Part shown: piece by piece, positions 1 through 64,000 of the stretch
Numbering within the stretch: position 1 is the stretch's first letter
Layout: the number at the start of each line of letters is the position of its first letter
Source: Gammaproteobacteria bacterium
GTDB taxonomy: Bacteria > Pseudomonadota > Gammaproteobacteria > UBA4575
NCBI GenBank assembly: GCA_026706595.1
Contig: JAPOYL010000013.1
Location: 1-64,000, forward strand
Direction of reading: 5' to 3'
DNA length: 64,000 nucleotides
Position numbers and translations under genes: made by a program
Notes under the pieces: generated by a model
Seen by the model: only the letters and a program-made list of their open reading frames with translations
Database searches by the model: none
What the model was told of the DNA's origin: nothing

Positions 1-343
1 TCAAGAACCAGGTAAGTATGGCTATCACCGAAATATCGCGCACCGGATTGATCGCCTTGAAAATTTCTGCCTCTGTTCGGCTGGCAACAATATCGGCAGC
101 AAACAAAATTCCGACCACCCAGATCAACACCTGCAAGGGCTTGCGAACGGCATAGATGAATGCATCATCCCAGGGGTTTGCCGAGCGCTGGACATTTTTT
201 TCGAGCCTCCGCAAAAACAGACTCACAAAAGAGTTAAACAGGAGGACAGCGAATACTACGACAAACACCTGGATCACCCAGGCAGACGAGATGTCATACG
301 GCCACAGGCCTCCAAAAATCCCAGAAAGATACGTGCTGTCCAT
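1..343 (-). CDS. MscS-family mechanosensitive channel, N-terminal part (runs off window edge)
   Basis: My translation from the ATG at 343 gives MDSTYLSGIFGGLWPYDISSAWVIQVFVVVFAVLLFNSFVSLFLRRLEKNVQRSANPWDDAFIYAVRKPLQ..., open to the edge; hydrophobic helices plus 'NPWDDAF' resemble MscS/YnaI-type N-termini. Not in the ORF track. Confidence 0.6.
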   Translation of the reverse strand, partial: MDSTYLSGIFGGLWPYDISSAWVIQVFVVVFAVLLFNSFVSLFLRRLEKNVQRSANPWDDAFIYAVRKPLQVLIWVVGILFAADIVASRTEAEIFKAINPVRDISVIAILTWFL

Positions 344-374
344 AACTGCTTTTATTGATGTGGGATATGTGCCA

Positions 375-1424
375 TTAAATCAGCAGATCACTGCCGGATG
401 AATCCAGATACGATTCTACTTGTAATACTGCAGATTGCCACGCCTTCCTCGTACGCAGATCCTTATTGGGAATTGCATCCTTCCCGCCATGCATGCGGGC
501 CAAACGAATCTGGGATGCCGGATTGTCCTGATTCGTCAACTGCTCTGCAACCTCAGCAGCCTGCGTGTTCTCATTGCAGATCAGTACCATGTCGCAACCG
601 GCTTGCAGGGCCTTCTGTGTGCGCACGAGATACTCATCACTGCAAGCTGCGGCTTTCATGCTGAGATCATCACTGAACACTGCACCTTTGAAATCCAATT
701 GTCCACGCAATACGGCATGCAGCCACTTGCTGGAATAGGTTGCCACTTCCTTGTCAATCCTCTCGTATACGACATGCGCACTCATGATCCCTGCAATGCC
801 CTGATTAATCAGGCGATGAAATGGCAGAATGTCCTGCATAACGAGATCCCGGTAACTGCGCGTATCAACCGGCATGTCAATGTGCGAGTCCACCGCAACT
901 CCGCCATGCCCCGGGAAGTGCTTGCCTACGGCCTGCATGCCTGCACTGCGCATCCCGCGGACGTAGTGCATCGCCAGGACAGCGACAATTTCCGGGTCCT
1001 TGTGAAAAGCACGCTCGCCAATCACGCGGCTGACCCCGAGGTTCAGGTCAAGGACTGGCGCAAAACTAAAATCGATCCCAACGGAACGGAGTTCTGCGGC
1101 CATGAGCCACCCTGTAACCTCAGCCAATTCACATGCTCTGCGCGAGTCAGCGTCATAGATTTTTCCAAGTTCTTGAACTGCAGGTAACTGGGTAAATCCC
1201 TTGCGAAACCTCTGCACACACCCGCCCTCCTGATCAACGGCGACCAGCAGTCTCGGGTGGCGAAGAGCGTGAATTTCGCTGACGAGGCTTGTCAGGCTGT
1301 CAACTGATGTAAAATTTCTGCTGAAAAGAATCACGCCACCGACCCGGGGCGACAGTAAAAGTCTTTTTTCTTGTACAGATAATGAATCTGTACGAAGATC
1401 AACCATGAGTGGACCTAGCGACAT
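375..1424 (-). CDS. nagZ: beta-N-acetylhexosaminidase (GH3)
   Basis: GH3 motifs VAVDQEGGCVQRF, GKHFPGHGGVAVDSH, FSDDLSMKAA. Confidence 0.93.
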   Translation of the reverse strand: MSLGPLMVDLRTDSLSVQEKRLLLSPRVGGVILFSRNFTSVDSLTSLVSEIHALRHPRLLVAVDQEGGCVQRFRKGFTQLPAVQELGKIYDADSRRACELAEVTGWLMAAELRSVGIDFSFAPVLDLNLGVSRVIGERAFHKDPEIVAVLAMHYVRGMRSAGMQAVGKHFPGHGGVAVDSHIDMPVDTRSYRDLVMQDILPFHRLINQGIAGIMSAHVVYERIDKEVATYSSKWLHAVLRGQLDFKGAVFSDDLSMKAAACSDEYLVRTQKALQAGCDMVLICNENTQAAEVAEQLTNQDNPASQIRLARMHGGKDAIPNKDLRTRKAWQSAVLQVESYLDSSGSDLLI

Positions 1425-1703
1425 TTGTAAGTATTATCCGCCAGTCAAACCGGGAATTGGAGGTCTGAATCCTTCAAAACATGTGCCTTCGCCCGTCGAG
1501 GCCTGTATCTGGAAAGACAAAATCACTTTATTGTCCTCACCATGCATCACCAAAACAACTACACCGCTTTGAGCTTGTACAGGACACCTTCGCCGTGTCG
1601 TTACGTGGCCAGGCAGATTCCCTGCGGTATATAGTATGCACCTGAAAAAGGAATGCTTGCCAAATTTGTGCATGCGGGTTTTGGATCCCACAAACAAGCC
1701 AGA

Positions 1704-2804
1704 ATGATTGAATCAGCTTACCAGGAACTGCTGGAAACACAGCAGATCGTTCAGGATTCGGATCAGAAAAAAACAGTCTTGGCGCTACAAGCCCTGCATC
1801 ACAAGCTTGATCATTACGATTCAAAACCTGGACTGCTTGGCCGTATTACGAGCTTCCTGCCCGGCAGACAAGGCCCCACAGATATCAAGGGTCTGTACAT
1901 CTGGGGAGGGATTGGACGAGGCAAGACGTTTCTGATGGACCTGTTTTTCTCCAATTTGCACATACAGCAAAAATTGCGCCTGCACTACCACCAGTTCATG
2001 GACGAGGCTCATGGCCTTCTGAAACACTGCAGGGATGAAGCCGATCCTCTCAGGCGGGTCGCCCGCAAATTTGCTGACAAGGCCAAAGTGCTGTGCCTCG
2101 ATGAATTTTTTGTGAATGACATTGGCGACGCCATGATCATCTCCGGATTATTGCAAGGACTTTTTGAGCATAAAACCATCCTGGTCACAACTTCCAACAC
2201 GAGACCGGACCTGCTGTACACAAACGGACTGCAACGTGAACGGTTTTTGCCCGCTATTGAATTACTGCAAACTCATACCAAGGTGGTCCAGTTAAACGGC
2301 GAGACAGATTACCGCTTTGAGCTTATGCAAACAGAAGGTATCTATAACACCCCCATCGACGATACCTCGCAAGACTGGCTTGAACATCACTTTTTGAGCC
2401 TGTGTGCAGAAAAAAATGATGGCTCCTGGGGAAAAATCCAGGTCAGGAACCGGAACCTGCAAAGCATACGCCACTCGGACAAGATCGCATGGTTTGATTT
2501 TCGGGAACTATGCGCAGAGCCACGCGGTCCTTCTGACTACATTGAGCTGGCCAAGCGCTTCAACACCATTTTGATTTCACATGTGCCTGTTTTCAAAAAC
2601 AACGATGACCAGGCAAGGAGATTTATCAACCTTGTGGACGAGTTTTATGATCGTAATGTAAAGTTGATCCTTTCTGCCGAGGCCTGGCCAGATTCACTGT
2701 ATCAAGGCTCACGACTCAGCGAGGAATTCAGACGCACTGTAAGTCGGCTGAATGAAATGCAATCTCTTGAATATTTGGAAAAACAACATCACCCGAACCG
2801 ATAA
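1704..2804 (+). CDS. zapE: ZapE/AFG1-like ATPase
   Basis: Walker A GGIGRGKTFLMDLFF, HYHQFM, LDEFFVNDIGDAMI; ORF also allows a start at 1653. Confidence 0.9.
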   Translation: MIESAYQELLETQQIVQDSDQKKTVLALQALHHKLDHYDSKPGLLGRITSFLPGRQGPTDIKGLYIWGGIGRGKTFLMDLFFSNLHIQQKLRLHYHQFMDEAHGLLKHCRDEADPLRRVARKFADKAKVLCLDEFFVNDIGDAMIISGLLQGLFEHKTILVTTSNTRPDLLYTNGLQRERFLPAIELLQTHTKVVQLNGETDYRFELMQTEGIYNTPIDDTSQDWLEHHFLSLCAEKNDGSWGKIQVRNRNLQSIRHSDKIAWFDFRELCAEPRGPSDYIELAKRFNTILISHVPVFKNNDDQARRFINLVDEFYDRNVKLILSAEAWPDSLYQGSRLSEEFRRTVSRLNEMQSLEYLEKQHHPNR

Positions 2805-2822
2805 TTCTATAAGGAACACTAC

Positions 2823-3800
2823 ATGAAACCAGCCGTACGAATCGCTATCACAGGTGCCGCAGGAAACATCGGATATGCCGCCGCGTTCCGAATTTCTGCA
2901 GGAGATATGCTGGGCGCAGACCAGCCCGTTATCCTCCAGCTGATTGAGATCGAGCCTGCCTTGCAAGCCTTGCGAGGTGTCGAGATGGAATTGCTGGATT
3001 GTGCCTTTCCGTTACTTGAAGATGTGATCGTTACAACGGACCTCAGCGTTGGCTTCAAGGATGCGGATTATGTCCTGCTCATTGGCTCAAAACCGCGTAC
3101 CAAGGGCATGGAACGCAGTGACCTGTTAAGTGACAACGGAAAAATATTCAAGCCACAGGGCCGCGCCATCAATGACAGCTCCTCCCGGGATGTAAAGGTA
3201 CTTGTCATAGGAAACCCGGCCAATACCAATGGCCTGATTGCCGTGAACAACGCCCCTGACCTTTCTCCCACACAATTTACTTCCATGATGAGACTTGACC
3301 ACAACCGTGCTCTCAATCAGCTCTCGCTGAAAACAGAAACGCCGGTCACCGGGATTAGCCGCTTGACCGTGTGGGGCAATCACTCGCTTACGCAGTATCC
3401 CGACATCAGTCACTGCAGCATTGGGGGCAAGAGTGCCACCTCGCTGATTGACATGTCCTGGTATAAGGAAACCTTTCTTTCCAGAGTGCAAAAACGTGGG
3501 GCAGAAATAATTGTAGCCCGTGGAGCATCCTCTGCGGCATCGGCCGCTTCGGCGGCAATCGATCATATGCGTGACTGGGTATCCGGGACCTCTGGTGAGG
3601 ACTGGACGAGCATGAGCATCGTGTCAAACGGAGATTACGGAATTACGGAAGGGTTGATGTTTTCATTTCCCGTACGTTGCAAGAACGGCGAGTACGAGGT
3701 TGTTCGGGACTTGGAAATTGATGACTTCAGCCGGGAGATGATCCAGGCGACGGAGAAAGAACTGCTAGAAGAACGTGATGCGGTCAAAGACCTGCTTTGA
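2823..3800 (+). CDS. mdh: malate dehydrogenase
   Basis: [54 protein letters not shown] motifs; about 326 aa group. Confidence 0.93.
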
Positions 3801-3941
3801 CCACCGCCACCAGCCATTCTGCAGTTGCACCGGGCTCCCTGTACAAGTCCCGCTAGCCTAAAAGAAAAACATATTTATTCAATTACTTATCGAATAAATC
3901 GAATGTTTTCCGTATGGCCCTGCCCGCGAAATGCCGTACAG

Positions 3942-4457
3942 CTATGGGGTCACGGTGTCTTCAGTAAGCAATCTGTTTTGCCGCAACCGATCGTTTTCTA
4001 CGAAGGAATGTCCTTGCCTGTCGCAATACGACAGCCACTTGAATAAAAAACGATTCAGATGCCACCTGTTCGGCAGGGAAGGATTTGTCTTGGGCCTGTA
4101 GGCACAATTGTTTATGTTTTTATTGCGAAAGGTCTGGCTGAGCACTTCAGCTTGCAGTGCATCGTAATAGATTCTTAACTTGAGATTTGGGTAGGCCAGC
4201 AAGCCGCTTTTCGCATCCGGGAAATAGTAGGTCAGCGCAATAGTTGAGGTGTACCGGGTCTGCTCCAGAACCTGAAGGTATAGATCCATTCCCTGGGGAA
4301 CCCTAGACACTGCAATGGCAGGCATGGCGTTCTTGGCACCACACAATTTGCGCAGACGAATGTAATTCGCTTCATACATCTCCATCAACCCGGCAAAAGT
4401 GTTGGGTGACGGATCTGCCAAAAGCCGTTTTTGTAAAGATAGATTTCTCATCATCAA
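3942..4457 (-). CDS. DUF1249 family protein
   Basis: FAGLMEMYEANYIRLRKLC...YPNLKLRIYYDALQAEVL pattern. Confidence 0.8.
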   Translation of the reverse strand: MMMRNLSLQKRLLADPSPNTFAGLMEMYEANYIRLRKLCGAKNAMPAIAVSRVPQGMDLYLQVLEQTRYTSTIALTYYFPDAKSGLLAYPNLKLRIYYDALQAEVLSQTFRNKNINNCAYRPKTNPSLPNRWHLNRFLFKWLSYCDRQGHSFVENDRLRQNRLLTEDTVTP

Positions 4458-4554
4458 ACATGCATTGCGACGTCAGATTATACTGGCATACAACCTGAAA
4501 ACGCTGCAACAATTAGAAAAAAAGAAAAGGGCAAACATGCCCCCGCAACCGGTT

Positions 4555-4788
4555 TCAGGTGCGTATGAACTCGATCACCTTGTTGATGTAGTGATCATGT
4601 GATTCCTGCGTACCCGTCACTAGGGCATACAACTCAGGATCCTGCATGTCCAGCATGTTTTCAAACGCATGCTTCAATGCAGGCTCAGCATTCCGGTAAT
4701 GGTTCTCCAGAAATGTCATCATCAGGATATCCAGCTCCTTAGTGCCTCTCCTGCAGCGCCATAGCAGTTTCTGTGCCTTCTCCTCCAT
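4555..4788 (-). CDS. sdhE: succinate dehydrogenase assembly factor SdhE
   Basis: WRCRRGTKELDILMMTFLE motif (RRGM/TxELD); next to sdhB. Confidence 0.92.
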   Translation of the reverse strand: MEEKAQKLLWRCRRGTKELDILMMTFLENHYRNAEPALKHAFENMLDMQDPELYALVTGTQESHDHYINKVIEFIRT

Positions 4789-4793
4789 TTACC

Positions 4794-5576
4794 TCATCCT
4801 CCGGCTACAGCGGTAAGTTTCTTGATTTCCGCAATCGCCTTTGCTGGATTCAGTCCCTTGGGGCAGGTATTCGTGCAGTTCATAATGGTGTGGCAACGAT
4901 AAAGCTTGAATGCATCCTTTAATTCCTCAAGGCGCTCGGCTGTAGCTTCATCCCGGCTGTCGGCAATCCACCGGTAGGCCTGCAGCAACACGGCTGGACC
5001 GAGATAGCGGTCACTGTTCCACCAGTAACTTGGACAACTGGTCGAGCAACATGCACACAGGATGCATTCCTCCAGACCTTCCAGCCTTTCACGGTCATCC
5101 TTGGATTGCAGCCTTTCACGTCCTGACGGAGGTGGTGCCTCGGTTTTGATCCATGGTTTGACCGATGCGTACTGCTCATAGAACCTGCTCAGGTCCACCA
5201 CGAGGTCCTTGACGACCTGCATGTGGGGCAGAGGATAAACCTTGATGTCGCCCTTGATCTCCTCGATGGCCTTAATGCATGCCAGTGTGTTTGAACCATT
5301 GATGTTCATCGAGCACGAGCCACAGATACCTTCCCGGCACGAACGGCGAAACGTCAAGGTGGAATCAATTTCATTCTTGATCTTGATCAGTGCATCCAGC
5401 ACCATCGGCCCGCAGGTGTCCAGGTCGATTTCGTAGGTGTCCGTACGCGGGTTCTCCTCGCTGTCCGGGTCATAACGATAGACAACCACTTTTTTCGTCT
5501 GGCCGCTACCGGTTGCAGCAGGATACGTTTTGCCCGGCTTGACCACGGAATTTGCTGGAAGATTGAACTGTGCCAT
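4794..5576 (-). CDS. sdhB: succinate dehydrogenase iron-sulfur subunit
   Basis: [42 protein letters not shown] extends to 5594, start MAQFNLP preferred. Confidence 0.96.
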
Positions 5577-5590
5577 CCATCGATCCTTTT

Positions 5591-7381
5591 TCAATAGACC
5601 CTGGCCTTTGGCGGAATTACCTCAACCTCGTCGGTCTGGGTATACATGTGCACCGGCCTGTACCCGATTGCCACATCTCCCTGTTCATCAATGGTGGCCA
5701 AAGTATGCTTCATCCAGTTCTCATCATCACGTTCCGGATAGTCATCTCGAGCCTGTGCGCCACGGCTTTCGGTACGGTTCAGTGCAGACTGTGCGGTGAC
5801 GATTGCCTGAGGCATCAAGTTTGTCAGCTCAATGGCCTCAACTAAATCTGTGTTCCAGACCATGGAGCGATCGCTAAGTCTCAAATTGTCCATCTGGGAA
5901 AACAGTTTCCGGAGCCGGATCAGCCCTTTCTCGATCAACTCGCCGGTTCTGAAAACGGCAGCATGGCTTTGCATGGTCTTTTGCATTTCAATGCGCAGAT
6001 GGGCCACCGTAATTTCGCCACTGGCATGTCTCAGTTTATCAAAACGGTCTAGCACAGTATCCACAACCGCGTCATTCAATTTTTCGTGGGCCTGGCCTGG
6101 CTTGACCAGTTCCACGGCACGAAGCGCTGCGGCCCTGCCAAATACAATCAGATCCAGCAGGGAATTGGACCCCAGGCGGTTGGCACCATGTACCGACACG
6201 CAAGCTGCCTCGCCAATGGCCATCAACCCGGGAATCACGTGATCCGGATCATCGCCTTTCAGGGTCACCACCTCTCCCTGATAGTTCGTAGGGATACCGC
6301 CCATGTTGTAGTGCACCGTCGGCAAAACGGGGATTGGCTCGCGCGTGACATCGATGCCCGCAAAAATCCTGGCAGATTCGGCTATACCCGGAAGCTTCGA
6401 GTTGATCAGGTCTGCACCCAGGTGCTCCAGATGCAGCTGTATGTGATCCTTTTCTTCCCCCACACCGCGCCCTTCATTGATCTCAATGGTCATGGAACGG
6501 CTGACCACATCGCGTGAGGCCAGATCCTTTGCATTCGGGGCATATCGCTCCATGAATCGCTCGCCCTCCGAATTGGTCAGGTAGCCACCTTCACCCCGCA
6601 CACCTTCTGTAATCAGACACCCAGAGCCATAAATTCCGGTTGGATGAAACTGTACGAACTCCATGTCCTGCAACGGTAACCCCGCGCGCAATACCATGGC
6701 ATTGCCGTCCCCTGTACAGGTATGCGCCGAAGTGCAGGAGAAATAAGTGCGCCCATAACCACCCGTGGCAAGCAGCACCATGTGCGCCCGGAAAACATGC
6801 AATTCCCCCGTAGCAAGATCCCAGGCAAGCACACCTTTACATGCCCCTTCATCATTCATCAGCAAATCGATTGCAAAGTACTCGATGAAGAACTCTGCGT
6901 TGTGCTTCAGGGACTGCTGATAGAGAGTATGCAGAATGGCATGACCGGTTCTGTCTGCCGCGGCGCAGGTTCTTTGTGCAATTCCCTCGCCATACCGGGT
7001 GGTCATGCCCCCAAAGGGTCTCTGGTAAATGCGCCCGTCGTCCGTGCGTGAAAAAGGAACTCCATAGTGCTCAAGTTCCACAACGGCTGGAATTGCCTCG
7101 CGACACATGTATTCAATGGCATCCTGATCACCCAGCCAGTCGGAGCCTTTGACTGTGTCGTACATATGCCAGCGCCAGTCGTCCTCGCCCATGTTGGCAA
7201 GCGCCGCACTCATGCCGCCCTGTGCCGCCACCGTATGGCTGCGGGTCGGGAATACCTTGGTGATGCACGCTGTTGAAAGTCCGCTTGCTGTCATGCCCAG
7301 CGTGGCACGCAGTCCGGCACCGCCCGCACCCACAACCACCACATCGTAGGCATGCTTAGTCAATCTGTACGCCTTGCTCAT
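5591..7381 (-). CDS. sdhA: succinate dehydrogenase flavoprotein subunit
   Basis: [47 protein letters not shown]. Confidence 0.97.
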
Positions 7382-7390
7382 TTCGATTTT

Positions 7391-7759
7391 CTACAAAGTG
7401 ATTTTCAAAAGCGCAAGAATTCCGGCGACAGCCGACAGGATACATGTGACATTCAACAGAATCATTGAAGCTGTTTTGAGCCATCCACCCACATAATCCT
7501 CGATGATGACCTGCATCCCCAGCTTCGTATGGTAGAAAGTCAAGGCAATAAATATTGCCAAAAAGCTTGTAACGGAAGGCGCTTTCAACCAGCTTACTAC
7601 GGCCTCATAACTTGCACTTCCCAGCATTGCCAGAGAAAAGGCAAGCCACACAACGAGGGGAACCAGAAATGCTGCAGTAAGGCGCTGCATCCACCAGTGC
7701 ACCACAGCCTCCCTTCCAACACCCGGAAGTACGGACAGCAATGTACGCAACGACATCAT
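7391..7759 (-). CDS. sdhD: succinate dehydrogenase membrane anchor
   Basis: Three TM helices, YHTKLGMQVIIEDYV heme/quinone motif, operon position. Confidence 0.92.
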   Translation of the reverse strand: MMSLRTLLSVLPGVGREAVVHWWMQRLTAAFLVPLVVWLAFSLAMLGSASYEAVVSWLKAPSVTSFLAIFIALTFYHTKLGMQVIIEDYVGGWLKTASMILLNVTCILSAVAGILALLKITL

Positions 7760-8239
7760 CTACGCCTGCATTCCGTGATGCAGCCAGGCAACCAGCCAAA
7801 CGGCCACCGTGAACACGACGGTTGCCAGCAAGACCACGATTCCTGAAATCCGGGTGGCTTCAATCCCAAAACCGAGACCGGCATCAAAAACCAGGTGACG
7901 CACTCCATTGAACAAATGCAGGAATAACGCCAAGGTCCATAAGATCAAGAAAACCTGGCCCGGTCCCGTCGAAATATAGGCCCGTAGCACATCATAGGCG
8001 CCTGGACCAACAGCGATCGAAAGCAATATCACAACCAGCAGCAAGGCCCCTATGGCAAGTGCAGCGCCCGTGATACGGTGAAGTATGGAGATGACCATCG
8101 CCAGGGGCCATCGATAGATCTGCAAATGTGGTGATACTGGCCTATCCGGATTCACCAGAAACTCCCTTGGTACGTGTGAAAACATGGATATGAAAATAGC
8201 CTCTACGCGGCCTGACGCCGATGTACAGAGGTCATCCAA
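7760..8239 (-). CDS. sdhC: succinate dehydrogenase cytochrome b556 subunit
   Basis: RPVSPHLQIYRWPLAMVISILHRITG and HLFNGVRHLVFDAG; true start possibly M at 8185. Confidence 0.92.
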   Translation of the reverse strand: MDDLCTSASGRVEAIFISMFSHVPREFLVNPDRPVSPHLQIYRWPLAMVISILHRITGAALAIGALLLVVILLSIAVGPGAYDVLRAYISTGPGQVFLILWTLALFLHLFNGVRHLVFDAGLGFGIEATRISGIVVLLATVVFTVAVWLVAWLHHGMQA

Positions 8240-8362
8240 ATGTTTTATTCTTGGTATCAGATATTACCTGATTAACAGGTCATATTGAACATCCTTTGAA
8301 ATAATGTCAATGATTACAATCAGTTAAGAGTTTCATACTGACCTGCCAAGCCCTTTACAGGC

Positions 8363-9469
8363 ATGAACTCATGGAAATCGCAAGAGACAACAGTGATCGA
8401 TCAATCTCCAGACAAGCCTGAAATGAGCAGCATCTGGCAAGAATTCCTGGTGGCACACGGTGCCGTAATCGAAAACGACCAAGTGACTTCCTTCGGGCCC
8501 TCTGTACAGCCCTATCCCGGCATACAGGATTCCTGTGTATGCGAACTTACGCCTTTGGGTCTGATCCGCGTAACCGGTGAAGAAGCCCTGACCTTTCTGC
8601 ACAGCCAATTTACCAATGACCTGGAACAGGTTACAGCACATACGAGCCAGCTGAACAGCTATTGCAGCCCCAAAGGCAGGGTGTTGTCGATCTTCCTGGT
8701 CTTCAAGCATGAGGAAGACTATTTCCTGGTTTTGCCCAAGGATGTCATTGAGATCACACTCAGGAAACTTGTCATGTACAAGCTCCGCAGCAAGGTAGAC
8801 CTGTTCGATGCATCGGAACAATCTGTCTTATTCGGCGTGACCGGGCCCGGGGTGGAACCTGCCTTCGAAAACCTGGGGATCGAACTGCCGCAAAAAGTAC
8901 ATGGCTGCACCCAGGAAAGCGGGGCTACACTGGTCCGCCTGCCAAGCGAGAACGTCAGGGTTTTGATTGTGACAAACGCTGAAACTGCAGTTTCTCTTTG
9001 CAGCCAGTTGTCTGAAAAATTGCCGCTTGCAACGTTTCGCTTGTGGGACCTGCACGACATCTCGTGTGGGATTCCCCGGGTTACCGCTCTCACAAGTGAA
9101 GCGTTTACCCCGCAAATGACAAATCTGGAACTGATCGATGGTGTGAGTTTCAGCAAGGGATGCTACCCGGGCCAGGAAGTTGTTGCACGGACCCATTATC
9201 TCGGCAAACCCAACCGGCGCATGTACCGGGCCAGCATCACCACCGAGCGATTGCCCGAGCCAGGTACCAACATTTTCTCTACGGAAGAAGGCGATCAACC
9301 CCTGGGGAAAGTTGTGGTCTCACAAATGGTATCTACAGGACACGCCAGCGCACTCATCGTTTTGCGCACCCAAAAAGAAGAAGATCCATGTTTGCGTATC
9401 GGATCGGCGGACGGACCTGCCATTTCGCTACAGGAACTACCCTACTCTTTGCAGTCTGGGCAGGACTGA
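8363..9469 (+). CDS. ygfZ: YgfZ/GcvT-domain folate-binding Fe-S cluster protein
   Basis: FTNDLEQV..., FSKGCYPGQEVVARTHYLGKPNRRM signature. Confidence 0.9.
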   Translation: MNSWKSQETTVIDQSPDKPEMSSIWQEFLVAHGAVIENDQVTSFGPSVQPYPGIQDSCVCELTPLGLIRVTGEEALTFLHSQFTNDLEQVTAHTSQLNSYCSPKGRVLSIFLVFKHEEDYFLVLPKDVIEITLRKLVMYKLRSKVDLFDASEQSVLFGVTGPGVEPAFENLGIELPQKVHGCTQESGATLVRLPSENVRVLIVTNAETAVSLCSQLSEKLPLATFRLWDLHDISCGIPRVTALTSEAFTPQMTNLELIDGVSFSKGCYPGQEVVARTHYLGKPNRRMYRASITTERLPEPGTNIFSTEEGDQPLGKVVVSQMVSTGHASALIVLRTQKEEDPCLRIGSADGPAISLQELPYSLQSGQD

Positions 9470-9537
9470 AAAATGCAGCGTGCCGGCTGGCCAGATGTCG
9501 CGCTTGCGCTTCGATACAGGCCTTAGCTATCCCCGTC

Positions 9538-11031
9538 CTAGCTACCTGATTCCGGTTTCATCTGCGGGAACAGGATGACATCACGGATGTTGGGTGAATT
9601 GGTCAGCAACATGACAAGGCGATCCACTCCGATACCCTCCCCTGCGGTAGGAGGCAGACCATATTCGAGTGCACGGATATAGTCGGTATCGTAACTCATA
9701 GCTTCCTCATCACCGCTTTCTTTCTCTGCGGCCTGCAATCTGAAGCGCTCTGCCTGATCCTCCGGGTCGTTCAGTTCCGAGAATCCATTGGCTATTTCTC
9801 TTCCGCCCACAAAAAACTCGAACCGGTCGGTCACGGATGGATCGTCGTCATTTTTTCGGGCAAGTGGAGAAACATCGGTTGGGAATGCCGTGATGAATGT
9901 GGGTTCCCTGAGACGCGCTTCGACGGTTTTTTCAAAGATCTCGATTTGTATTTTGCCGAGCCTGTAGTTCGGCTCTATAGGCACTTCCAGCTGGGCAGCT
10001 GCCTTTTTCGCACCTGCAGGCGTATCCAGCTGGTTCGAGTCCAGTGAGGAATTGAAATGCAATATGGATTCTTTCACGGTCATACGGTTAAAAGGTTTGG
10101 AGAAATCGAAAGTCTCGTCCCCGTATTGCACGGACAGCGTGCCCAGCACTTCGCTGCAAACCCAACGCATCATCTCCTCAGTGAGGTCCATCAGGTCATG
10201 AAAATCGGCATACGCCTGGTAAAACTCCAGCATGGTGAATTCGGGGTTATGCTGGGTGGATAATCCCTCATTGCGAAAATTCCGGTTGATCTCAAAAACC
10301 TGCTCCACTCCTCCGATCACCAGCCGCTTCAGATACAATTCCGGCGCTACACGCATAAACAGGGGCCGGCCAAGTGCATTGTGATAGGTCTCGAACGGCC
10401 TTGCCGCAGCACCTCCTGCAATGGTTTGCATCATGGGTGTCTCGACTTCAACAAAATTGCGCTCCACCAGAAATTGCCGCAGGCACCGGATGATTGCTGT
10501 GCGTTTTTCCAAAACCTCACGCGAACTCCGGTTCATGATCAAGTCGACATAGCGTTGCCGGTACCGCTGTTCCTGATCAGTCAACCCATGGAATTTTTCA
10601 GGCAACGGCCGCAGTGACTTGGTCAGCAGCACAGCGGACTGGATCTTTACATACAGATCGCCCTTGCCGGATTTGTGCACAGGGCCGGTCACCCCCACGA
10701 TATCCCCGATATCCCAGGCATCGACGTCCTGAATAAGCGATTCAGATGAATTCTTGCGATCTAGATAGGCCTGTATGCGGCCTGTCATATCCTGCAACAC
10801 CAGAAAGGAACTTCGCTTTCCCATGATGCGTGCACCGATGGCCACGCACTGATTCAGCTCAACGAGGTCATCCTTTGATTTCCCCGAAAGCGTGTCCTGC
10901 AGATCCCGGGCAAAAGCGTTTCTTCGAAAATGGTTCGGAAAGGCTGCACCCTTTTTTCTTTGCTCAGCCAGCTTTGAACGCCTTTGGGCAATCAGCCTGT
11001 TCTCATCCTGAGCCTGGTCTTCTTTCACCAT
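9538..11031 (-). CDS. lysS: lysyl-tRNA synthetase class II
   Basis: [54 protein letters not shown]. Confidence 0.97.
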
Positions 11032-11036
11032 CCTGC

Positions 11037-12135
11037 CTAAACTCCGCTCTTGAGGCTTGCCTCGATAAAAGTGTCGAGATTGCCGTCTAGCACGGCTTGC
11101 GTGTTTCCGGTTTCAACAGAGGTGCGCAGGTCCTTGATACGTGACTGATCAAGCACGTATGAGCGGATCTGGCTACCCCACCCGATATCTGCCTTGCTTT
11201 CTTCCAGGGCCTGTTTTTCACTGTCCCGTTTCTTGACTTCCATTTCATACAACTTGGCCCTGAGCTGTTTCATGGCAGTTTCCTTGTTCCGGTGCTTGGA
11301 ACGGTCATTCTGGCATTGTGTCACAACCCCGGTCGGCAGATGTGTGATGCGCACGGCGGACTCGGTCTTGTTTACGTGCTGACCACCAGCGCCACTTGCA
11401 CGGTACACGTCGACTCGCAAATCGGCGGGATTGATTTCGATATCAATGTCATCGTTCACCTCGGGGGACACAAATACTGCTGCGAAGGATGTGTGTCTGC
11501 GGTTGCCGGAATCAAACGGTGATTTGCGCACCAGCCGGTGTACACCGGTTTCCGTACGAAGCCACCCGAATGCATACTCGCCCTCGAACCTGACCGTCGC
11601 ACTCTTGATACCGGCCACCTCACCGGGAGAAACCTCGATCAGCTCGGTTGTAAAATCCTTTTGCTCTCCCCACCGAAGGTACATCCGCAGCAGCATTTCA
11701 GCCCAGTCCTGGGCCTCCGTACCTCCGGAGCCGGACTGTATGTCCAGGAAAGCATTGCTGGCATCCATCTCACCCGAGAACATCCGGTTGAACTCGAGCT
11801 TGGCGACCCTTGACTCCAGTTCCGACAGGTCTTCTTCCACAGCCTGTATGGTTTCCGGGTCTTCCTCCTCTATGGCCAGCTCAAGCAAACTGCCCGCATC
11901 CGCAAGTCCCTCTTCGACATGTTCGATCGTCTGTACAATTGCCTCAAGTTCTGTGCGCTGCTTGCCTAGCTTTTGCACAACCTCAGGCTGATTCCAGATC
12001 TCCGGGCTCTCTAACTCCTTGTTGAGCTCATGCAAGCGTTCGCACTTGTCCTCGTAGTCAAAGATACCCCCTTAGATTCATGGTGCGCGCACGCAGGTCA
12101 TCGATCAGATTTTGTAGTGCATTGGTTTCCATCAT
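11037..12135 (-). CDS. prfB: peptide chain release factor 2, programmed +1 frameshift
   Basis: [23 protein letters not shown] track begins at 12035, but an upstream frame from ATG 12135/12132 ([24 protein letters not shown]-stop) joins via CTT TGA C. Confidence 0.95.
12057..12075 (-). promoter_or_regulatory. prfB programmed +1 frameshift site (AGGGGG-TAT-CTT-TGA-C)
   Basis: Minus strand reads CTAAGGGGGTATCTTTGAC: internal SD-like AGGGGG followed by CTT TGA C. Confidence 0.93.
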
Positions 12136-12191
12136 GTTTTCCAGGCGGGTTCAGGCCACGATATGATAGCGTATAAAGGGTAACAGCAATA

Positions 12192-12265
12192 GGCGCTGAC
12201 ACGCGCCGGATTCGACAGGCCGGAACCCCTGTCCAAAGACCGTTGCCGCAGGATTCGATTCCTGC
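12192..12265 (+). promoter_or_regulatory. candidate structured 5' leader (three perfect hairpins)
   Basis: GGCGC-TGACAC-GCGCC, GACAGG-N8-CCTGTC, GCAGGA-TTCGAT-TCCTGC in 74 nt upstream of the DHPS-like gene. Confidence 0.4.
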
Positions 12266-12350
12266 TGTAGCTCATTCAGGCCCATGGTCACAGGTGATAT
12301 ATACTTTGACCTCGGTAATTTGTACGGATCACCCTATCTGCATCACGGGC

Positions 12351-13775
12351 ATGAGCGAACACATCCTATTTCTGACTGGCAAACTTGCGGAAAAAAGTTT
12401 ACGGCGTGTCCTGGAGTCCATGCAGCCGACGGATTTCACCTACGAAGTGCGCCAGCTCGGGGTCAGCGTAGCCGCACTGATGACCACCAAGCTGATCGAA
12501 AAGCGCCTCGGCGATACGGGCCAAGCAAACCGGATCATCATCCCCGGACGCTGCCGTGGCGACATTGAAGCTCTTTCCAACTCCCTGAAGACCACAGTCG
12601 AACGTGGTCCCACAGAACTCAAGGACCTGCCCGCATACCTGGGCCAGTCCGTGGAAAAAACAGACCTTCGCGCCTATAGCGTACAAATTTTTGCAGAAAT
12701 TGTTGATGCTCCGAACATGTCTGTTGAGGAGATTGTCAGGCGGGCGCAAACCTATCAACAGGATGGTGCAAACGTCATAGACGTCGGCTGCCTGCCTGGG
12801 GTGTCTTTCCCACACCTCGCAGAGTCCGTACAGGCGCTCAAAGCAGAGAATTTCAAGGTCAGCATCGACTCGCTGGAGCCACGCGACCTGATTGCCGGAG
12901 CCCACGCGGGTGCCGATTACCTCCTGAGCCTGAATGAAAAAAGCCTGTGGATTGCAGAAGAAGTGGACGCAATTCCCATCGTGATTGGCAGCCCACCGAG
13001 CAATGCCAGGTCCCTGTACCGGTCCATGCGCACCTTGTTAAAGCATGGCAAGCCGTTCATTGCCGACTCGATCCTCGACCCGATTCATTTCGGTTTTACG
13101 GAATCTATCGTTCGCTATCGTAATTTGCGCAAGCTTTTTCCAGATGCCGAGATCATCATGGGTACCGGAAATTTGACAGAACTCACACATGCAGATTCGG
13201 CAGGCACCAGTGCCCTTCTGTCAGGCATCATGTCAGAACTTGAAATCCAGCACTTGCTGGTCACGGAGGTCAGCGGCCACTGTCGGCATGCGGTACGTGA
13301 AGCAGACCTTGCACGGCGCATCATGCATGCCGCGAAAATTGACAACGTTCCTCCAAAAGGCTACGACAACGGCCTGATGGGCCTGCATGAATGCGAGCCC
13401 TTCCCTTATACTGCCCAGGAGATCGAGGAATTAGCCGAGCAGGTCAAGGATCCAAACTACCGGATACAGCTCAGCAGCAAAGGCATACACACCTATAACC
13501 GCGACGGCATGCAAACCACCACCGACCCTTACGAAATTTACCCGCACCTGGACATCGAAGATGATAGTGGCCATGCCTTCTACCTGGGTGTCGAGCATGC
13601 ACGCGCCCAGATCGCATGGCAGCTTGGTAAAAGGTACGAGCAGGACGAAGAGTTGAACTGGGGTGTCGCGACCCGCAAGGAGGCGGAAGACCTCAGCCGC
13701 TACAAGGCGGCGGGCTCGACCATGCACACCCGAAGGGCCCGCAAGGCCAAGCAGAAAGACAGAAGGAATAACTAG
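12351..13775 (+). CDS. dihydropteroate synthase-like protein of the H4MPT/MFR cluster
   Basis: MSEHILFLTGKLAEKSLRRVLE..., GANVIDVGCLPGVSFPHL, VSIDSLEP; position in methylotroph H4MPT cluster; ORF extends to 12243. Confidence 0.82.
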   Translation: MSEHILFLTGKLAEKSLRRVLESMQPTDFTYEVRQLGVSVAALMTTKLIEKRLGDTGQANRIIIPGRCRGDIEALSNSLKTTVERGPTELKDLPAYLGQSVEKTDLRAYSVQIFAEIVDAPNMSVEEIVRRAQTYQQDGANVIDVGCLPGVSFPHLAESVQALKAENFKVSIDSLEPRDLIAGAHAGADYLLSLNEKSLWIAEEVDAIPIVIGSPPSNARSLYRSMRTLLKHGKPFIADSILDPIHFGFTESIVRYRNLRKLFPDAEIIMGTGNLTELTHADSAGTSALLSGIMSELEIQHLLVTEVSGHCRHAVREADLARRIMHAAKIDNVPPKGYDNGLMGLHECEPFPYTAQEIEELAEQVKDPNYRIQLSSKGIHTYNRDGMQTTTDPYEIYPHLDIEDDSGHAFYLGVEHARAQIAWQLGKRYEQDEELNWGVATRKEAEDLSRYKAAGSTMHTRRARKAKQKDRRNN

Positions 13776-13776
13776 C

Positions 13777-14355
13777 ATGCCATTCATCAGGGAATGCATC
13801 GTTACCACGCTCAGGGATAACGACGATGTACATATCGCCCCCATGGGGATTCACGAGGACGGAAAAAACCTGGTCATCCTGCCATTCAAACCGTCCACCA
13901 CACTGGACAACCTGGAAAGACAAGGAACTGCAACGCTGAACTACACAGACGATGTGCGCATCTACGCCGGTTGTCTGACCGGGCGCAGCGACTGGCCGAC
14001 ATGCAGCACCGAAGTCATCCAGGGGGTGCGCCTTGAATATTGTCTGGCCCATACAGAGCTTGAAGTGACCGGCAAGGTGGACGACCCTGTGCGGCCAAGA
14101 TATTCCTGCAAGACCGTGCACGAGGCGGTTCATGCACCTTTTCATGGCTATAATCGTGCACAGTCAGCAGTGATTGAACTTGCTATTCTGGTCAGTCGAT
14201 TGCACATGCTGCCCCAGGCAAGAGTCCACCAGGAAATCGAGTACCTGAGGACATCCGTGGACAAGACTGCAGGTCCGCGTGAACAGGAGGCCTGGGACTG
14301 GCTGATGACGAAAGTGGACAGTTTTCAGACATCAAAGAGGGAGGGCCGGCAATGA
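13777..14355 (+). CDS. DUF447-family protein
   Basis: MPFIRECIVTTLRDNDDVHIAPMGIHEDG...NYTDDVRIYAGCLTG; flavin-reductase-like fold typical of H4MPT clusters. Confidence 0.75.
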   Translation: MPFIRECIVTTLRDNDDVHIAPMGIHEDGKNLVILPFKPSTTLDNLERQGTATLNYTDDVRIYAGCLTGRSDWPTCSTEVIQGVRLEYCLAHTELEVTGKVDDPVRPRYSCKTVHEAVHAPFHGYNRAQSAVIELAILVSRLHMLPQARVHQEIEYLRTSVDKTAGPREQEAWDWLMTKVDSFQTSKREGRQ

Positions 14356-15068
14356 CCGGGATGCTTGCAAGCGTTCGGAACATGGAAGAGGCAGATCTGG
14401 CATGCCGGGGAGGCGTCGATGTCGTCGACCTGAAGGAGCCGCGCGAGGGTGCCCTGGGAGCCGTACCATTGGATACCATACACCGCATCGTTGACGAATT
14501 GTGGGAAAAATGCCTGATCAGCGCCACCATCGGCGACATGCCTGCCAACCCTTTCGCGATCAAGGAGCAGGTCATGAAAACTGCAGAAGCCGGGGTTGAT
14601 TACGTAAAGATTGGGATGTTCAGTCAACGCCATGTCGAAGATTGCCTGCCCGCTCTTGCATCCTGTTCCCGCAAGGGCATTGCGATCATAGCGGTCTTGT
14701 TTGCGGATACAGAATTTGACGTTGACGATGTCATTCGCAGCGTCAAGCATGCCGGTCTGAAAGGGGTCATGCTGGATACAGCAGGCAAAGGCTCAGGCAG
14801 CTTGCTTGAACACCAGAACATCTACCAGCTCGAGTATTTTGTCAATCGCGCACGCCAGTCCGGTCTGCTCACGGGACTGGCAGGCTCCTTGACTACGGAA
14901 AATATCCCAACGCTGATACGGGTTGCTCCCGATTACATCGGGTTTCGTACAGCGCTTTGTTCGGACAGGGAAAGAGTCGGCTGCGTGGACAGGGAAGCTT
15001 TGCGGGAAGTCAGAAGAGCGATTCCAGTAGCCCCGGAAATTCCCTACGTGCGAACCAGTTCCTCATGA
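14352..15068 (+). CDS. mfnB: (5-formylfuran-3-yl)methyl phosphate synthase-like (methanofuran biosynthesis)
   Basis: GVDVVDLKEPREGALGAVP, DYVKIGMF, LTGLAGSLT; ATGA overlap with DUF447 gene. Confidence 0.85.
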   Translation: MTGMLASVRNMEEADLACRGGVDVVDLKEPREGALGAVPLDTIHRIVDELWEKCLISATIGDMPANPFAIKEQVMKTAEAGVDYVKIGMFSQRHVEDCLPALASCSRKGIAIIAVLFADTEFDVDDVIRSVKHAGLKGVMLDTAGKGSGSLLEHQNIYQLEYFVNRARQSGLLTGLAGSLTTENIPTLIRVAPDYIGFRTALCSDRERVGCVDREALREVRRAIPVAPEIPYVRTSSS

Positions 15069-17563
15069 GAGCCCGCCGGAGCGGTGGTCTCAAGCAACAG
15101 GGGGATCACGCTGAAGGTTGCAAACAAGGAGATCAGCATGGCAATGCTGGTCAACATGCCGAAATAGATCGAAGGGAAAAAGCTCGACAGCACCAGTATG
15201 ACGAATCCCAGTGAGATGGTGATCGAGGTAAAGTAAAGCGCCTTGCCTGCCGTGGTCTGTGCGGTACGGATGGCATCGAGGTTGCTGGCTTTGCGCGCAC
15301 GTTCCCTCTTGTAGCGGTGGATGTAGTGTATGGCATAGTCCACGCCGACCCCAACGGTGATTGCAGCGGTAGTGATCGTCATGATATCGAGCGGGATTCC
15401 CGACATGCCAATCAGTCCCAGGACAAAGAGCACGGTGAACATGTTTGGCAGTGCACCGATCAGGGCCAGTTTCAGGCTGCGGAACAGGAACGCCAGTACG
15501 ACCAGGATGCAGGCAAATACCGTGCCCAGGGTCAGGATTTGCGAGCGAAACAGGCTCTGCAAAACATTGTTGTACAGCACACTGATGCCGGTAAGCCTGA
15601 ATTCCTCATTGTCCTTGACGAGATTGCCGCCAATGTCGGCACGTATCTTGTTCAGCAAGTCATTCCTGACCAGGGAAGGATCCGAATCCCTGATACGTGC
15701 AAGAATCCTGGCCTGATTCCCATCCGCTGAGACGTAGGGGGCGATCATGGCCTGCTTCACATTTTCCGGCACTTTCGAATAAATCATCGACAGGTGGAAG
15801 TCCTCAAGTTCCTCCCCATCGTTCACCAACCGCATTACTTCCTCGATGCTGGAAAGAGAAAGCACCTTGCCAATCTCCGGTAACCCCTCGAGATACTTGT
15901 GAATTTTATCGATCTTCCTGATCCCGAACCTGTTGTACCAGTAGCTTGTGGCGGTAAAATCATCCTGCGTGTCTTCAAGACCTGCGAGGTAGTCGTCGAA
16001 CTCCGCGAATTCGTCATCCTCCTCGCCGAGGTCGATCTCCGGCTCGGTTTCCCGTGTGGCATCCAGAATCACCTCCAGCGGGGAAATACCTCCCAGTTCC
16101 TGATCGATCACAGCCAGTCCCTGGTAGATGTCCGTGGACTTCTTAAAATAATCGATGAACCGGTTTTCCACCGTGAGCTGACCGATCCCCACCAGGCCGA
16201 ACAGGAACATACTTGTCAGCACAACGGCAGCAGTCATCTTGTTTCCCAAGACCAGATTGAGTACCCGGTTAAGAAGGACAGAGGATGTATCCTTCTGCAG
16301 TTGCCTGGGCCTGGGCTCAAACAGCGTTATCAGAGCAGGCAGCACCGTGAAGGTAAGCAAGAACGCGCAGAAAAGGCCCAGGATCATGATGTGGCCGAAA
16401 GTGATGATCGGCCGTATGTCGCTGACCGTCAGCGAGAAAAAGGCAATCACGGTGGTCAGGACCATGTACAGACAGGGAGTGATTATTTGCGAAGCCGCCG
16501 TCCTGGTGTTTTCCTTGGTGCTAGCATCCGGATTGAGGGACTGGATTTCCTGATAGCGAATGATCACGTGTATCGATAAAGCGATCGAGAAGATGAGCAG
16601 CAAGGCCACGAAGTTCGATGAGATCACGGTCAACTGATAATCCATCAGCCCGATCAACCCGGAAACCAGCAGAACGCTCAACACGGCACACACCAGTGCC
16701 AGGAACACCCAGGCCAGACTCCTGAAAAAGATGAGCAGCACAATCACCATGATTGCGGCAATGGCCACACCAAAGGTGGCCAGGTCCTGGCGGACGAAAT
16801 CCTTCATGTCGTTGTTCACCAGTGGGGCACCCGCCAGATAGAACTGGCCGGCATCCCTGAGTTCCGAAAGATCGGCACGCATGGAAGTGAGAACCTGCCT
16901 GTAGTGGTCGTTGCTCAGATCCCTTTGCTCGCGGATATCTGCACGGATCGACTCCAGCTGGCCTTCTTCCACCTTGGTAATGGACCCGTCATCTTGCTTT
17001 TGTAAAAGCGCGTATCGCTGCTCCTGCAGATCCCACAGCGCCTGGTTCTTGTAAAAACCCACATGGATTGCCGTCAGGCCCAGATTCCGGTTCACCAGGT
17101 TGTCCAGATAGATGGAACTCGTAGTGAATTCCTCCCTTGCCTTGTTGATATCCACCTCAGGCGACATCAGGTTGGGATACTCGATGCTGCCGGTCTTTTC
17201 ATCCTTGATCGGCTGCATCAGCAGCGGCACATTGGTAATCGAGGTTACTGCTTCAACACGGTCCAGATTTTCGAATTTCTGAACGAGCCCGTCGATCAGC
17301 AGGATCGTCTCCTGGCTCAGCATTTCACCATGGGGCTTGTAGCCAACGATCAGAAATTCATCCGTGCTGTAGTGGCGGTGCACCTCCCGGTAATACTTGA
17401 GATCCGGATCACTCTCAAGCATCAGCGAGTCTGCAGAGGAATCAATGTCCAGCTTCTTGATGTACGGACTTGTTGCTGCTACCAGAGCAAGCACGCAAAG
17501 AATCACGAGGTAGGGATAGTTCGTGACGACGCGAAAAAAAGCGCTTACCGAGGACTGTAACAT
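15044..17563 (-). CDS. RND superfamily/MMPL-type transporter
   Basis: 839 aa, two clusters of TM helices around large periplasmic loops; AAITVGVGVDYAIHYIHRYKRERA motif. Confidence 0.85.
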   Translation of the reverse strand: MLQSSVSAFFRVVTNYPYLVILCVLALVAATSPYIKKLDIDSSADSLMLESDPDLKYYREVHRHYSTDEFLIVGYKPHGEMLSQETILLIDGLVQKFENLDRVEAVTSITNVPLLMQPIKDEKTGSIEYPNLMSPEVDINKAREEFTTSSIYLDNLVNRNLGLTAIHVGFYKNQALWDLQEQRYALLQKQDDGSITKVEEGQLESIRADIREQRDLSNDHYRQVLTSMRADLSELRDAGQFYLAGAPLVNNDMKDFVRQDLATFGVAIAAIMVIVLLIFFRSLAWVFLALVCAVLSVLLVSGLIGLMDYQLTVISSNFVALLLIFSIALSIHVIIRYQEIQSLNPDASTKENTRTAASQIITPCLYMVLTTVIAFFSLTVSDIRPIITFGHIMILGLFCAFLLTFTVLPALITLFEPRPRQLQKDTSSVLLNRVLNLVLGNKMTAAVVLTSMFLFGLVGIGQLTVENRFIDYFKKSTDIYQGLAVIDQELGGISPLEVILDATRETEPEIDLGEEDDEFAEFDDYLAGLEDTQDDFTATSYWYNRFGIRKIDKIHKYLEGLPEIGKVLSLSSIEEVMRLVNDGEELEDFHLSMIYSKVPENVKQAMIAPYVSADGNQARILARIRDSDPSLVRNDLLNKIRADIGGNLVKDNEEFRLTGISVLYNNVLQSLFRSQILTLGTVFACILVVLAFLFRSLKLALIGALPNMFTVLFVLGLIGMSGIPLDIMTITTAAITVGVGVDYAIHYIHRYKRERARKASNLDAIRTAQTTAGKALYFTSITISLGFVILVLSSFFPSIYFGMLTSIAMLISLFATFSVIPLLLETTAPAGSHEELVRT

Positions 17564-17626
17564 TCAGCTCATTTCATCCATTCGTTTTTTTATACACGGC
17601 TATGCAGACCGATGCAAAATTCCGGA

Positions 17627-18220
17627 TCAGGGAGTATCCATACCCAGCAGTTCCTCAAACTCACGCGCCTTGGATTTGTGCAGGAAATGGGCAGCTATTT
17701 TAGTGCCAGCAAGCAGCTCTGGCAAAACCGGGTCTACACAGCCGTGCTTTTGCAATTGATTCACCGGCATCTTAGAAAGTGTCAAAGGTGAGGATTTCAC
17801 AAACAGCAGCTGCGTCACGGACAAATACCCGGCCAGCCAGGCGGCGAGACTGTCCGAGGTGACATCCCAGGTCTTCGGCAGCCCACACTGCTGGCTGACC
17901 AGGGGATACGGTTCCCATATCGCGGTTTTATCATCATTCCAGCAGGCCCGGATCTGTTCTTTGTCACTGGCAAGACAAAGTCCCGGGCAAAGGGATGCCA
18001 TCAGGTATCCGAACTGCTGCATGGCGAGTACCGCCATGTGATGGGCATGCCCAAGTTCGAGGTTGAACCGCTGGTCGGTGTTGCGGACCAGGTCCGCATA
18101 AGGACCCCCGCCTGGCACAATCACCAGCTGATGGGAGCCCAGGCCCTGCAACGTATTCAGCCATTCTTCCAGATGCTCGCTTCCGTACAGGCTGCCACCT
18201 ATTTTAATGACCCAGGGCAT
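17627..18220 (-). CDS. amino-acid-kinase-fold protein, MfnE-like (methanofuran biosynthesis)
   Basis: VIKIGGSLY..., LVIVPGGGPYADLVR, WDVTSDSLAAWLAGYL. Confidence 0.75.
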   Translation of the reverse strand: MPWVIKIGGSLYGSEHLEEWLNTLQGLGSHQLVIVPGGGPYADLVRNTDQRFNLELGHAHHMAVLAMQQFGYLMASLCPGLCLASDKEQIRACWNDDKTAIWEPYPLVSQQCGLPKTWDVTSDSLAAWLAGYLSVTQLLFVKSSPLTLSKMPVNQLQKHGCVDPVLPELLAGTKIAAHFLHKSKAREFEELLGMDTP

Positions 18221-19646
18221 CGGCTCTGTTTCCCTCCAGTAAGCGCATCATGGCCGTCGCCTTGTCCAGGGTCTCCTGGTACTCTGAATCTGGGCTGGAG
18301 TCCTGGACAATCCCGCCGCCTGCGAAAAAATACATTTGCTGTTGCCTGTGCAAAATCGTACGGATCGCAATATTCATGTCCATGTTGCCGTCAAAGCCCA
18401 TGTACCCGATCGAGCCGCAGTATACTCCCCGGCGATGAGGTTCCAGCTCTTCTATGATTTGCATCGAACGGATTTTTGGGGCACCCGTAATGGAACCTCC
18501 CGGGAAACAACCGCGCAACAGATCAAGCGCGGATCTCCGATCTGGCAGTCTCCCGGTAATGGTGCTCACCATGTGATGGACGTTTGGGAAACTTTCAACA
18601 TCAAAAAGGCCGGGCACCTGTACGGAACCGAGCGCACAATTTTTGCTGATGTCGTTGCGCATCAGATCGACGATCATCAGGTTCTCTGCTCGATCCTTCA
18701 GGCTTTCGGCAAGCTCCTGTGCCAGCACACGATCCCTGAGCGGGTCAGAGGAGCGCGGGCGCGTGCCCTTGATGGGTCTTGTCCTGACATTTTTCCCTCT
18801 TACAGACAAAAACTGTTCCGGTGAATTGCTCAGCACCTGAAGCTCCGGGTAGTTCATGTAGGCACTGAACGGAGACGGATTGATTTTCCTTAAGATACGG
18901 TAGGCTGACCATGGGCTGCCCTCTACCCCTGCGACAAACCGCTGTGCCAGATTCACCTGGTAGCAGTCTCCCTGCAAGATGTACTCTTTCACTTTGCCGA
19001 ATGCCCGCCTGTAATACTCCCGTGTCATGTTGGAAGTCACTGGGGTGTTTGCCCTGAACTCCGGGTACTTCTTGCCATCATCAGGGCTTGCAAAAAGCTT
19101 GATGAGTTCGTCCCAGTCCTGGTTGACCCTTGTGCGAGAGCGATCTCCAACCAGTACAGATCTCCTTTTCTTGTGATCGACAACCACTGCCCAGGCATAT
19201 ATCCCCATGACCATATCCGGCACACTGGCATCGTCTGCCGCAATTGCAGGGATCTTTTCCATGTAGCGACACAGGTCATAGCTGAAAAAACCGATTGCCC
19301 CTCCTGTAAAGGGCAGGTCCGGTATGCTTTCCCAAGGTTTTGAAAGCAGTTCGCCCAGCACGGTAAAGGGACTTTCAAGGACCGTATAGGACTGGGAGTA
19401 CGTCTGCATTTTTGTCTTTTGATTTTGCGTGGTGATGCACACCTCAGGCCTTGATGCCAGTATGTCGTAACGCCCGTATGTACCTGAGGCCGTGCTGCTG
19501 TCTATGAAAACAGACCAGGGCTCGTCTGCAATCCTGTCAAAAAGCGACGCACTGTCTCCAAGGTATGGAAGATCGGCAAATGAAAGTCCGGTCACAGGCA
19601 GTACCTCTGGTAACCAAGACAGGCAATCGAGGCTGCCGGCACACAA
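18204..19646 (-). CDS. pabB: aminodeoxychorismate synthase component I
   Basis: Chorismate-binding motifs RPIKGTRPR, RAENLMIVDLMRNDISKNC, GCFPGGSITGAPKIRSMQIIEELEP. Confidence 0.88.
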   Translation of the reverse strand: MCAGSLDCLSWLPEVLPVTGLSFADLPYLGDSASLFDRIADEPWSVFIDSSTASGTYGRYDILASRPEVCITTQNQKTKMQTYSQSYTVLESPFTVLGELLSKPWESIPDLPFTGGAIGFFSYDLCRYMEKIPAIAADDASVPDMVMGIYAWAVVVDHKKRRSVLVGDRSRTRVNQDWDELIKLFASPDDGKKYPEFRANTPVTSNMTREYYRRAFGKVKEYILQGDCYQVNLAQRFVAGVEGSPWSAYRILRKINPSPFSAYMNYPELQVLSNSPEQFLSVRGKNVRTRPIKGTRPRSSDPLRDRVLAQELAESLKDRAENLMIVDLMRNDISKNCALGSVQVPGLFDVESFPNVHHMVSTITGRLPDRRSALDLLRGCFPGGSITGAPKIRSMQIIEELEPHRRGVYCGSIGYMGFDGNMDMNIAIRTILHRQQQMYFFAGGGIVQDSSPDSEYQETLDKATAMMRLLEGNRADALGH

Positions 19647-20656
19647 TCCCCGGCATTCAGCCCGTCCTTTGCGCCTTCATGTTCAAACAGGTCTGCGACA
19701 TCCACGTAACGCCGATTCAGGCGCCTGGATATTTCGCGGACAAGAAATCGCCCTGCTCCGGCTCCAGCCACTGGACTATCCAGCTCCAGCCCGGTCCTTA
19801 GCATCTGTTTGCGGCAGGCATCGAGGATGACCTGAATCTGCTGTTCACGCACGTAGGCGGCCACCGCCCTCCACATCTCGAGTTGTTCCGTTGCTGCATC
19901 ATTGCCAAACATTCTCGCAAGCCGGATTGCACTCGAAGCCTGGTCCTTGCCTCGCCCATCCGGTGTGCTGCCTGTATCCGCATAGGAGGGTAGCTCTCCG
20001 GTAAGCCTGTAGACATCCGCAGAGTTTGCAAAATATTCATTCATGGGCGGAACCAGGCGTCCTCCCACCTGGGCCGTACTGCAAAGCGCAAATACCGGTG
20101 TTCTTACTACCCCGCAATACACAAGTTCACGCGCGTGGAGTCTTTCCGAATCCGTGTAACCCTCATTCACCACGCGGTGGTCCCGGATGCTGAGGACATC
20201 CGTGGTCGTGCTGCCAATGTCAATAACCAGCGCATCCTTCAGCCGTGTAGCGATGAAATTTCCACTGGCCAGCCAGTTTGCGGAAGCTACCTGTGCTGAC
20301 AGGCTGCCAAGCTCGCTCATATGCGCAAACCCTTCCGACCCGGCAAAATAGACGATTTCTTTTCCCTTGAACCTTTGCCCGATCGTCTCGACAATCCTGT
20401 CTATACCTTCCTTGCGACTGCCGAAATGATCGACCAGTTCTCCGGTCATCGTGATGGCGAGCATGGAACGCGAGAAATCGAATTGTCCCCGGACCTGATC
20501 AATCGAGGCATGCAACTGGTCCAGCCCCTTCCACAATTCACATGGTACCTGAACTACCCGGGATACCCGCGCGGCCCCGGTAGCCTCAACCACCTTGAGA
20601 TGTGCGCCTCCAACATCCCAGCCTGTCATGCTCTCAGGCAAGCTGTCCACCCTCAA
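19592..20656 (-). CDS. hydantoinase/oxoprolinase-family protein, MfnF-like
   Basis: GWDVGGAHLKVVEA, LVIDIGSTTTDVLSI, TGELVDHF; H4MPT/MFR-linked family. Confidence 0.82.
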   Translation of the reverse strand: MRVDSLPESMTGWDVGGAHLKVVEATGAARVSRVVQVPCELWKGLDQLHASIDQVRGQFDFSRSMLAITMTGELVDHFGSRKEGIDRIVETIGQRFKGKEIVYFAGSEGFAHMSELGSLSAQVASANWLASGNFIATRLKDALVIDIGSTTTDVLSIRDHRVVNEGYTDSERLHARELVYCGVVRTPVFALCSTAQVGGRLVPPMNEYFANSADVYRLTGELPSYADTGSTPDGRGKDQASSAIRLARMFGNDAATEQLEMWRAVAAYVREQQIQVILDACRKQMLRTGLELDSPVAGAGAGRFLVREISRRLNRRYVDVADLFEHEGAKDGLNAGDCVPAASIACLGYQRYCL

Positions 20657-21629
20657 GGTCTACTTCGACAGGAACCCTGCAGGGGGGAGTAACTGCGGGC
20701 AATGCCCGCTCAGCAAAGCACTGCATGATCCATTGGGCAGGGTTCGTGCCCAATGCAGTCCCAAGACCCACATAGGACGTGGTCAATCTTGGATTGATCT
20801 CCACCAGCAAAATCTCGTTCTTTGCAACGACTGCATCCACTCCCACGTAGCCGCGCAACCCCGGAAGTGCCCGGGCTATCTGGTCCGCAAAGCCGGCAAA
20901 TTTCTCGTTCTCGAGCGCGCCTACGGTGCATCCTTCCCATTGCAAAGACCCGCCCTCTTCCCGAATCTGTTGCCGGTTGCAACTCAGCACGAGCCCTGCA
21001 CCTTCCCAACACAGCATACTCAGGCTGGCATGGACACCCTGGACATAGGGCTGGAAAATGAAGTGCTCACGGTCGGCGCCATCGGCTGCAGCTTGCAACT
21101 CGGACCTGCTTTCCAACAGGGAAATATCTGTGCAGCCCACCCCGTCCTCCGGTTTCATCACAAATCGATCGCCTCGCAAAGACCGTATGTCAGCAGCCCT
21201 GCAGGTTGGAATCTGGGGAATTTCATGGGCCAGCAAATACCGGTATGTTGCGAACTTGTGGCTGGTCAGCCTGATGGTTCGAGGCTCGGTATTCAACAAT
21301 TCAAAAGACTGTGTCGAGTACCTTTCGCACAGTGAAAACAAGATGTCACCGTTTTCCGGTGCAATAATCAACATTGAATCTACAGTACCGGCAAACGCTT
21401 CAAGCTTGTCATCATATGACTCCCCTGGCCCGACAACTACTGTACGAGCGCCTAGTACGCTGTTGCTGAGACGATGGTCCCTGAGAATAAAGACATTGCA
21501 GCCAGGCAGTGCCCGGAAGTCGTTGACAGCTGCAAACAGCATCATATCGCCTTCTCTCGCAAGCGTGGAAGGCAGAGGCTGGCCGATCAAGCCTCCGCCG
21601 GTGATATACTCGAAAATCAGGATATTCAT
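20634..21629 (-). CDS. ATP-grasp ligase, tyramine-glutamate ligase (MfnD)-like
   Basis: MNILIFEYITGGGLIGQPLP..., DRFVMKPEDGVGCTDI, VEINPRLTTSYVGL; ORF extends to 21725. Confidence 0.75.
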   Translation of the reverse strand: MNILIFEYITGGGLIGQPLPSTLAREGDMMLFAAVNDFRALPGCNVFILRDHRLSNSVLGARTVVVGPGESYDDKLEAFAGTVDSMLIIAPENGDILFSLCERYSTQSFELLNTEPRTIRLTSHKFATYRYLLAHEIPQIPTCRAADIRSLRGDRFVMKPEDGVGCTDISLLESRSELQAAADGADREHFIFQPYVQGVHASLSMLCWEGAGLVLSCNRQQIREEGGSLQWEGCTVGALENEKFAGFADQIARALPGLRGYVGVDAVVAKNEILLVEINPRLTTSYVGLGTALGTNPAQWIMQCFAERALPAVTPPCRVPVEVDLEGGQLA

Positions 21630-21638
21630 CGATATGTG

Positions 21639-22343
21639 ATGCAGATCATTCCGGTACTGGACCTCTCCAAGGGACAGGTCGTCCATGCAAAAAAAGGAAA
21701 CCGCCAGCATTATAGGCCAATACAATCCTCCCTATGTTCCTCTTCGCATCCGGTGGAAATCGTACGCGGCTACCTCAAGCTTTACCCTTTCCGTACACTT
21801 TATGTGGCAGACCTGGATGCCATAGAGCAGCGAGGGGATAACAGGGATATCATTCGGGCACTCGGCCTCGAGTACCCGGAACTTGAAATCTGGCTGGACA
21901 GCGGACTCTCGCTAGTCGACCACTACCTGGAAATCCAGGACACACTTTCGCTGCGTATCATTTTGTCCACCGAATCTATCCCGGTACCTGCCGTCAAGTC
22001 CTTTATGGAGGGCGATTGCAGGCACCCTTTCATACTATCTGTGGACTACCGATCCGGTAATTTTTTGGGTGCACCGCATACCATGCAGACTCGTAACTTG
22101 TGGCCTGCGGATGTCATTATTCTCAATCTCGATCAGGTCGGCACAAACAACGGCATGGCCCTGCCCGACGGATTAGACTTTGCGGAGTTATTTGATCAGT
22201 ACAACGTTTATTACGGCGGTGGAATCAACTCCCTGGCCGACCTGATGCAACTGGAAAAACGGGGTGCCGCAGGTGCCCTGCTTGCAACGGCACTGCATGG
22301 CAAAACGGTCAACCGGGAAGATTTGCTGTGTTTCAGGCAGTGA
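21639..22343 (+). CDS. HisA/HisF-like TIM-barrel protein of the H4MPT cluster
   Basis: MQIIPVLDLSKGQVVHAKKG, LYVADLDAIE, VYYGGGINSLADL; ORF extends to 21474. Confidence 0.75.
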   Translation: MQIIPVLDLSKGQVVHAKKGNRQHYRPIQSSLCSSSHPVEIVRGYLKLYPFRTLYVADLDAIEQRGDNRDIIRALGLEYPELEIWLDSGLSLVDHYLEIQDTLSLRIILSTESIPVPAVKSFMEGDCRHPFILSVDYRSGNFLGAPHTMQTRNLWPADVIILNLDQVGTNNGMALPDGLDFAELFDQYNVYYGGGINSLADLMQLEKRGAAGALLATALHGKTVNREDLLCFRQ

Positions 22344-22406
22344 TTTTGGCGGGACTGACGGTGAACCCCTGTGCCGGAAAAGCTTGACAACACGCAAACG
22401 TGGGGC

Positions 22407-22438
22407 AAAAAAACGCCCCGCAGGTGCGGGGCATTTTT
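22407..22438. terminator. bidirectional intrinsic terminator between HisA-like gene and fae
   Basis: AAAAAAAC-GCCCCGC-AGGT-GCGGGGC-ATTTTT: 7-bp GC stem flanked by A-run and T-run between convergent genes. Confidence 0.88.
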
Positions 22439-22459
22439 ACAGCTTGGCTGAAAAGCTAA

Positions 22460-22987
22460 TCAGAATCCCTTGAACGGGTGTTCTGCGCTGTCTTTCTGGG
22501 CTACTACCTCAGCCGCTTTTGGCTCATCCTTGATCGCACGTTCCAAGGCCTCTTTCGTAGCCTTGTAGTTATTTTCATAAATTGCTTCATCACTCTTGGC
22601 TTCCCAGTGAATGAAGACGCCAACGCAAATGTAGAGATCATCCGCCTCGTCGGCAGGTACGGTGCCGTCTGCAACACTGTCCGCAACAGCTTTCGCCACT
22701 GCTGCTTGGGCGGGTCCAAACATCTGAACCGCCTGGCCTGCACCCTTGATGGTCACTTTGTTGAACATCATGGTGTTGGGCTTACAAGGTAAATTTGGGG
22801 CAACCACGGCCAATAAGGTAGTAAAACCGTCCTTATTATTTACCAGGCCATTACAAAAGGCAGATTCCACAGCCGACCCGCGCGGCCCCACCAGCAAGTC
22901 AATATGTGCAATCTCTGCCATTGTGCCGGAAGGATCGTTATCATTAACAAGTGATTCCCCGACCATTACTTTGTTAATTAATGCCAT
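22460..22987 (-). CDS. fae: formaldehyde-activating enzyme
   Basis: [69 protein letters not shown], near-diagnostic for Fae. Confidence 0.97.
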
Positions 22988-23095
22988 TATATTTTTCTCC
23001 TGTTCTATTTTTAGTTGTCGACAAGCTACAGACTATCTGTCCGCCCGTATCCTTTTGGAATATGGAATTGTGCTAGCGCGTCACTATACCACGCT

Positions 23096-23944
23096 TCACA
23101 GCATTTCCAGACCCTCCGCAAAGATGCTCGCTACCGTAAGGTCCGCGGTTGTTCCCGGGTTGATTCGGTCACGCTTGAGACAGCTGTCAATTTCCAGCAG
23201 CTGAGACTTGTACCTGACCGGCGAATCCGAACGGCAGAATTCCTTTTCAAACGGAGTGATCATATCACTTATTTCCTGCGCTTTTAACATGCCGTATTTT
23301 CGCGAGACCAGACTGTCCGGAAACCGTGCGAGAAAAGCCAGATACAACCCGGACGCAGCCCAACACTCATCTCCCCAGTGCATCAGCAGGGATCGGTACC
23401 TCGACCTACCAAAATGGAAAATATCGTGAAAGTTGCTCGCATACTGCAAGGCTACCCGGTCCTTTGAAGAGGAGATTCTCATTGTATTTAAAAGAGTTAC
23501 CGTAGGTTCTTCATATATATCTTGATCATCAGCATGCCCCAGCCCTCCCGGCTGTGCAATCCGTATGGCCCGGTACACATTTTTTGCATCCAGCACTGTT
23601 GACTGGTGCAGGGTCTCCTCCAGTGCAACCTCAAGTTTCCGGCCGGTCCGGCCCAGCCATGCATGGATCAATGGTGCGATGAGTAAAATGATTCCGAGAT
23701 TGGTGTTTGTATCAACCGCCTGGCGGGTGGCCTGTATGGCCTGCAATATCCGCTCACCCAGGGACAGTCCCGTGCAAGCCAAAGGTGCTGCACTCGCCTT
23801 GGCACTCTCCAAAAACTCCTGAACTCCCGGCGTTGAGGTATTTGAATAGACACTGGTATTGCCAGGCTTCAAAGCCTGTACATCCAGCCAGCACACATGC
23901 CTGTACAAATCGACCAGATTCGAATGGGAACTGAATTCCTGCAT
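23096..23944 (-). CDS. triphosphoribosyl-dephospho-CoA synthase (CitG/MdcB)-like protein
   Basis: ALKPGNTSVYSN, NTNLGIILLIAPL, AQPGGLGHADDQD; H4MPT cluster member. Confidence 0.82.
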   Translation of the reverse strand: MQEFSSHSNLVDLYRHVCWLDVQALKPGNTSVYSNTSTPGVQEFLESAKASAAPLACTGLSLGERILQAIQATRQAVDTNTNLGIILLIAPLIHAWLGRTGRKLEVALEETLHQSTVLDAKNVYRAIRIAQPGGLGHADDQDIYEEPTVTLLNTMRISSSKDRVALQYASNFHDIFHFGRSRYRSLLMHWGDECWAASGLYLAFLARFPDSLVSRKYGMLKAQEISDMITPFEKEFCRSDSPVRYKSQLLEIDSCLKRDRINPGTTADLTVASIFAEGLEML

Positions 23945-24042
23945 TGCATCAAGTCACAGCTGGGCAAAAGAAGGAAGTGATCTGAAGCAGGCTGGTCTTT
24001 CGTACTGAAAATACTGGCAAAACGGTGGTCACCGCTTAAATT

Positions 24043-24957
24043 TTATATTGCTTGTTCGACCCCGGAGCGATGCCGCAAACGATCCAGAAAATGTGTCACC
24101 AGCCTTTCTGCAACAGTGACTCCACTGACACTCTGAAGACCCCGCCATGCCGGAATGCTGTTCACCTCCGTGATCCACAACTTGCCATCATGGTCGCGTA
24201 TGATGTCCACTCCGCCATAGTACATGCGTACAGCACGCACAGCGGCACGCGCAATCTCCGCAAACTCTTCATCGAGCACGGCTGGATAGCATTTCCCGCC
24301 CGCCGCCACATTGGTGATCCAGCTACTGGACTGCCTTCTCATTGCAGCCACGACCTGGCCACCAATTACGAACAGGCGCCAGTCATGAGCCTCATCTGTG
24401 CCGGTATCGATATATTTCTGCAGGTAGTAGATCTTGTTATACACCTCGAAGTTTGTCAGATCACTGTGTCTGGTTATCAACTGCAAATTTTTGCCCTGGG
24501 AGCCAAACAGTGGCTTGATCACAACCTTGCAGCCAAGTTCAATCTGCTTTCGTATGAAGGAGTAGGCCTGATGCACATGGTTTCCGACCCAGGTCGGCGG
24601 TGTGGCAAGACCCGACTGCTCAAGAAGGAAGCTGGTCATGCCCTTGTCTACACTGCGCTCAATGGCACGGGCATCATTGTAGACAAAGACGTTGAGTTCA
24701 CGTAATGCATGCAGGATATCGAGGTAAAAGACAACCTCTTCCAGGGTGCCTCCAGGTACACCACGCACGAATACGCCTGCCGGCAGGGTTCCTTCGAAAC
24801 CGGGGATAAACAGGCTGTCGCCCTCCGACCCCGTCCTCAGATAGCAGTCTGTCAGGGAAACATTCGTACAGTGATAGCCCCTTGCATTGAAAGCCTTGTG
24901 CAATTCTTTGCCGTGCCAGCCCGGGTCATCGGTGATGATTGCAATGCGCCGCGACAT
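24043..24957 (-). CDS. RimK-family ATP-grasp ligase
   Basis: LGCKVVIKPLFGSQGKNLQLI, DWRLFVIGGQVVAAMRR, ITEVNSIPAWRGLQ. Confidence 0.85.
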   Translation of the reverse strand: MSRRIAIITDDPGWHGKELHKAFNARGYHCTNVSLTDCYLRTGSEGDSLFIPGFEGTLPAGVFVRGVPGGTLEEVVFYLDILHALRELNVFVYNDARAIERSVDKGMTSFLLEQSGLATPPTWVGNHVHQAYSFIRKQIELGCKVVIKPLFGSQGKNLQLITRHSDLTNFEVYNKIYYLQKYIDTGTDEAHDWRLFVIGGQVVAAMRRQSSSWITNVAAGGKCYPAVLDEEFAEIARAAVRAVRMYYGGVDIIRDHDGKLWITEVNSIPAWRGLQSVSGVTVAERLVTHFLDRLRHRSGVEQAI

Positions 24958-24959
24958 GA

Positions 24960-25913
24960 TCAGGAAAAAGATGCGGCCAGCAGTTCGGGGGCCAGGCTCC
25001 CGCCCCTGAATGTTTTACCACTCTCAACTGCAGTGATGACAACAGAGGCAGGGCTGAAAAGCATGGGGTCAATCTTGAAAAAATCGTTGCCACAGTCCTC
25101 AAGGACCTGGGCAAACGGTTTTCCATACTCCGAAGATGCGCTCGAGGGAAGATCCCGGGACAGCTTTTCAGCACTTGCATCATCACCTTGCACGAAAAGA
25201 TGAACCCTTCCAGCAAATAGAATCGCCGTATTGGTGCGCTCCATGGCGGTCACAAAACTGGGGCTTGGCGGAGAAAGCGGGGCACTCGCCGAACCATCCA
25301 GGATGTTGTCCAGGGGAAACTTCAACGTGTGAGCCTTGTGCATTGCCACTTCCAGCACCCTGGAGACAATCTGCACCATACCGGCAATCGAACGCGTCGG
25401 AGTCAGTATGAATGTCAGGGCATTCGCGGGCAGGTTGCATACCTCTGCCACCCGGTCAATCAAGGCAACGGGAGGAATTTGGTCCACTTCAAGTACAAAC
25501 GTCGCGTGGTCACAGCTGTCGCGATAACCCAGTTCTTCAAACAGTACTTCTCTCAATGCGATTGCCCGGCCTGGCCCCGATCCCAGAGCGTGGAATTTCT
25601 CGTGTGACAAACTCCAGCCCGCATACTGGCTTGCAAGGCACGCGAGCACCGGGTTGGAAGTATGGACATGCAGGGACAGCGGCCAGTCACTTATCGCAGC
25701 TGCATGATAAAGTGTCACCCTGCCCAGGCCTCCCATGCAGATCTCGCCAATCAGCCGGCCGGCCTCCAGGCCGCCCCTGCAATCGATGCCGGCGTCGATG
25801 TATCTTGCGCCGTTGGTGAACTCACCCAGCCGTACCCTTAGTGCGGCATGCTTGTCGATGAGTTCCTGAACCAGTGGCTTTGCCAGTTGATTAACACTTA
25901 CATTCTGCATCAT
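24960..25913 (-). CDS. mch: methenyltetrahydromethanopterin cyclohydrolase
   Basis: EICMGGLGRVTLYH, HTSNPVLACLASQYAGWSLS, LGSGPGRAIA. Confidence 0.96.
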   Translation of the reverse strand: MMQNVSVNQLAKPLVQELIDKHAALRVRLGEFTNGARYIDAGIDCRGGLEAGRLIGEICMGGLGRVTLYHAAAISDWPLSLHVHTSNPVLACLASQYAGWSLSHEKFHALGSGPGRAIALREVLFEELGYRDSCDHATFVLEVDQIPPVALIDRVAEVCNLPANALTFILTPTRSIAGMVQIVSRVLEVAMHKAHTLKFPLDNILDGSASAPLSPPSPSFVTAMERTNTAILFAGRVHLFVQGDDASAEKLSRDLPSSASSEYGKPFAQVLEDCGNDFFKIDPMLFSPASVVITAVESGKTFRGGSLAPELLAASFS

Positions 25914-25932
25914 TCATTCCCTTGTCCGAAAA

Positions 25933-27099
25933 TTACACACTCGCTCTGTGAGCATCCTGCACAAGCTCATGCAATATCTTTTGCATGCGGGTCCTGATCA
26001 TCGCATGGACCTGCCCCGTGTTCTTGCCACCTGCGAATACGCTGCATACGGGTTCGTGTTCCTGAATAACTTCACCAGGATGCGGCCGGTCCGCTGTCCA
26101 CAAGGGCCAGTCAAAGCAGGCTGGCACCCGCACAGGTTCCGGGGCATAGACATGCGCATGCGCACGAAGCGGACGTTCACCGGACATCCGGGCGAGTTTA
26201 GCATGTATGCAGGCATCCATATGTGCCTGGATGAGGTGGCCTTGCCGGGTCTCGTACAGCTCGTAGGTAGCCGGGATCCGCGGGTTGATCTCAAGCACAT
26301 ACACGCACCCATCCGAGAGGATGAAATCAATGCTGTTCAGGCCAACCAGGCGGAATTCCCGGGTCAGTAGTAAAGCATAGTGAAGTGCCGTGCCATGCTG
26401 TTCTTGGGTGAGTTCAGCTCGATTGACAGCACCTTCGTACACATAAGGCCTGTCTGGACCGAACGCCCTGTGCCACAGGGTATTAAGCCCCAGCACCTCA
26501 ATGTGCGCGCCATCGGCCAGAAATGTCAGGGAGAAATTCAGACCCTCAGTTTTTCTTTGCAGGTAAACCGAAGGATCATGGCCTGATTCCCCCGTGCAGG
26601 TCGCAATGCCCCTGCCTCCTGTGCTTTTTGAATTTTTTCGAAGCCACAAATGGCAATCCTTCCGAACCCGCGAGAAACACACTTCCGGGTAGCGAATCGA
26701 ATTCTCGTCTAGTGCCGGGAAAAATATTTGCGGGTCCTTGCACCTGCGAAGCACTGCGCTGGTATTGCCGATGATCTCGCAGGTACCGAGGTCTTCCAGC
26801 AAACCGGGAGCAGACTCCAGAGCTGCATCATAGAGCAGGCCTTTCGGGGAATACTCCTCCTGCAACTGCCGTATGGCCCCAGCGGCTTCCTTTTCATTGA
26901 GCCCAGATGCAGTGCGTGAGACTTTCCGACTGACAACCGATGCCGCACAGGTGTCCATGTCTGCAAAGCCATCGATGACTGCGACCGGGTGTCCGTTCGC
27001 GTTCAGAGCCTCCGCGATTGCCCGACCCGATGTGGCTACCACCAGATAAATGCGTCTATCCCCGCTTGATCTCCCTGGCAATTTCGAACGCGTGCTCAA
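25933..27099 (-). CDS. ATP-grasp domain protein of the H4MPT cluster
   Basis: LRKNSKSTGGRGIATC, GLNSIDFILSDGCVYVLEINPRIPATYELYE; start may lie internal, given 44-nt overlap with mtdB. Confidence 0.78.
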   Translation of the reverse strand: MSTRSKLPGRSSGDRRIYLVVATSGRAIAEALNANGHPVAVIDGFADMDTCAASVVSRKVSRTASGLNEKEAAGAIRQLQEEYSPKGLLYDAALESAPGLLEDLGTCEIIGNTSAVLRRCKDPQIFFPALDENSIRYPEVCFSRVRKDCHLWLRKNSKSTGGRGIATCTGESGHDPSVYLQRKTEGLNFSLTFLADGAHIEVLGLNTLWHRAFGPDRPYVYEGAVNRAELTQEQHGTALHYALLLTREFRLVGLNSIDFILSDGCVYVLEINPRIPATYELYETRQGHLIQAHMDACIHAKLARMSGERPLRAHAHVYAPEPVRVPACFDWPLWTADRPHPGEVIQEHEPVCSVFAGGKNTGQVHAMIRTRMQKILHELVQDAHRASV

Positions 27100-27958
27100 A
27101 GTGCAGGTATACCGGTTTATCTGTATCTCGCATTTCCTGCAGAAGCCTGTGCTGGGTCTGATATTTCACATTGCCTATCACCAGCGCTCCGATTCCAACC
27201 GCACCACTATCCGAGCCTTCAACGGCCTTGCAATCATCCATTACATCAAGCCCGGCTATGCCCGAAGGTGGCACCGCATTCACATCGGCAACAACCTTTA
27301 AAGCCGATGCACTTTTTATGTGCTCTTCAGAGATTACCTGCACTCCTGCAGCAACTGCCGCCAGTACCACATCGGCATTTTTCACAACCTCGCCAATCAT
27401 GTTGTTGGCTTCCCCCCGGATATCTGTGGCGCCATCGCCATACTCACGGTTGCACAGTTCTGCCACCATCTCTGATTTTTCCTTTTGGCGCCCCATGATC
27501 AGCACACTGGCCCCCGCCTTGGCGGCCAGGAGAGCGGCCGCGGAGCCAACCGGCCCGGTGCCTCCCATGATCACAACATGCTTGCCTTCGAGATCGGTAT
27601 CAAAGTTTGTTTTCAGCCCCTGTTCCACGCAGGCCATCATGCCCGCAGCAGTCGTGAATGCACCACTTGGGTCGGCAAAACAGGAGGTCTCGAAGGGAGG
27701 CACCATCGATACCTGGCAAGTTTTCAGCATGTCCATCACAAGATGCATATCGCGCCCACCCAAGAATACTCCCGTGCGCTTGGCACCTGCCGGGCCGCGA
27801 GAAAATATGGCGTCTTGGATCAGGGCCTGCACCTCCTCCGTCTCGACGTCGGTATAACCAACCGCGTGATCCCAGCCAGCATCCAGCGCCATATTGACAT
27901 CAAACGGACTCAGATTCTTGGCCGGTGTAATCATATGTAAGATATAAGGTCTTTCCAT
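27056..27958 (-). CDS. mtdB: NAD(P)-dependent methylene-H4MPT dehydrogenase
   Basis: YILHMITPAKNLSPFDVNMALDAGWDH, VIMGGTGPVGSAAALLAAKAGASVLIMGR, ADVNAVPPSGIAGLDVMDD. Confidence 0.95.
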   Translation of the reverse strand: MERPYILHMITPAKNLSPFDVNMALDAGWDHAVGYTDVETEEVQALIQDAIFSRGPAGAKRTGVFLGGRDMHLVMDMLKTCQVSMVPPFETSCFADPSGAFTTAAGMMACVEQGLKTNFDTDLEGKHVVIMGGTGPVGSAAALLAAKAGASVLIMGRQKEKSEMVAELCNREYGDGATDIRGEANNMIGEVVKNADVVLAAVAAGVQVISEEHIKSASALKVVADVNAVPPSGIAGLDVMDDCKAVEGSDSGAVGIGALVIGNVKYQTQHRLLQEMRDTDKPVYLHFEHAFEIAREIKRG

Positions 27959-28040
27959 TTTTCCCTCTTGAGATCGAGATGTTTAGACAATCGAATCAAC
28001 GCCGGGCAGCCTGCCTCAACGCAATTCTGTGAATTGAACT

Positions 28041-29087
28041 TTAGGACTCAACCGCTTTGGACACGGGTATCCTGTCTTGCTGCAGGACTACCGCCCCAGT
28101 GTTTTTCCCCGACACAATCTTGAATTGCAGGCCTTCGTTTGCTGCAAATCTTGTTCGCAGGTCGCGTAACAGCGCGTGTCCCTGTATTTCACTGTCCACG
28201 AAGGCAAATCCCATCGGCCCCCACGAACTCTGGCCGACCCCTTCGATTCCTAAGGATTCTGTGTATTCAATTGCCTCGCCGACAGCCCGGCTAGTATAAC
28301 GCCCTCCCTGGGCCGATGCGAAGTGATCGCCGATACAGCGCTGCAACCCGCTGATACCCTTACTGAAGGCCTCCAGGTCTCGTTCAAAAACCGCCGGCAG
28401 AATCTGCATCAACACCAAATGGCATAAATAGGCGGCAGTTTCCGGTGAAAAGCTTGGCAGCGAGGCAAACGACGTACTTTCATCGTTTCCATGCAACCCC
28501 CTCAACGTTGAGTCAATAAACAGTACTACGCGCCAGGCCGACGGGAACCTCAGACGTGAAACAATGGGAGGAACCGAATCCGGGACACCCTTGCCTGCAT
28601 CCAGCAAAAACCCTCCCTGCTGAAATGCGCCGATTCCGACACCAGACCTTGCCCCGCGGTCCAGAGTTTCAGCAATGTCCTGCGGAGTACACTCGAGCGA
28701 GCAGAGTCTGGAAATTGCTGTACCTACAGCCAGTGACAGCTGGGTCCCCGAGCCCAATCCCGAATGCGCAGGAATCTGGTCAAGCACCTCGATCTGACAG
28801 CCTCCTGTCAGCCCCTTGGCAGCAAGAAATTTTTCTGCAATGCCTTGTACACGACCCGTGGGGTCTCCCAGTACCTCAACGCAATTGTTGCGCCGGGCGA
28901 CGATCCGTGTGGTTATGCCATCCAGAGTCAGGCCAAGGCTTCCAAACTGCCTGCCCAGACTTCCTTCAAGGTCAAGAAATCCGAGGTGCAAGCGAGCCGG
29001 AGCTTCCACATAGACGGGCAAACTGTCCATACCCGGCATTTTAGTAGATTCCCTCAGCCTGAGTCTGGATTTTCTGCAAGAGGACAT
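28041..29087 (-). CDS. beta-ribofuranosylaminobenzene 5'-phosphate synthase (GHMP family)
   Basis: VEAPARLHLGFLDLEGSLGRQFGSLGLTLD, IPAHSGLGSGTQLSLAVGTA, GVGIGAFQQGGFLLDAG. Confidence 0.93.
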   Translation of the reverse strand: MSSCRKSRLRLRESTKMPGMDSLPVYVEAPARLHLGFLDLEGSLGRQFGSLGLTLDGITTRIVARRNNCVEVLGDPTGRVQGIAEKFLAAKGLTGGCQIEVLDQIPAHSGLGSGTQLSLAVGTAISRLCSLECTPQDIAETLDRGARSGVGIGAFQQGGFLLDAGKGVPDSVPPIVSRLRFPSAWRVVLFIDSTLRGLHGNDESTSFASLPSFSPETAAYLCHLVLMQILPAVFERDLEAFSKGISGLQRCIGDHFASAQGGRYTSRAVGEAIEYTESLGIEGVGQSSWGPMGFAFVDSEIQGHALLRDLRTRFAANEGLQFKIVSGKNTGAVVLQQDRIPVSKAVES

Positions 29088-29099
29088 CTGCTGGCAGAA

Positions 29100-29339
29100 T
29101 CACAGCCAATCAAGCAGATAGTAAATCAGCTGCCCTTCCGATGATTTTGAAGGTCCGACAACCTTTGCAGCAAATTTTTTGTTACCCGGGTCTGCTGCAG
29201 CCTGTGCCTGTTCAGCATCGTTTTTGATTTCCACGCAGTTCGCAGCAAATCTTTTGCGGCTACGCTTTGGCACATACACGACGGCGTACTGAATTTTGGA
29301 CACGCCCCCTTCAGGGTCGGGTGGCACCAGACCTCTCAA
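29100..29339 (-). CDS. small hypothetical protein in H4MPT cluster
   Basis: Directly downstream of cysS and upstream of the beta-RFAP synthase in the same orientation; possible GTG start gives (V)SKIQYAVVYVPKRSRKRFAANCVEIKND... Confidence 0.5.
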   Translation of the reverse strand: MRGLVPPDPEGGVSKIQYAVVYVPKRSRKRFAANCVEIKNDAEQAQAAADPGNKKFAAKVVGPSKSSEGQLIYYLLDWL

Positions 29340-29410
29340 GGTGTCACCTCAACAGGCCACTGGCCCAAGTCCGGCAAGGCTTGTACGCATCATGATATCT
29401 CTCGCTAGAA

Positions 29411-30787
29411 TTAAACCTTCCTCCAGTTTGATGTCCCGTCGGGCCGATCCTGGATCTGCACACCCATTGTGGTGAGCTGTTCTCGAATCTCATCGGCACG
29501 CTTGAAATCCCTCTCCTTTTTCGCGCTAGCCCGGAGTTCCACCAGCCTGAGGATTTCCGCTTCGTCGATTTCCGATGTCCCTCGAAACCACTCTGCAGGG
29601 TCCTGTTGCAGGATCCCCAGCATTCTGCCCGCTGCCAATAACTGTCTTTTGAGCGTCTCCCTTGTATTCTGCCCCGAGGCTGTCTTCGCCTGCTTTGCCA
29701 ATCTGTGCAATTCGGCAATTGCTGCCGGGGTATTCAGGTCATCCTTCAGGGCGCCCAAAAATTCATCCGGGACATCTGCGACAGACACGCTGACTTCAAT
29801 ATCGTGAAGATTTTGCAAAACCTCGTATAGCCGATCCAGATTCCTGCACGACTGCTTGAGGGCTTCGTCCGTCCAGTCCAGCGGACTCCGGTAGTGCGTG
29901 GCTAGGAGCGTAAGACGAATGGCCTCACCGGGTGCCTCTCCAAGCAGGTCTTGCACCAGCAGAACATTGCCCAGGGACTTGGACATTTTCTCATGATCGA
30001 CATTGACAAAGCCATTATGCATCCAATATCGACTGAAAAGCTGTCCGTCATGCACGCAGGTACTCTGTGCCCTCTCGTTCTCATGGTGCGGAAAGACCAG
30101 GTCCTGTCCGCCTCCATGTATGTCAATGGTCTTGCCCAGATGCTGTTCGATCATCGTCGAACACTCGATGTGCCAGCCCGGCCGTCCTGCACCCCATGGG
30201 CTGTCCCATGCAGGCTGGCTTTCATCGGAAGGTTTCCACAGGACAAAGTCCGTGTCATCGCGCTTGTAGGGGGCCACATCCACGCGCGCACCGGCAATCA
30301 GTTCTCTGAGGTTGCGCCCGGACAGCTCTCCGTAACCCGAGTAGGAAGGCACATGAAAAAGAACGTGGCCTTCGGCTTCATAGGCATGACCGGCTGCAAC
30401 CAGACGCCTGATCATGTCAATGATTGCCTCCATGTGATCGGTAACCTTGGGCTCAATGACGGGTGCAAGGACTCCGAGGTCTGCCATGTTCTGGTGGTAG
30501 GCCCTGGTATAGCGCGCGCTGATCTCCGCAATGGGCACCTTTTCCTTCAGGGCCGCTGCATTGATCTTGTCATCGACATCCGTGATGTTGCGCACATAGA
30601 GGACCTGTTCATACTCCTGCTTGAGCAGGCGGTAAAGGACATCGAATACCACGGCAGGACGCGCATTCCCGATGTGGGGGAAGCTGTACACGGTCGGGCC
30701 ACAGACGTACAGGCTGATGCACTCAGGATCTGCCGGAACAAACTCCTCTTTTTTGCGCGTAGCCGTATTGTAGATATGCAGAGTCAT
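29411..30787 (-). CDS. cysS: cysteinyl-tRNA synthetase
   Basis: YVCGPTVYSFPHIGNARPAVVFDVL, WHIECSTMIEQHLGKTIDIHGGGQDLVFPHHENE, KMSKSLGN. Confidence 0.97.
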   Translation of the reverse strand: MTLHIYNTATRKKEEFVPADPECISLYVCGPTVYSFPHIGNARPAVVFDVLYRLLKQEYEQVLYVRNITDVDDKINAAALKEKVPIAEISARYTRAYHQNMADLGVLAPVIEPKVTDHMEAIIDMIRRLVAAGHAYEAEGHVLFHVPSYSGYGELSGRNLRELIAGARVDVAPYKRDDTDFVLWKPSDESQPAWDSPWGAGRPGWHIECSTMIEQHLGKTIDIHGGGQDLVFPHHENERAQSTCVHDGQLFSRYWMHNGFVNVDHEKMSKSLGNVLLVQDLLGEAPGEAIRLTLLATHYRSPLDWTDEALKQSCRNLDRLYEVLQNLHDIEVSVSVADVPDEFLGALKDDLNTPAAIAELHRLAKQAKTASGQNTRETLKRQLLAAGRMLGILQQDPAEWFRGTSEIDEAEILRLVELRASAKKERDFKRADEIREQLTTMGVQIQDRPDGTSNWRKV

Positions 30788-30835
30788 AACGGTTTCGGGA
30801 AAGCCTGCTTCGCACCGGCAGCCAGTTGCGGAACC

Positions 30836-31222
30836 TCAGTCCGGTCCTCCCTGCCACATCATCTTGTAGCCAATTTCGTAGGTTTCTGTGGCAAATCCGC
30901 CCAGGGCCTCGAATTTCTCCCTGAAGACATCATCGGCATGCGATTCTTCATGCTGCTCGAAGGATTCCCAGTAGGTGACTATTGCGACATGTTCACTGGT
31001 CTGCTCCTTTGAGGCAATGGAGCCTTCATCCGATACGAATCCGGCAAACTTGAATACCTGCCCGCCAAGAAACCCACCTTCGTCATCACCATAGGTGTTC
31101 TTGACGGTATTGCACATCTCTCCCACTGCAAGCTCGATATCTTCCTCGGACACCCCTTTTTTCAACTTGACGACGTTGTACATCATCACGCAGCCGTACG
31201 GGACACTAAGTGCATCAAACAT
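30836..31222 (-). CDS. small conserved-looking protein, possible dimeric alpha/beta-barrel
   Basis: MMYNVVKLKKGVSEEDIELAVGEMCNTVKNTYGD...HVAIVTYWESFEQHEESHADDVFREKFEAL resembles an ABM/EthD-type fold. Confidence 0.55.
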   Translation of the reverse strand: MFDALSVPYGCVMMYNVVKLKKGVSEEDIELAVGEMCNTVKNTYGDDEGGFLGGQVFKFAGFVSDEGSIASKEQTSEHVAIVTYWESFEQHEESHADDVFREKFEALGGFATETYEIGYKMMWQGGPD

Positions 31223-31369
31223 TGCAACTCCTCGGGCTCACACAAGCCCCTCTTTACACGTCGAATACATACTATTCGATTTCACAAACATACGGAAACG
31301 GGCGCAGCGACTCCCCGCTGACCCTGTATCAGCTCACGAACAGGCAAGTGAACGGGTGATCAGGCGCAG

Positions 31370-32749
31370 TCAGCTTTCAGCGACTGCCAGCATCTCGCTT
31401 TGCCGGGTGAACTTCTCGCGTGGCTTGCTCTTGGGCTCCCCTGCAGCCACTTCTGCGGCATCAATCTTTTCCCACTGGGCAAAATTGATGTGGCGCACGC
31501 CATTGTTGTCCAGGATTTTGTACAGGCCTTCACGACCAGGCCTGTCCGAGTTGAGTTGACCAATGTCCTCCAGAAGCGCCTCCACAGATTCGACTGCACA
31601 GGCACGGTTGGTACCAATGATCCCTGAAGGCCCGCGCTTGATCCATCCTGCCGTGTACAGGCCCGGAACAACGGGACCATCCTGTTCCGCGGTGATGCGG
31701 CCGGCTTCGTTGGGAATGGTACCCCAGCGCTCATAAAACGGAACACCCGGGACAGGCACTCCGTTGTATCCGATGCTGCGAAACAAAATCCCGCACCCGA
31801 TCTCTATTGTCTGCCCGGTGCCCCGGGCGGATTGTCTGAAAGGCTCTCCTGTCAGCGCATTGGTCTCAAAGACGACCTTCTGCAGTCGCGCCTCACCCTC
31901 GAGCCGTTGCGGACTCTTCAAGAATGTCGCAATGCAGATTCGCTGTTTCCCGGTGTCCTCTGAGTCTGCAAACCGTTGAAATATCTCAACATTCTTTTTG
32001 TTCCCCCGGCCCTCCTTGGAATCGATTTCCTCCTGGCTTGCCGGGTTCAACTCGAGTTCCTCAGGCGCAATGTAGGGGCGGCAATTTTCAATCTCCAGGA
32101 ATTCCTTGAGCTCCTTGGAAGCAAACTTTGCCTGTGCTGGCCCGCGCCGGCCCACCACATAAATCGTACGGACCCTGCTCTCTGCAAGTACATCCAGGGC
32201 ATGCTGTGCAATATCCGTATGCTTCAGTTCATCTACCGATTTGGCCAGTATCCTGGCTACATCGGCTGCCACATTACCCTGTCCGATGACAACGGCTGTC
32301 TCATGGGACAAATCAAAGGTTCGGTCCCGGTAATCGGGGTGTCCGTTGTACCAGCCAACAAATTCCGTGGCGGTGTGGCTTCCTGGCAGATCCTCTCCGG
32401 GAATCCCCAGCCTGCGATCCGTTTCCGCACCACAGGTATACATCACCGCGTGATACGTTTGCTGCAGGTCCTCCGCCTTGATGTCAACCCCGACTGTGAC
32501 ATTGCCAACAAAGTTGAACTCGGGATTCTTGGCAACTTTTTTGTAAACCTCGATGGCTTGCTTGAGCTTGGGGTGATCCGGTGCGACGCCGTTGCGTACC
32601 AGACCGTATGGGGCAGGAAGTCTTTCGATCAGATCGATCTCTACATTCAGACCTGACTTGATCAGTGCTTCAGTTGCGTAAAATCCGCTGGGACCGCTTC
32701 CTACAATTGCCACACGAAGTGGACTTGATTCATCACCGAGACTGCTCAT
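31370..32749 (-). CDS. FprA/adrenodoxin-reductase-type ferredoxin-NADP+ reductase
   Basis: VAIVGSGPSGFYATEALI, PAPYGLVRNGVAPDHPKLK, VIGQGNVAADVARIL, VVGRRGPAQAKF, GWIKRGPSGIIGTN. Confidence 0.93.
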   Translation of the reverse strand: MSSLGDESSPLRVAIVGSGPSGFYATEALIKSGLNVEIDLIERLPAPYGLVRNGVAPDHPKLKQAIEVYKKVAKNPEFNFVGNVTVGVDIKAEDLQQTYHAVMYTCGAETDRRLGIPGEDLPGSHTATEFVGWYNGHPDYRDRTFDLSHETAVVIGQGNVAADVARILAKSVDELKHTDIAQHALDVLAESRVRTIYVVGRRGPAQAKFASKELKEFLEIENCRPYIAPEELELNPASQEEIDSKEGRGNKKNVEIFQRFADSEDTGKQRICIATFLKSPQRLEGEARLQKVVFETNALTGEPFRQSARGTGQTIEIGCGILFRSIGYNGVPVPGVPFYERWGTIPNEAGRITAEQDGPVVPGLYTAGWIKRGPSGIIGTNRACAVESVEALLEDIGQLNSDRPGREGLYKILDNNGVRHINFAQWEKIDAAEVAAGEPKSKPREKFTRQSEMLAVAES

Positions 32750-32846
32750 GGGATTTGCCCGAACTGGACATCAATGTGGTTACAACCTTGTATACCAGGA
32801 AAGTACAGATCAGGATTGCCAAAATCATGGTTGACCGCGTCAGACC

Positions 32847-33152
32847 CTAGAAACCTAAATCGGCCTTGCGTTCCTCGGCTTCGGGCAAGGGTTCCATCGG
32901 TTCTTCGATGAGTGGCAAATCCGGTGCTTTCTCGGCATTGATCTCGATCCATTGCTCCTGTCCTTCAGGCAGATCGTCTTCTTCAAAGATTGCCTCTACA
33001 GGGCATTCCGGGATGCAGGCACTGCAGTCGATGCAGACATCCGGATCGATATAAAGCATCTCATCATCATAATGAAAACAGGCTACCGGGCACACAGATA
33101 CACAGTCCGTAAACCGGCATCCCTTACAATTTTCTGTGACAACTGTAGTCAT
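32847..33152 (-). CDS. fdxA: FdxA-type 7Fe ferredoxin
   Basis: TENCKGCRFTDCVSVCPVACFHYDDEMLYIDPDVCIDCSACIPECPVEAI. Confidence 0.93.
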   Translation of the reverse strand: MTTVVTENCKGCRFTDCVSVCPVACFHYDDEMLYIDPDVCIDCSACIPECPVEAIFEEDDLPEGQEQWIEINAEKAPDLPLIEEPMEPLPEAEERKADLGF

Positions 33153-33226
33153 GAAATTATCTCCTTCACTGCAAACTGTACCAGACTATACATACTGAAG
33201 GTGCAACGATTGTCCAAGGCCAGCCC

Positions 33227-34048
33227 TCACTGGCCTGAGAAAAGCAGGATTTCTCCCCGATTCAGCTCCACTGCGTCACCGCTGTACCGCTCATACTTTC
33301 CGTTTATATGCTTGTCATTGATTTTTTCTTCAAATCCATGTTCCTGCAACCGGATCAGATAGAGGCGCAGGAACAGGGGTTGATATCTACACGAATACTC
33401 GAAACTAGGCAATATCTTGGACTCTTCAAAGCAGACGACTGTCCCGCGCACCATGCCAGCACCCGTGCGCACACCCATTTTCCCCATCACAATAATCGTG
33501 CCTGCCCGCATGCTTACCGCAGTAAAATCTCCGGCATCCCCGCCGATCGCGATCAATCCGCGACGCATGGAGTTGCCAATTTCGTTCTTGGCACTGCCAT
33601 GGATAAAAATTTCACCACCTGTAATGCCTGTCGACTGACCCCTGAAGGCGCTGCCGACCATGTGACCGGCATCGCCAAGGACCGTGATCCGCCCGCCTGA
33701 CATCTCCGGCCCGACCCAGTCCGTTGCATCACCCTTGACCAGGATTTCACCACCGGACATTCCGATTCCTACATGCATGCCCACATTTCCCTCAATAATC
33801 ACACGGCCTTCGGACATGCAGGCACCGATCATTTTCACCTTGGCGAGATCGCCTTCGATGTGAATGTCTGGAGTCCCCTTTCCAGTGACCTTGAAAAAAT
33901 CGCCCACTTTGGCCTTTACATTCCCATGCATCACCTGCAGGTGCTCGATCCCCAACTCTGACAGCCCTGCGATCGAGGCAGGGCTCAGGGTCTCGGCTTC
34001 CAGGGGAACCTCTGGCTGCGTATGCAAATGTAATAACGTAGCACTCAT
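33227..34048 (-). CDS. fhcC: formyltransferase/hydrolase complex subunit C (FwdC/GXGXG domain)
   Basis: Repeating GXXGXXXG: MSGGEILVKGDATDWVGPEMSGGRITVLGDAGHMVGSAFRGQSTGITGGEIFIHG. Confidence 0.94.
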   Translation of the reverse strand: MSATLLHLHTQPEVPLEAETLSPASIAGLSELGIEHLQVMHGNVKAKVGDFFKVTGKGTPDIHIEGDLAKVKMIGACMSEGRVIIEGNVGMHVGIGMSGGEILVKGDATDWVGPEMSGGRITVLGDAGHMVGSAFRGQSTGITGGEIFIHGSAKNEIGNSMRRGLIAIGGDAGDFTAVSMRAGTIIVMGKMGVRTGAGMVRGTVVCFEESKILPSFEYSCRYQPLFLRLYLIRLQEHGFEEKINDKHINGKYERYSGDAVELNRGEILLFSGQ

Positions 34049-34085
34049 GAATATTTGCTTTAATTTTTTATCATAAACATTTATT

Positions 34086-34982
34086 TTAATTCAGAATATC
34101 ATGCAGATAGAACTTGTACTTCCCGAGCTCTCCTCCATAATTACCTGCAGTCACGATCAGGGTTCCCTTGTCCGCTGCTGCATGGATACCCCGGCGCATG
34201 GCCTCCTTGACCACATACTCGTTCAGCCCATCCACCACGATCTCGTAGCCTGCCGCCACGTTAGCCGGAAGTGTTTTTTGGTCTGCAATCGAGCGTAAGG
34301 TAGGACAGTATCTGTCATTGGTCGAGGCAATCATGGACTTGTAACGCGAGCCCACCTTGCTTCCGGACCCTACGACACCTTGGGGAAATGGCAGGAATAC
34401 TCCGGCCACCTCACGCATTGCATTAGTGGCCGCAGTCGCTGCACGCAGTGCAATCCGCTGGCTCGTCCCCAGCAAAATGAGGTTTCCGCCACCCACAGCA
34501 GGCCGGATTCCAAAGGATTCCTCGACAAGAAACTCGCCTTCCATGATCGGAATCCGCCACATCCGGCGTCCGTCAATGAGTTTGCTGATCTGGTACCCGT
34601 CTCCGAAAAAACGCAGCTTTCCGCCCACAGAAACGGTCTTCTCGGATTCAAGACCATTATATGCGGCCGTTGTGGGACAGGTCATGACACATTGGCCGAT
34701 CCGGTCAATCAACTGGCCTGCAATTGTCTTGCTGCTCATGGTAAACAGCAAGACGCTGACCCCAGGGCGCCGGTCCGGCGTAGCCTCCGGAGGAACTTCA
34801 CACTCGACAGCTGCTTCAAGTTTGCAGCGAATTACCGATGTGGCAAACCCCGTCATGGATGCAGCCGCAGCACGTGCCCACTGCTTGGTATCTGCAGTGA
34901 TCACAACACGGGCACCCCACATTCCGAAAGCCTCTGCAAAGGTATCCGTAATTTCTGTTTTCTTGATCCGCATGACTTTCAT
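34086..34982 (-). CDS. fhcD: formylmethanofuran:H4MPT formyltransferase
   Basis: TFAEAFGMWGARVVITADTKQWARAAAASMTGFATSVIRCK...IMEGEFLVEESFG. Confidence 0.95.
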   Translation of the reverse strand: MKVMRIKKTEITDTFAEAFGMWGARVVITADTKQWARAAAASMTGFATSVIRCKLEAAVECEVPPEATPDRRPGVSVLLFTMSSKTIAGQLIDRIGQCVMTCPTTAAYNGLESEKTVSVGGKLRFFGDGYQISKLIDGRRMWRIPIMEGEFLVEESFGIRPAVGGGNLILLGTSQRIALRAATAATNAMREVAGVFLPFPQGVVGSGSKVGSRYKSMIASTNDRYCPTLRSIADQKTLPANVAAGYEIVVDGLNEYVVKEAMRRGIHAAADKGTLIVTAGNYGGELGKYKFYLHDILN

Positions 34983-36649
34983 GACTTCGGATTGGTCGGG
35001 ACCTCCTCGTGATCGTGAAGGTAGTCTTCACTGATTGCATAGTTACTGAACTTGACCGAGTAGTAATCTTCGAAGAAAGGCTCGATTTCAGTTGCAATAT
35101 CCTCGTTGTATCCCGGCTTGGAGTGCAGAATTTTACCCTTATGATCCGTCGCAAATTCGTGGTCCTTGATCACGGTTGTGCCGTCCTTGATTACGTAGCG
35201 GGGGGCATTGAACATCTGCTCACGATCTTCTTCCTCCGTATAGATCGTGATATCCGCATCCGCGCCGACACCCAGATGCCCCTTGTTCTTCAGGCCCAGG
35301 GCTCTGGCCGGACCCGCCCTTGTAATGATCGCAATTTCATTCAGCGTGTATTCACGATCAAGTTCCGGGAGTACCGTCTTGGCCACTGCCTTCTGGTTTA
35401 CATGCTGCAATGCCTCTTTCCGGTAGGCACTGTCCATGAGCAGCTTGATCAATTTCGGATAGTTCATGAAGGAGCCGCCATTAGGGTGATCCGTGGACAG
35501 CAGCACGCGCCACGGGTCTTTCGACATCAGGAACAGTTCCAGGCCCATTGCCCACTGCAGGGTATGGGTGTAAATGCTCTCCTGATAGCTGAACGGGATG
35601 ATACCGCAACCACTTTCACACTCCGTGTCTGCGTTCACCCACTTGTCAAACTTGACGTTGCGCAGCATCCAGGCAAGTGGAGCATCGGCTGTCATGGCCG
35701 TAGCCTTGCCGAACATGACCTGCCCCACATCGGCAGTGATATTTTCATGATCATTGATGTAATCGATGATTTCTTGGGCGCCGGATACCGGATTCTTGTT
35801 TACCTCGCCACCGAAACTGTGAAACTGGATATGAGCCATATGGGCACGTCGGCCCTGCGCCGCTTTCATGGTATCCAGGGTCGTGCTGATGTTGCCGCTA
35901 TGTCCCAGGTTGTTGCAGTGTATGTGGGGCGGATGAGGCAACCCCAGTTCATGGGCAGCTTCGATAAAGCTTTCCGTAACAAACGACGGCGTGATGTCAT
36001 AGTGATCAATACGCTCGTTTACATCAGTGATGTTGGCGTTCTTCCGGCCTTTCCAGAGTTCATCGCTGCCCGTATTCACCAGCTTGACCGTGTATGCATG
36101 TACTGAATTCACCCACCATGCAATGGCTTCCTTGAATTCCTTTTTCCGCCCTTCCTTCAGCAGTTTGTACAAAAATGCATTATTGCCAAGCAGTACATAA
36201 AAGCCCTTGTCAACTACTGGGGTGTCATCAAGCTCTTCGAGTACATGCCTTGCGGTAATTGGCGGAACCGCCGCTTCCATTGCAGTGGTATAACCCATGG
36301 TGGCATAGCGGTAGCCTGTGGCGAAGGTCGAGGGTACGATGCCGCCAGTCCCAGAACGGGTCACGGCAGTTTTGGGATGAACATCCAGGCGATGATCTTC
36401 CGGCATCAGCTTGCGCGCAAGGTTGACCTTAGGTCCTGCAATATGGCAGTGAATATCGATTGCACCGGGCATCACCACCATGCCACGTGCATCGATCCTG
36501 GAAGCAGACCTAGAAACGGAATCTACGATCTTCCCATCTCGTATGCACAGGTCCTGAACATTTCCGTCAACATTGTTGGCCGGATCGTACACACGTCCAT
36601 TTGCGATTTTTAATTCAGATGGCATGTCCTGACTATCCCCTGAACACAA
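34979..36649 (-). CDS. fhcA: formyltransferase/hydrolase complex subunit A (FwdA-like amidohydrolase)
   Basis: MPGAIDIHCHIAGPKVNLARKL, LLSTDHPNGGSFMNYPKLI; 4-nt overlap with fhcD. Confidence 0.95.
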   Translation of the reverse strand: MCSGDSQDMPSELKIANGRVYDPANNVDGNVQDLCIRDGKIVDSVSRSASRIDARGMVVMPGAIDIHCHIAGPKVNLARKLMPEDHRLDVHPKTAVTRSGTGGIVPSTFATGYRYATMGYTTAMEAAVPPITARHVLEELDDTPVVDKGFYVLLGNNAFLYKLLKEGRKKEFKEAIAWWVNSVHAYTVKLVNTGSDELWKGRKNANITDVNERIDHYDITPSFVTESFIEAAHELGLPHPPHIHCNNLGHSGNISTTLDTMKAAQGRRAHMAHIQFHSFGGEVNKNPVSGAQEIIDYINDHENITADVGQVMFGKATAMTADAPLAWMLRNVKFDKWVNADTECESGCGIIPFSYQESIYTHTLQWAMGLELFLMSKDPWRVLLSTDHPNGGSFMNYPKLIKLLMDSAYRKEALQHVNQKAVAKTVLPELDREYTLNEIAIITRAGPARALGLKNKGHLGVGADADITIYTEEEDREQMFNAPRYVIKDGTTVIKDHEFATDHKGKILHSKPGYNEDIATEIEPFFEDYYSVKFSNYAISEDYLHDHEEVPTNPKS

Positions 36650-36689
36650 CTATTGCTGTCCGGCAAGATGGCTGCTGGCAGAAATTTTG

Positions 36690-38048
36690 TTAAGCCGCGA
36701 CTCTGGCCTTGCTTCCTGATAGCATTTTTTTCACGCGCTGGCATATCCCCTCCAAGACTTCCTGGTCTGTAGGGAAAGGCGAATCAAATGCAGGGCGCAG
36801 GGAAATCGGGACATCGTCCATTCTGTACACCGTTCCGCCGGTGTTGATCCCGTAGGTCGCTACTGCAAAACGCACCCTGGAAAGCCGGGTGGTATGGGTT
36901 TCTTTTACGTCCATGGAAATAACCGGTATTTTTTCCAGATGCTCGATGGCTTTCTTCGAAAAGTTGGATGCCGGATCAGAGGCAACAATCATCGCAGCAT
37001 CAGCTTCCCCTCTGGCAAGCACATCACTGGTCGTAAACTCACCTGGATTGAACCTCGGGTATCCCCGGTTAAAATTGACGCCGAATGGGTAGCCTGTCTG
37101 CCATGAAACAACATTGTCTGCACCGGTCACATTGCCATGTCCTCGAACGGGTTTGGCAACAAAGTGTGTGAACTCATTGAGATCAGAAGCCAGGGAGTAG
37201 ATGGCACCCGAATTGAAATGTCGTCCACGGGTCATGGTCAGACCCATACCCATGAACAGCACTCCGAACTGGCAGTTCTTCATACGTTCCACAAGGTCAT
37301 CCAGCACTTCCCGTGACACTCCAGTCTGCTCTTCAATGTCCTCACTGATTTTCTTTCCCTTGACCAGGGCACGTAATGCCCACAGCAGTTCAAAATCCTT
37401 GCCGGGCTTAACCTGTATAAAGATATCCGCCACAGGAGTGCTGGGAGTTTTGCGTACATCAACCAGAACCACGGTGCGGTCCTTTTTGCCGTTCGGGATG
37501 AACATGCCTTTCGGAGTCACAGCATAACGTGTGAAGTGGCGGGGATGGGATTCAGCCGGGTTACCGCCCCAATAAATGACTAGGTCAGCACGGTTTTTGA
37601 TTTCACCCAAGGTAGCCGTGCTTTCACCCACGCCCTGAAACGCCATTCCTGACGGGCCGTGGCATACCGAGGTCGTAGTATCGATATTGCCATTGATGGT
37701 GTCCATGATGTCGACCGCTACACGCTGAGCTTCACACGGGCAATCGCTGAGTCCATAGGTAATGGGAAACTTCGCATCTACCAGAATTCGGGCAGCCTCA
37801 TCCAGGCCCTCATCCAAAGTAGCCTCCTTGCCATCGATCAACACCACCGGTCGGTCTTCGAGCGTGTGCTCATAGAACCAGGCCCGCCCAAGCACACATG
37901 CCTTCTTGGCCTTGGTGATACGGTGCGCATCAAGGTCGACAGTTAGTTCCATGTCGTCGCAGACGCAACCGCAGAACGTGCAGGTCGCATCCTTTACAAT
38001 CCTGATATTCTTACTTTCTTTGGGCTTGGACTTGGCTGCTTCTGGCAT
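36690..38048 (-). CDS. fhcB: formylmethanofuran dehydrogenase subunit B/FhcB
   Basis: DATCTFCGCVCDD...KACVLGRAWF, TSVCHGPSGMAFQGVGESTATLGEIKNRADLVIYWGGNPAESHPRHFTRY. Confidence 0.93.
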   Translation of the reverse strand: MPEAAKSKPKESKNIRIVKDATCTFCGCVCDDMELTVDLDAHRITKAKKACVLGRAWFYEHTLEDRPVVLIDGKEATLDEGLDEAARILVDAKFPITYGLSDCPCEAQRVAVDIMDTINGNIDTTTSVCHGPSGMAFQGVGESTATLGEIKNRADLVIYWGGNPAESHPRHFTRYAVTPKGMFIPNGKKDRTVVLVDVRKTPSTPVADIFIQVKPGKDFELLWALRALVKGKKISEDIEEQTGVSREVLDDLVERMKNCQFGVLFMGMGLTMTRGRHFNSGAIYSLASDLNEFTHFVAKPVRGHGNVTGADNVVSWQTGYPFGVNFNRGYPRFNPGEFTTSDVLARGEADAAMIVASDPASNFSKKAIEHLEKIPVISMDVKETHTTRLSRVRFAVATYGINTGGTVYRMDDVPISLRPAFDSPFPTDQEVLEGICQRVKKMLSGSKARVAA

Positions 38049-38085
38049 AAGATATCCTCAACAAATGTAAACCGGTAGCCTTGAA

Positions 38086-38430
38086 TCAGCTTTTTACTTT
38101 GGTCACTTCAACTTGCATATGCTTTGACATCGGCATTCCAGACGCTGCCGTATCAGACCCCATCAACTGGCTCGAAGATGGTCCATAGGGAATAAAAATC
38201 ATTCCCGAGGGCAGGTCTTCTTCTTTTTTGCTTATACACGTGACAACTGTCTGACCTATGTCTGATTTTAGCCGAATCTTGTCACCGTTACTAAGCTTCA
38301 GCCGCCGCATATCCTGCTCGTTCAACTCCGCCGTGGTCGTCACTTCCAGATATTCATCCTTGAGCTTGCCCTTGTTCAGGGATGTCCCCTGTTTTTGTGA
38401 GCGTCCGGGTACAAGTATCATCGTTTCCAC
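38086..38430 (-). CDS. FwdD/FmdD-like molybdopterin dinucleotide-binding protein
   Basis: LKLSNGDKIRLKSDIGQTVV (molydop-binding barrel) and PSGMIFIPYGPSSSQLMGSDTAASGMPMSKHMQVEV; directly upstream of fhcB. Confidence 0.75.
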   Translation of the reverse strand: METMILVPGRSQKQGTSLNKGKLKDEYLEVTTTAELNEQDMRRLKLSNGDKIRLKSDIGQTVVTCISKKEEDLPSGMIFIPYGPSSSQLMGSDTAASGMPMSKHMQVEVTKVKS

Positions 38431-38689
38431 TGTGCATGTATCCTCGAAAACCTGGCGAAAACTGATTTCAGGTGAAGAGAGAATAGAGAAGCAGGTCGGT
38501 GCGTCAAGCCCGAATCTGCCGGTTGCCCGCCGGAGAATTGACCCAGCGGTTGTGTGCTAACTCTGCAACTGTCGACTATTCCCATATTCTACTGCATTTT
38601 CCATGAAGATACTTTCTTAAAGTCGATGCCTGTACCCTTGGCAACCTCCCTGGAGAACAGGATTGGCCGGGTCGATGGCTTTGCTCTGA

Positions 38690-39898
38690 CTATCTAAAAT
38701 CGATGCCTAATGAAATCGTACTGAAATAGCCAAAAGCATCCGAATACACGATGCGTGCCGCAGAGTGAGGTTGCCCGCTGGCCAGACTTTCACCGTGCCT
38801 TGCATAGCGCATTTCCGGGACCCGGGACAGGTACTCGCCGCCTGCACCCCACCGCAAGACCAAATTCTCAAACAAGTCTACGCTCAGGGATACTTCCACT
38901 CCCAGTGTTGCAGCTACTTCTGAATCACTATCATCCCAGTCGGTCAGCTCATCCAGTGCAGGCTCTGCCGAAGACAGCCGTGTCCTCTGTGAGCCCTCAT
39001 ACTCGGAGTCGAGGTAAAAAAGCCCCAGCTTGCCGTCGAGCACCAGCTGCCAGCGCTGCTTGAACGGAATCTCAATGCGCCCACCCAGGTCAGCGCCATA
39101 ATACAAAGCTTCCAGATCTTCTTCCAAGGTCAGGTTGTTGACCTCCGGGTCCCGGTTGGATTCATAGGCGAAGGTTTCAGATTCCTGATCCAGCCTCCTG
39201 AAGCTGGGTCCGAAATAAAGCATCGACCTAGCCTGCCCTATCTGTGAAAACAAAGCCCCGGTCACAAGGCCCAGACCATAGTAGTCAACCTCCCGCCGGG
39301 TTCTGATCCGGATCGGATCACCCCATGCAAAATTCGGAGCTCCAAAGGGTATTTCACCACCGTCTATCCTGCCGATCCAGCCGACAGAACGAACATGCGG
39401 ATCATTTTTGATAAGCGATACAAGATGCGGCTCGGTCTCGGCTGTAATGCAAGCCCCAAGTTCGGTTCCCTGCGGGCAATACTGACTTTCAAACTGGGTC
39501 CGGACTTCGGTCCAGGCGGCGGTATCCTCCCTGTATTCGTTGACATGTGTCGAACTGTACGAGGCGAGAAAGCCACTTAACTCGGTGAACAGGTCCCGTC
39601 CGAAAGCGTGATACTTTCGCCCGGCCGTCAATTGGACCCGTGAGCCGGACCTGAATTCAGCATCATAGTGCTCAAGGAAGCCGACCACCTCTTCGCGTCC
39701 GTTTGTCCTGACAAACGGGCTGAACTCGGGCAAATCAAGGAAATGCACACCTGCATCTGCACGGAGATAGAAGTTATCCTCGGTCGTGTCATCTGGTGGA
39801 GCAGCATTGACCTGCAGACAAAACAGGGTAAGCAACATAACCGGGACACATTGGAGAACAGACAACGAAACTGTCTTTTTCCGATGCAGTACCATCAT
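38690..39898 (-). CDS. predicted outer-membrane beta-barrel protein
   Basis: Signal peptide ending QVNA-A, alternating amphipathic strands, terminal aromatic/charged FSTISLGIDFR. Confidence 0.6.
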   Translation of the reverse strand: MMVLHRKKTVSLSVLQCVPVMLLTLFCLQVNAAPPDDTTEDNFYLRADAGVHFLDLPEFSPFVRTNGREEVVGFLEHYDAEFRSGSRVQLTAGRKYHAFGRDLFTELSGFLASYSSTHVNEYREDTAAWTEVRTQFESQYCPQGTELGACITAETEPHLVSLIKNDPHVRSVGWIGRIDGGEIPFGAPNFAWGDPIRIRTRREVDYYGLGLVTGALFSQIGQARSMLYFGPSFRRLDQESETFAYESNRDPEVNNLTLEEDLEALYYGADLGGRIEIPFKQRWQLVLDGKLGLFYLDSEYEGSQRTRLSSAEPALDELTDWDDSDSEVAATLGVEVSLSVDLFENLVLRWGAGGEYLSRVPEMRYARHGESLASGQPHSAARIVYSDAFGYFSTISLGIDFR

Positions 39899-40146
39899 GG
39901 CAGCCTTCTATAATCCTTTTGGGTTGGCAGGTTTTACACAAATTTGCAGCAAGACGGTACTGGGTACATGGCAATGTCTTCCACAGGCTTGTTCATGCAC
40001 GTATGAATAACCGTTGAATATGCCACACAACGTCTGCAGATACACTATTCCACCGATAAGCTGATATAATCCTTACGTAAAAATTACAGGCTTGTGTTAC
40101 AGGCAAGCCACTGCTGAAAAATAACATCCATCAGGAGAAGCTAACC

Positions 40147-40419
40147 ATGCCAAGATATTTGATCGAACGTGAAATTCCAGGTGCTGGCGATCTGAACGGT
40201 GATGACCTCAAAGGTATTTCTCAAAAATCGTGCAGCATTTTAAAGGAAATGGGTCCGCAGATTCAGTGGGTTGAAAGCTATGTGACCGATGATAAGGTCT
40301 ACTGCACCTATATCGCACCGAATGAAGATGAAATTCGTAAGCACGCCGAAGAAGGTGGGTTCCCGGCGAATAAAATTTCTGAAATCAAGAATGTGATCAG
40401 CCCAACGACCGCAGAATAG
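40147..40419 (+). CDS. DUF4242-family small protein
   Basis: MPRYLIEREIPGAGDLNGDDLKGISQKSC...VTDDKVYCTYIAPNEDEIRKHAEEGGFP; upstream SD-like AGGAGA. Confidence 0.8.
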   Translation: MPRYLIEREIPGAGDLNGDDLKGISQKSCSILKEMGPQIQWVESYVTDDKVYCTYIAPNEDEIRKHAEEGGFPANKISEIKNVISPTTAE

Positions 40420-40489
40420 CGCACCTCCAAAATCTATCTACAAGCAGCTGCTCTGTCCACAGCGTGGGCAGAGTCGTCTGTGTCAACTG

Positions 40490-41119
40490 TCAGTTTGAAA
40501 GGAGTTCACCTTCCTCGTCCTTGCTGGAATTCATGCCCAAGAATTCTTTCAGATTGGCCAGGAAAGACAGAGTCCCGGAATGTGACGCATCGTCGCCCGC
40601 CAGGCGTTGCTGACCGGACATCGCCTTGGTGATGAATCTGATCATCCTGGCTGAATCCCACTCACGCTCGCCCACGGCCCTGTAGACAATTTTACCTTCC
40701 GGGCTGACAAGAAATGTCGTAGGCAGGCCCATAACGCCCCAGTTCGCGAGCCTCATATCCTGATCGACAAGGATGGTGAATTCCACTGGTACCTGGTCTA
40801 GGAATTTTTTTATCCCGTCGAGACTTGGACCGACATGTATGCCAATGACCTCGAGACCATCGCCGTTCAGCTTCTTGTGCAAATTATCCAAGGCTGGCAT
40901 CTCCTTGCGGCAAGGCGCGCACCAGGTAGCCCAGAAGTTCAGCAATACGAACTTGCCCTGATAATCGTCCAAACGGACACTCGTTCCATCGATAGCCTGC
41001 AGCGTGAAATTCTCCGCTGCAGGTTCACCCGAGACAGGGTCCATAAGTGTCCTGGCATGTGCTGCGCACAAAAATAAATACAGTGCGACACACAGACACC
41101 ATCCGATTGTTCTCATCAT
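40490..41119 (-). CDS. TlpA/ResA-type thiol-disulfide oxidoreductase
   Basis: Signal peptide; FVLLNFWATWCAPCRKEMPALDNLH, MGLPTTFLVSPEGKIV. Confidence 0.92.
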   Translation of the reverse strand: MMRTIGWCLCVALYLFLCAAHARTLMDPVSGEPAAENFTLQAIDGTSVRLDDYQGKFVLLNFWATWCAPCRKEMPALDNLHKKLNGDGLEVIGIHVGPSLDGIKKFLDQVPVEFTILVDQDMRLANWGVMGLPTTFLVSPEGKIVYRAVGEREWDSARMIRFITKAMSGQQRLAGDDASHSGTLSFLANLKEFLGMNSSKDEEGELLSN

Positions 41120-41178
41120 TGTGGCAAGGGCCTTTTATATGGTTTTGAAATACGGGATATACCATCCCATTGGATGAA

Positions 41179-42528
41179 TCAGTATTTCAATTTGTTCTTA
41201 TGCGTCCAGTCCGGATCATCCTTGCTGACGTCACCGATCGGCGCTGCAAATGCATCGGCCACCAGTGCAGGTACGTTGCTGCCTATCAGCGACTGCAGAA
41301 AAGCAAGCAAGTCCTCGATCTCTGATTCCGTCAGGTCCAGCGGTCGAATCAGGGGGCTGAGCAATTCATTGGGGATTCCGCCCTGGTTGTAAAAGTCCAC
41401 GACTTCACGCAGCGTATGAAATGAGCCATTGTGCATGTAGGGTGCGGTCAGAGCCACATTTCTCAGGGATGGAGTGCGAAACTTCCAGCGATCATTCGGA
41501 TCCTCAGTCACCTCGTACAGGCCCAGATCATTCTCCTTGGCCCTGGAAACCGATTCGATGACGCTGTTATCAAGCTCAGTGAAGATCCCTGGAGCCAGTT
41601 GTACCCGTGTAGTTCCAGAATCGCGACTCATGGACGCCTCGTACCCCAAACCGGTATTGTGCAACCGGTCGTCTGTGAACAGGGCATGCTCACTCTGGAC
41701 CAGATGGCAGGCACTGCATGTCCCCTTGCCGGTAAAAAGCTCGAAACCACGTTTGGCCTGCTCACTGATGACATCCTTTTCCTTGCCGTAGTACCAGCGG
41801 TCGAAAGGAGAATTCGCTGCATTCAGTGTCCGCTGATAGCTGGCCAGAGCCATACCTATCGTTTCCATAGTCGGCCCACGGCCATTAAACGCCTCTTCGA
41901 ACAAACCGTCATATTCATCAATGGCCCTGATTTTGTTGATCACATAGCCGATCGACGGGTTGGCCATTTCGTTGCGTGCCAGAAAAGGAGACCAGACCTG
42001 CTGCTCCAGGGTGGATTCGCGCCCGTCATGAAAGATCCTGTCGAGGTAAGCTACATTGTAAACCGTCGGTGTGTTTCGCTTTCCGGAACGGCCCTCGACG
42101 CCAACGGCTGTCTCCATCTCATTATTGGTGAAACCCTGCTCGGGGATATGACACATTGCACAGGAAAACGTGTTGTTGATCGACAAGCGCCGATCAAAAA
42201 ATAACTTTCTCCCCAGCAGGATTTTTTTTGTGGTAAGCGGATTGTCTGCAGGTACCGGCACCGGCGGGAGCCCTAATGGCGGCTGCCTGGCGAACTCGAT
42301 CAGTTCGGCTTCCTTGCCAATGCGGTTTAGCAAATCCAGAGTATCAGTTGTGTAATCGGCTGACTCATAGCCGTGCTTGATATCTCCAGGCCCGAATATC
42401 GCCCGGTTCTGCAACTCGGATGCATCCTCAGAACCCCGTGATGCAGTAACCGAAATAAGCGAAAGTGCAATACTGAAAACGACCAGGATGTTGATGACCA
42501 GCACGGTCTTGTTCATGCGATTCATCAC
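41179..42528 (-). CDS. MauG/di-heme cytochrome c peroxidase family protein
   Basis: Two CXXCH motifs (CAMCH, CSACH); RKLFFDRRLSINNTFSCAMCH, FRTPSLRNVALTAPYMHNGSFHTLREVVDFYNQGG. Confidence 0.93.
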   Translation of the reverse strand: MMNRMNKTVLVINILVVFSIALSLISVTASRGSEDASELQNRAIFGPGDIKHGYESADYTTDTLDLLNRIGKEAELIEFARQPPLGLPPVPVPADNPLTTKKILLGRKLFFDRRLSINNTFSCAMCHIPEQGFTNNEMETAVGVEGRSGKRNTPTVYNVAYLDRIFHDGRESTLEQQVWSPFLARNEMANPSIGYVINKIRAIDEYDGLFEEAFNGRGPTMETIGMALASYQRTLNAANSPFDRWYYGKEKDVISEQAKRGFELFTGKGTCSACHLVQSEHALFTDDRLHNTGLGYEASMSRDSGTTRVQLAPGIFTELDNSVIESVSRAKENDLGLYEVTEDPNDRWKFRTPSLRNVALTAPYMHNGSFHTLREVVDFYNQGGIPNELLSPLIRPLDLTESEIEDLLAFLQSLIGSNVPALVADAFAAPIGDVSKDDPDWTHKNKLKY

Positions 42529-43274
42529 GAACCTGCTTGTGCAGTCAACACCCCGTCTTCAATGAGAAGCGTTTTTATATCAATTGCAATCAATTGATCA
42601 TGTAAAAATGAAACGCTGTATTCCTGTCGAATGTTGCGGGATCTGTCGATCAGAAAAGCGCGCAGGATATGCGCCATGGTCCCGGTAAAATTCCCGTCCT
42701 CATCGAATTCCTGAATGACCATCTGACCATATTGCCGGAGAATGGGTGCCAGCACCTCTTCGGAGGAGGTAGTCAGAAACAGCCACTCCGGGTCCCCCTC
42801 ACTAAAACTTCCCCCATACAGTTTCATCGCCCCGGGTGTGTCATGACTGGGGTCAAAGCTGACACTGATCAGGCGAATTTTATCGGCCAGTTCGGGCTGA
42901 CCCTTGAACCGCTCCTTGAGTTTGTAGAATACAGCCGTTGCCAAAGGGCACCCGTTGATTTCCGAGCAACTAGTATAGATGAAGGTAAGAAGAACGATCT
43001 TATCACCCATCAGGTCTCTCAACTCCCTCTGTTTTCCGTCCGTACCCAATACGGCACCGCCGCCAGCAGCACTGACTACCGGCAAGCTATAGGTACCCGG
43101 TTCAGGGGGATCGTAAGGGAGTTCCGGTCTCCATCCATCGGCAATAACCTGCACATCTGCCATGGCCGCATGCGATCCGGGAAGGGGCGCATCCTCATCA
43201 GACGAACGGTCACAACCGGACAATACCAACAGCAGTGACAGGCAGAGTGTTAGATATACAGAACCTTTTTCCAT
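42525..43274 (-). CDS. SCO1/SenC-family copper chaperone lipoprotein, variant CX5C
   Basis: Lipobox VLSGC; VLLTFIYTSCSEINGCPLATAVFYKL; VSFDPSHDTPGAM; MAHILRAFLID. ORF extends to 43301, inside a terminator hairpin. Confidence 0.87.
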   Translation of the reverse strand: MEKGSVYLTLCLSLLLVLSGCDRSSDEDAPLPGSHAAMADVQVIADGWRPELPYDPPEPGTYSLPVVSAAGGGAVLGTDGKQRELRDLMGDKIVLLTFIYTSCSEINGCPLATAVFYKLKERFKGQPELADKIRLISVSFDPSHDTPGAMKLYGGSFSEGDPEWLFLTTSSEEVLAPILRQYGQMVIQEFDEDGNFTGTMAHILRAFLIDRSRNIRQEYSVSFLHDQLIAIDIKTLLIEDGVLTAQAGS

Positions 43275-43290
43275 CTGAAAATTGTAGTCC

Positions 43291-43324
43291 AAAAACAGCA
43301 AGGCCGCCTTATAGGCGGCCTTGC
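43291..43324 (-). terminator. intrinsic terminator/attenuator between mtoX and SCO1 gene
   Basis: Minus strand GCAAGGCCGCC-TATAA-GGCGGCCTTGC then TGTTTTT: perfect 11-bp stem plus T-run. Confidence 0.88.
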
Positions 43325-43372
43325 TCCAGATAAAATCTGGCTATTAGTACAGCATTGTAGCTAAGCCGCGTT

Positions 43373-44755
43373 TTACTCCATCAATTGAGACAACAGTGTG
43401 TCTTTTGAGTTCGGCTTTTGCCCATACAGTGAATAGGCACCGAATCGCATTTGATGCGGTCGGCCCAGGTTCTCTGCATAGAAGTCAATCGCAAACTTTT
43501 CTACAAGCTTTTCACCATCCCACTCGAACAGCTTAAAAAACTGCTCGTCCTGGTCACCGGTCTTGTCCCAGTTGCCCAGCAGGGATGAAGTGAAGTACAT
43601 ACGCTTTCCATCCCAGCTCTGTGAAGTCATGTTCACTTGAGAACCAACGACATGTTCGTAGGTCTGCTTGGGATTGTGCGGATCAGAAACATCGAAGTAT
43701 CTGGTTTTGCCATCCATGAAGGTTTGCACCCAGAGGCCCTTGTCGTCAGCTGTGATGGAAATGTCTACAGGCAACGGAACCTGGGAGGGATCGCCGATAT
43801 CACCGACTGCCGCAGCATGCCACTCACCTGCACCATCTTCATAAATCAGCCAGATCTTCGAAGTCAGTGCGGTTGTGGTGAAGCAGTAGTTGTTTTGAGA
43901 ACCCCATGCGCAACGGATTTCCAAAGGTGAACCCGGTACTTCAAACACTTTCTTGGGTTGGCGGGTGTGCAGGTCCCAGACAACCACAGTGTTGCCAAAT
44001 CGCTTCATGGCCTCAGGATCCGCAAGCATCTTGCCGAAGTCCATCATGTAGTTGGACCAGCCCGTGAACGAGGAGGTAACCATGACGTTGCGGCGTGGCA
44101 ATACACGGACGTCATAACCATATCCGTCTGCAATATTCCCAACTTTTACGGCACCACGCATGTCTTCATCCGTCGGCATCCAGTGCGCCGCAACAAACTC
44201 ACCCTCATTGGTGAACTCTGCGAGGCCGGTTCGGCCACCATGATCCTTGTTGTTGGACAGTGCGCTAACCATGATTCTGCCGGGAAGCGCATACATGGTG
44301 TGCGGGCCAACCATACCACCGGTTTTCTCTACAAAATCGGTGATCACCTTGTGCAGGGAAGGCTTGCTGGGATTAGAATGGACATCAAAAATAAAGATCT
44401 TGTTGGTGTCCAGGCCACCCGCAAACAGATACCTGCGGTCATCCGTCAAGCCGGAATGATGTGCCTCATTTCGACCACCAACTGAAAGTGAGTTGACGAC
44501 TTTTCCATAGTATTTAGACTCTGGGTTCACCGAGACGGTTACCAGCTTGTCTTGCCCATCACCAACGCCTTCCTTACCTAGCGTCCAGATATACACATAA
44601 TCTTCCTGGCCAACAATCTTAGCCATATAGGGAGACATACAAGTCTCATCCGCGATGGCAGCAGACTGAAAACCAACTACAGATGCCAGCAGGACACACA
44701 GGGAAGCAATGCTGCCTTGTATCCACCTAGCGTGTAATTTTGACATTTTTTTCAT
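43373..44755 (-). CDS. mtoX: methanethiol oxidase (SBP56 family), periplasmic
   Basis: Signal peptide + YVYIWTLGKEGVGDGQDKLVTV, GRNEAHHSGLTDDRRYLFAGGLDTNKIFIFD, GRPHQMRFGAYSLYGQ; followed by SCO1 and MauG-like genes. Confidence 0.93.
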   Translation of the reverse strand: MKKMSKLHARWIQGSIASLCVLLASVVGFQSAAIADETCMSPYMAKIVGQEDYVYIWTLGKEGVGDGQDKLVTVSVNPESKYYGKVVNSLSVGGRNEAHHSGLTDDRRYLFAGGLDTNKIFIFDVHSNPSKPSLHKVITDFVEKTGGMVGPHTMYALPGRIMVSALSNNKDHGGRTGLAEFTNEGEFVAAHWMPTDEDMRGAVKVGNIADGYGYDVRVLPRRNVMVTSSFTGWSNYMMDFGKMLADPEAMKRFGNTVVVWDLHTRQPKKVFEVPGSPLEIRCAWGSQNNYCFTTTALTSKIWLIYEDGAGEWHAAAVGDIGDPSQVPLPVDISITADDKGLWVQTFMDGKTRYFDVSDPHNPKQTYEHVVGSQVNMTSQSWDGKRMYFTSSLLGNWDKTGDQDEQFFKLFEWDGEKLVEKFAIDFYAENLGRPHQMRFGAYSLYGQKPNSKDTLLSQLME

Positions 44756-45218
44756 ATCTACAGGACTCCGTATCGTTTTTATTGATTGGAACTAGAACCT
44801 ATTACATTCTTCTTTGAAGTGTTCAATTTAAAATTATGCCACATCTGATAGGCTATTCAAAGCTGTATCAACCGAGGTGCTTTGGCCCTCCGGCCCGCAA
44901 ATCACCGGGGCCGAATGGCGGTATCAGGTGGAAATCAATCCTCCAGAAAACTCTTGCCCACCCGTCGCAGGTGACTGTATTGGCATGATATTTCCTTAAA
45001 ATTATTGAACTTGGCCCCAAAGCCACGCGCTTGGTGCAGCACTGGCTTACGCCACCTTCCGCCAAGTCAGCCACGGCATCAGGAACCCGCTCCGGCCGGC
45101 TCCAAGCCTCATACACTTTTTACACCGATATCTCAGCAGGCGAGCAGGCAATTGCAGGACATATGATCAACTGGCGTGCACGCACAGTTCCTTGGGCTGC
45201 CTTAAAGTCCTTAAGTTC

Positions 45219-45623
45219 TTACTTGTATTGGATATAGGCAAAGCGCGGGTCGCTTGGCGTGCCCTCGAGATCGCCGTCCTCTTGGCCAGGTTGCCACATC
45301 AGCACATTTTCAATTTTTGCAGCCAACTCGAAGTCCTTGTTGGTGACCCCTTTGGCTGCGTGATTCATCAGCTTGCAGACGACGAAGGCATACGACACGG
45401 TGAGGTCCGGGTGATGGAACGCGGCTTCGGCCAGATGGCCGATGGTGTTAACAACCATGAGCGTGGCTTTCCAGCTGTGTGTTCTGTACTTCCTGCGGAT
45501 CCAGCCGTTTTCATAATACCAGGTGGGCAGTTCTTCAGAGAGCCGCTCCTTTATTTGTTCCTCTGTGTAGGTTTGTTCAGATTTGATATCGCGCCACTTG
45601 GACATAAGATTCCTACCCCGCAA
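45219..45623 (-). CDS. pterin-4a-carbinolamine dehydratase family
   Basis: WYYENGWIRRKYRTHSWKATLMVVNTIGHLAEAAFHHPDLTVSYAFV. Confidence 0.87.
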   Translation of the reverse strand: MRGRNLMSKWRDIKSEQTYTEEQIKERLSEELPTWYYENGWIRRKYRTHSWKATLMVVNTIGHLAEAAFHHPDLTVSYAFVVCKLMNHAAKGVTNKDFELAAKIENVLMWQPGQEDGDLEGTPSDPRFAYIQYK

Positions 45624-45684
45624 AAACTTTCCTGCAACTCAGCACGATTCTACCAAGCCCCTCTTGTCCATCACAACACGGTTT

Positions 45685-46557
45685 TCAGGAGCCTGACATC
45701 CCGGCAGCCTTGGCCACATTCTGCATCAGCATAGCTACTGTCATCGGGCCGACCCCACCCGGGACCGGAGTAATTCTCGAGGCAACTTTTCTGACCTCTT
45801 CAAAGTCTACATCACCTACCAGACAGGCCTTCCCCTGCTCTTCAACACGGTTGATTCCCACATCAATGACGACGGCCCCGGGCTTGACCATGTCAGCTGT
45901 GATAAAGCGGGCTTGCCCGATAGCCGCGATCAGGATATCCCCCTGCTGGGTATGGGCCTTGATATCACTTGTCCTTGAGTGGCAAAGCGTCACGGTCGCA
46001 TTGGCTGCATCGGATTTTTGAACCAGCAAGTTCATCAGCGGTTTGCCGACAATGTTGCTGCGCCCGACAATAACCACATGCTTCCCGGTTGTCTCGATAC
46101 CGCCTTTTGAGATCATCTGTGAGACTCCGAAAGGGGTGCAAGGTATGAACGTGTCAAGTCCTGCGATCAGTCTGCCGGCGTTGTATGGATGGAAGCCATC
46201 TACATCCTTTGGTGGCGAGATGGCTGCGATAATATTGTATTCATTGACATGGTGAGGAAGCGGTAACTGCACCAGGATGCCATGTACATTGGGGTTTTGG
46301 TTCAGCTGTTCGATCAAATTCATCAGCTCGGCCTCAGCCACATCCTTGGCAAGAAGGTGCTGAATTGAACGTATGCCGACTTCCTGGCTTGCTTTTCGCT
46401 TCGCAGCGACGTAGGTACGGGAGGCTGGGTCATCCCCAACCAAAATAACGGCCAGACAGGGGTGTATGCCTTCTTTTTTAAGTGCACTGACCTGTGCAGC
46501 AATTTCTTCCCTGATTTGCGCAGCTATCAGTTTGCCGTCAATCAATGATGCAGCCAT
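45685..46557 (-). CDS. folD: bifunctional methylene-THF dehydrogenase/cyclohydrolase
   Basis: VGDDPASRTYVAAKRKA, GILVQLPLPHHVNE, VVIVGRSNIVGKPLMNLL, TPVPGGVGPMTVAMLMQN. Confidence 0.97.
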   Translation of the reverse strand: MAASLIDGKLIAAQIREEIAAQVSALKKEGIHPCLAVILVGDDPASRTYVAAKRKASQEVGIRSIQHLLAKDVAEAELMNLIEQLNQNPNVHGILVQLPLPHHVNEYNIIAAISPPKDVDGFHPYNAGRLIAGLDTFIPCTPFGVSQMISKGGIETTGKHVVIVGRSNIVGKPLMNLLVQKSDAANATVTLCHSRTSDIKAHTQQGDILIAAIGQARFITADMVKPGAVVIDVGINRVEEQGKACLVGDVDFEEVRKVASRITPVPGGVGPMTVAMLMQNVAKAAGMSGS

Positions 46558-46845
46558 ATGAATTCACCCAAATCATACTGTGACAAATAACGTGCAGTGG
46601 GCCCGCAGGCATTTTATCAGCAAAATTCTTGTCGGGTCCCTGATGCCAGGCAAACTGCCGACTTGTCCCGGCCCAGGACAAGCTTTATGTCCGTAGTTCT
46701 GGTTCTCAGAAAATCGGGATCAATCCTGCGGGCACTCCGGTCCACGCCTGAAATCCTCAGCACCGACGGCTGCTGCATGGGACGGGGAGTGCGATATTGT
46801 CCGCCGTGATGCAATCATCAGTGAGCACAAGATGGGCCATGGTGA

Positions 46846-46878
46846 TGGATTCCGGCGAACCGATGTCGCCGGAATCCA
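46846..46878. repeat. 13-bp perfect inverted repeat downstream of the HvfA-like gene
   Basis: TGGATTCCGGCGA-ACCGATG-TCGCCGGAATCCA, starting 32 nt past the HvfA-like stop; no clear T-run. Confidence 0.8.
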
Positions 46879-46910
46879 CATGATTAAATGTTGGTGATCA
46901 GCCCGATGGC

Positions 46911-47231
46911 CTAGCCACCACCACACTTGCCTTCGCCGCACTTCCCTTCTTCAGTCTTGTCGTCTTCCGAGGCATCTTCACCAGTTTCTTCACCCCCGCA
47001 CTTTCCTTCACCACACTTGCCTTCGCCGCACTTCCCTTCTTCAGTTTTTTCTTCCTCTGCCGCCCCTTCCTGCGCTGCACCATGGGCATCAGCCACCATG
47101 TACCCGGAAGAAAGCTCCGTCATTTGGAACGGGTTTTCATCAGCATTCGCTGTGGAAATCACGAACGTGCCTGTGGCCAGGGCTGCACTCACGGCCACGA
47201 CCAGTGGTTTTAATTCGGATCTGGTTTTCAT
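46911..47231 (-). CDS. HvfA-like Cys-rich RiPP metallophore precursor (EGKCG repeats)
   Basis: Signal peptide ...STANADENPFQMTELSSGYMVADAHG then EEGKCGEGKCGEGKCGGEETGEDASEDDKTEEGKCGEGKCGGG. Confidence 0.83.
   Translation of the reverse strand: MKTRSELKPLVVAVSAALATGTFVISTANADENPFQMTELSSGYMVADAHGAAQEGAAEEEKTEEGKCGEGKCGEGKCGGEETGEDASEDDKTEEGKCGEGKCGGG
46919..47045. repeat. 37-bp identical direct repeat (46919-46955 and 47009-47045) in the Cys-rich ORF
   Basis: CACCACACTTGCCTTCGCCGCACTTCCCTTCTTCAGT twice, 90-bp period. Confidence 0.92.
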
Positions 47232-47556
47232 AGGACTCTCCTGTGATTATGTTTCTGACTATTCTTCAAGGTGCCGTGTCTAAAGGAGACACTCTGTGCG
47301 CCCTGCTGTCCTTGCCCAAAAAGCTAGCATATTGAATCCGGCTGGACCAACCGTGATACTATTTGAACGATTGCAGCGCAGACAAACTATCCGGGCAGCG
47401 CAGGAATCTAGACCTGTTGTCGATATATCCAGTTGCTGGCCGTTTCAGATTGCTACACCTGCAACGTCTTGCTTGTTGGACTGCCTCAACACCGGAAAAG
47501 TTCTTCAGGGGCAACTGCGTGTGTTGCGGGATATGACCGCCTAGTTCTCAGATAAA

Positions 47557-48087
47557 ATGAATGAACGTCTTATGACCGTCAAAGGCATCATCGCGGCAGC
47601 ATGGAGTGTACTTGGGCTGCTTTTGCTGCTGGGATATGCCATCTGGAGACTATCCCTGTACACCTACGAATCCCTGCAGATGCCATTGAACTGGATACAC
47701 TGGATGGTACTCATCAGTTTCATGCTGTTTATGGCACACAGTGAAGGCTACAAGGGGTTCCAGAAAAGCTTTTCTCCACGTTATGCGGCCCGTACGAAAT
47801 ACCTGTCAACCCACAGCACTTGGACCCAGTGCATCCTGGCTCCCTTTTTCAGCATGGGTTTTTTCCACGCCCCGCAAAGGCGGGTGATGGGCACCCTCGC
47901 CCTGACGGTCATGATTGTTCTCTTTATCCTGGTGTTCCGCTATATCCCCCAGCCGTGGAAAGGCCTGCTGGATGCCGGGGTCGTCATCGGGCTGGTGTGG
48001 GGGGCCGTATCCACCATCCTGTTCTGCATCAAGGCGTTCTCGGATGCCCACTACCACTGGGATGCCGAGATTGAATACCCTCTTTAG
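47557..48087 (+). CDS. conserved membrane protein of unknown function
   Basis: Four or more predicted TM segments; MVLISFMLFMAHSEGYKGFQKSFSPRYAART. Confidence 0.7.
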   Translation: MNERLMTVKGIIAAAWSVLGLLLLLGYAIWRLSLYTYESLQMPLNWIHWMVLISFMLFMAHSEGYKGFQKSFSPRYAARTKYLSTHSTWTQCILAPFFSMGFFHAPQRRVMGTLALTVMIVLFILVFRYIPQPWKGLLDAGVVIGLVWGAVSTILFCIKAFSDAHYHWDAEIEYPL

Positions 48088-48138
48088 CCTTACAAACTGC
48101 TTCGCAAACGAGGACTGCCCCGTGCCGCGGTGGAATCC

Positions 48139-48957
48139 TCAGCCAGCGCGAATGGCCCAGGCGACATCTATGGCCTGCCGGTTTTGCCAGACATCATGAA
48201 CCCGGAAAATCTTGACTCCTGCCAATACACCCAGTGCTGACGTTGCACAGGTCGCAGGCATCCTTGCCTGCGGGTCTTCCTGGTTCGAGATCTCGCCGAT
48301 GAAGCGTTTGCGGCTTGCGCCAAGCAAGATCGGGTAACCCAGTCCTGTCAGTTCTCCCAGGTTTTTCAGCAACTCCAGGTTATGCCGGGTTCTTTTGCCA
48401 AACCCGATACCCGGGTCGAGGATGATGTTCTCCTGCCTGACCCCCACGGTCTTTGCCTGCTCAGCGCGCTCCAGCAGGAATTCAGAAACTTCCCGGGTGG
48501 CATTCCGATACTCGGGATCCTCCTGCATGGTCGCAGGTTCTCCCAGCATGTGCATCAGGCAAATCGGCACGTCTGCATCGGCCGCAAGTCCCAGCAAGTC
48601 CGGATCATCCCGGCCCGCGCTGACATCGTTCAGCATGGTGGCCCCGCAGTCCAGGGCCGCACTGGCAACTTCGGACAGGGTCGTGTCGATACTGATATGA
48701 ACGGCTTCTGGCAGCTCAGCACGAAGCCCGGCGATGACATCGATAACCCGGCGTTTCTGTTCGGATGCGTCTACACGCTGTGAGCCTGGCCGCGTTGACT
48801 CGCCGCCTACATCGATGATATCGGCACCCTGTGCAACCATTTCGATTCCACATGCAATGGCTTCCCGGGAAGACGGGTATGCCCCGCCATCGGAAAAACT
48901 GTCCGGTGTGACATTGAGTATGCCCATCAGAAGCGGTTTGGAATAATCAAGCGGCAC
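48139..48957 (-). CDS. folP: dihydropteroate synthase
   Basis: LLMGILNVTPDSFSDGGAY, IIDVGGESTRPGSQRV, ILDPGIGFGKRTRHNLELL. Confidence 0.96.
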   Translation of the reverse strand: MPLDYSKPLLMGILNVTPDSFSDGGAYPSSREAIACGIEMVAQGADIIDVGGESTRPGSQRVDASEQKRRVIDVIAGLRAELPEAVHISIDTTLSEVASAALDCGATMLNDVSAGRDDPDLLGLAADADVPICLMHMLGEPATMQEDPEYRNATREVSEFLLERAEQAKTVGVRQENIILDPGIGFGKRTRHNLELLKNLGELTGLGYPILLGASRKRFIGEISNQEDPQARMPATCATSALGVLAGVKIFRVHDVWQNRQAIDVAWAIRAG

Positions 48958-48979
48958 GGTGGTTTCCCTTGCGTATCAA

Positions 48980-49909
48980 CTACTGCCGAATGTCTTCAAA
49001 TCTCAGCATCCTGACCTGTCCTCCGATTTCAAACTGCATCAGGTCTTCTCCCATGTGTATCTCCCCCGCATAGCCCTCGCGCAGGCTGCGTATCACCGCA
49101 TCGGGGCGCACGCCCGCCAGGATCACATGAGTCGTCACCGCAAACCTCGGGCGCGTTTCGTTAAGGATGCGCACCATCTGCTCCGGGTTGGTGTGGTAAT
49201 GCCCGATTCTGCGAAGGCGCGGGTTCTTTTCCAGCAGGTCCGCACGGGCTGCAAAAAGCTCGTGGATCAGCAGGTCTGTTCCCCGTGCATGCTCCACCAG
49301 GGTTTCAGAGTATGAAGTATCCCCGGAGATCACCACTGAGCGGTCTCCAAAGTCGATCCTGTAGCCGTAGGCCGGTGTTACCACTCCGTGGTCCACCAGG
49401 AATGCCGTGACCCTGACCCGGTCTTTCGAGTACACAACGCCCGGCTCAATTTCATGAGTCACCAGGCGAACGGCATTCTTGTCCATGCCGGCATACTGGT
49501 TGCGCACGGAGATGTCATAGGCATAGGCCTGCTCCAACCCCCTGGCAAAGCTGGAGGTGCCGGCCGGACCATACACGGTTAGCGGCTGTGGGCGCTGGTA
49601 TACCCAGCCCGTGATCCACAGGTCATCCAGGCCAAAGATATGGTCCGAATGCAGGTGTGTCAGGAACACCGTATCGATTTTGGCAATGTGCATTCCGAGC
49701 TGGCCGAGCCTCGGCACGACACTTCGCCCGGCATCAAACAGCAAGACCTTGCCACCTGCTTCGACCAGAACCGCCGAGCCCGCTCGGTCAGGGTCGACAC
49801 GCGGGCTGCCGGTACCTAGCAACGTCACCCTCATGAAGTCTGCCTGGACCGTGAGCGGAACCGCCAGCAGCACACAACAGAAAAGCAGGCAGGCAAAAAC
49901 TCTCAACAT
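48980..49909 (-). CDS. exported metallo-beta-lactamase-fold hydrolase (RNase Z-like)
   Basis: Signal peptide + VTLLGTGSPRVDPDRAGSAVLVEAGGKVLLFDAG, FLTHLHSDHIFGLDDL. Confidence 0.88.
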   Translation of the reverse strand: MLRVFACLLFCCVLLAVPLTVQADFMRVTLLGTGSPRVDPDRAGSAVLVEAGGKVLLFDAGRSVVPRLGQLGMHIAKIDTVFLTHLHSDHIFGLDDLWITGWVYQRPQPLTVYGPAGTSSFARGLEQAYAYDISVRNQYAGMDKNAVRLVTHEIEPGVVYSKDRVRVTAFLVDHGVVTPAYGYRIDFGDRSVVISGDTSYSETLVEHARGTDLLIHELFAARADLLEKNPRLRRIGHYHTNPEQMVRILNETRPRFAVTTHVILAGVRPDAVIRSLREGYAGEIHMGEDLMQFEIGGQVRMLRFEDIRQ

Positions 49910-49922
49910 GGATATTCTCTAG

Positions 49923-51713
49923 CTATTTTTCCAGATGCAGTGCGGCCAGAAAGGCTTCTTGCGGAATTTCAACCTTGCCGATCTGTTTCATGCGTTTCTT
50001 GCCCGCCTTTTGTTTTTCCAGCAGCTTCTTCTTGCGGGTAACGTCGCCACCATAACACTTTGCAGTGACATTTTTCCTCAGCGCCTTGGCCGTCGTCCTG
50101 GCAATGATTTTCGAACCGATCGCCGCCTGTATCGCAACATCGTACATCTGTCTCGGGATGATCTCCCTCATCTTTTCAGCAAGCTCCCTGCCATAGGCTT
50201 CGGCCTGGCTTCTGTGCACCACGGTGGACAAGGCATCCACCCGCTCGCCGTTGATCAGGATGTCAAGCTTGACCAGGGGCGCCGCTGCAAAATGAGACTG
50301 CTCATAGTCAAACGAGGCATAACCGCGGCTGACCGACTTCAGCTTGTCGAAAAAATCCAGGGCTACTTCACTCAGCGGCAATTCGAACACCAGGGACACC
50401 TGGCTGCCGTGGTAGTGCAGGCTTTTTTGCGTACCCCGTCGCTCCATGCACAGGGTGATTACATTGCCGACAAACTTGTGCGGCACCAGAATGGATGCCT
50501 GGATCACCGGTTCTCTGACTTCCCGAATCCTGTTGGCCGGCGGCAGTGCCGAGGGATTGTGAACATAGCTGGTTTCACCATCCGTGGTATGCACTTCATG
50601 CACTACCGTGGGGGCGGTGGTGATCAAGTCCAGTGCGTATTCGCGCTCCAGGCGCTCCTGGACGATCTCCATATGCAGCATGCCAAGAAAGCCGCACCGA
50701 AAGCCAAACCCCAGGGCATCCGAGGTTTCTGGTTCATACGTAAAGGCTGAGTCGTTGAGGCGTAGTTTTTCAAGGGCAGTGCGAAACGGCTCGTAGTCGT
50801 TGGAGTTGATTGGAAAGACGCCCGCAAAAACATTGGGCTGGACTTCCTTGAATCCTTCCAGCGGGCTGTCCGCAGGATTTGAGGCCGATGTGAAGGTGTC
50901 GCCTATCTTCGCTGCAGAGACATCCTTGATGCCGCAGACCACGAACCCCACCTGTCCAGACTCCAGGCTCTGCGTGTTTGTACGCTTGGGAGTGAATATT
51001 CCCAGTTTCTCGACCTGGTAGCGCTGACCCGATGACATGGCCGTGATTTTCTGTTTTGGCCTGATGGCGCCCTGCACCACGCGTACGAGCGAGATTACAC
51101 CCACGTAACTGTCAAACCACGAATCGATGACCAGTGCTTTCAGCGGTGCAGATTCCATCCCCGCGGGTGCAGGGAACCGGTGCACGATCGCTTCCAGCAC
51201 TTCTTCCACTCCCTGTCCGGTCTTGGCACTCACCAGCAACGGCTCCGATGCATCAATGCCGATTACTTCCTCGATCTCGGATGCCACGCGTTCGGGGTCC
51301 GCAGACGGCAGGTCAATCTTGTTGAGCACAGGGATGATCTCCAGGCCGAGGGCAACCGCGGTGTGACAATTGGCAACGCTCTGGGCCTCCACACCCTGAC
51401 AGGCATCAACGATCAGCAGCGCGCCTTCGCAGGCAGCTAGGGAGCGCGACACCTCATAGGAAAAGTCAACGTGCCCGGGGGTGTCGATGAAATTCAGCCC
51501 GTATTCCTGGCCATCCCTGGCCCGGTATTGCAGGGATACGCTCTGCGCCTTGATCGTGATTCCACGCTCGCGCTCGAGATCCATGGAGTCCAGCACCTGT
51601 TCGCTCATCTCGCGTTCGGACAGGCCACCACAGTGCTGGATGAAGCGGTCCGCTAACGTGGATTTCCCATGGTCGATATGTGCGATGATGGAAAAGTTGC
51701 GGATACGCTCCAT
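49923..51713 (-). CDS. lepA: elongation factor 4
   Basis: [47 protein letters not shown]; lepA C-terminal domain. Confidence 0.97.
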
Positions 51714-51801
51714 GTCATTAACAACCTGGACCAGCAGGCCCCCTCTTGTACCTGTACCCGTGGATCACCGGGCCCGTGCATGATACCTCATCAGCATCCT
51801 G

Positions 51802-53247
51802 TCACGGTTTTTCAGGGATCCGCATGGCCAGAAATTCCGGGCCTTGCGGGCGTTGCACGAGCAAAGAGACATACTTGCCGGCCGGCAAATTTTCAACGAG
51901 GGCCTTGAAATCACCGACGGTATCCACAGGTTTGCCATTGACCATCTGGATCACATCGCCTTTTCGGATACCTGCAAATTTTGCAGGGTTTCCCTGTACA
52001 TCAAGTACCACAAGGCCGCCTTGGTCCAGCTTCATCGTCTCGGTTTCCTGTTCGGAGAGCGCACGCAGGGACAGTCCCAGCACGGTATCGGTCTGTTCTT
52101 CCTCGGCGTCTTCCTGGCTTGCCAGGACCTGATCCTTGTCCGGTAACTGACCGACCTTCAACTTGACGGTCCGGGTCTTGCCATCGCGCATGACCTTCAG
52201 TTTTACAGTTTCACCTACCTTGGTCTGGCCGACCATAACTGGCAATGCGGCAGAACTTTCTATCTCTTCGCCGTTATAGCCCAAGATGATGTCACCCACC
52301 TCGATATCCGTGTCCTCTGCCGGGCTTCCGGGCAGGATTTTGGCCACCAGTGCGCCCGCCGGCTTATCCATGCCAAAGGACTGTGCAAGCTCCATGGTCA
52401 CTTCCTGTATGTACACCCCAAGCCAGCCCCGGGACACAAAGCCATGGGTCTTGAGCTGGTCCACGACATCTACCGCAACTTCGATCGGGATGGCAAACGA
52501 CAGGCCCATAAAGCCACCTGAGCGGGTGTAGATCTGGGAATTGATGCCGATGACATTGCCATCCAGGTCAAACAGCGGGCTGCCGGAATTTCCAGGGTTG
52601 ATCGCCACATCCGTTTGAATGAACGGGACATAGTTCTCGCTTGGCAGACTGCGTCCCTTGGCACTCACAATGCCAGCGGTCACCGAAGCGTCAAACCCGA
52701 AGGGCGAGCCGATGGCCAGTACCCACTGCCCAACCTTCACGTTCTTGGAGGAGCCCAGCTGGGCCGTCGGCAAATCTGTGGTATCCAGTTTCAGCAATGC
52801 GATGTCACTGCGGGGGTCACTGCCGACGAGTTCGGCGACCAGCATTCTTCGATCGTTCAACTTGACGATGATCTCTTCCGCATCCTTCACGACATGGTGA
52901 TTGGTAATGACGTAGCCGTCATCCGAAATGATGAAACCGGAGCCCAGTGAGCGTGAATTGAGGGACCCTCCGCCGCCCTCACCCTGTTCGCCGAAAAACC
53001 GCTGGAAGAAATCACCAAGTGGACCGTCCTTGGGGAATCCGGGAATGTCCATCCCGGGAGGCAGACCGCGCTGCACCTGGGTCGGTTTGCTTGTACTGAT
53101 ATTCACTACAACGCCGGCGGTGTCTTCGACGAGCTCAGTAAAGTCCGGAAGACTGGAACGGCTCTGGGCCTGGGTAGCAATCGCCAGCAAGAAACCGAAC
53201 CCGATTAAGTAACTTACAACAGTATTCCCAATTTTCATGATCTGCAC
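51802..53247 (-). CDS. degP: Do/MucD-family periplasmic serine endoprotease
   Basis: SGFIISDDGYVITNHHVV, DIALLKLDTTDL, INPGNSGSPLFDLDG; two PDZ domains. Confidence 0.95.
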   Translation of the reverse strand: MQIMKIGNTVVSYLIGFGFLLAIATQAQSRSSLPDFTELVEDTAGVVVNISTSKPTQVQRGLPPGMDIPGFPKDGPLGDFFQRFFGEQGEGGGGSLNSRSLGSGFIISDDGYVITNHHVVKDAEEIIVKLNDRRMLVAELVGSDPRSDIALLKLDTTDLPTAQLGSSKNVKVGQWVLAIGSPFGFDASVTAGIVSAKGRSLPSENYVPFIQTDVAINPGNSGSPLFDLDGNVIGINSQIYTRSGGFMGLSFAIPIEVAVDVVDQLKTHGFVSRGWLGVYIQEVTMELAQSFGMDKPAGALVAKILPGSPAEDTDIEVGDIILGYNGEEIESSAALPVMVGQTKVGETVKLKVMRDGKTRTVKLKVGQLPDKDQVLASQEDAEEEQTDTVLGLSLRALSEQETETMKLDQGGLVVLDVQGNPAKFAGIRKGDVIQMVNGKPVDTVGDFKALVENLPAGKYVSLLVQRPQGPEFLAMRIPEKP

Positions 53248-53348
53248 TCCGCGTTAACGTACTGGTCTGCCTTGCACACTATTTCGTTACAAGCCAGACC
53301 TTGTGATCCAAGTAAAGAGTTGAACGGGTTTATAGGGACAACCGGCAA

Positions 53349-54314
53349 TCAGGGGGCCGAGTAGAAAACCGACTCGCCAATACTTATTACGGTCCCCTCG
53401 GGAACCTCGCCGATGACCGTGATCTGATGCCGGTTCAGATCACGTGCGTACGCACTGATCACCCCTTTGTTGTGTACGCCTCCATAAAAGTGCCGGGGAT
53501 CCTTCACCTTGCTGATGAATACGGAAACCGAGGCCAGACCATCCGTCAGCACAATATGCTGGACCGGACTTTTGCTTGCACTCGTCTGGCGCCTTGTCAC
53601 GCTGCTCAGGGAAAACCCAGGAGGCAAATTGCGTATTTTCCATGCATGATCCGGTGGCATTTCCCCGTCCTGCCCAAGCCCCGCGACCTTCCATGTGTAA
53701 CCTTCCAGGGATGTGCTTCGCCTGAACATCGAATCCGGCACGGATTCGAGCATGCTGAAGCTGGTGAACATCATGCTTTCTATGCTTTCACCCTCTGTAT
53801 CGAAGGTTCTTGATTTGAGCAACATACCCGAATCGGTATCGATGCACAGTTCATGCCCATACCGATAGGCATCCAGGGGGGTAAAGCGCACGATCTGGCA
53901 GTTGAACCCGGCAATCCGGGCCGAACCTGTTTCCTTCAATTTGTAGTGCAGGGCCAGGTCGTCGAGATTCTCCGGCAAAAAGGATGGCAGGCCGTATCGG
54001 GACGGTGCTGTTTCAATGACGACCAGCTTGTCTTTCGGCCATATGCAGGTCAGCACATCCCGGTCCCGGATCACTTCCCGTGCATCGCCTGTAAGGGACA
54101 CCAGCTTTTCGCGTACACCGTAGTCCGAGTGGCCATGCACAATTTTCAGGGTCTCCACCTTGCCTTCATGCATGAATACGAATGTGCCCTGGTAATTGCC
54201 TGTTTCCAGGGTATGGTTCATCTGGTTCAACAGCTTCCAGATTTTGTCCTCTGCCAAAACGGCGGAAATATTGCCTGCCAGCAAGGCGGCCAGCAGCAGT
54301 CGAATCAGAACCAT
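53349..54314 (-). CDS. rseB: sigma-E regulator RseB/MucB
   Basis: LLNQMNHTLETGNYQGTFVFMHEGKVETLKIVH, operon context. Confidence 0.9.
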   Translation of the reverse strand: MVLIRLLLAALLAGNISAVLAEDKIWKLLNQMNHTLETGNYQGTFVFMHEGKVETLKIVHGHSDYGVREKLVSLTGDAREVIRDRDVLTCIWPKDKLVVIETAPSRYGLPSFLPENLDDLALHYKLKETGSARIAGFNCQIVRFTPLDAYRYGHELCIDTDSGMLLKSRTFDTEGESIESMMFTSFSMLESVPDSMFRRSTSLEGYTWKVAGLGQDGEMPPDHAWKIRNLPPGFSLSSVTRRQTSASKSPVQHIVLTDGLASVSVFISKVKDPRHFYGGVHNKGVISAYARDLNRHQITVIGEVPEGTVISIGESVFYSAP

Positions 54315-54317
54315 CTT

Positions 54318-54863
54318 CTATTGACTACCATTTTCACTGTAAGGGCGGTTGTAACTTACAATCCTCACGCGGGGCATGGACACGCGCGGCGATGCATATT
54401 CGGCATGGTTGACGATGTAGCTGTTGAAGTCCTCGGCCGCCTTCGGGCTTGAGGCAAAATCCTGAACCTCGTCCTCAACCACGTGCTCGGCGATCTCCAC
54501 CGGGGCAACGCTAGATGACGGGGTCAACGGGATAAAATCCTGCAGCATCACGAAAGAAAAGACGGCGAGCAAGGCAGCGATTCCCATCCCCACCGGGATC
54601 TTCATGTTCCCTGGACGGTACGGCGAACGCCTTGTTTCCGATTCCGGGTCGAAAGACAGTTTACCCATGACCTCCTTGCTGAAATCGGGATTCAGCCGGC
54701 CTGGCAGTTGCCTGCGCATGGCATCACCGATGAGGTTGTAGCGCTGGTAGGTGGAGTACAGTTCCGGGTCTTGCTGTATTTTCTTTAAAATGCGCCGAGT
54801 TTCAAACTCGGAGATCTCTTCATCCAGTATTCTGGATACAAGTTCCTGGTCCGTTTCCTTCAT
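54318..54863 (-). CDS. rseA: anti-sigma-E factor RseA/MucA
   Basis: MKETDQELVSRILDEEISEFETRRIL..., YQRYNLIGDAMR; TM helix; downstream of rpoE. Confidence 0.88.
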   Translation of the reverse strand: MKETDQELVSRILDEEISEFETRRILKKIQQDPELYSTYQRYNLIGDAMRRQLPGRLNPDFSKEVMGKLSFDPESETRRSPYRPGNMKIPVGMGIAALLAVFSFVMLQDFIPLTPSSSVAPVEIAEHVVEDEVQDFASSPKAAEDFNSYIVNHAEYASPRVSMPRVRIVSYNRPYSENGSQ

Positions 54864-54883
54864 GGCATGATCTCTCTGTACAT

Positions 54884-55459
54884 TCAGTATAGCAGCGGTT
54901 TAAGGCATTTATCGATGGCCGCACGTGCGCGAAAAATCCTGGACCTGACCGTCCCGACCGGGCACTGCATTACGCTGGCGATTTCGTCATAGCTCATACC
55001 CTCGATTTCACGCAGCGTGATGGCTGTTCTCAGGTCATCATGCAGTCCCTGTATCACTTGCCAGACGGTATTCTCGATCTCGCGGGTAAGCAAGTTCCTT
55101 TCCGGAGTATCCTGCTCTTTCATCAGAGTGGCGGACTCCATACGCTCGGCATCCTCGACGTCCACCGTATAGGTGGGCGTCTTGCGGCGTTTCGACACAA
55201 TATGATTCTTGGCGGAATTGACCACAATCTGATACAGCCACGTATAAAAAGCGCTGTCACCCCGAAAATTTGCTAGCCCCCGATAGGCCTTGATAAAAGC
55301 TTCCTGCGCGACATCCTGGGCCTCGTCCTCATCCTGTACAAAGCGACGCACAAGATTGATCACCTTGTACTGATACTTGATTACCAGTGCATCGAATGCT
55401 GCCTTGTCCCCTCTCTGAGCTCTTCTTACCAGCTCCCTATCGTGATTGTTTGCGCCCAT
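54884..55459 (-). CDS. rpoE: RNA polymerase sigma-E factor
   Basis: DEDEAQDVAQEAFIKAYRGLANFRGDSAFYTWLYQIVVNSAKNH, GTVRSRIFRARAAID. Confidence 0.96.
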   Translation of the reverse strand: MGANNHDRELVRRAQRGDKAAFDALVIKYQYKVINLVRRFVQDEDEAQDVAQEAFIKAYRGLANFRGDSAFYTWLYQIVVNSAKNHIVSKRRKTPTYTVDVEDAERMESATLMKEQDTPERNLLTREIENTVWQVIQGLHDDLRTAITLREIEGMSYDEIASVMQCPVGTVRSRIFRARAAIDKCLKPLLY

Positions 55460-55512
55460 TTGGGCTTGGCTCCTTTACCATCGGCTGTCCCTAGCTGACT
55501 TGCCATACCCAC

Positions 55513-55539
55513 TATGACAATTCCAAATCGAAAGAGTTC
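55513..55539 (-). promoter_or_regulatory. candidate sigma-E autoregulatory promoter of rpoE
   Basis: Minus strand GAACTC-N16-TCATA, 54 nt from the -10-like element to the rpoE start; fits the GAACTT-N16-TCTGA consensus roughly. Confidence 0.45.
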
Positions 55540-55650
55540 TTACCGGACCCTTGTGATTTCCCATATTACTGTGTAACCACCCGGTTTTGCTAAACTGGGA
55601 CACATCATTTGCAACGCAGTTCGCCTGTATAACGGGAAATTAGATCACTC

Positions 55651-57330
55651 ATGCATGATTTCGACGTTCTGATCATCGGCAGCGGCGCCGCCGGCTTGAG
55701 CCTGGCGTTGCGCATTGACCCGAGCATGCAGGTGGCTGTGCTCTCCAAGGGCAGCCTGGATGCAGGCAGTACGGCCTGGGCCCAGGGCGGGATTTCCGCA
55801 GTGATCGATGAAGGCGACTCCATTGATCAGCATATGGCGGATACCGTGGATGCGGGTGTGGGACTTTGCGACGAAAATGCGGTGTATCACACCGTCGTCC
55901 ATGGAAAGGAAATGATCGCCTGGCTGACGGACCTGGGCATCAAGTTCACGCGTGAGAAAGGGGCAGACGGTAAATCCTATTTGCACCTGACGCGCGAAGG
56001 CGGCCACACCCAGCGAAGGGTGGTGCATGCGGCGGATGCAACCGGCCGGGCCATACAGAATACGCTCATCCGAGCCGTCTCCGAGAAAGCACATATCCAG
56101 GTATTCGAACAGCACATCACAATTGACCTGATTACCACGCACAAGCTCCCGGGTGCGCCGGGTGCCGGGACCAAGAACCGTTGCGTGGGCGCCTACGTAC
56201 TGGATACAGGCAAACAGCGTGTGGAGACATTCAGGGCCCGGCACGTCGTACTGGCAACGGGAGGCGCGAACAAGGTATACCTGTACACCAGCAACCCGGA
56301 TGGCTCATCGGGAGACGGCATTGCCATGGCCTGGCGTGCGGGCTGTCGCATTGCAAATATGGAATTCATGCAATTCCACCCCACATGCCTGTACCACCCG
56401 AACGCAAAATCCTACCTGATCACGGAGAGCGTACGGGGAGAGGGAGGCAGACTGCTGCTTCCCGATGGTTCGGAATTCATGCATGAATTTGACTCGCGAG
56501 GCGTACTTGCGCCTCGCGATATCGTTGCCCGTGCAATTGATCACAAGATGAAAAAACTTGGTATCGATTGCGTGTACCTGGACATCAGCCACAAACCCAA
56601 AAAATTCATACAGCAGCACTTTCCCAATGTCTATGCACGCTGTATGAAATTGGGCTATGACATGTGCCGGGAGCCGGTGCCGGTGGTACCTGCCGCGCAT
56701 TACACCTGCGGCGGAGTGATGACAGATCTGAAAGGCCGTACGGATGTCAGCCATCTGTACGCGATTGGTGAGACCACCCACACCGGATTGCATGGTGCAA
56801 ACCGCATGGCCAGCAATTCCCTGCTTGAATGCCTGGTCTTTGCCAATGCAACGAGCCACGAGATCAATGCTGACAACCGCCCGGAAGCATTCGATTGGAA
56901 CATCCCCCCCTGGGATGAGAGTCGTGTGACAGAACCCGATGAAGAGATTGTTGTCGCCCATAACTGGGACGAATTGAGAAGGTTCATGTGGGACTACGTG
57001 GGCATCGTACGCACCACAAAGCGGCTCCAGCGGGCCAAACGGCGAGTGGATCTGCTCATCTCGGAAATTGACGAGTACTACAGCAACTTCCGTGTGAACG
57101 GTGACCTGATCGAGTTAAGGAACATCACGCTGGTTGCAGACATCATCATCAAGAGCGCATTGTCCCGCAAAGAAAGTCGCGGCCTGCACTATACCCTCGA
57201 CTATCCGGGCACGAACCCTGAACTGGAACATATCGACACGGTGCTGGACCCAAACACCGAAGCTTCTGCACAAAAACAGCGCGCATGGCTCCCTGAGACC
57301 AACCCTCAGACGGTGCTTTTCAGGAGATGA
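55651..57330 (+). CDS. nadB: L-aspartate oxidase
   Basis: [76 protein letters not shown]. Confidence 0.97.
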
Positions 57331-57848
57331 CTGCGGTAGTACCTGAGTTCCTCGATTGAGCCCCGGATATCGTCCAGCGCCAGATGCTTGGATTCTTTTT
57401 CAAAGCCCTTTTCTTTCGGGTACCAGCGTTGTGCCAGCTCCTTCAGGGTACTGACGTCAAGATTGCGGTAGTGAAAATAGCGTTCGAGTTCAGGCATGAA
57501 CCGCGCCAGAAAACGCCGGTCCTGGCATATGCTGTTGCCGCACATCGGGGACTCATTGCTCGGTACATGCTGGCGAATGAAATTCAGGACCGCCTGCTCT
57601 GCCTGCTCCTCACTGACTTCGCTGTTCCTGACGCGTTCCGTCAATCCGGACTTGGCATGCTGCTTGGTATTCCAGTCATCCATGGCCTGGAGCACCGAGG
57701 GTTCCTGATGAATTGCAAGCGCGGGTCCGACCGCCAGTTCTTCTAGGTCCTTGTTGGTGACTACAGCCGCGATTTCAATGATACGGTCGGTGAAGGGGTC
57801 AAGGCCCGTCATTTCCAAATCGATCCAAACCAGATTACCGGAGCGCAT
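57306..57848 (-). CDS. orn: oligoribonuclease
   Basis: [60 protein letters not shown] extends to 57902. Confidence 0.96.
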
Positions 57849-57991
57849 ACATTCTCGCTTTCTTGCATTTCGTACAGGGGTTACCCAGGAAAAATTTACC
57901 ACATAACTGCACCGGACCCGGTGAAATTTTCAGGACCACACCCAAGTCTGTGCAGACATGACCCAGGTGCATGATGGTACCGGGCTGTCCG

Positions 57992-58618
57992 CTAATAGGT
58001 TTTGCGACTGGCAAACGCCTGTGCGATCGTGTTTTGATCGACAAACTCCAGTTCGCCGCCTACCGGCACTCCCTGCGCCAGGCGGGTGGTCTTGATGCCC
58101 TGCTTGGCTGCCATTTCATTCAATACATGTGCAGTCACTTCACCCTCGACTGTCGAGTTGGTTGCCAAAATCACCTCCTCCACAGCCTCTTCGGCAAAGC
58201 GCCTCTCCAGAATCGGCAATCCGAGCTCTTGGGGACCGATTCCATCCAGCGGGGAAAGACTGCCCATCAGCACAAAGTACAGACCCTTGTAATCCGTGCT
58301 CTTCTCAATGGTGAAGACATCTGCAGGATTCTCCACGACACAAATTTTCGAACGGACCCTTGAAGCATCCAGACAGATCGAACAGGACTCATGCTCAGTG
58401 AAAATGCGGCAATTTTTGCAGTGCCCGATCTCATCGATGGCCCGGTTCAGGGCATCTGCCAGACCTTTCGCACCATCCCGGTTGCGCTGCAACAGGTGAA
58501 ATGCCATGCGCTGCGCAGACTTTGGCCCGACCCCGGGGAGACATTGCAGGGATTCGACCAACAAGCTCAGCAGCGACGGCGGAGCCAGTTCACCGTCATC
58601 CAGATAATTGACGGACAT
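57992..58618 (-). CDS. recR: recombination protein RecR
   Basis: LPGVGPKSAQRMAFHLL, CKNCRIFTEHESCSICLD, ATNSTVEGEVTAHVL. Confidence 0.97.
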   Translation of the reverse strand: MSVNYLDDGELAPPSLLSLLVESLQCLPGVGPKSAQRMAFHLLQRNRDGAKGLADALNRAIDEIGHCKNCRIFTEHESCSICLDASRVRSKICVVENPADVFTIEKSTDYKGLYFVLMGSLSPLDGIGPQELGLPILERRFAEEAVEEVILATNSTVEGEVTAHVLNEMAAKQGIKTTRLAQGVPVGGELEFVDQNTIAQAFASRKTY

Positions 58619-58624
58619 ACCTGG

Positions 58625-58957
58625 TCAAAAAGGCAACTTCATCCCGGCCGGCAGGTCCAAGCCACTGGCCAGGCTGGAAAACCGATCCTTGGTAGACTGG
58701 TCCACCTTGTTGGATGCATCGTTGAGCGCTGCTGCAATCAGGTCTTCCAGCATGTCCTTGTCCTCCTTCAGCAGGCTCTCATCGATATGCACCTTGCGCA
58801 CCTCATGTTTCCCGGTCATCACGATGGTCACCAAGCCACCACCTGACTTGCCCTCGACCTCGAGATTCTTCAACTCCTCCTGCGCCTTTTTCATGTCTTC
58901 CTGCATCTGCTGCGCTTTTTTCATCAAGTTTCCGAGTCCACCTTGCATGACAGTCAT
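58625..58957 (-). CDS. ybaB: YbaB/EbfC nucleoid-associated protein
   Basis: GGLGNLMKKAQQMQEDMKKAQEELKNLEVEG. Confidence 0.95.
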   Translation of the reverse strand: MTVMQGGLGNLMKKAQQMQEDMKKAQEELKNLEVEGKSGGGLVTIVMTGKHEVRKVHIDESLLKEDKDMLEDLIAAALNDASNKVDQSTKDRFSSLASGLDLPAGMKLPF

Positions 58958-60531
58958 TCTCCAATGGGTTTTACTGAACCTGCGACAACCTCTGCGCCAA
59001 AACTGGACCTGAATGCCTTGACGACCTCGTCCTCTTCGACCTGTTTTTCGACCAGAGACTGTCTTTTTTCCATTGCACGGGTTTTCTTTTTGGCCGGGGT
59101 ATCGATGTCCTGATCCGTAAGCTCGATTTCCAGCTGCACATCTCGATTGAAGTACGCCTGCAATGCCTCCTGTAATTTCCGGCGCGCATTCGGGATGTCA
59201 ATGCCTTCATGCTGTTTCGCCAGATTCAAAACCACCCTGCCCTGGGTGGCCGTTTTCACGCTACAGCTTGAAGCCAGCGAATGTGCAGCGCCGTGTATGC
59301 CCAGCGTTTCAACCAGTTCCGGCCAGGATCCGTTTTTGACAAGCTCGCCAATTGTTTTTTCGGCTCCCGGTTCCGTGCTGTCTTGAATGTCCCTGGGCAC
59401 GGCATCATTCCGAGGTGCCCGCACTTCCTGTCCTGCCGGGTCCTGACCCGCAGGGCGAAATGCAAGCATGCGCAGCAACGTCATTTCCAGTGCACTTTGC
59501 TGCGAGGTGTGCAGGTACAGGTCACGGCGCCCGACCAGCGCGATCTGGTAAAACAGCTGCACATCCTCGGGGCTCAGCCGTTTGCTTAACTTTCCTGCAA
59601 GCACATCATCGAACCCCGCGCTGCGCGTGGCATCCGGCACCGCCTGGGAGATTGCAGCCTGGTGGAGTATATCGATCATGTCATCAAGCAAGCTGCCAAA
59701 ATCGGCTGAAAGCTGCGCCAGTTCATGCGAACATCGCATGATTTCCGCAGCGTTCTCATCGATCAGCGCCTGCACCAGTTTTTGCATGTACTCTCTCGGC
59801 ACCGTGCCCAGCATTTCATGCATGGCGCTATCAGTAACGTTTTCCTTGCTGTATGCAATCGCCTGGTCCAGCAGGCTCAATGCATCGCGCATGCTGCCAT
59901 CAGCGACCCGTGCGATGGAGTACAGGGCCGGCCTTTCGAACGGTACGTTCTCAGCCTGCATGATCATTTCCAGTTGCTGTACTACTGCATCCTCCGGGAG
60001 TTTTTTCAGGTTGAACTGCAGACAGCGCGACAGCACGGTCATCGGCAATTTCTGCGGGTCCGTTGTCGCCAGCAAGAACTTCACGTGCGGTGGCGGCTCT
60101 TCCAGAGTCTTCAGCAAGGCGTTGAAGCTGTGTCCCGACAGCATATGGACTTCGTCGATCAGGTAAACCTTGAAATGACCCCGGGTCGGGCTGTACTGAA
60201 CGTTATCAAGCAACTCGCGGGTATCCTCTACCTTGGTACGCGAGGCTGCATCCACTTCGATGAGATCGATGTATCTGCCCTCATCGATTTCCTGGCAGGC
60301 ACTGCATGCACCGCAGGGCTTGGCGCTGGCGCCTTTCTCACAATTCAGGCACTTGGCAAAAATGCGTGCGAGAGTCGTCTTGCCTACTCCCCGTGTTCCC
60401 GTGAACAGATAGGCATGATGCAGCCGCTGCTGGTCCAGGGCATTTGAAAGCGCTTTTACAACATGTGCCTGGCCTACAACTTCAGCAAAGTTCCCGGGCC
60501 GCCACTTGCGTGCTAATGCTTGATAACTCAT
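58954..60531 (-). CDS. dnaX: DNA polymerase III subunit gamma/tau
   Basis: ALARKWRPGNFAEVVGQAHVVKALSNAL, LFTGTRGVGKTTLARIFAKCLNC, LIDEVHMLSGHSFNALLKTLEEPP. Confidence 0.97.
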   Translation of the reverse strand: MSYQALARKWRPGNFAEVVGQAHVVKALSNALDQQRLHHAYLFTGTRGVGKTTLARIFAKCLNCEKGASAKPCGACSACQEIDEGRYIDLIEVDAASRTKVEDTRELLDNVQYSPTRGHFKVYLIDEVHMLSGHSFNALLKTLEEPPPHVKFLLATTDPQKLPMTVLSRCLQFNLKKLPEDAVVQQLEMIMQAENVPFERPALYSIARVADGSMRDALSLLDQAIAYSKENVTDSAMHEMLGTVPREYMQKLVQALIDENAAEIMRCSHELAQLSADFGSLLDDMIDILHQAAISQAVPDATRSAGFDDVLAGKLSKRLSPEDVQLFYQIALVGRRDLYLHTSQQSALEMTLLRMLAFRPAGQDPAGQEVRAPRNDAVPRDIQDSTEPGAEKTIGELVKNGSWPELVETLGIHGAAHSLASSCSVKTATQGRVVLNLAKQHEGIDIPNARRKLQEALQAYFNRDVQLEIELTDQDIDTPAKKKTRAMEKRQSLVEKQVEEDEVVKAFRSSFGAEVVAGSVKPIGE

Positions 60532-60567
60532 TGCCGGGATTCTTGCAGGCTTTTCTGTCTCGATTGC

Positions 60568-60661
<94 letters not shown>

Positions 60662-60914
60662 AGAGATACTGATACAGACCGCATCATGACTATAACCTAA
60701 CCGTCTGAGTTTTGAAAACAAAGGGGCGACCCGCATTGAAGGTCGATACACGAGGAGTCCTGCCATGCGACCAGCGCACGCACACCGGTGCCGCTGACAC
60801 GAAAAACCGGCAAAAAATTTCCAGTAGCCGGGGATAAAATCCTGCCCTTCAGGTACGGGTGCTCCGTGATTCATGATGGTGAGAACCAGCCTTGCGTGGC
60901 GAGGCTGCACAGAC

Positions 60915-62543
60915 TCAGCGTTCTCCACGGGCCTCCATGATCATGAGATCCAGAACCTCCTGGCTGGTGATCATGCCGAGAAACTTTTCAGATCCTTCCT
61001 CCAGTACCGGCATCACGGTGAGCGAGTTCTCTGTCATTTTCTGCAATGCATCCTCCACCGGTTCACTGGACCGGACACATGGCGGGTCATGGCGCACGAA
61101 TTTGCCGACATGCGTGCTCGCCCACAATTCTTTGGGCAGGTAACGCAGCATACCTAACGATACGATACCCAAAAGCCGGCCTTGCTCAACGACCAGGTAG
61201 TCTTGCTGGTTTGGGATGACCCACCGGTCGACAAAGGCCCTTACTGATTGCGAGGCATCGGGATAGCTGCGCGAGTGGTCCAGGATATCACCGACCGTGA
61301 TGTCATCCAGCGCAAAGTCCAGGTACGCCAGAGACGGCAGTTCCGGTACGGACGACGCGTCCTGTGGCGATGGTTTGGCACTGCGTATGGCTGTGTTGAT
61401 CACCGGAGGCACCAGCAGGATATAGGCCACCATGATCAGCACCAAGAGCGAGAAAATACTGGGGCTGATGGCGCCGGTCTCGAAAAGAACCAGCAATAGT
61501 GCAATTTCTGCAACACCCTTGGCCATCATTCCCGTGGCCAGGGTGAATGGCATCTCCTGGCGGGTAACATATGCACCGATCAGGGCTCCTGCAAACTTGC
61601 CCACGAAAGGCACGATCACGAGTGCCGCGATGGTCAATGCAGGCAGCTCGACAAACGAAAGGCTCAGGTGCAGCCCTGCTGCAGCGAAGAAAAGTGGTAT
61701 GAAGAATCCCTCTGCGATACTGCGCATGCCAGGCACGATATCCCGGCGCACCTGATAAGGCAGCCCCGACAGTGCGGAACCGAACAGCAGTGCGCCAAGG
61801 GAGCCGTGCAGACCCATTTTTTCGGCACCGGAGACGGTCAGGAACAACCCGCCCAGGATGAGCCCGAAGGAGAGCTGCGGCACGGACAGAAACCGCTTCA
61901 GCAGCATGATTACCGACGGCATCACCCGGCTCGCCAGCACCCAGGTAATTACGGCAAAAGCGACAATCTGACCTACCAGGAGCAGTACACCGCTCCAGTT
62001 CAGTTCATGGGTATGCTCACCGATCGTGAACCCAACCAGAAGCAGCGCCAGCATCTCGGCCATCAGCGCCGTAGTAAAGATTCTTATTCCAATGGGTTCA
62101 CGCAGATGACCTCCGTCAACCAGTACCTTGGCGGCAAGTCCGAGGCTGGTCAGGGAAAGGATCCCGGCCAGACAAACCGACTCCGTGAAGTCCAGCCCGA
62201 GCCCGAAATCGTAGATCACGTCGCTGGTGACGGCCATGATGGCCAGCATGGGCACGAGCACCGATATGACTGCGGCCACAATGAAGCGCCCGCGAAAGGC
62301 AGCCACAAAGCTGGGAATATCAAGCTCATCCAGGCCGATGAGAAAAAACAGGAGAAAGATGCCGATCCCCAGCAGAATCTGCATCTCGCTGGTGGGTTCG
62401 ACGATTCCCGTGGCAGGGCCCAGCAGTATGCCTACCACCGTATAGGCCACAATCGAGTTCACGTGGAACCGCTTGAAGACAGCCTCTGCTAACTTGGTGG
62501 CCAAAATCAGCAGGCCGATGGATAGCAGTGCTTCTTCAATCAT
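60915..62543 (-). CDS. CPA2 monovalent cation:H+ antiporter with C-terminal CBS domains
   Basis: About 12 TM, FFIPLFFAAAGLHLSLSF, ATGMMAKGVAEIALLLV; tandem CBS-like C-terminus. Confidence 0.88.
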   Translation of the reverse strand: MIEEALLSIGLLILATKLAEAVFKRFHVNSIVAYTVVGILLGPATGIVEPTSEMQILLGIGIFLLFFLIGLDELDIPSFVAAFRGRFIVAAVISVLVPMLAIMAVTSDVIYDFGLGLDFTESVCLAGILSLTSLGLAAKVLVDGGHLREPIGIRIFTTALMAEMLALLLVGFTIGEHTHELNWSGVLLLVGQIVAFAVITWVLASRVMPSVIMLLKRFLSVPQLSFGLILGGLFLTVSGAEKMGLHGSLGALLFGSALSGLPYQVRRDIVPGMRSIAEGFFIPLFFAAAGLHLSLSFVELPALTIAALVIVPFVGKFAGALIGAYVTRQEMPFTLATGMMAKGVAEIALLLVLFETGAISPSIFSLLVLIMVAYILLVPPVINTAIRSAKPSPQDASSVPELPSLAYLDFALDDITVGDILDHSRSYPDASQSVRAFVDRWVIPNQQDYLVVEQGRLLGIVSLGMLRYLPKELWASTHVGKFVRHDPPCVRSSEPVEDALQKMTENSLTVMPVLEEGSEKFLGMITSQEVLDLMIMEARGER

Positions 62544-62866
62544 GTCCGGAAAAATGCCTGTACAGGAGTCTATCTAGCCGAAAGCCGAAGGGTCCACAAG
62601 GCGGCATCCCATGGCCAGTTCGTTCTCAGTTGGCCTGTGTGGTGATCTCCACGAGAGTACGAGGCCCATGGCATACTGGAGATACAATGCCGCGAAACCG
62701 GAACCGTCAAGTTCCAGAATCTGACATTCCCCAAGCGCTGTATCTTACCGAAACTGCGTGCAGTAGACACATGCAAATGATCATTTTAGGATACAAAAAT
62801 GGCCTGGTGTTGATCAGGTAGCCGTCGCAGCGGCAACCGCTATTTTCCCCGGTCTTGTGTGTGCAG

Positions 62867-62958
62867 TGGCGGAGAGAGAGGGATTCGAACCCTCGGTGCC
62901 CCGTTGAGGACACACTCACTTTCCAGGCGAGCCCGTTCGACCACTCCGGCATCTCTCC
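62867..62958 (-). tRNA. tRNA-Ser (anticodon GGA), CCA encoded
   Basis: Minus strand GGAGAGATGCCGGAGTGGTCGAACGGGCTCGCCTGGAAAGTGAGTG...GAGGGTTCGAATCCCTCTCTCTCCGCCA; acceptor GGAGAGA/TCTCTCC, long variable arm. Confidence 0.95.
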
Positions 62959-63038
62959 ACGATGGGTCAAGCAATAGACAGTCTACTGCCATGTCCTGAG
63001 CACGATGTTTCCCGCAGTTGCCAGGGGATTCAGACTTT

Positions 63039-63380
63039 TCAGGATTTCTTGCCCTGGTCGTTGCTCCCGGGGCTGTACACCGATGAGGGGAAATGCGCAA
63101 CGTTCTCACCCGCATCAGAAATCTTGGCCGTCCCCCGCTTGTCTACTTCATCAATGCGAATGATGGAATGCATGGGCACGAAAAACCGCTTGACCTGTTC
63201 AAATTCAGATTTGAGTTTTTCCTCACTCGGGTCGACCACCACCGTCGATCGCTCATCAAAAGCCAGTCCCTCGATTGTGACAAACCCATATAAATCAGAT
63301 TGATATACCTGATTTGCATAAATCTCATAAACTTTATTCAAGTTATAGAAGCTGATTTTGTAAAGCGGCTTTTTCGGCAT
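63039..63380 (-). CDS. DUF1820 family protein
   Basis: LYKISFYNLNKVYEIYANQVYQSDLYGFVTIEGLAF. Confidence 0.88.
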   Translation of the reverse strand: MPKKPLYKISFYNLNKVYEIYANQVYQSDLYGFVTIEGLAFDERSTVVVDPSEEKLKSEFEQVKRFFVPMHSIIRIDEVDKRGTAKISDAGENVAHFPSSVYSPGSNDQGKKS

Positions 63381-63411
63381 GGTTGGAAAACTGACCTCTA
63401 TTCAGGGCTAT

Positions 63412-63999
63412 CTACTCATGCATGTTCTTGATGATGGCATCTCCAAAACCAGAAGTACTGACCAGGGTGGCGCCCGGCATCAACCGCTCAAGGTCTTCCT
63501 GTACCTCTTTGGAGGTTCCAGGCCGTCTTGCCCGGGTCTGGATTCCTGCCCGTGCCCGTGCCAGGTCATAGGTCACCGTTCTGGATGCAATTGCACCTGA
63601 GATTCCGGCAATGACCAAATCGGCTGCCTCTTTCCATCCCAGATGCCGCAGCATCATTTCCGCCGACAAAATGATGGACCCGGGATTCACCCGGTCCTTG
63701 CCCGCATGGGTTGGCGCAGTGCCGTGCGTTGCTTCAAAGCATGCAACGTCATCAGAGACATTTGCACCAGGTGCAATACCTATCCCCCCGACCTGGGCTG
63801 CCAGGGCATCTGAAATATAGTCCCCATTCAGGTTCAGGGTCGCGATCACCTCGTAGCTCTCCGGTTTTAGCAGGATCTGCTGCAGGAAATTGTCTGCAAT
63901 GATGTCCTTGACGATGATGTCACTGCCATTGTTCGGGTTCTTGATCTTGCACCAGGGACCCTCGCCGATCACTTCGGCATTGAACTCGTTCAGCGCCAA
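63412..63999 (-). CDS. icd: NADP-dependent isocitrate dehydrogenase, C-terminal part (truncated by window)
   Basis: [68 protein letters not shown]. Confidence 0.95.
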
Positions 64000-64000
64000 C

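Follow-up and report, generated by a model that had tools for sequence, protein, structure and literature searches.

The textbook view of H4MPT-dependent methylotrophy in bacteria is that the formyltransferase/hydrolase complex Fhc releases free formate, which a separate formate dehydrogenase (FDH) then oxidises. Fhc (6s6y, from Methylorubrum extorquens) has no D subunit and no metallopterin and is unable to oxidise formate (PMC11656701, PMC12054007). The archaeal formylmethanofuran dehydrogenases Fwd/Fmd (5t5i, 8rja, 7bkb, 9sfi) contain a B subunit with a [4Fe-4S] cluster and a Cys or Sec residue followed by His, together with a D subunit, an A hydrolase and a C subunit. By analogy, the nearest precedent for an oxidative bacterial Fwd is the enzyme of Candidatus Ethanoperedens (8rja): its Fwd core has an almost unchanged active site and works in the oxidative direction owing to a different acceptor module (PMC11493965); that module, FwdI, reduces F420. 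Bacterial FwdB genes are already known. Among the MopB proteins surveyed in one study, 149 FwdB representatives are bacterial, with transfer from Archaea inferred; the accessible part of that work is a phylogeny of the catalytic subunit and mentions neither an operon nor an electron partner, nor does it connect FwdB with the absence of Fhc and FDH (PMC10100899). Hakuba Actinobacteria carry an fwdDBA-ftr-fwdC cluster with Fe-S cysteines, a catalytic Cys118, a D subunit and ftr inside, as in the locus described below; the portions of that paper available to us report that methanopterin-synthesis genes are lacking there, and do not describe a ferredoxin/FprA pair, an Fhc paralogue or FDH absence (PMC7325909). 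In M. capsulatus, the genes for formylmethanofuran dehydrogenase subunits A and B, whether Fwd-type or Fhc-type, strongly affect fitness on methane (PMC13108547). In the literature covered, we found no description of an Fwd operon of aerobic methylotrophs with ferredoxin/FprA or with replacement of Fhc and FDH. What sequence comparison appears to add here is thus a variant that combines FdxA/FprA with the absence of Fhc and FDH.

The stretch analysed (the window) comprises 64,000 nucleotides of contig JAPOYL010000013.1 from a gammaproteobacterial assembly, GCA_026706595.1. Its minus strand carries a seven-gene operon, fwdD-fwdB-fwdA-ftr-fwdC followed by genes for a 7Fe ferredoxin and an FprA-type NADPH-ferredoxin reductase:

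38086-38430, minus strand: fwdD-like gene, molybdopterin-dinucleotide-binding subunit of 114 aa (PF01568, NF042908, PDB FwdD chains, Foldseek)
36690-38048, minus strand: fwdB-type catalytic subunit, 452 aa (TIGR03129, archaeal FwdB chains in the PDB, ligand and pterin-site residues)
34979-36649, minus strand: fwdA/fhcA, amidohydrolase subunit predicted to hydrolyse formyl-methylofuran (TIGR03121)
34086-34982, minus strand: ftr/fhcD, formylmethanofuran:H4MPT formyltransferase (TIGR03119, PRK02114)
33227-34048, minus strand: fwdC/fhcC (TIGR03122)
32847-33152, minus strand: FdxA-type 7Fe ferredoxin, proposed electron carrier (ferredoxin I structures, NF045490)
31370-32749, minus strand: FprA/adrenodoxin-reductase-type NADPH-ferredoxin reductase, proposed ferredoxin:NADP+ link (1lqt)

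Judging from its genes and their relatives, this operon probably encodes a redox-active formylmethanofuran dehydrogenase that converts formyl-methylofuran to CO2, delivers the electrons to NADP+ by way of ferredoxin and takes the place of Fhc and FDH.

In profile searches, the B, A, D (Ftr/FhcD) and C proteins all exceeded curated NCBIfam cut-offs: FwdB with 507 bits against 328 (TIGR03129), FwdA with 706 against 393 (TIGR03121), FwdC with 259 against 131 (TIGR03122) and Ftr with 408 bits to TIGR03119 and 421 bits to PRK02114. Scores fell below the cut-offs of the narrow NCBIfam models of archaeal W-Fwd. FwdA aligned with archaeal FwdA at 434-484 bits and with M. extorquens FhcA at 349 bits, with metal-site motifs kept, so that the A amidohydrolase and the C subunit of an Fwd are both present. 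The operon differs from archaeal Fwd/Fmd in its bacterial host, in housing ftr and in lacking the FwdF/FwdG polyferredoxins, instead of which it encodes the 7Fe FdxA and the FprA reductase. We did not count FwdF/FwdG, a methanogen-type feature, as part of the Fwd core, since they are replaced or absent in Ethanoperedens and the Hakuba Actinobacteria. With Ethanoperedens the locus shares the Fwd core and, as proposed here, the CO2-releasing direction, the partners being FdxA and FprA rather than FwdI. A scan for promoters and terminators returned signals at chance level only. Just upstream of fwdD, a putative outer-membrane protein of 402 aa (38690-39898, minus strand) is found in some species of the genus (L035 and L036, not L037 and L038), and each of the genus's five genomes has, with fpr on one side and cysS on the other, the gene for a 128-aa protein with weak heme-oxygenase/monooxygenase-like matches (30836-31222, minus strand, in the window).

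With Fhc, the window operon has in common the B-A-D-C gene order, an Ftr (FhcD) encoded within the operon of the complex, the substrate carriers and the position in the pathway. This arrangement is what an ordinary formyltransferase/hydrolase would have, in which a non-redox FhcB scaffold accompanies formate release and the cysteine motifs are incidental. We consider such a reading improbable, since the window operon differs from Fhc in two respects, the presence of a D subunit and of the metal ligand in B.

The small open reading frame at 38086-38430, which the preliminary description took to be FwdD-like, is indeed so. It scored 40.5 bits with Molydop_binding (PF01568, cut-off 26.8) and matched NF042908 with an E value of 2e-23 (82.7 bits, below the 175 cut-off of that narrow archaeal model), as well as the solved archaeal FwdD chains 2ki8 (1e-17), 8rja_D (2e-14) and 5t5i_D (9e-14). 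An AlphaFold model with pLDDT 71.6 had FwdD of 5t5i, 2ki8, 8rja and 7bkb as its best Foldseek matches. The D subunit expected to complete the pterin site of an Fwd, and lacking from Fhc, is therefore encoded directly upstream of fwdB. FwdD is conserved in 10 relatives, the fwdD-fwdB order is kept in relatives down to 57-62% FwdD identity and, in public genomes, FwdD lies within 2.5 kb of FwdB in 73 of 76 evaluable loci; the pairing is thus not due to chance. At eight Methylococcales-like loci (L106, L109, L112, L114, L117, L120, L122 and L127) fwdD is on the strand opposite fwdB, and the fdx/fpr pair was not found there where flanking sequence sufficed.

The B subunit carries the motifs C23-x2-C26-x3-C30, with C51 further on, and S127-V-C129-H130-G-P-S, located as the preliminary description had reported. 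Its best PDB matches are catalytic archaeal FwdB chains (376-387 bits), whereas the scaffold FhcB of M. extorquens matched with 53 bits over the C-terminal part only. In the alignment, C129, the Cys of the TSVCHGPS motif and putative ligand, falls on the Cys that binds the metal in 5t5i_B and on a residue printed as X in 9sfi_Q, presumably Sec (selenocysteine), which bears out the assignment of this motif to the catalytic Cys-His type. We aligned 80 Fwd-type proteins (the best 80 of 261 loci), 34 ordinary FhcB, many of them from the same genomes and so serving as an internal control, and three archaeal FwdB. As can be seen from this alignment, C129, H130, G131, P132, R302, H304 and N306 are present in 80/80 of these best Fwd-type proteins and in 0/34 ordinary FhcB, and N163 in 80/80 and 4/34, respectively. 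Since the 80 loci were found by a scan seeded with GCVCDDM and DTTTSVCH, the 80/80 at those motifs is partly due to selection; N163, R302, H304 and N306, and the presence of FwdD, are free of it. Of the 173 columns invariant in the three archaeal FwdB, the window protein keeps 65% and FhcB 35% on average.

The preliminary description regarded both intact motifs as a redox sign, and proposed that their presence in non-redox FhcB would speak against it. The Cys-His half of this argument stands: archaeal FwdB and ordinary FhcB separate at those columns. The Fe-S half does not, since C23, C26, C30 and C51, found in all 80 of the best Fwd-type proteins, are retained in 29 of 34 ordinary FhcB as well. 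These N-terminal [4Fe-4S] cysteines, present in the window FwdB as in archaeal Fwd, are non-discriminating, also fit an ordinary Fhc and were discarded as proof of redox activity. The loss of Cys129, His130, R302, H304 and N306 from FhcB paralogues in the same genomes argues against an ordinary Fhc: in Fhc, subunit B has neither a Mo/W ligand nor a pterin site, whereas the residues of both are intact in the window. An AlphaFold model of FwdB, built from a 10-row alignment, reached pLDDT 43.5 and was left out of the evidence. Although they have lost the Mo/W ligand, the 34 ordinary FhcB (loci L041-L131) mostly keep the Fe-S cysteines; their evolution is much faster than that of Fwd-type B.

The window FwdB is under strong constraint and is not a relic. 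Compared with a congener (G003, locus L036), dN/dS was 0.02 for fwdB and 0.10 for fwdD, the latter ranging from about 0.07 to 0.10. Where the two operons occur together (28 genomes), Fwd-type B was more conserved than FhcB in 378/378 pairs, with mean identities of 77% and 46%. In the B-subunit tree, archaeal FwdB and the Fwd-type proteins fall together and every FhcB sits on one long branch; such long branches make deeper inference unsafe. A recent relic had been offered as the alternative to an active enzyme. That the operon holds archaeal-type core subunits only, with FwdF/FwdG not among them, would suit the decay of an acquired archaeal Fwd. Yet the dN/dS values, ligand residues invariant across several phyla and retention of the Fwd-type as sole copy in streamlined genomes of about 1 Mb make decay extremely unlikely, and the alternative was rejected.

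The presence of FDH was then compared with that of ordinary FhcB in 59 Fwd-type genomes. In 30 of them both occurred and in 15 neither did; 14 had FDH alone, and no genome had FhcB without FDH. The association has a Fisher p of 2e-6, a value that ignores kinship; placed on the tree, it reduces to about four changes and three independent pairs, which are concordant where they differ and not significant. Neither ordinary FhcB nor FDH was found in any of the five genomes of the window's genus, in a 1.59-Mb chromosome assembled as a single record (L063/G059) or in three genomes that are 97-98% complete (G107, G353 and G247), and the absence is therefore not merely an assembly gap. No NAD-type formate dehydrogenase rose above the cut-off in the FDH-less genomes tested, and no formate-tetrahydrofolate ligase was found in those searched, the window's genus included. 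With these two consumers searched for, free formate would have no evident consumer, which also argues against an ordinary, formate-releasing Fhc in the window's genus.

MobA and MobB are encoded in the window's genome. Retention of MobA was considered as proof of an Fwd pterin and set aside as non-diagnostic: apart from complex I, at least one other MopB-family protein is encoded in the window's genome and in the FDH-less genomes tested. In the window's genome, a 764-aa protein of the DMSO-reductase superfamily, below every curated cut-off, is encoded on another contig (C32; L032:9069-12532). After it comes a flavin/NAD reductase of 375 aa whose C-terminal part is of the Fe-S type.

Both presumed electron partners are well matched. 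FdxA hit ferredoxin I structures (4e-29) and NF045490 (2e-34), and FprA scored 368 bits with 1lqt (FprA) and 339 bits with adrenodoxin reductase. A ferredoxin and a reductase gene adjoin fwd at 46 of the 63 loci that could be evaluated (41 downstream, 5 upstream), and in dual genomes of the window's family the pair does not adjoin the separate fhc operon. Both observations tie the pair to fwd. In the other 17 loci, which have sufficient flanking sequence, the pair is absent next to fwd, so that the FdxA/FprA route is not universal; these loci are what one would expect if a redox-active complex delivered its electrons elsewhere, for example to quinone, with fdxA-fprA serving another reaction. 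Weighing the two, we regard a different acceptor as possible though rather unlikely.

The suggestion of the preliminary description that the complex may bind a Mo/W-pterin and oxidise formyl-MFR gains support, at the level of sequence, from the ligand and pterin-site residues, from FwdD, from the ferredoxin and reductase partners and from Fhc and FDH being absent together. In the mechanism that we propose for this formylmethanofuran dehydrogenase, Ftr (FhcD) would move the formyl group from formyl-H4MPT to methylofuran and FwdA would hydrolyse formyl-methylofuran. Formate would tunnel through the complex to the interface of FwdB and FwdD, where a Mo- or W-bis-pterin, liganded by Cys129 next to His130, would oxidise it to CO2. 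Electrons would pass from the [4Fe-4S] cluster of FwdB to the operon-encoded FdxA, then to FprA and NADP+. Within the genus of the window, this complex would by itself stand in place of the hydrolytic Fhc scaffold complex and a separate FDH; with one complex replacing both, free formate would no longer be a needed intermediate.

The NADP+/NADPH potential is near -320 mV. That of formyl-MFR/CO2 is about -530 mV (PMC11493965), so that oxidation would be strongly favoured. One can also imagine a redox-active complex working mainly in reverse, from CO2 through formyl-MFR to methylene-H4MPT, as in methanogens. The active-site residues are the same as in CO2-reducing Fwd, pterin coordination is reported to be almost identical in CO2-reducing and CO2-releasing enzymes (PMC11493965), and the similar operon of Hakuba Actinobacteria is discussed for Wood-Ljungdahl metabolism (PMC7325909). 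Yet with the proposed ferredoxin and FprA as partners, NADPH could hardly drive a reduction at about -530 mV (PMC11493965). Methanethiol oxidase and Fae, encoded in the window, also point to formaldehyde oxidation, and we judge a mainly reductive role improbable. The C1 genes in question are as follows:

22460-22987, minus strand: fae (TIGR03126)
24043-24957, minus strand: MptN-like ligase (NF040720)
24960-25913, minus strand: mch (TIGR03120)
27056-27958, minus strand: gene that we take to be mtdB-like (no NCBIfam match)
40490-44755, minus strand: methanethiol oxidase cluster mtoX-SCO1-mauG-tlpA (MtoX by NF052453, 760 bits against a cut-off of 650; SCO1, MauG and TlpA are presumed identities)

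The H4MPT genes feeding the complex thus span 22460-27958, and the window also holds beta-RFAP synthase and methylofuran-synthesis-like genes. Since the mto cluster is found immediately upstream of fwd in a neighbourhood conserved in the family (L035-L046, L052-L058, L069), the gene content points to methanethiol-derived formaldehyde as one C1 source for the pathway.

Relatives are encoded at 261 loci of the public genome set, the best 80 of which fall in Gammaproteobacteria (methanotroph families included), Betaproteobacteria, Chloroflexi, Gemmatimonadetes and Planctomycetes; when Gammaproteobacteria were sampled evenly, 14 of 369 species had the Fwd-type. The Fwd-type operon is therefore a widespread clade among uncultured bacteria, not an oddity. 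Many relatives are dual, with an fwdD-B-A-ftr-C-fdx-fpr operon and an ordinary fhcB-A-D-C operon that is often adjacent, and in the window's family a formate dehydrogenase gene adjoins the latter. The close relatives are metagenome-assembled genomes, and their isolate names hint at studies of sponges and other marine settings.

With somewhat less assurance, we lean towards a broader view, in which archaeal-type Fwd, 7Fe ferredoxin and FprA would form a formate-free C1 oxidation module of aerobic bacteria that gains NADPH and has replaced Fhc and FDH in about three or four lineages. Such a module would change the standard map of bacterial H4MPT methylotrophy. A redox-active Fwd in aerobes would merge formate release and oxidation in one complex, save low-potential electrons for ferredoxin and NADPH, and account for genomes seemingly devoid of any formate oxidation; being possibly exposed to oxygen, it may be of interest for CO2 capture. 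Since TIGR03129 covers both enzymes, metabolic reconstructions may credit uncultured methylotrophs with the wrong reaction. The dual-operon genomes offer a natural control for the change from metalloenzyme to scaffold.

A small SCO4226-like protein (PF14026) of the nickel-responsive type, encoded on the plus strand (40147-40419) and thus opposite to mto and fwd, is conserved in the gap that separates these two clusters.
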